DNA of 38,395 bases, taken from the NCBI GenBank assembly GCA_017506175.1, contig JAFVNW010000008.1:1-38395 (forward strand), written 5' to 3'. The notes under the pieces are model-generated. The model was not told the origin of the DNA, ran no database searches, and saw nothing but the letters and a program-made list of their open reading frames with translations. Within the stretch, counting starts at the first letter, position 1. The number at the start of each line of letters is the position of its first letter. This stretch comes from Bacteroidales bacterium. GTDB taxonomy: Bacteria; Bacteroidota; Bacteroidia; Bacteroidales; WCHB1-69. Both the position numbers and the translations under genes were made by a program. Below are positions 1 to 38,395 of this stretch, in pieces.

Positions 1-1085
1 ACTCTTGAAAAAACATCAAATGGATTTCCGTCATATATCGCCAAATCTCCGTCCTTGCCCGTTTTTATACTGCCCAGGCGGTGGTCCACACGGCATATTT
101 TCGCGGCGTCAATGGTTATTGCCCGCAAAGCGTCGTATTCGCTTAACCCTTCCTTTGCCGCCAATGCGGCGCAAAGGGGAAGGTATTGTATACGGGATAC
201 GGGGTGGTCTGTGGTTATTGCCACGGTAACGCCATGCTTGCGCAAAACTCCCGAAGTCTTAAAATCCAACTGGCTTACCTCTTTTTTGTTTCGGGATGCA
301 AGGGAGGGACCCACGATTGCGGGGAAGCCGGATGCGGCTATCTCTTTTGCAATAAGATGTCCTTCGGTGCAGTGGTCCAAGGTTACGGAAATTCCGAATT
401 CCTTTGCTATACGTATTACCGTCAGTATATCGTCCGCACGGTGAACGTGGGCTTTGAGAGGTATTTTGCCTTCAAAAAGCGGGCGGTAGCATTCGTATCT
501 GAAGTCTTTTTCACCGTTTTTTTCCAAATAGTTTTTTGCGTTAAAAAGCTCTTCTCGTATCACGGCGGCGGTTCCCATTCGGGTGGAGGGGGTATTTCCG
601 TTGGAGCCGTAGTTGTTCATAGGGTTTTCTCCCAGCGCCACCTTTATAGCGGCGGGAAACAGAACTATCATTTCATCAATACATCTGCCCGCGGTTTTTA
701 TAAATCCAAACTGACCGCCCACGGGGTTTGCGCTTCCGGGTCCTGCCATTACCCCCGTTATACCTACAGCCAACGCATTGTGAAACGCGCTGTCCATAGG
801 GTTTATTCCGTCAATTCCCCGTATCCACGGGGTAACGGGGGTAGTGCCTTCGTTGCTTTCGTCGTTTAATGCTGTGCTCTTTTCCTCCGCAATGCCCAAA
901 TGGCTGTGGGCATCTATAAATCCCGGGTATATCCGCAGGTTTGTCGCATCCAACACCCGCATATTTTCGTCGGGGGATATATTTTCGCTTATTTTTTCAA
1001 TAATTCCGTTTTTTATAAGCAGGTCCGCTTTTACGGGAAACTTGCTTTCCATAGTATAAATAGTGCCGTTTTTAATTAAAAGCAT
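1..1085 (-). CDS. Amidohydrolase (imidazolonepropionase/dihydroorotase-like superfamily), C-terminus off the window
   Basis: About 361 residues are visible, reading from 1085 to the left edge with no stop, so the C-terminus is missing. The start is fixed by an AAGGAGG ribosome binding site at 1094-1100, 8 nt before the ATG. The chain begins with the small beta-sandwich segment typical of these enzymes (MLLIKNGTIYTMES), followed by the metal-binding DAHSH motif (His60 and His62), a later KAHVHRADD histidine, a LDHCTEGH histidine and a TTDHP aspartate. That is the full metal-ligand set of a metal-dependent hydrolase. The substrate cannot be told from sequence. Related Clostridia proteins are annotated only as amidohydrolases of the COG1228 kind. 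It belongs to the Firmicute part of the window, is a cytosolic enzyme (no signal peptide), and is divergent from the small peptide gene at 1165. Confidence 0.85.
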   Translation of the reverse strand, partial: MLLIKNGTIYTMESKFPVKADLLIKNGIIEKISENISPDENMRVLDATNLRIYPGFIDAHSHLGIAEEKSTALNDESNEGTTPVTPWIRGIDGINPMDSAFHNALAVGITGVMAGPGSANPVGGQFGFIKTAGRCIDEMIVLFPAAIKVALGENPMNNYGSNGNTPSTRMGTAAVIREELFNAKNYLEKNGEKDFRYECYRPLFEGKIPLKAHVHRADDILTVIRIAKEFGISVTLDHCTEGHLIAKEIAASGFPAIVGPSLASRNKKEVSQLDFKTSGVLRKHGVTVAITTDHPVSRIQYLPLCAALAAKEGLSEYDALRAITIDAAKICRVDHRLGSIKTGKDGDLAIYDGNPFDVFSR

Positions 1086-1164
1086 ATGTTTTGCCTCCTT
1101 TACGAATAGTCTTTGCTTAATCAGGTAAAACTATTCCCGAGCATTTATCAAGGGGGTGAAAAAT

Positions 1165-1281
1165 ATGGATTACAACCAGAACAACAAGAGCCAGAACAAC
1201 AAGAACCAGAATAACAACCAGAACAGCGAAAACAATAAGAACCAGAACAACAAGCAGAACAAAGATAACAAAAACAAGTAA
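1165..1281 (+). CDS. Small Asn/Gln/Lys-rich peptide, 38 aa
   Basis: A 38-codon reading frame starts at an ATG placed 6 nt after a strong AGGGGGTG ribosome binding site (1151-1158) and ends in TAA just before an intrinsic terminator (1293-1329). Good initiation signal plus terminator makes a real gene likely despite the size. After MDY the protein is almost entirely N, Q and K, with a few S, E and D, arranged as loose repeats of the form NQNNK. It has no hydrophobic segment, cysteine or recognisable domain. Its composition and size recall small hydrophilic proteins of spore-forming Clostridia, but I cannot assign it to a known family. Function unknown. Confidence 0.6.
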   Translation: MDYNQNNKSQNNKNQNNNQNSENNKNQNNKQNKDNKNK

Positions 1282-1292
1282 GCGCGTTTTAT

Positions 1293-1329
1293 AAAAAATG
1301 CTCCGCAGTTAAAAGCGGAGTATTTTTTT
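1293..1329. terminator. Intrinsic terminator after the small peptide gene
   Basis: The stem CTCCGC / GCGGAG is flanked by an A-run on the left and a T-run on the right, which extend the pairing and make it potentially bidirectional. It lies 12 nt after the stop of the 38-aa gene. Confidence 0.85.
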
Positions 1330-1332
1330 GTC

Positions 1333-1365
1333 GGGGTCCCCGAGAAGCCATAAGGCTTCTTGGGG
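1333..1365. repeat. Overlapping inverted repeats between terminator and uraA promoter
   Basis: CGGGGTCCCCG (1333-1342) is a small palindrome. Its CCCC also starts a second, longer hairpin: CCCCGAGAAGCC (1338-1349), loop ATAA, GGCTTCTTGGGG (1354-1365), twelve pairs with one G-T. The two cannot form together. No T-run follows. It lies upstream of the likely uraA promoter, so it is not obviously part of the uraA leader. Role unknown. Confidence 0.5.
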
Positions 1366-1455
1366 TGATTGTATCTGCCTGAAAAAACAAAAGTTTGGGT
1401 GTTTATGTGCAAAATGCCGTTTTTACTATATTTTGAAGAAATTTGTAATAAATTG

Positions 1456-1485
1456 TTTACAAATGCGTATATGTTGTGGTAGAAT
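1456..1485 (+). promoter_or_regulatory. Putative sigma-70-type promoter for uraA-upp
   Basis: TTTACA (1456-1461), 18-nt spacer, TAGAAT (1480-1485), 60 nt before the uraA start. The match is moderate. No convincing PyrR-binding loop was seen in the short leader. Confidence 0.5.
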
Positions 1486-1545
1486 ATCACCAGCAAATAT
1501 CTTTACAGTCCTGCGTAAAATAAATTCAAAGGAAGAAAAAAGATT

Positions 1546-2949
1546 ATGGAAAACAAACTTGTCTACGGTATTCACGACAAACCGAAATTCGGCAGTATGC
1601 TTATCTTTGCGTTCCAGCAAGTGCTTGCCATTCTCGCCGCCACCATTCTGGTTCCCGCTATTATCGGTAACGGTATGAGCCAGTCCGCCGCCCTCTTCGG
1701 CGCAGGTGTCGGCACAATCGTTTATCAGCTCTTTACCAAGTTCCGCAGCCCCGTATTTCTGGGCTCCTCTTTCGCCTTTATCGGCTCAATGCTTGCCGCT
1801 TTCGGCGGTGCCGCTTCCGCTTCCGCAGGCTATGCGGGTCTTATTGTCGGTGCGGTATTTGCAGGTCTCGTTTACGTGGCTATTGCAATCGTCGTTAAGT
1901 TTGCAGGCGTTGCCTGGATAAACAAGCTTATGCCCACTGTGGTTATCGGCCCCACCGTCGCTCTTATCGGTCTTTCTCTCGCTGTTAATGCGGTAGGCGA
2001 TCTCACCACCGGCAAGGTAATGGTTGAAAAGGTTGAGCAGGTCATTCAGGACGGCGCTATAGTTGAACAAACCACTATGGTTTCCGGCTGCAGTCCTTAC
2101 GTTGCCTTGGTATGCGGTCTTGTTACCTTGTTCTCAATCTTTGCTCTTTCTGTTTACGGCAAAAAGATGGCAAAGCTTATTCCCTTTGTGCTGGGTATCC
2201 TCATTGGTTACGTAGTTGCTTCCGTCTTCACCGTTATCGGTATCGCAACAGATAACGTAGCACTTCAGGTCATCAACTTTGCCGCTTTCAAGGATATGCA
2301 GATCTTTGCAATTCCCGATTTCACGTTTATTGAAGCATTCAAGGGCGTTAAGGATATTGACGGCTCCTTTATCGCTACTATCGCAGTAGCTTACGTTCCC
2401 GTTGCTTTCGTAGTATTTGCAGAACATATAGCAGACCATAAGAACCTTTCCTCTATTATCGGACAAGATCTGCTTGAAAATCCCGGTCTGCACCGCACCT
2501 TGCTGGGTGACGGTGTCGGCTCCATGGCAGGCGCTTTCTTCGGCGGATGCCCCAACACTACTTACGGTGAATCCGTTGGCTGTGTAGCTATTACCCGTAA
2601 CGCATCGGTAGTTACTATTACCACCGCTGCAATTATGAGCATAGTTATCTCCTTCTTCGGCCCCTTCGTTACCTTCCTTTCTTCTATTCCCAACTGTGTA
2701 ATGGGCGGCGTTTGCGTGGCTCTTTACGGCTTTATCGCAGTTTCCGGTCTTAAAATGATCCAGAAGGTAGACCTTAACGAAAGTTCAAACCTCTTTGTGG
2801 TTTCTTCTATCCTCATTCCCGGTATCGGCGGACTCAGCGTTTCCTTCGGCAAGGTAACTATTACCACCATTGCTTGCGCGCTTATTCTCGGTATCGTTAC
2901 CAACATTCTTTTGAATAAGCTGGGCAAAAACAAAAAAACGGAGAAATAA
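1546..2949 (+). CDS. uraA: Uracil permease (nucleobase:cation symporter-2 family)
   Basis: This 467-residue, strongly hydrophobic protein has the usual NCS2 length and about 14 membrane segments. It carries the family signature running from FAEHIADHKNLS through LLGDGVGSMAGAFFGG to NTTYGESVG. The two glutamates in AEH and YGES correspond to the residues that bind uracil in E. coli UraA. It imports uracil across the cytoplasmic membrane by proton symport. The start is preceded by AAAGGAAG at 1528-1535. It is followed after 2 nt by upp, which converts the imported uracil to UMP, so the pair forms a pyrimidine salvage operon. Specificity for uracil rather than xanthine is supported by this neighbour. 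Codon use and ribosome binding sites are Firmicute-like. Confidence 0.93.
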   Translation: MENKLVYGIHDKPKFGSMLIFAFQQVLAILAATILVPAIIGNGMSQSAALFGAGVGTIVYQLFTKFRSPVFLGSSFAFIGSMLAAFGGAASASAGYAGLIVGAVFAGLVYVAIAIVVKFAGVAWINKLMPTVVIGPTVALIGLSLAVNAVGDLTTGKVMVEKVEQVIQDGAIVEQTTMVSGCSPYVALVCGLVTLFSIFALSVYGKKMAKLIPFVLGILIGYVVASVFTVIGIATDNVALQVINFAAFKDMQIFAIPDFTFIEAFKGVKDIDGSFIATIAVAYVPVAFVVFAEHIADHKNLSSIIGQDLLENPGLHRTLLGDGVGSMAGAFFGGCPNTTYGESVGCVAITRNASVVTITTAAIMSIVISFFGPFVTFLSSIPNCVMGGVCVALYGFIAVSGLKMIQKVDLNESSNLFVVSSILIPGIGGLSVSFGKVTITTIACALILGIVTNILLNKLGKNKKTEK

Positions 2950-2951
2950 TA

Positions 2952-3593
2952 ATGAAAAATTATGATAACGTGGTCATTTTCGACCATCCCCTTATAAGAC
3001 ACAAAATAGCCATCCTCCGCGATGAGAAGACCAGTATGAAGGAATTCCGCGAACTGGTTGAGGAAATAACCACCCTTATGACATACGAAAGCCTTAAGGA
3101 CGGCGTTCCCACCACTGAGGTTGAGGTTAAGACCCCTCTGGAAACCTGCACACAGCAGGTAGTAATGGATAATTCCATAGTTATCGTTCCCATCCTCCGC
3201 GCAGGACTGGGTATGGTAAACGGCATACACGTTTTGTTCCCCTCTGCCCGTGTGGGACATATCGGTATGTACCGTAATGAAGAGACTCTTGAGCCTTGCG
3301 AATATTACTGCAAGCTTCCCAAGGATATAGACGATAAGCTGGTACTGCTTGTTGACCCTATGCTGGCAACCGGCGGCAGCGCTTGCGATGCTATCAACCT
3401 GCTCAAAAATCACGGCTGCAAGCACATTAAGTTTATGGCCATTATCGGCGCACCCGAGGGCGTTTCCAAGGTTGCGGAAGCTCATCCGGACGTAAATATT
3501 TACGTTTCCACACTGGACAGATGCCTTAATGAAAACGGATATATTCTTCCCGGCCTGGGCGATGCGGGCGACAGACTCTTCGGAACGAAATAA
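2952..3593 (+). CDS. upp: Uracil phosphoribosyltransferase
   Basis: Catalyses uracil + PRPP to UMP + PPi in pyrimidine salvage. At 213 residues it has the standard length. The PRPP-binding loop [11 protein letters not shown] is present, as is the uracil-binding C-terminus containing [13 protein letters not shown]. The start follows uraA by 2 nt, with GGAG at 2940-2943 inside the uraA end as ribosome binding site, so the genes are co-transcribed and probably translationally coupled. An intrinsic terminator follows directly at 3606-3641. Confidence 0.96.
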
Positions 3594-3605
3594 AATATTC
3601 TTTCA

Positions 3606-3641
3606 AAAACTCCCGTTTTGTTTTACACAAACGGGAGTTTT
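3606..3641 (+). terminator. Intrinsic terminator of uraA-upp
   Basis: Perfect 13-bp arms AAAACTCCCGTTT (3606-3618) and AAACGGGAGTTTT (3629-3641) around a 10-nt loop, starting 12 nt after the upp stop. Confidence 0.9.
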
Positions 3642-3644
3642 GTG

Positions 3645-3673
3645 TTGCTATTGGGTTTTCGGTATGTTATAAT
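3645..3673 (+). promoter_or_regulatory. Sigma-70-type promoter with extended -10
   Basis: TTGCTA (3645-3650), 17-nt spacer, TATAAT (3668-3673) preceded by TG two bases before. This perfect -10 box is typical of Firmicutes and is unlike the TAnnTTTG promoters used to the right of the join. Confidence 0.75.
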
Positions 3674-3703
3674 ATTTTCATAAATAAAAACGGAGGGTTT
3701 ATT

Positions 3704-4054
3704 ATGTTAAAAAAGATTATCATATCTGTACTTATTCTGGCATTATGCTTTGCGTTCGTTTCCTGTGATTCGCAGCCTGCGGATCAAAGCACTCCTTCTA
3801 CCAATGAAAGCACAAAAGAAGAAAGCCAAGCAGAAGAAAATAACAATCAGACAGAGGAAAGTAAAAACGATATTGTTAAGGATACTATTCCTCCCGCTTT
3901 TATTGATGCGAATGACGGTGTTTTGCCCGCTGTTACTCACAACGCAGGTGAGCAGCCCGATTTGATTTCCGGCATTATTGCAAGAGATAATATTACTCCC
4001 GATGAAGAGGTAGTTATTTCTGTTTCCGATGATGGCGGTTATGATGCAAGTGTC
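3704..4054 (+). CDS. Secreted lipoprotein, N-terminal fragment cut at the chimeric join
   Basis: About 117 residues survive. The start follows GGAGGG (3692-3697). A lipoprotein signal peptide with lipobox FVSC puts the acylated cysteine at residue 21. A Ser/Glu/Asn/Gln-rich linker follows (about residues 22-60), then the beginning of a beta-sandwich domain ([16 protein letters not shown] ... DDGGYD) resembling bacterial immunoglobulin-like domains. The frame then runs without a stop into the middle of the cytoplasmic ATPase EttA. A surface lipoprotein fused to half an ABC-F protein is not plausible, so the natural C-terminus is considered lost. Function unknown. The gene belongs to the Firmicute genome. 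Confidence 0.7.
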
Positions 4055-4060
4055 ACCAAC
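4048..4060. other. Junction between Firmicute-like and Bacteroidales-like sequence
   Basis: The lipoprotein reading frame changes to EttA at about 4,052-4,060, where the ABC-F signature PTNHLD should read. The Pro codon is replaced by Val, and Thr-Asn-His-Leu-Asp follows in register. Everything left of it has Shine-Dalgarno sites and sigma-70 promoters. Everything right of it has TAnnTTTG promoters and none of those sites. No transposon end, tRNA or integrase marks the boundary. Confidence 0.85.
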
Positions 4061-5152
4061 CACCTCGACGCCGAGTCAGTGCAATGGCTGGAAATGCACT
4101 TGCACCAATACCAAGGTACCGTCATCGCCGTTACCCACGACCGCTATTTCCTGGACAACGTTGCCGGCTGGATTCTTGAACTCGACCGAGGCGAAGGAAT
4201 CCCGTGGCAAGGCAACTACTCTTCCTGGTTGCAACAAAAAACCAACCGCCTGGCGTTGGAGGAAAAGCAGGAATCCAAACGCATGAAGACGTTGGAACGC
4301 GAATTGGAGTGGGTGCGAATGGCCCCGAAAGCCCGACAAGCCAAATCGAAAGCACGTTTGAACGCTTACGACAGATTGTTGAACGAAGACATCAAGGAGA
4401 AGGAAGAAAAACTCCAGATTTTCATTCCAAACGGACCGCGACTTGGTACGAAGGTCATTGAAGCACAACATGTTGCAAAAGCATACGGCGACAAGTTGCT
4501 GTTTGATGACCTCAACTTCACTCTGCCGCCCAATGGCATAGTCGGAGTCATCGGGCCGAACGGTGCCGGCAAGACCACGCTCTTCCGACTGATTATGGGT
4601 TTGGAAAAGCCCGACAGCGGCACTTTTGAAGTGGGTGAAACCGTGAAAATCGGATATGTTGACCAACAACATGCTGATATCGACCCCGAAAAGACCGTTT
4701 GGGAAGTGATTTCAGAGGGGAACGAGCAGATGATGTTGGGTGGCCGGCTCATCAACTCCCGCGCCTACGTCTCCCGTTTCAATTTCAGCGGCACCGACCA
4801 AGGGAAGAAGGCCGGCGTGTTGTCGGGCGGTGAACGCAACCGTATGCACCTCGCACTCACCTTGAAATCGGAGGCCAATGTGCTGCTTCTGGACGAACCA
4901 ACCAACGACATCGACGTGAACACGCTGCGCGCATTAGAAGAGGGTTTGGAAGATTTCGCTGGTTGCGCGGTGGTCATCTCGCACGACCGTTGGTTCCTCG
5001 ACCGCATCTGCACGCATATCCTCGCTTTCGAGGGCGACTCGCAGGTCTATTTCTTCGAAGGAAGCTATTCGGAGTACGAGGAAAACAAGAAAAAACGCCT
5101 CGGCAACGACGAGCCAACGCGGATTCGATACAAGAAATTGATGAAAGACTAA
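4055..5152 (+). CDS. ettA: Energy-dependent translational throttle protein EttA (ABC-F), 5'-truncated
   Basis: The 365 residues present correspond to EttA from the Walker B/D-loop region of its first ATPase domain ([13 protein letters not shown]) to the C-terminus. The first roughly 190 residues are missing at the join. Visible are the H-loop of domain 1 ([14 protein letters not shown]), the EttA hallmark [19 protein letters not shown], the interdomain linker with basic helices ([19 protein letters not shown]), and a complete second ATPase domain with Walker [10 protein letters not shown], signature LSGGERNR, Walker [10 protein letters not shown] and H-loop ISHDRWF. EttA binds the ribosomal E site and gates entry into elongation according to the ATP/ADP ratio. 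The family match is very close throughout. The gene is intact in its own genome as far as can be judged from the 3' part. Confidence 0.93.
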
Positions 5153-5212
5153 AACCCACACGGATAATAGAAAAGAAGAAGAGAATGGCGCAATAATTAG
5201 AAGAGTTTTGCG

Positions 5213-5220
5213 TACATTTG
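5213..5220 (+). promoter_or_regulatory. Bacteroidetes-type promoter (-7 TACATTTG)
   Basis: An exact match to the TAnnTTTG consensus of the primary sigma factor in this phylum, 23 nt before the likely ATG at 5244. It also argues against using the upstream TTG at 5208 as start. Confidence 0.65.
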
Positions 5221-5243
5221 CAGCCAATTTTCAAAATGAAGCA

Positions 5244-6032
5244 ATGAAGAAGATCTTGTTTGCCTCCATCCTGTTCATTATCGGGTTTCTGTTTCCGGCC
5301 AAAGCGCAGGAAAAAGCCGATATTGAATTGAAATACAACGCGATGGATACAGCGACTAACATGGTTTGGGCGAATGCGAACTTTGCGTGGCAATTTCCCT
5401 TCGGTACTTTGAAGGAGACTTTCAAATCCAACCTCAACATCGGAGTCGATCTTACCTATAAAACAGCCGGAAACTGGACTTTCAGCGTGGATTTCAACTA
5501 CTTGTTCGGCTCAAAAGTTCGTGACCAAAAGGCCATTCTGGGGCCGGACATGCTAACTTCCAATGGGGACTTGATTGACGGAAACGGTCAGAAAGCGACC
5601 ATCTATTTTGAAGGACGCTACTGGAATCTCAGCGGCGGATTCGGTAAAATCATCGATTTCGGCAAATGGCGCAACTCCGGCCTCTGGATCAAATTGAATT
5701 TCGGCTATTTTGAGCACAAAGTCCGCATCAACGACCCCGACAACCAGATTCCACAACTTTCAGGCGATTACAAGAAAGGATATGACCAACGCGCAGGCGG
5801 GTTCTGCATGTCACAATTTTTCGGCTACGTTTTTATGAGAAAAGTCCGCGTAGCAAGCTTTTTCGCCGGCATTGAAGTGTCTGAAATATGGACCAAAAGC
5901 AACCGAAACTACAATTTTCTCTTGATGGGAAAAGACGAAAGCAAAAAATTCAGCGTGCTAATCGGTCCCAAAATCGGCTGGATTATTCCTCTCTACGAAA
6001 AACGAAAAATCCAAACGCTTTACCATTACTAA
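5244..6032 (+). CDS. Outer-membrane beta-barrel-like protein with signal peptide
   Basis: 262 residues from the ATG at 5244. This start places a clean signal peptide (MKKILFASILFIIGFLFPAKAQ) at the N-terminus and sits just behind a TAnnTTTG promoter. The mature part alternates short beta-strand-like stretches with many aromatic residues and turns (NMVWANANFAWQFPFG, WTFSVDFNYLFGSK, YWNLSGGFGK, FFGYVFMRK), as in small outer-membrane barrels. No precise family is recognised. It is followed after 2 nt by waaA, so an envelope role linked to LPS is possible, but this is inference from position only. Confidence 0.7.
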   Translation: MKKILFASILFIIGFLFPAKAQEKADIELKYNAMDTATNMVWANANFAWQFPFGTLKETFKSNLNIGVDLTYKTAGNWTFSVDFNYLFGSKVRDQKAILGPDMLTSNGDLIDGNGQKATIYFEGRYWNLSGGFGKIIDFGKWRNSGLWIKLNFGYFEHKVRINDPDNQIPQLSGDYKKGYDQRAGGFCMSQFFGYVFMRKVRVASFFAGIEVSEIWTKSNRNYNFLLMGKDESKKFSVLIGPKIGWIIPLYEKRKIQTLYHY

Positions 6033-6034
6033 TT

Positions 6035-7270
6035 ATGCAAGTTCTATATAACATCTTTATCTACCTCTATTCCGCCGCGATTTCCGTGGCGGCATTGTTT
6101 TATAACAAAGCCAAATTATTGCATAGTGGTAGAAGGAAAATCTTTAACAATCTTGCGCAACAGTGTGATAACAAGCAGATTGTGTGGTTCCACTGTGCTT
6201 CTTTAGGTGAATACGAACAGGGTAAACCGCTCATCCAAAAATTTAGGGAGCAATACCCCGACCTGACCTTTTTGGTCACTTTCTTCTCGCCTTCCGGCTA
6301 TGAAGTGAAAAAAAACGACAAAGACATAGACATCCTCGCATACCTACCCTCGGATACGCCAAAGAATGCGAGGAAATTCATCCAGACTGTCAAGCCGAAA
6401 GCCGTCTTTTTCGTCAAGTATGAATATTGGTACAATTTTATAAACGAATTGTATATCAATAAAATACCCTTCTACTATCTTTCTGCAATTTTCCGTTCCA
6501 AGCAATATTTCTTCCAACCTTACGGAAGATGGTTCGCCGAACAACTGAAAAAATGCACCTACTTCTTCGTTCAAAACAAACTCTCACAGATTTTGCTGAA
6601 TCAGATTGACATAGAGCAAGTTGCTGTCACCGGCGACACACGCTTCGATCGCGTTTATCACATCGCGCAAAAAAATACTGAACTGGACTTCATGCGCGAA
6701 TTCAAACAGGACACAAAACTCATCATCGCAGGCAGCAGCTGGCAGCCGGACGAGGAACTTTTGAATAAAGTATTTGAAACTGCCAAAAATGACTACAAAA
6801 TCGTACTCGCTCCTCATCTAATTGATCCAGAGCATATTACATCAATCAAACAACTTTTTGGTAAAGAGAAAGTGGTTTGTTACACCCAAATAGAAGGCAA
6901 AAATTTGGCAGAGTACAACGTACTTATCATAGATACAATCGGCATTTTGAGAAAAATTTACAAGTATGCCGACATTGCCTACATAGGGGGGGCGTTTGGA
7001 ACCGGACTTCACAACACGCTGGAAGCCGCAGTGTTCGGAATCCCGTTGTTTTTCGGACCAGAGTATGACCATTTCAACGAAGCGGTGGAACTGGTCACCC
7101 GTAAAGGAGCATTCTCTATTGTTACGAGTGAAGAGATGATTATCAAACTGCGCGGCTTCAAAGCCAATCCAGATTATTACAAACAGACCTGCCAAATTTG
7201 TGCACAGTACGTACACGAAAATTTGGGCGCATGCGACAAAATCGCCGAATACATCCATTTGGAAAATTAA
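6035..7270 (+). CDS. waaA: 3-deoxy-D-manno-octulosonic acid (Kdo) transferase
   Basis: 411 residues from the ATG at 6035, a normal length for the family. A longer frame extends upstream, but this ATG begins with the membrane-anchoring helix expected of WaaA (YNIFIYLYSAAISVAALFY), and the upstream gene stops 2 nt earlier. The N-terminal domain contains WFHCASLGEYEQGKPL with the catalytic glutamate of the family. The C-terminal GT-B nucleotide-sugar domain has IAGSSWQPDEE and the Kdo-transferase motif YIGGAFGTGLHNTLEAAVFGIP. The enzyme transfers Kdo from CMP-Kdo to lipid A precursor on the inner face of the cytoplasmic membrane. It is probably co-transcribed with the barrel protein before it and priA after it (28-nt gap). 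Confidence 0.95.
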   Translation: MQVLYNIFIYLYSAAISVAALFYNKAKLLHSGRRKIFNNLAQQCDNKQIVWFHCASLGEYEQGKPLIQKFREQYPDLTFLVTFFSPSGYEVKKNDKDIDILAYLPSDTPKNARKFIQTVKPKAVFFVKYEYWYNFINELYINKIPFYYLSAIFRSKQYFFQPYGRWFAEQLKKCTYFFVQNKLSQILLNQIDIEQVAVTGDTRFDRVYHIAQKNTELDFMREFKQDTKLIIAGSSWQPDEELLNKVFETAKNDYKIVLAPHLIDPEHITSIKQLFGKEKVVCYTQIEGKNLAEYNVLIIDTIGILRKIYKYADIAYIGGAFGTGLHNTLEAAVFGIPLFFGPEYDHFNEAVELVTRKGAFSIVTSEEMIIKLRGFKANPDYYKQTCQICAQYVHENLGACDKIAEYIHLEN

Positions 7271-7298
7271 CACAGCTATTTGTTTATCAATTAGTTAA

Positions 7299-9809
7299 AT
7301 GGAACGAATCACCTATTTCGCTGACATTCTCCTTCCCTTACCCCTCAAAGGCACTTTTACCTATCGCGTGCCACAAAGCATGGAAGGTAATTTAGCTTTT
7401 GGCATGCGCGTTGTCGTTCCATTCGGGAAAAACCGACTCTATTCCGGAATTGTCATCCAAGTGCACACCCATGTGCCGCAAAACATCAATATCAAGTACA
7501 TTACGGATATTGTTGACCATGTTCCCATTATTTCCGAACGGCAATTCCAACTCTGGCAATGGATGTCGCAGTACTACATGTGCACTTTAGGTGAAGTGAT
7601 GTCGTGCGCGCTCCCATCCGCACTCAAGCTGGCGGGGGAAACCAAAGTGCAAATCCATCCCGACTTTGATGGCGACATCTCAACATTGAACGAGATTGAA
7701 CTGAAAATCACGGAAACCGTCCTGCATCACAAAAGCATCGCCATTGGAGAACTTGCCAAAATATTGCAGATTCCGAAGATCATTCCCTTCATAAAATCTT
7801 TGGTTGAAAAGCAGGTCGTCGTTTCAGAAGAGGAAATCCGCGACATCTACAAACCTAAAAAAGAGGTTTACCTCTCCCTGGCCGAACCTTACGCACACAA
7901 CCAAACCGAACTTTTCGCCCTGCTTGATTCTTTGGAAAAGTCAAAAAGAACCCAAAAACAATCGGAAACTCTGCTTGCTTTTCTGATGATTCTGCGAAAA
8001 GATGGCATAGTAAAAGATTATTCCACCGCCATAAAGAAAAGCGAACTTGCAAATAATGAACGAGTTTCAAGTTCTTCCCTGCAACGATTGATTGAAAAAA
8101 ATATTCTGGTTGAAAAAACAGTTGTCATCAGCCGGCTGATGGATGTCGATGCCCAATCCGACACCTCTGAAATTCAACTTTCAAAGGCGCAAGAAAATGC
8201 CTTTCAATCTATCAAGCAGCAATTCAAGAACATGCAAACTGTCTTGCTGCATGGTGTTACAGGTAGCGGCAAAACAGAGATTTACATCAAACTCATCGAT
8301 GAGGTGCTGAAAGAGGGGAAACAAGTTCTATACCTGCTTCCCGAAATAGCACTTACTTCTCAGATTGTCAATAGATTACGCAAATATTTCGGAGACAAGG
8401 TCGGGGTTTATCACTCGCGTTTCAGCGAATATGAAAAAGTGGAAATTTGGAATCGTGTGCTGAACCATGGGATCACCCAGGATGACGCGAACAAATACCA
8501 ACTGATTCTGGGCGCCCGTTCCGCACTGCTTCTTCCTTTTAACAATCTGGGACTCATTGTTGTGGATGAAGAGCACGACGGCTCCTACAAGCAGATGGAC
8601 CCAGCACCCCGCTACAACGCCCGAGACTCTGCCTTGATATTATCAAGTCTGCACCACGCAAAAGTCCTGCTTGGAAGTGCAACTCCTTCATTAGAAACAT
8701 TTTACAATGTCCGCCAAAAGAAATACGGCTACGTTCCATTACTAAAACGGTATGCACAAAGCAAGCTACCGGATATCTGGACCGTTAATATGAAAGAGTG
8801 CCAACGCCAAAAAAAGGTAACAGGCATGTTTTCGGAATTTTTGTTGGAAAAAATCGGAGCGGCACTGGCCAAAAAGGAACAGGTGATTCTCTTCCAGAAT
8901 CGCAGGGGTTTCTCTTTGCGGCTTTTCTGCAATTCATGCGAGACTTCCCCAACTTGCAAGTATTGCGACGTCACACTGACCTATCACAAGCGAGTGAACC
9001 TGCTGAAATGCCACTATTGTGGCTATGCCATTGAAGTTCCCCACGAATGCCCCAAATGCCATAGCGCTGACATTGAAATGGTTGGCTTCGGAACGGAGAA
9101 GATAGAAGATACCTTGGCGGAAATTTTCCCAGATGCCGTCATCCAGCGGATGGATTTGGACACCACGCGCTCAAAAAACGCTTACCAGAAAATCATCACC
9201 GACTTTGAACAACACAAAACCGACATTCTTGTTGGCACTCAAATGGTTACAAAGGGGTTGGATTTTGACCGCGTCTCCGTGGTGGGCGTGCTCAGCGCCG
9301 ACAACATGCTCAATTTTCCGGACTTCAGAGCTTTTGAACGAGCCTATCAGATTATCTCGCAGGTCAGCGGTCGCGCGGGAAGAAAAGAGGTCCCCGGTTC
9401 CGTTGTCATTCAAACCTACCAACCCGAACATCCCGCTTTGAAATTCGTTGTCAACAACGACTTCAACAAGATGTACCAAATGCAAATTGCGGAACGGAAG
9501 CAATTTATGTATCCCCCCTTTTGTCGTCTTATCAAACTGACTTTAAGACATAAAGACGAAGATTTTCTCAATGAATCATGTCAAATTTTAGCACAGACAT
9601 TGAGAACAGCCTTCCCGAAAATGGTTTTGGGCCCTGAATTTCCATTGGTCGCACGCATTCAACTTTACTATATGAAGGATTTTTGGATAAAATTCCCGAA
9701 AGACGACACACTCTCCGCAAAGAAGCGCAAACTGGAAGAGATACTGGCTGATTTTAGGACGAACACAAAGTACAAATCAGTGGGAGTGGTGATTAATGTG
9801 GACGCATAA
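7299..9809 (+). CDS. priA: Primosomal replication protein N' (helicase PriA)
   Basis: 836 residues. The N-terminal 3'-DNA-binding domain starts with RITYFADILLPLPLKGTFTY. The helicase core has Walker A GVTGSGKTEIY near residue 320 and the DEEH box (VVDEEHDGSYKQ) near 422, followed by GSATPSLET. The family-specific zinc-binding insertion has eight cysteines between about residues 545 and 590 (for example CNSC, CKYC, CHYCG, CPKC). The C-terminal helicase motifs LVGTQMVTKGLDFDRV and QVSGRAGR are intact. PriA recognises stalled replication forks and D-loops and reloads the replicative helicase. It is the last gene of the run that starts at 5244. Confidence 0.97.
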   Translation: MERITYFADILLPLPLKGTFTYRVPQSMEGNLAFGMRVVVPFGKNRLYSGIVIQVHTHVPQNINIKYITDIVDHVPIISERQFQLWQWMSQYYMCTLGEVMSCALPSALKLAGETKVQIHPDFDGDISTLNEIELKITETVLHHKSIAIGELAKILQIPKIIPFIKSLVEKQVVVSEEEIRDIYKPKKEVYLSLAEPYAHNQTELFALLDSLEKSKRTQKQSETLLAFLMILRKDGIVKDYSTAIKKSELANNERVSSSSLQRLIEKNILVEKTVVISRLMDVDAQSDTSEIQLSKAQENAFQSIKQQFKNMQTVLLHGVTGSGKTEIYIKLIDEVLKEGKQVLYLLPEIALTSQIVNRLRKYFGDKVGVYHSRFSEYEKVEIWNRVLNHGITQDDANKYQLILGARSALLLPFNNLGLIVVDEEHDGSYKQMDPAPRYNARDSALILSSLHHAKVLLGSATPSLETFYNVRQKKYGYVPLLKRYAQSKLPDIWTVNMKECQRQKKVTGMFSEFLLEKIGAALAKKEQVILFQNRRGFSLRLFCNSCETSPTCKYCDVTLTYHKRVNLLKCHYCGYAIEVPHECPKCHSADIEMVGFGTEKIEDTLAEIFPDAVIQRMDLDTTRSKNAYQKIITDFEQHKTDILVGTQMVTKGLDFDRVSVVGVLSADNMLNFPDFRAFERAYQIISQVSGRAGRKEVPGSVVIQTYQPEHPALKFVVNNDFNKMYQMQIAERKQFMYPPFCRLIKLTLRHKDEDFLNESCQILAQTLRTAFPKMVLGPEFPLVARIQLYYMKDFWIKFPKDDTLSAKKRKLEEILADFRTNTKYKSVGVVINVDA

Positions 9810-9852
9810 GGATTTTTATAAGAATCCTTTCGCCTTTCTCCTAAAAAAATCG

Positions 9853-9860
9853 TACTTTTG
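9853..9860 (+). promoter_or_regulatory. Bacteroidetes-type promoter (-7 TACTTTTG)
   Basis: Exact TAnnTTTG match 21 nt before the transketolase-subunit ATG at 9882. The upstream CTG/TTG codons in the same frame overlap this promoter and are unlikely starts. Confidence 0.65.
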
Positions 9861-9881
9861 CGGCTCAAAATCAGATTTATT

Positions 9882-10832
9882 ATGCAAAAAATCACTTGTA
9901 ACGATTTAAAGGACACCCGTTCCGGCTTTGGCGCGGGCTTATTGGAAGCAGGACGCAGAAATCCCAACGTTTTCGCACTATGCGCCGATGTAATTGGGAG
10001 CTTGAAAATGGGCGATTTCATCAAGGAATTCCCCGATCGTTTCGTACAAACAGGCATTGCGGAAGCCAACATGGTTGGCATTTCCGCCGGCTTGGCTTTG
10101 AGCGGGAAAATCCCATTTGCGGGCGCATTCGCCGGCTTCATTTCCGGGCGCGTGTATGACCAAATCCGCATGACCGTCGCCTATTCCAACCTCAACGTGA
10201 AAATCGCCGCCTCCCATGCTGGCATCACCGTCGGCGAAGACGGTGCCACCCACCAGATGATGGAAGACCTCGGACTGATGAAGATGCTGCCTAACATGGT
10301 GGTTATCAATCCGTGCGACTACAACCAGACCAAAATGGCCACGCTGGCCGCCGCCGAATACGTAGGTCCCGTTTACCTCCGCTTCGGCCGCCCCGCCGTG
10401 CCCAACTTCACCCCCGCCGACCAGCCCTTTGAAATCGGAAAAGCCATCGTGATGAACGAAGGCAAGGACGTTTCCATCTTCGCCACCGGCCACCTCGTAT
10501 GGCCCGCCCTGGAAGCCGCCTACGAACTCGACCAAAAGGGAATCAGCGCGGAAGTGATTGATATAGCCACAATTAAACCGTTGGATGAAGAAGCTGTGCT
10601 GAAGAGTGTTGCCAAGACCAAACACGTGGTGACCGCCGAGGAACACTTTATGAACGGCGGAATGGGCGACAGCATCTGCCAACTTTTGGCACGGAAACTC
10701 CCAGCTCCCGTGGAAATGGTGGCCGTTGACGACCACTTCGGCGAAAGCGGAAAACCCGATGAACTGATGCGCAAGTTCGGTCTCGACACCCCGCACATCA
10801 TCGAAGCTGCAATGAAAGCAATCGCCAGATAA
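9882..10832 (+). CDS. Transketolase, C-terminal subunit
   Basis: 316 residues equal the second half of transketolase: the pyrimidine-binding domain (FALCADVIGSLKM ... VQTGIAEANMVGISAGLAL, with the Glu that activates thiamine diphosphate in GIAEANM) and the C-terminal transketolase domain (DVSIFATGHLVWPALEAA, VIDIATIKPLDEEAV, TAEEH). The thiamine-diphosphate/Mg-binding N-terminal half is not next to it: the gene upstream is priA and the one downstream a sigma factor. Split transketolases of this kind are known, and an active enzyme would need the partner encoded elsewhere. It acts in the non-oxidative pentose phosphate pathway, moving two-carbon units between sugar phosphates. Deoxyxylulose-5-phosphate synthase is less likely because the protein is shorter and lacks an N-terminal half. 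Confidence 0.9.
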   Translation: MQKITCNDLKDTRSGFGAGLLEAGRRNPNVFALCADVIGSLKMGDFIKEFPDRFVQTGIAEANMVGISAGLALSGKIPFAGAFAGFISGRVYDQIRMTVAYSNLNVKIAASHAGITVGEDGATHQMMEDLGLMKMLPNMVVINPCDYNQTKMATLAAAEYVGPVYLRFGRPAVPNFTPADQPFEIGKAIVMNEGKDVSIFATGHLVWPALEAAYELDQKGISAEVIDIATIKPLDEEAVLKSVAKTKHVVTAEEHFMNGGMGDSICQLLARKLPAPVEMVAVDDHFGESGKPDELMRKFGLDTPHIIEAAMKAIAR

Positions 10833-10871
10833 ACAAATACCCATAGCTCCTACCTCAAAAAAAATGTCGAT

Positions 10872-11423
10872 ATGGCCGACGATGCGGAGATCTTGGCACT
10901 TTTTCAGGACGAGAAAACCAAAGAAAAAGCATTCACCTTACTGATGCAAAAGTACCAGCAGGATATTTATTATGCCATCCGCAGATACGTTTATGGCCAC
11001 GAAGACGCGAACGACATCACCCAGAATGTGTTCATCAAAGTGTGGCGCTACTTGGACAAATTTCGCGGAGATTCTTCTCTAAAAACTTGGATTACAAGAA
11101 TTTGCATCAACGAATCATTGACTTTTATCGATAAAAAGAAAAAAACGCTCAATCTCTCCGACGACCAATACACCGACCATCTACTGAATGTAGCTGCCGA
11201 AGAAAAATACTTCTCCTCCGACCGTATCGAAGCCCTGCTCCAAAAAGCCATCATCAAGCTACCTGATAAACAACGACTTGTATTCTCACTCCGTTACTAC
11301 GATGAAATGCCCTACGAAGAGATGTCCAAAGCTCTCGGCACCTCCGTCGGCGCACTCAAATCCTCCTACCACTTCGCCCGCGAAAAAGTCGAAGCCATTT
11401 TGAAAGAAGCCGTCAAAGTGTAA
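10872..11423 (+). CDS. RNA polymerase sigma factor, ECF family
   Basis: 183 residues. Region 2 is recognisable at about residues 20-90 (LMQKYQQDIYYAIRRYVYGHEDANDITQNVFIKVWRYLDKF) and region 4 at about 125-180 (LPDKQRLVFSLRYYDEMPYEEMSKALGTSVGALKSSYHFAREK), the helix-turn-helix that reads the -35 element. No anti-sigma gene follows; the next gene is hutU, 90 nt on. A protein of the type normally encoded directly behind such sigma genes is found alone at 29119-29667. The gene starts 39 nt after the transketolase subunit, without an obvious promoter of its own. Target genes unknown. Confidence 0.9.
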   Translation: MADDAEILALFQDEKTKEKAFTLLMQKYQQDIYYAIRRYVYGHEDANDITQNVFIKVWRYLDKFRGDSSLKTWITRICINESLTFIDKKKKTLNLSDDQYTDHLLNVAAEEKYFSSDRIEALLQKAIIKLPDKQRLVFSLRYYDEMPYEEMSKALGTSVGALKSSYHFAREKVEAILKEAVKV

Positions 11424-11513
11424 TCTCCTACCTCCTAATTGAACTTCACCGCTCAGCAATACGCACATAACCAGAGTTAACCACGAAAAAACAAACAAAT
11501 CAATAATAAAATT

Positions 11514-13514
11514 ATGACTTTACAAGAATTCCAACAGGATCTTATGCAAGGCATTCCTTCCAAATTGCCCGCACTGAAACCTTACGACACCACCATCAAC
11601 CACGCCCCGAAGCGCAAGGATATTCTGACTCCCGCAGAGAAGAAGCTGGCCCTGCGCAATGCACTCCGCTACTTCGATCCCTCCCTCCACGCCGCCCTCG
11701 CACCGGAATTTATGGAGGAACTGCACAAATACGGCCGTATCTACATGTACCGCTACCGTCCCGACTACGAGATGTACGCCCGTCCCATCGACCAGTATCC
11801 CGCCAAGTGCCGGCAGGCCGCAGCCATCATGCTGATGATCCAGAACAACTTGGATCCCGCCGTGGCCCAGCACCCGCACGAACTGATCACCTATGGCGGC
11901 AACGGAGCCGTCTTCCAGAACTGGGCCCAATATCGCCTCGTGATGAAGTACTTGTCGGAAATGACTGACGAGCAGACCCTCGTGATGTACTCCGGTCATC
12001 CGTTGGGATTGTTCCCATCACACAAGGAGGCTCCGCGTGTGGTCGTCACCAACGGCATGATGATCCCCAACTACAGCAAGCCCGACGACTGGGAGCGCTA
12101 CAATCCCCTTGGTGTGACGCAGTATGGTCAGATGACTGCCGGCAGTTATATGTATATCGGCCCGCAAGGAATCGTACATGGTACTACCATCACGGTGCTG
12201 AACGCCGCCCGCAAGCTCGGCGGCGGCACCGCCGGCAAGCTGTTCGTAACTGCAGGCCTCGGTGGTATGAGCGGCGCCCAGCCCAAAGCCGGTGACATCG
12301 CCGGAGTAGTCTCCATCACCGCCGAAATCAACCCCAGCGCTACCCAGAAACGCTACACCCAAGGTTGGGTGGACGAAGTTCACGAAAACCTCGATGAGCT
12401 GTTCGCCGCTGTGAACGAAGCACGCGCAAAAAAAATCGCCCGCTCCTTTGCCTATCAGGGCAACATCGTTGATTTGTGGGAATACTGCGCCGACAACAAC
12501 ATCCAAGTTGATCTCGGTTCCGACCAGACTTCCCTTCACAACCCGTGGGCAGGTGGTTACTATCCTGTGGGCATCTCCTTCGAGGATGCCAAGGTGATGA
12601 TGGCGGAAGAACCCGAAAAGTTCAAAGCCGCCGTGCAGGAGAGCTTGCGCCGCCATGTGGCCGCCATCAACAAGCTGACCGCCAAGGGAATGTACTTCTT
12701 CGATTACGGCAACGCCTTCCTGTTGGAAAGCAGCCGTGCCGGTGCCGACATCTGGAACGCCGACAAGACCGCCTTCCGCTATCCCTCTTATGTTCAGGAT
12801 ATTATGGGACCGATGTGCTTCGACTACGGTTTCGGCCCGTTCCGTTGGGTATGCACCAGCGGCAAGCCCGAAGACCTCGACAAGAGCGACCATATCGCGA
12901 TGGAGGTGTTGGCGGAAATCGCCGCTACGGCTCCTGCCGAAATCCAACAGCAGATGCACGACAACATCCAGTGGATCAAGGGGGCCAAGGAGAACCACTT
13001 GGTGGTGGGCAGCCAGGCCCGTATCCTCTATGCCGACTGCGAAGGACGTACCAAGATTGCCGCCCGTTTCAACGAGGCCATCCGCAAGGGCGAGATCAGC
13101 GCACCCATCGTGCTCGGCCGCGACCACCACGATGTGAGCGGCACCGACAGCCCGTTCCGTGAAACCAGCAACATCTACGACGGCAGCAACCGTTGTGCCG
13201 ATATGGCGGTGCAGAACGTCATCGGCGACAGCTTCCGGGGTGCCACGTGGGTGAGCATCCACAACGGCGGCGGTGTCGGCTGGGGCGAAGTGGTGAACGG
13301 CGGTTTCGGCATGGTGCTGGACGGCAGTGCCGAGTGCGACCGCCGACTCAGGATGATGCTGCACTGGGATGTCAACAATGGCATTTCGCGCCGCAGCTGG
13401 GCCCGCAACGAGGGCGCCATGTTCGCCATCAAACGCGCCATGGCCGCCTGTCCGGAACTGAAAGTCACCCTTCCCAACCTCGTGGACGACAGCATCATAG
13501 AGAGCGTAAAATAG
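11514..13514 (+). CDS. hutU: Urocanate hydratase (urocanase)
   Basis: 666 residues of the longer urocanase type common in Bacteroidetes. It converts urocanate to imidazolonepropionate, the second step of histidine degradation, using tightly bound NAD+ as electrophile. Visible features are ITYGGNGAVFQNW near the N-terminus, the long HPLGLFPSHKEAPRVVVTNGM segment, the glycine-rich NAD site TAGLGGMSGAQPKAG, and the conserved DLGSDQTSLHNPWAGGYYPVG and MCFDYGFGPFRWVCTSG blocks. It is notably rich in C and G at third positions compared with the genes around it, as expected for a highly expressed gene. No other hut gene is in the window. A terminator follows at 13536. Confidence 0.96.
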   Translation: MTLQEFQQDLMQGIPSKLPALKPYDTTINHAPKRKDILTPAEKKLALRNALRYFDPSLHAALAPEFMEELHKYGRIYMYRYRPDYEMYARPIDQYPAKCRQAAAIMLMIQNNLDPAVAQHPHELITYGGNGAVFQNWAQYRLVMKYLSEMTDEQTLVMYSGHPLGLFPSHKEAPRVVVTNGMMIPNYSKPDDWERYNPLGVTQYGQMTAGSYMYIGPQGIVHGTTITVLNAARKLGGGTAGKLFVTAGLGGMSGAQPKAGDIAGVVSITAEINPSATQKRYTQGWVDEVHENLDELFAAVNEARAKKIARSFAYQGNIVDLWEYCADNNIQVDLGSDQTSLHNPWAGGYYPVGISFEDAKVMMAEEPEKFKAAVQESLRRHVAAINKLTAKGMYFFDYGNAFLLESSRAGADIWNADKTAFRYPSYVQDIMGPMCFDYGFGPFRWVCTSGKPEDLDKSDHIAMEVLAEIAATAPAEIQQQMHDNIQWIKGAKENHLVVGSQARILYADCEGRTKIAARFNEAIRKGEISAPIVLGRDHHDVSGTDSPFRETSNIYDGSNRCADMAVQNVIGDSFRGATWVSIHNGGGVGWGEVVNGGFGMVLDGSAECDRRLRMMLHWDVNNGISRRSWARNEGAMFAIKRAMAACPELKVTLPNLVDDSIIESVK

Positions 13515-13535
13515 TCACGACCTACAAGTTAGATA

Positions 13536-13571
13536 CAACCTCCGCCAGCTGGAAAGTTGGCGGAGGTTTTT
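13536..13571 (+). terminator. Intrinsic terminator after hutU
   Basis: AACCTCCGCCA (13536-13546) pairs with TGGCGGAGGTT (13557-13567), followed by a T-run, 22 nt after the hutU stop. Confidence 0.9.
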
Positions 13572-13618
13572 GTTGTATAATTTCATGTAGCAGATACCGG
13601 TACATAGCAGAATTATCG

Positions 13619-13626
13619 TACTTTTG
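13619..13626 (+). promoter_or_regulatory. Bacteroidetes-type promoter (-7 TACTTTTG)
   Basis: Exact TAnnTTTG match 22 nt upstream of the ATG at 13648. Confidence 0.65.
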
Positions 13627-13647
13627 CCATCCCTTAATTCCTCCATG

Positions 13648-15673
13648 CTTATGAATAGGTTTTTCCCTATCGTTTTTCTAATCATGATGATGCTTGATGG
13701 TGTGTTTGCCCAAGTACCTCATTCCAAAGAAGCCCGCGACTATCGCGCCACTCTTGATATCAGAGGAAGGATTACGGAACTTTCCGTCTCACCAGATGGG
13801 CACATCTGGCTATCTACCGCAACGGGGAATTTGTACTATGCAAATGATATCGACGCCGACTGGCATTCTAGCGAAACAGACACCCGGAAGAATAAGGAGG
13901 ATGACGCCCTAAGGCTTAACAGTCCGAATTTTGACAGAGTCTCTTTTTTCAATGCGGACACTGCCATTCTGACGGGTTATATTGCGTATGATCCAACAAG
14001 TTACCACCTCAAGAGCGGTTACTATCGTACCACAGACGGAGGGCGCACGTGGAAACTGCTCAATTTGGGGAAAGATGGGTGGATTTACACTGTCGCAGTA
14101 AATCAATGCGGGCACGCTTGGTTAGGCACGGGGGATAAGACCATCCTCTATTCCAATGACTTCGGTCTGCATTTCAAGACTTTAAAGATACCGCATTTAC
14201 GCTCCGACAGAATCTATGCCATTCACATGACAGATTCTCTTTCCGGTATCATTGGGTCGGACGATAATGAAATTCTTATCACGAATAATAATTGGAAAAC
14301 GGCTAAAAATATTCCCGCCCCGTTCACTCAGAAAAAAAATGTCGAAACCGAAACATGGCTTTGTTGATCTCCGAGTTGACAAGGTCCTCGTTTGGGGTGA
14401 CTATCTGCTTGCGCGGCAGCAGAATCGGGTGTTTTATACCCATAAAGACAAGATAGAATGGCAAAGTTTTCCCGTACGGCTTTTGGATTTTGCGCTTGAT
14501 GAAGATCATAATCTGCTGATGGGTTATGATGACAGCCTCAGATTGCTGGTCTTCTCTTCGCCAACACAATACCAGTTGCTCACGGAAGAGAGAATACCCA
14601 CCTATCCTGTTGACATCAAGATGGTTAATGGGACGGTGTATATGTATCTCATTGATTGTCGCTTGTGCAAGGCGAATCATGACGGCCTGAAATGCTGCAC
14701 ACCACTCACTAGCGACTATCCCATCAAGGAGCCCAGATTGGTACAGAAAGGCAAGAAATTGCAGTGGGGTGCAGAGGGCACACATCTTTATATTGCAGAA
14801 AAAAGGCATCACTGGTATCGCGAGGCGGAATTGGATTTCCCGATAGCGAACCTGCACCTTCTGGGTGATTCGGTGGCCATCCTTTGGGACACCAAACAGA
14901 ACCACCGTTATTCGCTGCTTTCCCACTCTGCGGAACCTTATTCCTTGAAGAATCCCTTAAGTGATTTTCTTGCCACCCCTATCAGGTCAATGACCATTAC
15001 CTCGGGCAGCAACGGCTGTTTTCACTCCTTTTCGCAAAGCATAACATTCACTGTCAGTACAGATTCCCTCCTTACGGCATCTTTAATACAACAAAATAAT
15101 GGATACAAAGGTGAGAAGGATTCTGCAATAGAGCTTTCTGTGAGTCTGCCACAGCTGGTCCGGATTTTGGAAAGTATCAATGAAAACCCTGATAAGATTC
15201 CTGAAATTAAGGATTTTGACATTACCGAAGCAGATGCGCAGCGTTATCGGAAAATGTTGGCTGACCAGCGGAAATCCAAGGATTTCAGTTTTGATATGGT
15301 TGTTCTTGATGACGGAGGGTTCTATGACTCGATTCCCCGCCTACTGCAGTCGGTTGAGAGGGAGGAAATGTATCAGGCCCTTACAATGGGAGAAGGGATT
15401 ACAAGTACGACAAGCTACTGGTTCAACATCACATTTGTGAACGACAACAAAGAAACGTGTACGATGAGCAGTTCATACTATCTCACAGGAAATCCGTGGT
15501 TCCTTCCGTGGCTGGTATCTTGCGATGACCTGTATTTCAATTGTTTCAATATTGAATTGTCGCGTTTCTTAGCAGAGTGTCTGCCCAAAGACTTCTCAGG
15601 GCGTAAAGCCTTCGACAATGCCATCCTGATCAAAAAAATTGGGGACTATTATTGGCGGAAGAAGCATAATTGA
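13648..15673 (+). pseudogene. Secreted beta-propeller-like protein, frameshifted in an A8 run
   Basis: Two reading frames make one protein of about 674 residues. The first part (13648 to about 14340) has a signal peptide (MLMNRFFPIVFLIMMMLDGVFAQ) and repeats like those of BNR/YCF48 propellers (ISELSVSPDG-type strands, GYYRTTDGGRTWKLLNLGKDGW, ILYSNDFGLHFKTL, ILITNNNWKTAKNIP). It runs out of frame 27 nt after eight A's at 14332-14339. The second part continues in the +1 frame to 15673 with VDKVLVWGDYLLARQQNRVFY and more propeller-like strands, then an alpha/beta C-terminal domain. Removing one A restores a continuous protein. An ATG at 14339 could start the second part alone, but it would lack a signal peptide. 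Sequencing/assembly error, a real mutation and slippage are all possible. No family is recognised for the C-terminal domain. Confidence 0.75.
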
Positions 15674-15682
15674 TAGAGATTT

Positions 15683-16606
15683 CTACCGATACTCGTAAGT
15701 GTGGGTATAGGAATACGCGGTGCGAGAGACGTTCGCTTGCTCTAACTGGAACGTGCACGTGATGGAAGTGGGATGCTTTCCGCTATACACGTAGGTGTAA
15801 TCGTAATGATATCGCTCCCCGCCCTCCAAACATTCGCAGCGGGTGATGTTGTTCTTGGAGAGGGTTGTATAGAACCCTTCCGCCACCATATCATTCTGTG
15901 TCGCTTGGTCATCCCAGAGGCCATACAATGGATTGAGCTTGTTGTCGTAGGTGAAGTAATACTCGATGTTACGATTTTGTGAAGTAAAAACGAGATGGCT
16001 CACATTGTCGCCGTCCCACTCGAAGGTATATTCACAATCATCAGAACCTTTTGCATGGCCCATCTGTTTCAGTGCATGGAAATGCTGTGTCGGGAAAGGA
16101 AGGCTCAGTCCACATAAAGGCAGCGGCGCCATCTGGGCGGCTTTGCTGCTGAGTTCTGTAAAGGTGAGTTTTGTGATCTTTCCGCTTTCGTGTCTGATGG
16201 CACAAGTGGCCGTATGTTCGCTCCCATAGTAGTATTCGATGGCGGTGAGGACATCATTATCATATACGAACTCATATCGGTACGAACCGTATGAAATGGC
16301 GGAAATGCGCTTGCCATCGTAAGTAAAACTATGGGTATATTCAGGCTGGTTGTTGGAATTGAAATAGTCGATGCTTTCCAACCGCTTCCCGCGCCAGTTC
16401 CACTGCTGGACGAGGAAGCTGCTGACAGTATCAACCCACGCATTGCCCCAGCCACTCCCCGTCCACTCTTCCATTTTGAGCGTTTCTGTGAAAGTCACCT
16501 TGCTGATTTTCTTTTTCGGGGCGTATTGTCCCTCCTTCGTACAAGCGGTCATCACCAAACAAAGAAGGAGAATGCTGGCAAAGAATTTCAAGTATTTCAT
16601 AATCAT
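15683..16606 (-). CDS. Lipoprotein with YD/RHS-like repeat strands
   Basis: 307 residues. A lipoprotein signal peptide ends in VMTAC (Cys 22). A second in-frame ATG two codons in (16600) is an equally good start. The mature chain is rich in Tyr/Asp strands (RLESIDYFNSNNQPEYTHSF, YRYEFVYDNDVLTAIEYYY, YYFTYDNKLNPLYGLWDD) like the short beta repeats found in many Bacteroidales surface lipoproteins. No catalytic motif is seen. It is convergent with the frameshifted gene, 9 nt apart. A TAnnTTTG promoter lies at 16636-16643. Function unknown; the location is probably the outer membrane. Confidence 0.75.
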   Translation of the reverse strand: MIMKYLKFFASILLLCLVMTACTKEGQYAPKKKISKVTFTETLKMEEWTGSGWGNAWVDTVSSFLVQQWNWRGKRLESIDYFNSNNQPEYTHSFTYDGKRISAISYGSYRYEFVYDNDVLTAIEYYYGSEHTATCAIRHESGKITKLTFTELSSKAAQMAPLPLCGLSLPFPTQHFHALKQMGHAKGSDDCEYTFEWDGDNVSHLVFTSQNRNIEYYFTYDNKLNPLYGLWDDQATQNDMVAEGFYTTLSKNNITRCECLEGGERYHYDYTYVYSGKHPTSITCTFQLEQANVSRTAYSYTHTYEYR

Positions 16607-16635
16607 ATATTTGAAGGATGCATATTTTAAGGTTG

Positions 16636-16643
16636 CAAAGATA
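16636..16643 (-). promoter_or_regulatory. Bacteroidetes-type promoter (-7 TATCTTTG, minus strand)
   Basis: Exact TAnnTTTG match 30 nt upstream of the lipoprotein start at 16606. Confidence 0.65.
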
Positions 16644-16760
16644 AAAAAATTGAATGTATTTTGCTTGACTCGTCTGCCATACCTTTATTATATAAAATCT
16701 AAAAAAGTATTAAAAACATTACTTTTTGTAATTTATACTTGCTTTTTGTAAAGTTTTGTG

Positions 16761-16768
16761 TATTTTTG
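16761..16768 (+). promoter_or_regulatory. Bacteroidetes-type promoter (-7 TATTTTTG)
   Basis: Exact TAnnTTTG match 79 nt before the small XRE regulator. The long A/T-rich leader in between holds no other clear signal. Confidence 0.55.
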
Positions 16769-16847
16769 CAGCGTCAAAAACAAAATTTCCAACCCTTAAA
16801 AATATCTTTTTACCTTCGTTTATATTTGAATAAACGTTCTTTGCGCA

Positions 16848-17051
16848 ATGAAAAACAGGATTAAAGTGGCACGTGCCGAGGTGAACATCACCCAAGGCGA
16901 ATTAGCCGAAAAAATCGGCGTGACCCGCCAGGCAGTCAATTCCATAGAATTAGGGAAATACGTTCCCAGCACCTTGCTGGCGCTGAAGATGGCGCACTAC
17001 TTCGGCAAGACGGTGGAGGAGCTTTTCATGCTGGAGGAGGGGGATCTCTGA
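16848..17051 (+). CDS. Small XRE-family helix-turn-helix regulator
   Basis: 67 residues that are almost entirely one Cro/CI-type DNA-binding domain: RIKVARAEVNITQGELAEKIGVTRQAVNSIELGKYVPSTLLALKMAHYFGKTVEELF. The recognition helix is around VTRQAVNSIE. This short form (YozG/PF01381-like) often precedes an integral membrane protein gene, but here the next gene (glmM) is convergent, so it stands alone. Probably a DNA-binding repressor; its targets cannot be inferred. Confidence 0.9.
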   Translation: MKNRIKVARAEVNITQGELAEKIGVTRQAVNSIELGKYVPSTLLALKMAHYFGKTVEELFMLEEGDL

Positions 17052-17107
17052 TTATCCCCCACTCCTTCTTTAGGGAACATGGCTTATTCCGAGTATCTTC
17101 CAGGCTG

Positions 17108-18493
17108 CTAACTGTGCAGGAACTCCCTGATATCGGCGATGATTTTTTCCGCCATGCTGTCGGCCATCTTGCCGTTTTCCGCTTCGGCGTAGATGCGGAT
17201 GATGGGCTCCGTGTTCGACGGGCGCAGATGCACCCAGCCGTTCTCGAAGTCAATCTTCACGCCGTCGATCGTATTCACCTCATGCTTGGCATATTTTTTG
17301 GCAATATGCTGAAGAATGGCCTTCAAGTCCATGTCGGCGCGCAGGTCGATTTTGTTTTTGGAAATGACATACGAAGGATAAAGCCGACGGATTTCGGAGC
17401 ATTTCATTCCGGTTTCGGCCATATAGGTCAAGAAAAGAGCGATGCCAACCAGCGCATCGCGGCCGTAGTGCAATTCGGGATAGATGACGCCCCCATTGCC
17501 TTCGCCGCCAATCACCGCGTCCGTCTCTTTCATCTTCTCCACCACATTCACCTCGCCAACTGCAGAAGCGTTGTAATCAACTGAGTGCTTGCGACTTACG
17601 TCTCTCAGCGCTCGCGTGGAAGAAAGATTGGAAACCGTATTGCCTTTTTTATGCTGCAAGATATAGTCGGCGATAGAAACCAGCGTATATTCCTCTCCGA
17701 ACATATCGCCATTTTCTGTCAGAATGGCCAGACGGTCCACATCGGGATCCACCACAAAACCGACACTGTAGGAGCCCTTCTTCATAACATCGGCGATACC
17801 GCGCAGATTCTGCGGAAGCGGCTCTGGATTATGGGCAAACACGCCTGAGCAATCATCGTTCAATACCTTGACTTTCAGTACCCCCAACTTCTTGAGCAAC
17901 AACGGCAAAGCCAGTCCGCCGGTAGAGTTTACACAATCGAGGACAACGGAAAAATGGGCGCGCTTAATGGCATCCACATTCACCAAATCCAACTTTAAAA
18001 TCGCCTCGATATGATCCTCAATCGCCTTGTCGTAGGTGGAGTATTTACCCAATTTGTCGATTTCCGCAAACTGATACGCTTGTTTATCAATGATTTCCAA
18101 CACTTTATGACCATCGGCAGCAGAGATGAACTCGCCGCGCGCATTGAGCAGTTTCAGTGCATTCCACTGCATCGGGTTGTGGCTGGCGGTGAGAATGATA
18201 CCGCCATCAGAATGATGGTGGACGACCGCCATCTCAACGGTGGGAGTGGTGGAGAGTCCAAGGTCGATGACATTCACGCCAAGAGACTGCAAAGTACTGC
18301 AAACCAGCTTGTTAATCATTTCTCCCGAAACGCGCGCATCTCGACCGACCACAATCGTTAACGGATTTCCATCTTTTTCCAAAAAGGAAATAAAAGCGGA
18401 AACAAATTGAACCACATCAATGGGAGTTAAATTCTCCCCTACCCTGCCGCCAATCGTTCCGCGAATTCCAGAAATAGATTTGATAAGTGCCAT
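17108..18493 (-). CDS. glmM: Phosphoglucosamine mutase (phosphohexomutase family)
   Basis: 461 residues. Converts glucosamine-6-phosphate to glucosamine-1-phosphate for UDP-GlcNAc synthesis. The phosphoserine loop TASHNP has its serine at residue 104, the metal-binding loop reads DPDVDR, the sugar loop GGEGNGGV, and the C-terminal phosphate-binding loop RPSNTEPIIRIYAEA. The start MALIKSISGIRGT matches the family. Specificity between phosphoglucosamine and phosphomannose/phosphoglucose cannot be proven from the motifs alone. GlmM is preferred because Bacteroidetes GlmM proteins have this N-terminus and GEGNGGV loop. It is the last gene of the tyrS directon. Confidence 0.85.
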   Translation of the reverse strand: MALIKSISGIRGTIGGRVGENLTPIDVVQFVSAFISFLEKDGNPLTIVVGRDARVSGEMINKLVCSTLQSLGVNVIDLGLSTTPTVEMAVVHHHSDGGIILTASHNPMQWNALKLLNARGEFISAADGHKVLEIIDKQAYQFAEIDKLGKYSTYDKAIEDHIEAILKLDLVNVDAIKRAHFSVVLDCVNSTGGLALPLLLKKLGVLKVKVLNDDCSGVFAHNPEPLPQNLRGIADVMKKGSYSVGFVVDPDVDRLAILTENGDMFGEEYTLVSIADYILQHKKGNTVSNLSSTRALRDVSRKHSVDYNASAVGEVNVVEKMKETDAVIGGEGNGGVIYPELHYGRDALVGIALFLTYMAETGMKCSEIRRLYPSYVISKNKIDLRADMDLKAILQHIAKKYAKHEVNTIDGVKIDFENGWVHLRPSNTEPIIRIYAEAENGKMADSMAEKIIADIREFLHS

Positions 18494-18526
18494 TATATTC
18501 GTTTTTAGTCTATGTTAAAATTAAAG

Positions 18527-19138
18527 TCAATTCAACCTAATCTCCAGTCCCACTTGCAATTGCAGTACGAAAAGTCCTTTCTTGTAGTCGCATTCCACGG
18601 ATGGCAGACTAGACTTTCCGGCCAGAGGAATGAGGTACTCTGGGTTCACCCCCACACCAAGACGGAAGATTTTACCGAGTTTGACCTGCGCCTGCACCAT
18701 TGCGCCGAGACCGAAATAGTGGGCACGGTGCGCAACATTGGAAATGCCGCTGGAGGCGATGCTGTCCTTATGATTGGTCACAACTTTGTGGATGTTGTTA
18801 TAGGAGAGGTCACCTCCGATGCGCAGAAAAAAGAGATCGCCAAGCGGTCGTGTATAGAGTGCGCCCAGCCCCGCCTTGAACTTCGTTAGTTTGTGCGAGA
18901 TGCCGTACACGTTCACTGCGCCGCCATGTCCAGCATAGTCAAAGTTGATTTGAAAGTCGAGGTTGTCGTGCCACCCGTCGATGATGAACGAGCCGCCCGC
19001 GCCCAACGTCTTGTTAATCAACGAGTCACTGGAGAATTCCTTGTTGAAGCGGAGCTCTAACCGCTGGGCGGAAACCACTCCGGCACCGACCGTCAACAAT
19101 AATATCAGAATGAATAATTTTACTGCCTTGTTTTTCAT
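18527..19138 (-). CDS. Outer-membrane porin-like small beta-barrel protein
   Basis: 203 residues with a signal peptide (MKNKAVKLFILILLLTVGAGVVSAQ). The mature part alternates amphipathic strands such as FKAGLGALYTRPLGDLFFLRIGGDLSY and FGLGAMVQAQVKLGKIFRLGVGVNPEYL and ends with LQVGLEIRLN, the kind of strand that closes an outer-membrane barrel. Function unknown. It lies 48 nt behind the transglutaminase-like gene and 33 nt before glmM. Confidence 0.75.
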   Translation of the reverse strand: MKNKAVKLFILILLLTVGAGVVSAQRLELRFNKEFSSDSLINKTLGAGGSFIIDGWHDNLDFQINFDYAGHGGAVNVYGISHKLTKFKAGLGALYTRPLGDLFFLRIGGDLSYNNIHKVVTNHKDSIASSGISNVAHRAHYFGLGAMVQAQVKLGKIFRLGVGVNPEYLIPLAGKSSLPSVECDYKKGLFVLQLQVGLEIRLN

Positions 19139-19186
19139 GATTTTGTTCCTACTTTCTGTCTATCCTATCTCCTGATTTCTACCTCA

Positions 19187-20203
19187 TTAAAAGTCTTCGC
19201 AATAATTATCGAGGATGAAGAATCGCGTGCCGCTGTCGGCCTGATAGTATTTGCCTCCGGGGTGTTTGGCCCACCAGTCGAGGTTGAGCCAGCAATTCTT
19301 GTTCTTGTCGATTTTATAATGAATGCTGCCGCTCCAACTTTTTGAGTAGCGCGCGGCGATGTAATCCGCGATTTTCTGCATATTGGCATGTCCGCAGTTT
19401 ATTTCAGCGAAAGCGTGACCGCCGCCCGCATTGGTGTGCCCAAAGCTGATGCGCGCATCGCCGCCAATAGCCAACAGCATCGAACATGTGACAATGGCGA
19501 AATCATCGCAGTCGCCGTTAAGCCCGTTGACAAGAGTGCTGGAGGCATATTGGTAAATGTCCGACGACTTCGGGTCGTTCACATAGCCCCAATTGTTGTA
19601 GCAATAGTCGAAGATGTCGCAAATCTGGCCGATATTGAACGGACCGGAAGACTGACCAGCGACCGTTGCCGCCCTGTTGCGAACAACCGCGTTCTTGTAA
19701 TTACAAGCGGTCACCAGCCGCTTCTTGGTGCCGGTCAAGTTATTCAGGTTCAGCACGCCCTGTGCCCATCCAGAAAAAGAGGATGAGTGACGAGTGACGT
19801 GTGCCTGGATAGTAATGGGTTTGGGCAGTGTACGGAAACTTTGGCGCACCGTTTTTTGCACGCCAGTCGCCGTCTTCGCCACCACTTTGAAATAATAGGT
19901 GGACTCTGGAACGAGGTCGGTGATGTTCGCCGACAACTGGTCCTGATTTCTGACTGCCTTGACCTGGTAGGTGTTGCCGCCAACGCTATATTCAAAATAA
20001 AAGGAGCGAAGGTTGGAGTCCGCTTCCAGAATCTCCCCGTGCAAAGTGGCACGATTATGTCTTATATCCGTAGCTTTCAACACTTTGGCATAAACCACCG
20101 GACGAGGAGGAATGGAATCGGCAATATTCAATGAATCCACTTGTGCCTGCGCTCCCCAGATGATAAAAAGCAGAAAACACGTGCTAAAAATGTATTTTTT
20201 CAT
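19187..20203 (-). CDS. Secreted protein with fibronectin type III-like and transglutaminase-like domains
   Basis: 338 residues starting at 20203. This ATG gives a signal peptide (MKKYIFSTCFLLFIIWGAQAQ) and lies 1 nt after the dapB stop; a longer upstream frame would overlap dapB. Residues about 45-125 resemble a fibronectin type III domain (ATLHGEILEADSN ... LVPESTYYFKVVAKTATG). Residues about 170-330 look like a transglutaminase/cysteine-protease-like fold. The candidate triad is Cys in NGDCDDFA, His in GGGHAFAEI and Asp in CWLNLDWW. Such domains cleave or crosslink peptides in the periplasm or outside the cell. Substrate unknown. Its tight coupling to dapB (lysine/diaminopimelate synthesis) hints at the cell wall, but that is inference. 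Confidence 0.8.
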   Translation of the reverse strand: MKKYIFSTCFLLFIIWGAQAQVDSLNIADSIPPRPVVYAKVLKATDIRHNRATLHGEILEADSNLRSFYFEYSVGGNTYQVKAVRNQDQLSANITDLVPESTYYFKVVAKTATGVQKTVRQSFRTLPKPITIQAHVTRHSSSFSGWAQGVLNLNNLTGTKKRLVTACNYKNAVVRNRAATVAGQSSGPFNIGQICDIFDYCYNNWGYVNDPKSSDIYQYASSTLVNGLNGDCDDFAIVTCSMLLAIGGDARISFGHTNAGGGHAFAEINCGHANMQKIADYIAARYSKSWSGSIHYKIDKNKNCWLNLDWWAKHPGGKYYQADSGTRFFILDNYCEDF

Positions 20204-20204
20204 G

Positions 20205-20933
20205 TTAAATCTGCATAAAAATATCGTTGAATAGATAAATTCCTTTGTTGTTGACAAGCCAATGCGCCGCCCTGACAGCCCCTTGCGCGAAAATCGTTCG
20301 GCTAAAAGCCTTGTGCGTAATTTCCAAGTAATCGCTATCCGACTGATAATGAACAATATGCGTACCTGCTTCGTTGCCGAGACGATGAGCTGTAACCGCA
20401 ATTTTATCCTCTTGGACCGCTGCTGCCGCATCATTCAAAAACCAACCGTTTTTTCTATCCAATTGATTGACAATCAAATTGGCAGTGGTAATGGCCGTAC
20501 CGCTGGGCGCATCTTTCTTCTGCGTATGATGCGTCTCCTCAACTGTCACCTCGTACTGTGGCTGGTTGTTCATCATCTTAGCCAATAATTCATTGATTTT
20601 GAAGAACAAGTTGGCTCCAATGGAGAAATTGGCACCGTAAACCAAGGCATTGGAGGTTGCTTTGCATTTTTCCAACACCTTATCAGCATCGTTCGCCCAG
20701 CCGGTGGTACCGCAAACCACGGGCACATTGGCATCGAAACAGCGGAAAAGATTGCTTACAGCCGTCGTCGGCATGGAAAATTCCACCGCCACATCCGCGG
20801 TTCTGAGCGCCTCCCCTTGATTCTTCCAATCCTCTTCGTTGTCAATTTTAGTCACCACCTCATCACCCGCCTCCACAAACAAGCGTTCCAGTTCGTGACC
20901 CATTTTCCCATATCCTAATATTGCGACTTTCAT
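20205..20933 (-). CDS. dapB: 4-hydroxy-tetrahydrodipicolinate reductase
   Basis: 242 residues, slightly short as in other Bacteroidetes. The N-terminal nucleotide-binding fold begins KVAILGYGKMGHELE. The substrate-binding and catalytic block reads VEETHHTQKKDAPSGTA, with the catalytic His-His and Lys and the dipicolinate-binding SGT. It reduces hydroxy-tetrahydrodipicolinate with NAD(P)H on the pathway to diaminopimelate and lysine. It lies 11 nt behind rlmD and 1 nt before the transglutaminase-like gene, within the tyrS directon. Confidence 0.96.
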   Translation of the reverse strand: MKVAILGYGKMGHELERLFVEAGDEVVTKIDNEEDWKNQGEALRTADVAVEFSMPTTAVSNLFRCFDANVPVVCGTTGWANDADKVLEKCKATSNALVYGANFSIGANLFFKINELLAKMMNNQPQYEVTVEETHHTQKKDAPSGTAITTANLIVNQLDRKNGWFLNDAAAAVQEDKIAVTAHRLGNEAGTHIVHYQSDSDYLEITHKAFSRTIFAQGAVRAAHWLVNNKGIYLFNDIFMQI

Positions 20934-20944
20934 TGTATGAGTGA

Positions 20945-22348
20945 TTAGATAATTTCCAAAAGAACCACATTCTCAACATGTTGCGTGTGCGGAAACATAT
21001 CAACAGGCTGGATTTTTTTCACTTCGTATTTTTCGGAAAGAAGAGTCAGGTCGCGAGCTTGCGTGGCGGGATTGCAACTCACATAGACGATGCGTTTCGG
21101 AGCCATCAACAGCAGTTGTTCCACCACATCGGGGTGCATGCCGTTGCGCGGCGGGTCGGTGATGACAATGTCGGGGGCGCCGTGAGCCGCCACAAAATCA
21201 GGTGTCAGCACCTTCGCCATATCACCTGCGTAAAACTCGGTATTGCCGATTCCGTTGATTTGCGAATTGACCTTCGCATCCTCAATGGCCGCCTCAACAT
21301 ACTCAATACCAACGACTTTCTTCGCATCTCGCGCCACGAAGTTGGCAATTGTACCCGTGCCGGTATAGAGGTCGTAAACCACATCCTCGGCAGTTACGGC
21401 GGCGAACTCCTTCGCCACACTATAGAGGTGGAAAGCCTGGTGTGCGTTAGTCTGATAAAACGAAGCCGGCCCGACCTTGAAGTCCAAATCACCCATCTTC
21501 TCCATCATAAACGCCTCATCCTTAAACACATGGAAAGTCTGATCGCCCACACTGTCGTTCATCTTCGTATTAACGACATACTGCAAAGAGGTGATTTCCG
21601 GGAATTTCTCCGCTAACATCTCCAAAACGCTGCGACTCTGCGCATTCAAGTCGGTGACAACCAGAATCACCATCAGTTCGCCCGTGGTGGACATGCGGAT
21701 AATCAAGTTGCGCAGCAGCCCCTCATGGGTACGGAGATTGTAGAACGGAAGATCACGATCGATTGCGAACTGCTTGACTGCCAAGCGAATGGCGTTGCTC
21801 GGGTCGGGTTGCAGCCAGCATTTGTCTATATCCAACACCTTGTCGAACTTACTCGGCACATGGAAGCCGAGCCCACGAATTTCAACCGATTCACCGTTCT
21901 GCTGTTTCTGCATATCCTCCACCGACAGCCACCGCTGATGTGTGAAGGTGAATTCCAGTTTGTTGCGATAAAAATACTGATTTTCGGAAGCTAAAATCGG
22001 CTGCGGCTCTGGATAGGGGAAATGGCCAAGATGCTGGAAATTATCAGTCACCTGCTTCTGTTTGTAAAACAATTGCTGTTGATAATCAAGCATTTGCCAC
22101 TTGCACCCGCCACAAGTTCCAAAGTGCTCGCATGGCGGTTGAATGCGATGCGGGGATGGTTTCACGATGCGTTGGCAGCGGGCTTCGGCGTAGGTTTTCT
22201 TTTTCTTCACCACGAGTGCGTCAATGATGTCGCCTGGCACCACACCGGAAACGAAAACCGTCATCCCCTCATGCTTCGCCACCGCCTTACCCTCGGCACC
22301 AGCATCCGTAATTTCCAGATTTTCAATAATATACTGTTGAAACTTCAT
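20945..22348 (-). CDS. rlmD: 23S rRNA (uracil-5-)-methyltransferase, RlmD/RumA type
   Basis: 467 residues. An N-terminal TRAM-like RNA-binding domain (about residues 5-60) is followed by iron-sulfur cysteines (CEHFGTCGGC near residues 73-82, plus DIDKCW near 170). The SAM-binding domain has YDLYTGTGTIANFVA and DPPRNGMHP. The catalytic cysteine lies in YVSCNPATQARDL. The enzyme methylates C5 of a uracil in 23S rRNA (U1939 in E. coli). Close relatives such as RlmC or RlmCD modify U747, so the exact position is not certain. It lies 31 nt behind tyrS. Confidence 0.92.
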   Translation of the reverse strand: MKFQQYIIENLEITDAGAEGKAVAKHEGMTVFVSGVVPGDIIDALVVKKKKTYAEARCQRIVKPSPHRIQPPCEHFGTCGGCKWQMLDYQQQLFYKQKQVTDNFQHLGHFPYPEPQPILASENQYFYRNKLEFTFTHQRWLSVEDMQKQQNGESVEIRGLGFHVPSKFDKVLDIDKCWLQPDPSNAIRLAVKQFAIDRDLPFYNLRTHEGLLRNLIIRMSTTGELMVILVVTDLNAQSRSVLEMLAEKFPEITSLQYVVNTKMNDSVGDQTFHVFKDEAFMMEKMGDLDFKVGPASFYQTNAHQAFHLYSVAKEFAAVTAEDVVYDLYTGTGTIANFVARDAKKVVGIEYVEAAIEDAKVNSQINGIGNTEFYAGDMAKVLTPDFVAAHGAPDIVITDPPRNGMHPDVVEQLLLMAPKRIVYVSCNPATQARDLTLLSEKYEVKKIQPVDMFPHTQHVENVVLLEII

Positions 22349-22379
22349 ACTAAGGACTCAGTTCACAAATCTCTGATCA

Positions 22380-23669
22380 CTATTCACAAACTTTCACAAT
22401 ATAGTAGTTTTTCTTGCCTTTTTGCACCAGAATATACTTCCCATTAATCAAGGAATCAAGGTTAACTGTATAGGTGTCAGCGATTTTCGTTTTATTAATT
22501 GAGACACCGTTGTCTTTCAGCATTCTACGAGCCTCTCCCTTGGATGGGAAGATGTGGCTGTGGTCGGTGAGGAAATCGAGTACCGGAATTCCGTTCTCGA
22601 GCAGGCTACGGTCGATTTCGCTTTGCGGGACACCCTCGAAGACGGCCAGGAACATGCTTTCGGAGAGGGAGGCCAAGCTCTCGGCGGTGCCTTTGCCGAA
22701 AAGGATTTCAGAGGCGTTGAGGGCGGCTTCGTAGTCTTGCTGGGAATGTACGCGAATGGTCAAATCCTTGGCAAGCGCCTTTTGCAGCGTGCGGAGGTGC
22801 GGCGCGACGGCCTGCTCCTTCTCCATCGCCTCGATTTCGTCCTTCGAGTAGGTGGTGAAGATGCGGATGTAGCGTTTGCTGTCCTCATCGCTGCAGTTGA
22901 GCCAGAATTGGTAGAAGGCGTAGGGAGAGGTTTTGACGGGATCAAGCCAGATGTTGCCCTTTTCGGTTTTGCCGAATTTGCCGCCGTCGGCTTTGGTGAT
23001 GAGCGGGCAGGTGAGAGCGTAGGCTTCACCGTTGGCTTTGCGCCGAATCAGTTCCGTGCCGGTGGTGATGTTGCCCCACTGGTCGGAACCGCCCATCTGC
23101 AATTTGCAGTTGTAATTCTGGTTGAGGAAGAGAAAGTCGTAGCCCTGTACCAACTGGTAGGAGAACTCAGTGAACGACATACCATCGCCTTCGCCGTTGA
23201 AGCGTTTTTTCACAGAGTCCTTGGCCATCATATAGTTAACGGTGATGTGCTTGCCGATGTCGCGGATGAATTCAAGGAAAGAGAACTTGCTCATCCAGTC
23301 GTAATTGTTGACCATGATGGCGGCATTGGGAGCTTTGCTCTCGAAATCCAGGAACTTGGAAAGTTGTTTTTTTATGCAGGTCTGATTGTGGCGGAGGGTT
23401 TCTTCGTCAAGCAGGTTGCGTTCTTGCGACTTGCCGGAGGGGTCGCCGATCATACCGGTGGCGCCACCGAGAAGTACGATGGGGCGGTGGCCGCATTCTT
23501 GCAAGTGCTTGAGCATCATCACGCCCACGAGATGTCCGATGTGGAGGGAGTCGGCGGTCGGATCAATACCGACATAAGCCGTGGTCATCTCTTTCTGGAG
23601 TTGTTCTTCCGTTCCGGGCATCATATCGTGAATCATGCCACGCCATTTCAATTCTTCAATAAAGTTCAT
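22380..23669 (-). CDS. tyrS: Tyrosyl-tRNA synthetase
   Basis: 429 residues, full length. Class I signatures: HIGH at residues 43-46 and the KMSKS-equivalent KFGKTEKG near residue 230. The tyrosine-specific [31 protein letters not shown] block is present, in which the Tyr, Gln and Asp residues bind the amino acid. The C-terminal S4 RNA-binding domain starts at about [21 protein letters not shown]. The enzyme charges tRNA-Tyr. First gene of a six-gene minus-strand run; its promoter is probably the TATTTTTG at 23750-23757. Confidence 0.97.
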
Positions 23670-23749
23670 TTTATCACTTGTTTAATTCATAATTTCTAAT
23701 GCAGAATACGACTCCGTCATCATTGGAGTCCATTCAAGAAAATCGGCTG

Positions 23750-23757
23750 CAAAAATA
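23750..23757 (-). promoter_or_regulatory. Bacteroidetes-type promoter (-7 TATTTTTG, minus strand) for the tyrS directon
   Basis: Exact TAnnTTTG match 81 nt upstream of the tyrS ATG. No T-box-like leader is seen in between. Confidence 0.6.
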
Positions 23758-23793
23758 CTGAAAATATTGGGAAAGCAGGAATGCAGAATGGAG

Positions 23794-23835
23794 AAAAAAA
23801 GGCGAAATCTGTTACAACAGACTTCGCCTTTTTTT
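23794..23835 (-). terminator. Intrinsic terminator after the large repeat protein gene
   Basis: GGCGAAATCTG (23801-23811) and CAGACTTCGCC (23818-23828) pair with one mismatch around a 6-nt loop, with A-run and T-run on either side. It follows the minus-strand gene ending at 23857. Confidence 0.85.
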
Positions 23836-23856
23836 CGCAACAGAATCCCCATGCGA

Positions 23857-26800
23857 TTACCGTTTCACCACCTTTTGCACGCCGATGACGCGGCCATCGC
23901 CGACCAATTTGATCAGGTAAATGCCGGGGGCATAGGATGACAGGTCGATTTGCGTCGTTTGTAGAGACGCGCCATGGCACGTCTCTACGGTATTCAACAA
24001 CCGCCCGTACACGTCAAACATCTGGATTTCTGCAACATTCCATGTGGCACCGTTTTCATCCAACCGCACATTGACCATTCCCGTGGTGGGGTTCGGATAG
24101 ACGGTGAAATGGCCGTCGCCCCATTCGTTCACGCCGGTGGTGATGGTGAGGTGCAGAGTGACGGTGCTGTCGCAACCAGCAGAGGTCTGTCCCGTCCACG
24201 TGTAGTCGCCACTTTCGGTGTAGGTGGTGCCGTGCCACTCGTAACTGTTGTTGGCCGTTTCAGACACCTCTGTTGTAACACTCTCATTGATGGTGAGATG
24301 CAGCGTGATGATGCTGTCGCAGCCGGCAGCGGTCTGCCCCGTCCATGTGTAGTCGCCGCTCTCGGTGCGGGTGATACCTTGCCACTCGTAGCTGTCGCAT
24401 TCCACCACCGTGACTTCGGTGCTGCTGGGATAGTTGACGGCCACATCGATGGAGGCGGTGCTGTAGCAGCCGTGCTCGTCGGTGCCGATAACCGTGTAGG
24501 TGCCGGCCGCGCCCGTGGTGAGAGCGGCATCGGTGGTGCCGTTGTTCCAGAGGTAGGTGGCCGCGCCGTTGGCCGTGAGCGTGGTGGTTTCACCGCTGCA
24601 CAGCTGCGTATCGCCGTTGATGTTGATCACGGGCAGCTGATAGACCACCACCGTAGCGGAGGCGGTGTTGCTGCACCCTTCCGCGCTGATGCCCGTAACG
24701 GTGTAGATGCCGAACGTGCCGATGGTGTTCACTGCCCCGCTCACCCCGTTGCTCCATTGATAAGTGGAGGCTCCGTTAGCTACTAACGTGGTGGTATTAC
24801 CCTGACACACAGCCGTGTTGCCGCTGATGGTGATGTTCGGCAGCGGGTTTACGGTAACGTAGGTGGAGGCCGTGGCGGAACAGCCTTGCGCGTTGGTGGC
24901 GATGACGGTATAGGTGCCTGGCAATCCAGTAGTAAGAACGGCACCGTTGGTACCATTGTTCCATAGATAGGTATCTGCACCATTTGCTGTAAGAGCGGTA
25001 GTTTCACCGCTACATAATTCTGTGTCTCCACTGATATTTACTACGGGCAACGGATAGACCATAACAGTAACCGAAGCTGTGTTGCTGCAACCTTGTGCAC
25101 TATATCCAGTAACTGAATAAATGCCGAATGTGTTGACAGTATTGACAGATCCAGTTACATCGTTACTCCAATGGTAGGTAGAGGCTCCGTTAGCTACAAG
25201 GATAGCACTTGACCCTTCACAAACTTCCGTGTTACCACCAATAGTGACATTTGGCAGCGGATTCAAGATTACGTTGGAAGAAATTGTTGAAGAACAACTC
25301 CCATAATAAAGAGTAACTCTGTAGTTTCCAGCTTCCGTAACATTTATAGAAAAACTATGTTCGCCAGTATTCCATATACAGCTATCAACAGATGGAACAG
25401 ATAATACTGTGCTTTCTCCAATACATATATTAGGATTTCCCGATATAACAAAATCGGATAGATACTTTACCACAACGCTTGCCTCTGACGAACACCCATA
25501 TTCGTTGGTGAATAAACAACTGTATGTTCCTGGTTCTGAAACAGAAATGGTCTCACCTTGAGTTCCCGTATTCCAACGATAACTCCACGCGCCATTGGCA
25601 GTTAATGTCACTGTATTCCCTTCACATAAAATTGTATCGCCAGAAATCGTTCCATGTGGAGAAGGATATAGTGACAAAGAAAAACTGGCTGTTTGAGAAC
25701 AAGCATTATCAGCGGTTGCTGTAACAAGGTAAGTGCCATTTTCAATGGGAGTGATTGTATCGCCAGTGTCTCCAGTTGACCACAAAAATGAAAATTGAGA
25801 CGTATAGGCAGACTGAGCGGAGGCAATCAATACCACATCATCACCAACACACGCGGCGTCGGTCGGCATAGTGATGTTTAACGACACATCGCAAGAGATT
25901 GTGGAGAAAGTCTTTGTGTCGCCATAATAGGAGACTCCATTCTTTCTTACAAAGTATTGGTACTGATAAGTCGTTCCTTCTGTAAGTCCTGAAATCGAGT
26001 AGTTATAAGGTGCATTCAAACTACAATAAACCGTATTGAAAACAGTATCAGTGGTTTCTTTATAGCGGAATCCTTTGATGTCCACATTTCCGCTATAAGT
26101 TCCATTCAATGTGGCTGAATTGAACGTGATATTTGTAGCGTCCTCACTCACAACATAAATCTCATCGCCAAAAATCGGATAACCCTGATTGACATTATGG
26201 TCATCCATAACAAACACCACACTATCCGAATTTAGAATAACAGGAAAAGAAGATGATTTCATTTGTGCCTCTGTCTTGGCCGTTCCGCCACCACTAGTAC
26301 TACCACAAGTGTTGAGGTAATAACTGTTGGTGACATCACCACCTGCTATACCACATCTGCTACCATCTCCGCCTAAGCCCCCCGAATTATAACTATTCTT
26401 AACCAATAGACGAGCATAGGATTGAGAAGAATTAGAAGAATAAACACGGCCACAGATACCGCCCACATAATTAGAGGCGATAAGATCTCCAGTATTATAG
26501 CAATTAGCAATAGTGGTCGTATCCGTAGAATGTGAAGAAGCATTTACTTGACCAATGATTCCACCAGCACATGATGAATTTGAACAGGTAATAGCTCCCA
26601 CGTTATAGCTTTTGTCTATAGTTACTTTTCCGCCGCCTCCACATATTCCACCGTAACACCCCCCACCATTTACTGAAATTATCGAACCATAATTCGAACA
26701 GTTTGTAAGTGTAGAACACCACGCTTTTCCTGCTATACCGCCTGCGTGTGAAGAAAGTGCTTCAATATCGCAATAGTTATTACAATTGTTTATAAACTCA

Positions 26801-27282
26801 TACATCGCATAACCGCACATACCAATATTAGATGAATAACTTAAATAGCTTTTTAACTTACCATACAAATTTAAATTGCAGATAGAGCCCTCTCTGACAT
26901 ATCCAAATAAACCAAGATACTCCATGTCTGATGTTAAGTATATTATGACGATATGTGAATCTCCATCAAAGTTCCCCTTAAAATAATGGTTTCCATCAAA
27001 TCCAGCAGGTTGCCATAAAAAAGTGCTGTCAATCTTTATGTCTGTAGTAAGTATAAAATACGTGTTCATGTATTCTGTTACTCCAGAATTCACCATTTCA
27101 GAAATCCATGCAAGGTTTTGAGCGCTTTCAATCAGGTAGGGGTCTGTTTCCGTACCGCTCCCATGTGTCCAAATTTCAGCTGTGCCATCCCAAACGGAGA
27201 GGTCGTTTTGAGCCCATATTCTTTGTGGTAAAAACAACATTGTGCTGAGTATCAGAATACTCCAAAAATAAAATCTTTTCAT
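23857..27282 (-). CDS. Large secreted repeat protein with GLUG, PKD/Ig-like repeats and a type IX sorting domain
   Basis: 1,141 residues. A signal peptide ends near residue 24 (IWAQ). Residues about 30-150 form a GLUG-leading domain (GTETDPYLIESAQNLAWIS). Residues about 160-345 hold Cys/Gly-rich GLUG-type repeats (AGGIAGKAW, GGICGGGGK, CAGGIIGQV, VGGICGRVY). About 385-465 resembles fibronectin type III. About 470-965 contains seven PKD/Ig-like modules of the pattern SGDT-x-LC-x-G ... W-N-NGT ... GTYTV ... GCS-x-TAS. Two copies of a CDSYEW ... YTWTGQT-AGCDS module follow. The last 80 residues are a type A type IX secretion sorting domain (VYPNPTTG, FDVYGRLL, APGIYLIKLV, KVVKR). The protein should be carried across the outer membrane and anchored or released. 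It is probably an adhesin or surface scaffold; no enzyme domain is seen. Confidence 0.9.
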   Translation of the reverse strand: MKRFYFWSILILSTMLFLPQRIWAQNDLSVWDGTAEIWTHGSGTETDPYLIESAQNLAWISEMVNSGVTEYMNTYFILTTDIKIDSTFLWQPAGFDGNHYFKGNFDGDSHIVIIYLTSDMEYLGLFGYVREGSICNLNLYGKLKSYLSYSSNIGMCGYAMYEFINNCNNYCDIEALSSHAGGIAGKAWCSTLTNCSNYGSIISVNGGGCYGGICGGGGKVTIDKSYNVGAITCSNSSCAGGIIGQVNASSHSTDTTTIANCYNTGDLIASNYVGGICGRVYSSNSSQSYARLLVKNSYNSGGLGGDGSRCGIAGGDVTNSYYLNTCGSTSGGGTAKTEAQMKSSSFPVILNSDSVVFVMDDHNVNQGYPIFGDEIYVVSEDATNITFNSATLNGTYSGNVDIKGFRYKETTDTVFNTVYCSLNAPYNYSISGLTEGTTYQYQYFVRKNGVSYYGDTKTFSTISCDVSLNITMPTDAACVGDDVVLIASAQSAYTSQFSFLWSTGDTGDTITPIENGTYLVTATADNACSQTASFSLSLYPSPHGTISGDTILCEGNTVTLTANGAWSYRWNTGTQGETISVSEPGTYSCLFTNEYGCSSEASVVVKYLSDFVISGNPNICIGESTVLSVPSVDSCIWNTGEHSFSINVTEAGNYRVTLYYGSCSSTISSNVILNPLPNVTIGGNTEVCEGSSAILVANGASTYHWSNDVTGSVNTVNTFGIYSVTGYSAQGCSNTASVTVMVYPLPVVNISGDTELCSGETTALTANGADTYLWNNGTNGAVLTTGLPGTYTVIATNAQGCSATASTYVTVNPLPNITISGNTAVCQGNTTTLVANGASTYQWSNGVSGAVNTIGTFGIYTVTGISAEGCSNTASATVVVYQLPVININGDTQLCSGETTTLTANGAATYLWNNGTTDAALTTGAAGTYTVIGTDEHGCYSTASIDVAVNYPSSTEVTVVECDSYEWQGITRTESGDYTWTGQTAAGCDSIITLHLTINESVTTEVSETANNSYEWHGTTYTESGDYTWTGQTSAGCDSTVTLHLTITTGVNEWGDGHFTVYPNPTTGMVNVRLDENGATWNVAEIQMFDVYGRLLNTVETCHGASLQTTQIDLSSYAPGIYLIKLVGDGRVIGVQKVVKR
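23961..23988. repeat. 28-nt dispersed palindrome inside the type IX sorting domain
   Basis: Arms GTAGAGACGCGCCA (23961-23974) and TGGCACGTCTCTAC (23975-23988) are complementary with one mismatch. On the coding strand it encodes VETCHGASL in frame, between the GRLL and IDLSSYAPG blocks of the sorting domain, where a loop can tolerate insertion. Related copies are at 27528-27555 and, as a half element, 33066-33080. Confidence 0.8.
24425..25253 (-). repeat. Higher-order duplication of two Ig-like modules in the surface protein
   Basis: Two adjacent units of about 410 bp (roughly 25253-24845 and 24844-24425) each contain one module with a STYxWSN core and one with a TYLWNNGT core. First modules resemble each other more than their neighbours, and so do second modules, so the pair was duplicated as a block. 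Confidence 0.7.
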
Positions 27283-27358
27283 AATTTTGGTTTTTATATT
27301 TATAATAACTTGTATTTTAATCGGTTATATATCATTTTACGTTTTCAAGTCCAGGCAT

Positions 27359-27496
27359 AAAAAAATCGTGGAACCTTTCTTATTCGTTCTGAAGGTGTTC
27401 CACGACCCGTACAATCAAATAAGTAAAGCCCACGATAGCATCGCAGGCGTTTACCGCATTACTTAGATTGTACTGATTTGTGGAACTTTTCAGAAC
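27359..27496 (-). ncRNA. Candidate structured RNA or attenuator with mutually exclusive hairpins
   Basis: Read on the minus strand, four complementary blocks make a long rod: GTTCTGAA (27496-27489) with TTCAGAAC (27393-27386), GTTCCAC (27486-27480) with GTGGAAC (27403-27397), GTACAATC (27473-27466) with GATTGTAC (27416-27409), and TAAGTAA (27465-27459) with TTACTTA (27426-27420). An apical region holds small GCG/CGC and CGAT/ATCG stems. The 3' part can instead form a terminator: TCGTGGAAC (27405-27397) with GTTCCACGA (27374-27366), followed by seven T's. Both structures use the same GTGGAAC strand. It could be an independent small RNA of 6S-like rod shape, or a leader attenuating the surface protein gene that starts 77 nt further on. 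The family was not identified. Confidence 0.55.
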
Positions 27497-27524
27497 TAAG
27501 TTAGCGAAAACGCTTTTATGTCAA
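27496..27524 (-). promoter_or_regulatory. Possible promoter of the structured RNA
   Basis: On the minus strand, TTGAC (27524-27520) and TAACTTAG (27503-27496), one base off the TAnnTTTG consensus, are spaced about as expected for -33 and -7 elements. Transcription would start near the first base of the rod. The -33 part lies in the 23-nt direct repeat. Confidence 0.4.
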
Positions 27525-27530
27525 TATGTT
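27508..27530. repeat. 23-nt direct repeat, copy A
   Basis: Identical to 28187-28209; begins AAACGCTTTTATG and ends TCAATATGTT. Homology extends loosely rightward: GATGAAACAATAGGGTGAAA near 27593 parallels GGTGAAACGATACGGTGAAA near 28245. The copies flank the truncated DUF1016 gene. Confidence 0.8.
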
Positions 27531-27555
27531 GAGACAACGCATGCGTTGTCTGTAC
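27528..27555. repeat. 28-nt dispersed palindrome, intergenic copy
   Basis: Same length and outer-arm type as 23961-23988, with a different core. The inner 20 nt AGACAACGCATGCGTTGTCT are perfectly self-complementary. The outermost four pairs contain two mismatches. It overlaps the end of direct repeat copy A. Confidence 0.75.
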
Positions 27556-27622
27556 TTTAATCTTTTTGTTCTATTTTATAGGCATTGGTTTTGATGAAAC
27601 AATAGGGTGAAATTCAACGTTG

Positions 27623-27630
27623 CAAAGATA
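27623..27630 (-). promoter_or_regulatory. TAnnTTTG-like box without a clear gene
   Basis: TATCTTTG on the minus strand. No convincing gene starts within 100 nt downstream; the structured RNA lies about 130 nt further on. It could be a relic promoter or chance. Confidence 0.3.
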
Positions 27631-27716
27631 GAAAAAATTATTCATTTGGCGTGTCATTATCTTGAAGTACATATTCAGCTGTGAGGCATACTCATTCCTA
27701 AGTCTGCCACTCTTCC

Positions 27717-27743
27717 AATTTTGCGGTTGGCAACCGCAAAATT
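27717..27743. repeat. 27-nt palindrome (REP-like), copy 1
   Basis: AATTTTGCGGTTG (27717-27729), one central G, CAACCGCAAAATT (27731-27743): perfect 13-bp arms. Same GCGGTTGGC core and length as the copy at 27771-27797. Confidence 0.85.
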
Positions 27744-27770
27744 CCATTTCCTTCATTTTCAATGGTTTGT

Positions 27771-27797
27771 AAAATGGCGGTTGGCGACCGCCATTTT
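27771..27797. repeat. 27-nt palindrome (REP-like), copy 2
   Basis: AAAATGGCGGTTG (27771-27783), one central G, CGACCGCCATTTT (27785-27797): 13-bp arms with one G-T type mismatch. It lies 27 nt from copy 1, forming a pair like the BIME arrangement of REP elements. Both are inside the tail of the truncated DUF1016 frame. Confidence 0.85.
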
Positions 27798-28186
27798 TGA
27801 TTTGAATCCGCCAATAATGAGAATGTCGCATTATTACGGAGGTACTTCACAATCTCAGCTCCTAAAAACGAGTAGAATAGGTAGAATTGCCTATACTCAC
27901 GTAATCGTCGCGGCTCCATTCCTGACCGATTCAAACGTTTGGATAATGTATTCAAAAGATTTGCACCATATTGAGCCCTGTCTTCGCCATTCTGCTCATA
28001 TTCAACAATGTAATACCCTATCAGCCAGTTGCGGGCAGTCAGTGATAAGTTGATTGCATGCGCTGCAACACCTTGCAATACATCTTGTACGTTTGAAATT
28101 TGTTCCACCAAGGAGTCCAACCCTGCGTTGTCGTTTCGTTCAAGTTCGTTGTTCATAGTAGTTGTTATTAGTTAATGTAGAAAATG

Positions 28187-28209
28187 AAACGCTTTTATGT
28201 CAATATGTT
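28187..28209. repeat. 23-nt direct repeat, copy B
   Basis: Identical to 27508-27530. It lies 31 nt upstream of the DUF1016 start, in its promoter region, so the shared element may carry a promoter (TTGAC on the minus strand). Confidence 0.8.
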
Positions 28210-28270
28210 ATAATGTCAATTTGTCTGTTTTGTATCTTTAAATTTGGTGAAACGATACGGTGAAAATATA

Positions 28271-28618
28271 CTATTGCTGGTCCGGTTGGGATAACAGCTG
28301 TTCAATCTCGGTTTTCAAAACAGGAAGATTATTGATGATAATGTTCCATATTTCAATATTGTCAATGTCATCATATCCGTGAATCAGACGGTTACGGGTG
28401 CCAACAATCCTTCTCGCAAATGAGATGGGCAAATTAGCATCCAATTTCAAAGCTTGGTTCATTGCCTCACCGATGGTGGCAATATTGCGTTCTACAGCAT
28501 CCTGCAACATTGGGTTCTTATCGTATTCCGCAAAGATCTTTTCAGCCCCAATGTAATTGTCAATATTCATGATGCACTCCTGAATGTCGTACAAGTATTT
28601 CAAAATCTCCCTATCCAT
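28271..28618 (-). CDS. hepT: HepT-like HEPN toxin (DUF86 family)
   Basis: 115 residues, all helical. It carries the HEPN ribonuclease motif RX4HXY exactly as RNRLIHGY near residues 75-82, the site where the Shewanella HepT toxin is AMPylated on its tyrosine by MntA. It overlaps the preceding mntA-like gene by 8 nt (28611-28618), as expected for a coupled toxin-antitoxin operon. The predicted activity is RNA cleavage, blocked by the partner. The copy looks intact. The gene symbol is by family; activity has not been shown for this copy. Confidence 0.88.
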   Translation of the reverse strand: MDREILKYLYDIQECIMNIDNYIGAEKIFAEYDKNPMLQDAVERNIATIGEAMNQALKLDANLPISFARRIVGTRNRLIHGYDDIDNIEIWNIIINNLPVLKTEIEQLLSQPDQQ

Positions 28619-28922
28619 AAATCCGATATTTGGTTTCGTTAAGTTCTTGAATGAAATAGGGATTCTTCAAATTGTCCTCATTGATGAGGTCAACGTCACG
28701 ATGGAGATGGTCTTCCAAAGCAAAGCGCAAATCCCAGATGTTGTCGCCGAAAGCTACAGGGTCGTCAAACGGCTCGTATCTGACCAAAAAGTCCACATCA
28801 CTGTCATCATTAAACCGCGGGGTGAGAACGGAACCGAACAAATACGCATCTTTCACCTTGTGGGCTTTCAAGATTCGCACCACATCCTGCATATAAGGCT
28901 GGAAATTGGGATGTATAGTCAT
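28611..28922 (-). CDS. mntA: MntA-like minimal nucleotidyltransferase antitoxin
   Basis: 103 residues from the ATG at 28922. An upstream in-frame start at 28949 would overlap the -7 promoter box at 28939-28946 and is unlikely. The nucleotidyltransferase motif GSX10DXD is complete, GSVLTPRFNDDSDVD near residues 32-46, with a third acidic residue in DVDLINED. Proteins of this type neutralise HepT by adding AMP units to its tyrosine. The gene is followed with an 8-nt overlap by hepT, forming a type VII HEPN/MNT module. Confidence 0.88.
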   Translation of the reverse strand: MTIHPNFQPYMQDVVRILKAHKVKDAYLFGSVLTPRFNDDSDVDFLVRYEPFDDPVAFGDNIWDLRFALEDHLHRDVDLINEDNLKNPYFIQELNETKYRIYG

Positions 28923-28938
28923 GGATTCAAAATTTCCG

Positions 28939-28946
28939 CAAAAATA
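28939..28946 (-). promoter_or_regulatory. Bacteroidetes-type promoter (-7 TATTTTTG) of the mntA-hepT pair
   Basis: Exact TAnnTTTG match 17 nt before the mntA ATG at 28922. Confidence 0.65.
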
Positions 28947-29020
28947 CAATTTTTTAACTATATATGGACTCCTTTCTTCATTTCTAAAACAAAAGGGAAA
29001 TTCTTTTCTGAGTTATAAAA

Positions 29021-29097
29021 CGGAATGATCCCTTTACCTCTTGTAAAGAAAAGAAGCCTGTGATTATGAACTACAAGACTAAAGAGGGAAAATTCCG
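29021..29097. repeat. Imperfect long inverted repeat
   Basis: Left arm 29021-29045 (CGGAATGATCCC ... TCTTGTA) and right arm 29072-29097 (TACAAGAC ... GGGAAAATTCCG) are complementary over about 25 nt with a few mismatches and a 2-nt gap, around a 26-nt loop. It lies between mntA and the end of the gene at 29119. It could end transcription of that gene, or be a small mobile-element relic. Confidence 0.6.
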
Positions 29098-29118
29098 AAA
29101 AAAAACAAAGGATGGCTT

Positions 29119-29667
29119 CTATTCGTCCCAGAAATCCAGGGAGGAACAGTCTTCGGCATAGAAATCAAGGATGTCGTAATCAATCCCGTCCAAGTCGGAC
29201 TCTTCAAAATCGCCGATCGGTGCATTGGCATCCTCAATCAACCAGTCCGCATCCTCCTCTACAGCGGTGCTGCTTTGCGCCCGAACTTTCGGTTTGGAGG
29301 CTTGGGGCTGCGCGTATGCCAAGGTCTTGGAGATATCTAATGATTTTTTGTCCTCTTGAGCCGGAGTCACTGCGGCTACATCCACATTCTGACCGGACGC
29401 GGTTGGAACCGTTTTTTCCTGAGTTACTGCAATCAACTGCTCATTATCGTTTTTCTGCAAAGACTGGCGAACAAAAAGACCGATACCCAAAATCAAGACG
29501 AGGGAAGCGGCGGCGGAAATGGCTCCAATCCAGCGGCGACGAACGATCAAACGCTTGTTCTCTTCTGCGGAAATGCGTTTCATCACCTCGCCCGGAAGTT
29601 TTTCAAAATAACCTTTCGGAACTTGAAAACGATTGTTTTTTAAGTACTTATCCAACGAATTGTCCAT
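29119..29667 (-). CDS. Putative anti-sigma-like single-pass membrane protein
   Basis: 182 residues. A short cytoplasmic N-terminus (DKYLKNNRFQVPKGYFEKLPGEVMKRI) precedes a basic stretch and one membrane helix at about 46-66. A Gln/Ala/Ser-rich periplasmic linker and an acidic tail (ESDLDGIDYDILDFYAEDC) follow. The N-terminal pattern VPxxYFExLPxxVMxRI is typical of Bacteroidetes proteins encoded directly behind ECF sigma genes, some of which act as anti-sigma factors. No sigma gene is adjacent here; the upstream neighbour is an acid phosphatase. The sigma factor at 10872 lacks such a partner, but a link is speculation. Confidence 0.6.
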   Translation of the reverse strand: MDNSLDKYLKNNRFQVPKGYFEKLPGEVMKRISAEENKRLIVRRRWIGAISAAASLVLILGIGLFVRQSLQKNDNEQLIAVTQEKTVPTASGQNVDVAAVTPAQEDKKSLDISKTLAYAQPQASKPKVRAQSSTAVEEDADWLIEDANAPIGDFEESDLDGIDYDILDFYAEDCSSLDFWDE

Positions 29668-29763
29668 TCTTTTTTGAACCAGAAAAACGAGGCATTGACG
29701 AATAAAAAAAGCGATGGTTTAATGCTTTAACATTTTTTTCGTGAATTTATCACCTATCTTCAT

Positions 29764-30477
29764 TCACTTTTTCTTTAGCCGGTTGAATTCCGCCTTCGCC
29801 TTTTTCAACTGCTCGTTGAAGCTGTCGCTGGCGTGCAGACGAGCCACGTAGGCCGCCGCCAGAACGCGCCCCGCATCCACATCGCTCTGATAGTGAACGC
29901 CGCAGATGACACGGCTCTGTCCGAATTCGTATCCGTATTTGAAAATCTCATTCTGTCGCTCCACATTGATTTCCGCCAGCACCAATGCGATGGCCCAGCC
30001 GATGGTGGTGTGCCCCGATGGATAGGAACCATTTTTGCTCAAGTCTGCCTCATCCCACGGCGTCAACGACGACTCCTCAAAAAGCATGAAAGGACGAACA
30101 CGCATATAATGTTCTTTCGCCTCCTTGGTGCAATAATCCGACGTCCATGAAATGCCAATAATCAAACGAGCCAACTCCGGTGTGCCCGCTTTCGACAACT
30201 CCAGCCCAAAGCAGGGCGAGAAATTTTTCAACAACGAATCCTCATTCAAGTGTGAGTCCGACACGGCAACTTGCCCGCGTGGCGTATTCCTCTGCAATTT
30301 TCCCCATAAATACTGCGAATAATCGTAGGCAAAAATCGCGTCATTCGGCATCGGAGCCGGAGGAAGCAACTGCAAACTGCTCGGAGCCTCGTTTTCTTTC
30401 AAAAAACGGACGACGCCCTGCGCAAACAAACCAGTGGAAAAAATGACCAAAAGAAGTGCTGATAAAAATTTTTTCAT
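29764..30477 (-). CDS. Class A non-specific acid phosphatase (PAP2 superfamily)
   Basis: 237 residues with signal peptide MKKFLSALLLVIFSTGLFAQ. All three catalytic blocks are present in order: KEHYMRVRP, YPSGHTTIGWA with the catalytic His, and SRVICGVHYQSDVDAG with the second His and the Asp. The layout matches periplasmic PhoN/PhoC-type enzymes, which dephosphorylate a broad range of phosphomonoesters. The central FGLELSKAGTPEL segment is also family-like. A TAnnTTTG promoter lies at 30515-30522. Confidence 0.93.
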   Translation of the reverse strand: MKKFLSALLLVIFSTGLFAQGVVRFLKENEAPSSLQLLPPAPMPNDAIFAYDYSQYLWGKLQRNTPRGQVAVSDSHLNEDSLLKNFSPCFGLELSKAGTPELARLIIGISWTSDYCTKEAKEHYMRVRPFMLFEESSLTPWDEADLSKNGSYPSGHTTIGWAIALVLAEINVERQNEIFKYGYEFGQSRVICGVHYQSDVDAGRVLAAAYVARLHASDSFNEQLKKAKAEFNRLKKK

Positions 30478-30514
30478 TGCTGCTTGAATTTGTTCAAAAA
30501 GGAATTACCGGGTG

Positions 30515-30522
30515 CAAAAGTA
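30515..30522 (-). promoter_or_regulatory. Bacteroidetes-type promoter (-7 TACTTTTG, minus strand)
   Basis: Exact TAnnTTTG match 38 nt before the acid phosphatase ATG. Confidence 0.6.
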
Positions 30523-30583
30523 CATCTTTTGTCGGAATCACGCAAACTCTTTTTTTCAAATCACAACTCTCAACTAATTTGAG

Positions 30584-30591
30584 TATTTTTG
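30584..30591 (+). promoter_or_regulatory. Bacteroidetes-type promoter (-7 TATTTTTG) of mutS2
   Basis: Exact TAnnTTTG match 21 nt before the mutS2 ATG at 30613; it overlaps the in-frame TTG codons upstream, which are therefore not starts. Confidence 0.65.
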
Positions 30592-30612
30592 CAGCCCAAT
30601 TTTGACGAATCG

Positions 30613-33069
30613 ATGATTTATCCCCACACATTTGAAGAAAAAATAGGTTTCGACTCCATCCGCGCACTGCTCTCCGAAAAATGCGTCAGCGATATGGGGC
30701 GCGCCGAAGTAGATGACATCCGCTACTCCACCTCTTTGGAAGAGGTCAACAAGAAACTACTGAGAACCAACGAGTTCAAGTCTGTCCTCCTCTTTGACGA
30801 CCCCTTCCCGGCACAAGATTTCAACAACCTTCTCCCCACCCTTTCACGCATCGCCATCGACGGAACCCACATCGAGCTGGACGAACTGGGCGATCTGCGA
30901 AACCTCATCAACGCCGTCATCCAGTCCGTGGTCTATTTCCGCATCCGACACGAAGACGGGAAATACCCTAACCTATGGGAACTCTGCCAAAATATGGCAT
31001 TGGAAAAGGAACTTTTGAATGCCATCAATCGCATTCTCGACCCGAAGGGGAACCTTCGCAACGACGCATCCGACGAGCTTTCACGCATCCGTGCGGCCAT
31101 CATCAGGATATCCAACGACGCCGACCGTAAAATACGCAAACTGCTGACCGTCGCCAAACAGGACGGCATCGTCAAGGAGGATGCTGAGATGACTGTGCGC
31201 AATGGCCGGCTCTGCATTCCCGTGCAGGCGCAGTTCAAACGCCGGCTGCAAGGCTTCATCCACGATGAATCTGCCACCGGACAGACGGTCTTCATCGAAC
31301 CGACGGAGGTCTTTTCAGCCAACAACGAACTGAAAGATTTGCTGAACGCGGAAAAACGGGAAATCATTCGCATTCTCACCACGCTGACCGACCAGATTCG
31401 GCTTTCAATCCCGAATCTTCGTGTCTATCACGACTTTATCGGACAAATCGACTTGATCCGCGCCAAGGCTCTCTTTGCCATCGACATTCAGGCTGGGATG
31501 CCACATCTCACTGATACTCAAATCATTCATCTACACAAAGCCAAACACCCGCTTCTCTATCTCAAATTCCAAAATCTGAAAAAAGAGGTACAACCTTTGG
31601 AATTGGAACTGAATCCCCACCAGCGGATACTGATTATTTCCGGTCCGAATGCTGGTGGTAAGTCGGTGTGCCTCAAGACAATAGGACTTCTTCAATATAT
31701 GCTGCAATGCGGTCTGCTCGTTCCAGCCGATGAAACTTCCGAGATGGGCGTTTTCCACGATTTCTTCATTGATATGGGTGATGAGCAATCCATTGAAAAC
31801 GACTTGAGTACATACAGTTCGCATCTTCGGAATCTGAAAGTGATGCTAGAAAAACTGAATGAGCGCTCGCTGTTTTTGATTGACGAGTTCGGTTCCGGCA
31901 CCGAACCGACGTTAGGGGCGGCAATGGCGGAAGCTGTACTGGAAAAATTTTACGATTCCAAATCCTTCGGCGTGGTAACCACCCATTACGGGAACCTCAA
32001 GATTTTCCCCGACACCCACCCCGAATCCGTCAACGGAGCAATGCTGTTTGACACGACCGAACTGCGTCCGCTGTTTATGCTCAAAATCGGCAATCCCGGC
32101 AGCTCTTTCACTTACGAAATCGCCGCCAAGATTGGATTTCCGCAAGAGGTGATTGACAGCGCTATGCAAAAATCCGGCACAGCCCAGATAGATTATGAGC
32201 GGAAATTGCAGGAAATAGAGGTGGAGAAACTTGAAATTGACAAGGAGTTGAGGCTTGTTCATTCAGCCGATGAGCAATTAGCGTTGATGATGCAGGATTA
32301 TGGCGAGAAGTTCAGTGAATTGGACAAACGAAGAAAAGAGATTCTGCAGAGTGCAAAGAACCAGGCAACCAGCATCATTGAGAATGCCAACAAATTGATA
32401 GAGAAGACCATACGTGATATCAAAGAGGCGAAAGCAGATCCCGTGAAAACCCGCGCCATTCGCAAGGAGGCGGAAAAGGTGAAGGAGGCATTACGCAAGG
32501 AGATTGATGAATTTGAACTGAAGGAGGGACCGAAGCCGGTCGTACCGTTGAAATACACAAAACCGAAAATAAAATCGAAGGAAAAACCCAAAATCGATAC
32601 AGCCATTCATGTTGGAGACTCTGTATATATGATTGACATCCAAACAGTTGGTGAAGTATCTTCTATAAATGGCGACGATGTAGTCGTGAACTTCAATTCC
32701 GTTTCTTTCCGGACCTCGCTGAAAAAGCTGACGAAGATAAGCAAAAAAGAGGCAAAGGATGTACGCCGAAGAGGGGTCCGGATGGATGGCGGCACACTCA
32801 GCGAAGCACTGAACCAAAAAATTTCACAGTTCAAAACGCAATTGGACATTCGCGGGGTACGCGCCGATGAAACCATTCCAATTTTAGAGGATTACATCGA
32901 TGAAGCCGTTCTGCTTAGTATTCACCAAGTTAAAATTTTACACGGGAAAGGAAACGGGGTTTTACGTAACATCGTGCGCCAATACTTGGCAAAGCGCAAA
33001 GAGGTAATCTCCTTCCGCGATGAAGATTTGCAATTCGGAGGTTATGGTGTCACCGTCGTGGATTTGTAG
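30613..33069 (+). CDS. mutS2: Endonuclease/ATPase MutS2 with Smr domain
   Basis: 818 residues from the ATG at 30613. It lacks the MutS mismatch-recognition domain. After the lever/clamp region comes the ABC ATPase with Walker A SGPNAGGKSVCLKT near residue 345, the MutS-type block GDEQSIENDLSTYSSHL, Walker B SLFLIDEFGSGTEP and VVTTHYGNLK. A long charged coiled coil follows at about 510-640. The Smr nuclease domain ends the protein (LDIRGVRADETIPILEDYID ... VKILHGKGNGVLRNIVRQYL). MutS2 suppresses recombination and, in Bacillus, acts on collided ribosomes. The TAG stop lies inside a half copy of the 28-nt palindrome family (33066-33080). Confidence 0.95.
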   Translation: MIYPHTFEEKIGFDSIRALLSEKCVSDMGRAEVDDIRYSTSLEEVNKKLLRTNEFKSVLLFDDPFPAQDFNNLLPTLSRIAIDGTHIELDELGDLRNLINAVIQSVVYFRIRHEDGKYPNLWELCQNMALEKELLNAINRILDPKGNLRNDASDELSRIRAAIIRISNDADRKIRKLLTVAKQDGIVKEDAEMTVRNGRLCIPVQAQFKRRLQGFIHDESATGQTVFIEPTEVFSANNELKDLLNAEKREIIRILTTLTDQIRLSIPNLRVYHDFIGQIDLIRAKALFAIDIQAGMPHLTDTQIIHLHKAKHPLLYLKFQNLKKEVQPLELELNPHQRILIISGPNAGGKSVCLKTIGLLQYMLQCGLLVPADETSEMGVFHDFFIDMGDEQSIENDLSTYSSHLRNLKVMLEKLNERSLFLIDEFGSGTEPTLGAAMAEAVLEKFYDSKSFGVVTTHYGNLKIFPDTHPESVNGAMLFDTTELRPLFMLKIGNPGSSFTYEIAAKIGFPQEVIDSAMQKSGTAQIDYERKLQEIEVEKLEIDKELRLVHSADEQLALMMQDYGEKFSELDKRRKEILQSAKNQATSIIENANKLIEKTIRDIKEAKADPVKTRAIRKEAEKVKEALRKEIDEFELKEGPKPVVPLKYTKPKIKSKEKPKIDTAIHVGDSVYMIDIQTVGEVSSINGDDVVVNFNSVSFRTSLKKLTKISKKEAKDVRRRGVRMDGGTLSEALNQKISQFKTQLDIRGVRADETIPILEDYIDEAVLLSIHQVKILHGKGNGVLRNIVRQYLAKRKEVISFRDEDLQFGGYGVTVVDL

Positions 33070-33080
33070 AGACAAAGCAT
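33066..33080. repeat. Half copy of the 28-nt palindrome, overlapping the mutS2 stop
   Basis: GTAGAGACAAAGCAT matches the left half of the palindrome family (arm GTAGAGAC, centre GCAT). The right half is absent or degraded. The TAG at 33067-33069 in the arm is the mutS2 stop codon. Confidence 0.5.
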
Positions 33081-33166
33081 CCTCCTACCAGAAAAACAAT
33101 ATTTATGTTGCTTCAGGCAACAATTTGTAATATAATTTGTAAAACAAACTCAAAGCGTATCTTCCA

Positions 33167-33739
33167 ATGGTAAGTGACAGCGAATTAGTACGCGAATGCT
33201 TGGAGGGCAACCCCAAATACCAAGAAATACTCTACCAGCGGTTTGCGCCGATACTGATGGGTATTTGCATTCGCTATACTCGCAACATGGAAGATGCACA
33301 AGATCTGCTTCACGACGCTTTCGTGAAAATCTATCTAAATCTGAACTCTTTTAACGAGACATTAGGTTCTTTGGAAGCTTGGGTCAAGACCATCACCATC
33401 AACACGGCGATCAATGTTTATAGAAAAAAACAGAAGTCGGGCGGTACAATGGTTGAAATCGATGAGGTCGCGAACATGATAGAGGATGTGCAAGTCAGGC
33501 AGAACGACTTCCTGTCGGAGAAAATCCTCCTACAGTTCATCAACGAACTCCCCGACGGATACAGAACCGTTTTCAACCTGTTTGAAATCGACGGATACTC
33601 ACACCTCGAAATCACGAAAATGCTTGGAAGCTCCTACAGCACCACGCGCTCACAACTTTTCAAAGCGAAACGCCTGTTGAAACAGAAAATCGAGACCTAC
33701 CTTGGCAAAGAATTTAAGGATCAAATAGAGAAAAAATAA
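33167..33739 (+). CDS. RNA polymerase sigma factor, ECF family
   Basis: 190 residues. Region 2 at about 20-90 (YQRFAPILMGICIRYTRNMEDAQDLLHDAFVKIYLNL) and region 4 at about 125-180 (INELPDGYRTVFNLFEIDGYSHLEITKMLGSSYSTTRSQLFKAKRLLK) are clear. It is followed after a single base by a membrane protein with a type IX sorting domain, which strongly suggests a sigma/anti-sigma pair. The promoter upstream is not an exact TAnnTTTG, only A/T-rich with TATAATTTG near 33131, so autoregulation through another promoter type is possible. Confidence 0.92.
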   Translation: MVSDSELVRECLEGNPKYQEILYQRFAPILMGICIRYTRNMEDAQDLLHDAFVKIYLNLNSFNETLGSLEAWVKTITINTAINVYRKKQKSGGTMVEIDEVANMIEDVQVRQNDFLSEKILLQFINELPDGYRTVFNLFEIDGYSHLEITKMLGSSYSTTRSQLFKAKRLLKQKIETYLGKEFKDQIEKK

Positions 33740-33740
33740 T

Positions 33741-34868
33741 ATGAAGGAACAGGAAATTGGCAAACTGTTTAAGGAAAAGCTGGCTGGCTACCAAACCCCT
33801 CCCCCTGAAGGAGTATGGAACGGCATTCAGCATGACGCGGCGCTGAAGAAATTCAACCGCAGTCGCGCTTTCCATCGCGTGGCCACTCGCATCATTCTGC
33901 CAATTATTGGCGTAGTCGCAGTGGTTTCCACCATCTTAATCATTGCCTTCAACAACAAGGACAACATTGATAGCCAACTTGTTGTTAAGGAGAACACCTC
34001 CCTCTCCCAAACTATTGAAACGAAACCAGAAGCGACCCTCCCACCACCCGTTTCTTCACCCACCACGGCAACTCCCGCCGTGAAAATTCCTGCCGAATCA
34101 AACAATGGCGTTCGCGAATTCATCCTTCCCGCCAATTCAACACCACTAAAAACCAACATGATCACTTCCGACTTAGTCGCCTCCAACCCAGCCGAACTCG
34201 CCTCCACGCCTCTCACCACTAAACCTGCTTCCACTACATCCCCAGTCTCCAATCAAACTCAAGCAACAAACGTTAAAATCAGCGAAAAACCAGATATCGC
34301 TTATAACCAGCAGATTAACAATCCATCTAACGATATCAGAACCGAAGAAACGCTTCCAACTCTGCCAAAATCTGACAAAACCGGCATGCTTCGTTACAGC
34401 AAGGACACTTCGGTTTGCCGCAATTCCCCGCTAAACCTTTACGTTGAAAATGCCGCCAGCGTTCATTGGAGCATCGGTTCAAACGACCACGTCATTACCA
34501 TTTATCCAGAAGAGAACACGCAGATTTACGCCAACGTACAGACGATGGACAAAGTGGACACGACTATTTACGTGAATATCAACGTATTCGACTGCGAATT
34601 GTTCGTACCGACCGCTTTCACTCCCAACGGCGACGGGCTGAACGACGAATTTCTGGTTCATGCACCGATGGAAATCTCCAACTTTGAGATGCTGATTTTC
34701 GACAAAATGAGCCGGAGCCTCTTCCAGACCAAAGAAATCAACTACGGCTGGGACGGCACCTCGCAAGGCAAGCCCCTGCCTCCAGGCACCTATTTCTACG
34801 TCATCACCTACCGCGATGCGCTCAACGAAAAGCACGTGATGAAAGGTCAACTCGTGCTCATCCGATAA
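33741..34868 (+). CDS. Putative anti-sigma membrane protein with type B (gliding-type) type IX sorting domain
   Basis: 375 residues. The cytoplasmic N-terminus has EIGKLFKEKLAGYQTPPPEGVWNGIQ, a pattern common in Bacteroidetes proteins paired with ECF sigma factors. One membrane helix covers about residues 51-70. A long Thr/Pro/Ser-rich periplasmic stretch follows (about 75-215), then a small beta domain (DTSVCRNSPLNLYVENAASVHW). The last roughly 90 residues are a gliding motility-associated C-terminal domain (FVPTAFTPNGDGLNDEFLV, FEMLIFDKMSRSLFQT, NYGWDGTSQGKPLPPGTYFYVITY, GQLVLIR), normally a type IX export signal. No cleavable signal peptide is seen, so the domain would sit in the periplasm on a membrane-anchored protein. 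Its start lies 1 nt after the sigma gene stop. Confidence 0.8.
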   Translation: MKEQEIGKLFKEKLAGYQTPPPEGVWNGIQHDAALKKFNRSRAFHRVATRIILPIIGVVAVVSTILIIAFNNKDNIDSQLVVKENTSLSQTIETKPEATLPPPVSSPTTATPAVKIPAESNNGVREFILPANSTPLKTNMITSDLVASNPAELASTPLTTKPASTTSPVSNQTQATNVKISEKPDIAYNQQINNPSNDIRTEETLPTLPKSDKTGMLRYSKDTSVCRNSPLNLYVENAASVHWSIGSNDHVITIYPEENTQIYANVQTMDKVDTTIYVNINVFDCELFVPTAFTPNGDGLNDEFLVHAPMEISNFEMLIFDKMSRSLFQTKEINYGWDGTSQGKPLPPGTYFYVITYRDALNEKHVMKGQLVLIR

Positions 34869-34981
34869 ACATCCTTTACATATAATTAATAAGAAGGAAT
34901 CCGTGAATAGTGGATTTGGCAAAAGCCACCAAGAACGATGAAATCCTGCATTGAACGACTGTTCACAATCACCACCATTCT

Positions 34982-36493
34982 TTATCTTTTTACGCGCCGC
35001 ACCACGCCAGAAACGACCGATTTGACCAGCGTCCATTCGTTGTACATCACCACAGCAACGTAAACCAGCAACAGCAAGGTATTGACAACCAATGTAATGG
35101 CAAGACTATCGGGATACAAGAACTCCTTTAGGTACTTGCAAGCGAAGAAAATCGCGAGCGCAAGAGCGAAATAGCCGAAAATAGGTTTCAGGTTATAGGG
35201 CACAGGATTTTTCTTCTGTCCGAGGAAATAGGATATCACCATACAGACACCGTAGCCGGCAAAACCGCCCCACGCGCAAGCCACATAACCGATTTTCGGA
35301 ACAAAGACAAAGTTGATGGCGAGCAAAACGATGCATCCGATGGCGGAAATAATCGCGCCCCACCAAGTCTCGTCATTCAGTTTGTACCAAAAGGAGAGAT
35401 TGAAATAGATACCCATGAAAATCTCGGCCATCATCACAATCGGCACCACCTGCAAGCCTTCCCAATAGTCGCTTTTGATGATGTATTTCAGGATGTCGAG
35501 ATAGGCCACCACGGCTACGAAAGCCAGTAGTGTGAACAGCACGAAGTACTTCATCACCTTTGCCTGCGACTCCTTGCTTTTCCTCCCCTCCGCCTTGTTT
35601 TCGCCGAAGACGAACGGCTCGTACGCATAGCGGAACGCCTGCGTAATCATCGCCATAATCATAGCGATTTTGACGCATGCCCCATAAATGCCCAACTGCA
35701 CCTCCCCTTCCGGACCCGGCACAATAAAGCGGTAGCAGATTTTGTCCGCCACTTGGTTCATAATGCCGATGATGCCCAAAAGCAGCAGCGGCCAAGTGTA
35801 TTTCAGCATCTGCTTCATCAGACCGGAATCAAAGCCGTAACGCAGGTTTTTCAATTCGGGTAGGAAACCGAACGTTACGAGCGAGGTGCAGATTAGATTG
35901 ACTACAAAGATGTAACCAACTTGATAATCAGGGAGATACCAACTCATTAGTGCAGGATGGCTTTGCGCCAACGAAGGCGCGGCGAGGAAGATAAATAGGT
36001 TGAGTCCGATGTTCAGAAAGACGAAAGAGAGCTTGAGCGCGGCGAACTTCAGGGCTCTTTTCTGGTAGCGGAGATAGGCGAACAGAATGGCCTGGAATGC
36101 ATCCAACGCAACGACAATCGCCATAATCTCAATGTATTCGGGGTGCGCGGAATAGCCCAGTGCGGATGAGAGCGGCCCGAGGAACAGCGTACACAATGCA
36201 ACGAAGACAAGCGCCACGCCGCCGACTGCCAACGAAGAGGTGGAGAAGGCCTTCAACGGATTGACCCCGTCCTTGTTCGCAAAACGGAAAAAGGTGGTCT
36301 CCATGCCAAAAGTTAGCAGAACCAGCAGAAAAGCCGTGTAGGCATAAACATTCGTTACTACGCCATAACCACCTGATTCTGCGGCGATTTTATAAGTATA
36401 AAGCGGAACCAGCAGGTAGTTGAGAAACCTGCCGATGATGCTGCTCAACCCGTAAATGGCAGTTTCGCCAAGCAATTGCTTAAATTTTCCCAT
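34982..36493 (-). CDS. Polysaccharide flippase (MOP/Wzx-like superfamily)
   Basis: 503 residues with about 12-14 membrane helices. The N-terminus LLGETAIYGLSSIIGRFLNYLLVPLYTYKI is typical of Bacteroidetes lipopolysaccharide/oligosaccharide flippases, and the internal block LKYTWPLLLLGIIGIMNQVADK is repeated in this family. It probably moves lipid-linked sugar units across the cytoplasmic membrane. It lies 55 nt downstream of manC in the same direction, which fits a role in mannose-containing glycan export. The Arg/Lys-rich end VVRRVKR is cytoplasmic. Confidence 0.88.
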   Translation of the reverse strand: MGKFKQLLGETAIYGLSSIIGRFLNYLLVPLYTYKIAAESGGYGVVTNVYAYTAFLLVLLTFGMETTFFRFANKDGVNPLKAFSTSSLAVGGVALVFVALCTLFLGPLSSALGYSAHPEYIEIMAIVVALDAFQAILFAYLRYQKRALKFAALKLSFVFLNIGLNLFIFLAAPSLAQSHPALMSWYLPDYQVGYIFVVNLICTSLVTFGFLPELKNLRYGFDSGLMKQMLKYTWPLLLLGIIGIMNQVADKICYRFIVPGPEGEVQLGIYGACVKIAMIMAMITQAFRYAYEPFVFGENKAEGRKSKESQAKVMKYFVLFTLLAFVAVVAYLDILKYIIKSDYWEGLQVVPIVMMAEIFMGIYFNLSFWYKLNDETWWGAIISAIGCIVLLAINFVFVPKIGYVACAWGGFAGYGVCMVISYFLGQKKNPVPYNLKPIFGYFALALAIFFACKYLKEFLYPDSLAITLVVNTLLLLVYVAVVMYNEWTLVKSVVSGVVRRVKR

Positions 36494-36548
36494 AATTGGA
36501 TTTTTTGACGCTGTCTTTGACTTATTCGCAGCCTATCAGACTATGAAT

Positions 36549-37640
36549 CTAAATGTACTTGTCTCCGAAATCAATCTGTACATCATTCACATATTGGCGT
36601 ATCTGCTGTTCGTTGTCTTTTTTGCAGATTAGCAGCACGTTGTCGTTATCAACGACGATGAAATCCTCCATTCCCTGCAGCACAATGGCTTTGTTTTTGG
36701 GCACATTAATCACGCAACCTGTTGAGTTATAAGTTTTAACCTTATTTCCAGAAATCACATTCCGGTTCTCGTCCTTTTCGCTAATTTCGTAGAGGGAGTT
36801 CCAAGTACCGAGGTCCGACCAGCCGAAATCGGCGGCATAGACGCACACGTTCTGAGCTTTTTCCATAATTCCATAGTCAATGGAAATGTTCTTGCAAACT
36901 TGATAGGTAGCCTTGATGAAGTTCGCTTCCGCGGGGGTGTTGTAGAGCCCTTCGCCCTGTTTGAAGAGGTCGTTCACCACGGAGAGGTGCTCATTGAAAG
37001 CAGCTTCAATGGTTTTGAGCGACCACATGAAAATGCCAGCATTCCAAAGGAATTCGCCGCTTTCCACGAACTGTTTGGCCACTTCGAGTTCGGGTTTCTC
37101 GGTAAATATTTTCACGTCGTAAATCGACTGGCAGCTTTTATACGATTTTTCCTCGTTGTACTGGATATAGCCGTAGCCGGTATTGGGCGACGAGGGACGG
37201 ATGCCGATGGTAAGCAGTTTGTCGTTCTCCTTTACGAAGCTCATCCCATTGAGAATCACCTGATTAAACACATCCTCCTTTAAAATCAGATGATCAGATG
37301 GAGCTACTACGATAACCGCGTTCGGATTCTTCACCTTGATTTTGTAGTTGGCATAGGCGATGCAGGGGGCGGTATTGCGACGCGACGGTTCTAGCACAAT
37401 CTGCTCATCATGAACTTCCGGCAACTGTTTTTTCACCAGGTTCGCGTAATCGGCATTGGTAATGATATAGATGTTTTCCTTGGGGCATACTTTCAGGAAG
37501 CGGTTGAAAGTTTTTTGAATGAGGGAAGCCCCGTCGTCAAGGATATCGATGAATTGTTTGGGAGAGTGGCTACGGCTCATCGGCCAAAAGCGGGATCCAA
37601 CACCGCCGGCCATAATTACGCAATAATAATCTTGATTCAT
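36549..37640 (-). CDS. manC: Mannose-1-phosphate guanylyltransferase
   Basis: 363 residues, the short form without the isomerase domain. The nucleotidyltransferase loop is IMAGGVGSRFWPMSRSHSPKQFI. Further conserved blocks are LEPSRRNTAPCIAYA, VVAPSDHLI, GYGYIQYN, FTEKPELEVA and LWNAGIFMW. The enzyme makes GDP-mannose from GTP and mannose-1-phosphate, the donor for mannose and fucose in capsule and LPS. It is followed by the flippase and preceded by a TAnnTTTG promoter at 37675-37682. Confidence 0.94.
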   Translation of the reverse strand: MNQDYYCVIMAGGVGSRFWPMSRSHSPKQFIDILDDGASLIQKTFNRFLKVCPKENIYIITNADYANLVKKQLPEVHDEQIVLEPSRRNTAPCIAYANYKIKVKNPNAVIVVAPSDHLILKEDVFNQVILNGMSFVKENDKLLTIGIRPSSPNTGYGYIQYNEEKSYKSCQSIYDVKIFTEKPELEVAKQFVESGEFLWNAGIFMWSLKTIEAAFNEHLSVVNDLFKQGEGLYNTPAEANFIKATYQVCKNISIDYGIMEKAQNVCVYAADFGWSDLGTWNSLYEISEKDENRNVISGNKVKTYNSTGCVINVPKNKAIVLQGMEDFIVVDNDNVLLICKKDNEQQIRQYVNDVQIDFGDKYI

Positions 37641-37674
37641 TAAAAGGTTGGTTTTGATTAAAGGTTATGGTTAC

Positions 37675-37682
37675 CAAACGTA
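37675..37682 (-). promoter_or_regulatory. Bacteroidetes-type promoter (-7 TACGTTTG, minus strand) of manC
   Basis: Exact TAnnTTTG match 35 nt before the manC ATG. Confidence 0.6.
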
Positions 37683-37971
37683 CAATCAGCGGAAAAATTA
37701 CATTTTACCAACGGCAAAAATAATATTAAAATATAGCATTTCATTGCGGAGGTTCAGATAATTATCCACCGTGGAAGGTCAATTGTTTGTACATTGACAA
37801 TGACGGCGCGAATGGATAATTATGCGAAATTAGGAATGGGAAAAGAGGTCAAAAAAAGATTGAGGGAGAAATATTTTGTTACAAATAATTTTATAAATAA
37901 ATGATTATCAGTAATTTACATATATATTGATATTTTTTTAGCAAAAATGGCTGTAGAAAAAGAAAAAGTTG
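37683..37971. other. A/T-rich gene-free region between manC and tRNA-Phe
   Basis: No protein gene is supported. It contains a nested inverted repeat (37758-37823) and, nearer the tRNA, a very A/T-rich stretch (37875-37945). Confidence 0.6.
37758..37823. repeat. Nested inverted repeats with DnaA-box-like ends
   Basis: ATAATTATCCA (37758-37768) and TGGATAATTAT (37813-37823) are perfect inverted repeats. Inside, GTCAAT (37778-37783) and ATTGAC (37793-37798) form a second pair. TTATCCACC at 37762-37770 is one base from the consensus DnaA box TTATCCACA, and the opposite arm reads TTATCCATT. It could be a regulator site or a cruciform. Confidence 0.5.
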
Positions 37972-37979
37972 TATCTTTG
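37972..37979 (+). promoter_or_regulatory. Bacteroidetes-type promoter (-7 TATCTTTG) of tRNA-Phe
   Basis: Exact TAnnTTTG match 22 nt upstream of the tRNA 5' end. Confidence 0.75.
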
Positions 37980-38001
37980 CAACCTCAAATCCAACGAGGA
38001 T

Positions 38002-38074
<73 letters not shown>

Positions 38075-38075
38075 C

Positions 38076-38110
38076 AAACAAAGAGGTCGTTTTGACCTCT
38101 TTTTTGTTTT
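38076..38110 (+). terminator. Intrinsic terminator of tRNA-Phe
   Basis: AAAGAGGTC and GACCTCTTT pair around GTTTT, followed by a T-rich run, immediately after the tRNA. Confidence 0.9.
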
Positions 38111-38255
38111 AGATCTTGCCGGCAGCCAATTATTTTTACTACTAATGAGATAATCTTAAAAAATGCTTTGACGCACAAAGTGTTATAGATATTTGTTGAA
38201 TTTACGTTTTGAAATCAATTCCGTTTTACGCACAACAAGTGCGGTCGCGAATACT

Positions 38256-38290
38256 GAGGGTGACTAAAAAGTAGTCATCCTCTTTCTTTT
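38256..38290 (+). terminator. Hairpin with T-rich tail
   Basis: GAGGGTGACTA (38256-38266) pairs with TAGTCATCCTC (38272-38282), with one G-T pair and a 5-nt loop, then TTTCTTTTT. Terminator-like on the plus strand, but no plus-strand gene is seen between it and the tRNA terminator. Confidence 0.55.
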
Positions 38291-38340
38291 TGCATTTTTC
38301 GCAAAGTTGCTTCCGACATTCCATTTCAATATTTTTCTGA

Positions 38341-38384
38341 CAAAAAAAATGGTTATTTATCTGAAAAACAAACAAATAACCATT
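38341..38384 (-). terminator. Intrinsic terminator of a gene beyond the right edge
   Basis: AATGGTTATTT (38348-38358) and AAATAACCATT (38374-38384) are perfect 11-bp arms; on the minus strand the stem is followed by eight T's. It implies a leftward gene ending just outside the window. Confidence 0.75.
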
Positions 38385-38395
38385 GCCGTTTGATG

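What the first reader, a model, noticed from the sequence alone, without database searches (positions are those of the whole stretch)
4048..4060. In-frame join of a Firmicute lipoprotein to the middle of Bacteroidales ettA: probable assembly chimera
The sequence shows an intact signal peptide, linker and Ig-like start switching within a few bases to EttA at TNHLDAE, with about 190 N-terminal residues of EttA lost. Promoter type, ribosome binding sites and codon style change at the same point. A lipid-anchored surface protein fused to a cytoplasmic ATPase has no sensible function. Genuine transfer would have to cut both genes at once and leave no mobile element. If the join is accepted as real, genes 1-4054 would be wrongly assigned to the Bacteroidales genome.
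Basis: partly seen in the sequence, partly recalled or inferred. Interest (0 to 1): 0.75.

Follow-up and report, generated by a model that had tools for sequence, protein, structure and literature searches.

The report
Chimeric contig splits a housekeeping gene
The odd fusion gene is almost certainly not real: about 4 kb of another bacterium's DNA was wrongly joined to this contig, and the missing front half of the gene lies at the end of another contig of the same genome.

Summary
The window is a whole contig (C63, 38,395 bp) of a 99-contig draft genome. Bases 1-4053 and 4054-38395 differ in homology, tetranucleotide signature, codon use and ribosome-binding style, with the break at 4053/4054. 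In the 99 ettA loci compared, no homology starts before 4054. The decisive result: the EttA N-terminal part missing from the window, with the gene that precedes it in a near relative, lies at the very end of another contig of the same genome (C66, 95,226 bases). The last 8 bases of C66 equal window 4054-4061. Reading C66 into the window gives a full-length frame whose protein matches the near relative's EttA at 556 of 559 residues, with 92-97% nucleotide identity in every 150-base block. So the chromosome very probably holds an ordinary ettA split over two contigs, and the first 4,053 bases are foreign, Bacillota-like DNA misjoined in the library or by the assembler. The junction is in 1 of 13 genomes of the genus, this one. 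Donor and stage of the error are not identified; no reads were available. Interest is low; the use is bin clean-up.

The parts
1..4053 (.). Foreign block (Bacillota-like), misjoined to the Bacteroidales contig
   Evidence: No match in G011 nor, in G011, G001 or G005; tetranucleotide distance 0.338 to the rest of the window against a mean of 0.145 (sd 0.071, one of 16 at 0.396) for right-hand segments
3..1085 (-). Amidohydrolase, cut by the contig start
   Evidence: Pfam PF07969 and PF01979 over their cut-offs
1546..2949 (+). NCS2 family uracil permease (uraA-like)
   Evidence: PF00860 over cut-off; TIGR00801 257.1 bits, under its cut-off of 291.8
2952..3593 (+). Uracil phosphoribosyltransferase (upp), a second one of another type than the copy on contig C96
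   Evidence: TIGR01091 282.9 bits; C96 copy 170.6 bits, under the cut-off
3704..4053 (+). 5' part of a lipoprotein-like gene (signal peptide, cysteine after FVS, polar linker), cut by the false join
   Evidence: Translation; the lipobox-like motif is read by eye; no Pfam match over cut-off
4053..4054 (.). The join
   Evidence: Homology start in the 99 loci; tetranucleotide contrast peak; missing ettA part ends contig C66 here
4054..4061 (+). CACCAACC, the 8 bases shared with the end of contig C66
   Evidence: Exact suffix match
4054..5152 (+). 3' part of ettA (codon 195 to stop in the bridged gene)
   Evidence: NCBIfam EttA models; 99% identical to G011; bridged gene 556/559
4054..38395 (.). 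Genuine Bacteroidales part of the contig
   Evidence: Collinear with G011:C90 over 4054-11983 at 95%, with further same-genus matches to the right end

Best explanation
The contig is an inter-genome chimera. A 4,053-base fragment of a Bacillota-like genome was joined, by a chimeric library molecule or by the assembler, to a Bacteroidales contig inside ettA. The Bacteroidales chromosome most likely runs from the end of contig C66 straight into window position 4062 and has an intact, ordinary ettA. Shown: the break at 4054, the missing part at the end of C66, and the full-length gene when C66 is read into the window. Inferred: that the join is absent from any cell, which step made it, and the donor's phylum.
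For: Homology to the 99 compared loci starts at 4054 or later. The nearest relative held is collinear from 4054 on and lacks 1-4053. The 5' part of ettA and the preceding gene match G000:C66:93709-95217 of 95,226 at 91%; the last 8 bases of C66 equal 4054-4061. Bridged protein 556 of 559 and DNA 1,588 of 1,680 identical to G011, every 150-base block at 92-97%. Composition, codon and ribosome-binding change at the join. The junction is in 1 of 13 genomes of the genus, G000 itself. The genome is a 99-contig draft with 2.9% contamination. Low- to intermediate-coverage species were more often built into chimeric contigs by all assemblers tested in PMC7881036 (abstract and passages seen).
Against: No reads were seen. 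The 8-base overlap of C66 and C63 is shorter than the k-mer overlap I would expect at a simple branch of an assembly graph, and is unexplained. The donor was not found, so the donor side of the break is not shown. Composition alone is not proof: one right-hand segment (24054-28106) is as atypical as the foreign block.
Confidence: 0.96

Rival explanations
1. A real insertion of more than 4 kb of foreign DNA into ettA, with CACCAACC as an 8-bp target-site duplication; C66 and C63 are the two sides of the insertion.
For: The 8 shared bases at C66 end and window 4054-4061 fit a target duplication, and no k-mer-length overlap is seen.
Against: The base before 4054 lies inside an open reading frame, not at a recognisable element end; no mobility gene was seen among the ORFs and family matches of 1-4053; C66 stops exactly there without a foreign base; the foreign block occurs once in G000, so a repeat does not explain why C66 stops.
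Confidence: 0.02
2. A real gene fusion or transfer made a functional lipoprotein-EttA hybrid in this strain, the ettA 5' part on C66 being a leftover or a second site.
For: The frame is open through the join.
Against: The junction is in no other genome of the 13 of the genus held; 27 of the 28 relatives with an EttA match have it in an open frame of 559 aa or more, the 28th lying near a contig start; the C66 remnant ends a contig at the very base where the window part begins. An open frame through a random join is not rare.
Confidence: 0.01
3. Strain mixture: some cells carry the intact ettA and others a rearranged one, and the assembler kept one path of each.
For: Would explain why C66 ends at a branch.
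Against: The 3' part of ettA is in G000 once; the other matches of this protein in G000 are at 47% identity or less. A branch should leave an overlap longer than 8 bases.
Confidence: 0.01

Closest known systems
Chimeric (inter-genome misassembled) contigs of metagenome assemblies
   Same: DNA of two unrelated genomes meets within a gene without a mobile element, in a fragmented draft genome; the true neighbour ends another contig of the same bin.
   Different: The overlap left between the true neighbours is only 8 bases; coverage evidence is lacking here.
EttA, energy-dependent translational throttle protein (ABC-F family; TIGR03719, NF008775)
   Same: The C66 plus window gene is a full-length EttA of 559 aa, 556/559 identical to the near relative's.
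   Different: The window ORF alone lacks 194 N-terminal residues, with the first ATP-binding cassette's Walker A, and bears a foreign signal peptide.

Membership tests
Chimeric (misassembled) contig | The two sides have different phylogenetic origin, changing at one point | tested here: met
   Homology starts at 4054 or later in 99 of 99 loci; composition break at 4000-4100. The phylum of the left side is only inferred.
Chimeric (misassembled) contig | The true continuation of a side is found elsewhere in the same assembly | tested here: met
   ettA 5' part at the end of G000:C66. Tested for the Bacteroidales side only.
Chimeric (misassembled) contig | The junction is absent from relatives | tested here: met
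   1 of 13 genomes of the genus, G000 itself
Chimeric (misassembled) contig | Coverage step or no spanning reads at the join | not testable with these tools
   No reads held
Mobile-element insertion in ettA | Element end and mobility gene at the join | tested here: not met
   Join lies inside an ORF; ORFs and family matches of 1-4053 show amidohydrolase, permease, Upp and a lipoprotein part, no mobility gene. Only 4,053 bases could be examined.
Mobile-element insertion in ettA | Target-site duplication with foreign DNA beyond both copies | tested here: inconclusive
   8 identical bases on both contigs, but C66 ends there and shows no foreign base
EttA | Two ATP-binding cassettes, full profile coverage | tested here: not met
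   Window ORF covers profile from 189-191 on only; the bridged C66 plus window gene is full length by comparison with G011

The most novel reading that the evidence does not exclude
A real large insertion of Bacillota DNA into ettA of a Bacteroidales cell, with an 8-bp target duplication, that makes a lipoprotein-EttA fusion.
Probability: 0.02. Interest if true: 0.5.

Novelty: not a real feature. Interest (0 to 1): 0.06.

Why it matters
If left in place, the bin carries 4,053 bases of what looks like another phylum (amidohydrolase, uracil permease, upp, lipoprotein part) and a false fusion gene, and looks as if it lacked an intact ettA. Contig C63 should be cut at 4053/4054, and C66 and C63 probably adjoin. 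It also shows a test that needs no reads: look for the missing half of a fused gene at the other contig ends of the same bin.

Tried and rejected
Donor search. Plasmids: 11 records match 1-4053, the best upp of Subdoligranulum variabile at 69.6% over 410 bases. Phages: 7 records match 1-5150; 4 of these match ettA only and 3 match uraA-upp or upp, the best a human faecal 'Bacteriophage sp.' record at 69.3% over 2348-3593. Viral contigs: no relative of the lipoprotein part or of Upp. A Bacillota-wide genome search was not possible: I had no genome handle in that phylum, and the one genome-contig scan had gone to EttA. The donor is not identified.

Rfam over the window found one family, a tRNA at 38002-38074, so no leader RNA helps to place the donor. 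The promoter scan gave 19 sites against 11.0 (sd 3.3) in shuffles and was used only as a side note. G+C content was looked at and does not discriminate.

Real fusion, real insertion and strain mixture were considered and judged unlikely, for the reasons under the rivals. One literature search was made, on chimeric contigs (3 papers hold the terms, 2 listed); of PMC7881036 I saw the listing and 12 passages.

Full report
Observation. The window is the whole of contig C63 (38,395 bp) of genome G000, a draft of 2,459,636 bases in 99 contigs, 91.09% complete and 2.9% contaminated. ORF 3704-5152 codes for 482 aa. Its first 116 residues or so are a signal peptide with a lipobox-like FVSC (read by eye) and a polar linker. 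From residue 118 on it matches EttA (TIGR03719, NF008775), starting at profile position 189 or 191. The described join is really in the sequence, at 4053/4054.

Where the break is. In the 99 loci with ettA relatives fetched (L009-L107), the longest blastn match to window 1-7000 starts at 4055 in 63, at 4054 in 33, at 4085 in 2 and at 4097 in 1; no match of any kind starts before 4054. The 99 are not all independent: at least two contigs appear, by their lengths, in both lists (L013/L098, L014/L101). The nearest relative held, G011, is collinear with 4054-11983 at 95% and has no match to 1-4053; G001 and G005 have none there either. A composition scan (adjacent 1.5-kb blocks, tetranucleotides, 1500-12000) peaks at 4000-4100. 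The left block is 0.338 from the rest of the window, while 16 overlapping right-hand segments average 0.145 (sd 0.071) from the rest of the right part. One of them, 24054-28106, over a repeat-rich large protein, scores 0.396, so composition alone would not prove foreign origin. The tail of C66 (L119) is 0.080 from the right part and 0.408 from the left. Shine-Dalgarno-like sites stand before 4 of 4 left starts (that of uraA, GGAAG, is weak) and before none of 7 right starts; an eighth, mutS2, was printed at a wrong coordinate and dropped.

The missing part. A 1,498-base query from G011, the 5' part of ettA and the gene before it, matches G000:C66:93709-95217 at 91% over its whole length; the only other match in G000 is 37 bases of a paralogue. 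C66 is 95,226 bases long. Its last 8 bases, CACCAACC, equal window 4054-4061. C66 codes for MADDKK...DEPTN (196 residues) and the window continues with HLDAESV. Read through, C66 plus window 4062-5152 gives 1,680 bases with one stop, at the end. The protein matches G011's EttA at 556 of 559 residues and the DNA at 1,588 of 1,680 positions, 92-97% per 150-base block, with no step where the two contigs meet after base 589. That is what an intact gene split over two contigs looks like.

Relatives. Of 40 relatives searched, 28 have an EttA match (72-99% identity); 27 of these lie in open frames of 559 aa or more and one (G029, 462 aa) begins 297 bases from a contig start. The other 12 gave only more distant ABC-F or ABC matches, some from incomplete genomes. 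The junction pattern, with up to 3 mismatches, is in 1 of the 13 genomes of the genus held, G000 itself. In the order, 38 of 393 genomes have any match to 1100-4053, G000 included; the other 37 matches are short or near 65% identical over at most about 416 bases, mostly upp or the Asn/Lys-rich stretch, and only two candidates were scored per genome.

The foreign block. It holds a truncated amidohydrolase, an NCS2-family uracil permease, upp and the lipoprotein part. Its Upp scores 282-283 bits with TIGR01091, whereas G000's other copy on C96 scores 170.6, under the cut-off; of 25 genomes only two pass the cut-off, G000 by the window's copy and G030 of another family of the order. So this is a second upp of another type, but the type is not wholly foreign to the order. 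The closest solved structure is 1i5e_A, which I recall as a Bacillus enzyme. The best plasmid DNA match is Subdoligranulum variabile, 69.6% over 410 bases. 'Bacillota-like' is reasonable; the donor is not identified.

How it arose. Most likely a chimeric library molecule or a false path in the assembly joined the two genomes. [quoted passage not shown] One detail stays unexplained: an overlap of 8 bases is shorter than the k-mer overlap I would expect at a simple branch. It would also fit an 8-bp target duplication, but C66 shows no foreign base beyond it, the left side ends inside an open reading frame, and no mobility gene was seen in the 4,053 bases.

Verdict. Raw reads were not available, hence 0.96 and not certainty.

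Noticed in passing
window 38196-38395: The right end of the contig lies in a dispersed repeat: of 19 matches in G000 (the window itself included), three are to the first bases of contigs C37 (96%), C91 (100%) and C43 (100%), so several contigs break in this repeat. Copies of about 140 bases are also in G005.
   Followed up: partly
window 1165-1281 (+): Short ORF in the foreign block, 38 residues almost only Asn, Gln and Lys (MDYNQNNKSQNNKNQNN...), behind an AGGGGG stretch; read by eye. Similar low-complexity stretches gave short matches in the order.
   Followed up: no
window 28271-28949 (-): Two overlapping small genes that look like a HEPN (HepT-like) and MNT nucleotidyltransferase pair; recognised by eye from the translations, no family search made.
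   Followed up: no
window 23857-27282 (-): A 1,141-aa secreted-looking protein with repeats; its DNA segment 24054-28106 is as atypical in tetranucleotides (0.396) as the foreign block, yet parts of it match same-genus genomes.
   Followed up: partly
G000:C96:74603-75223: The genome's other upp-like gene scores 170.6 bits with TIGR01091, under the cut-off, as do most relatives' copies; a second Upp type seems usual in this family.
   Followed up: no
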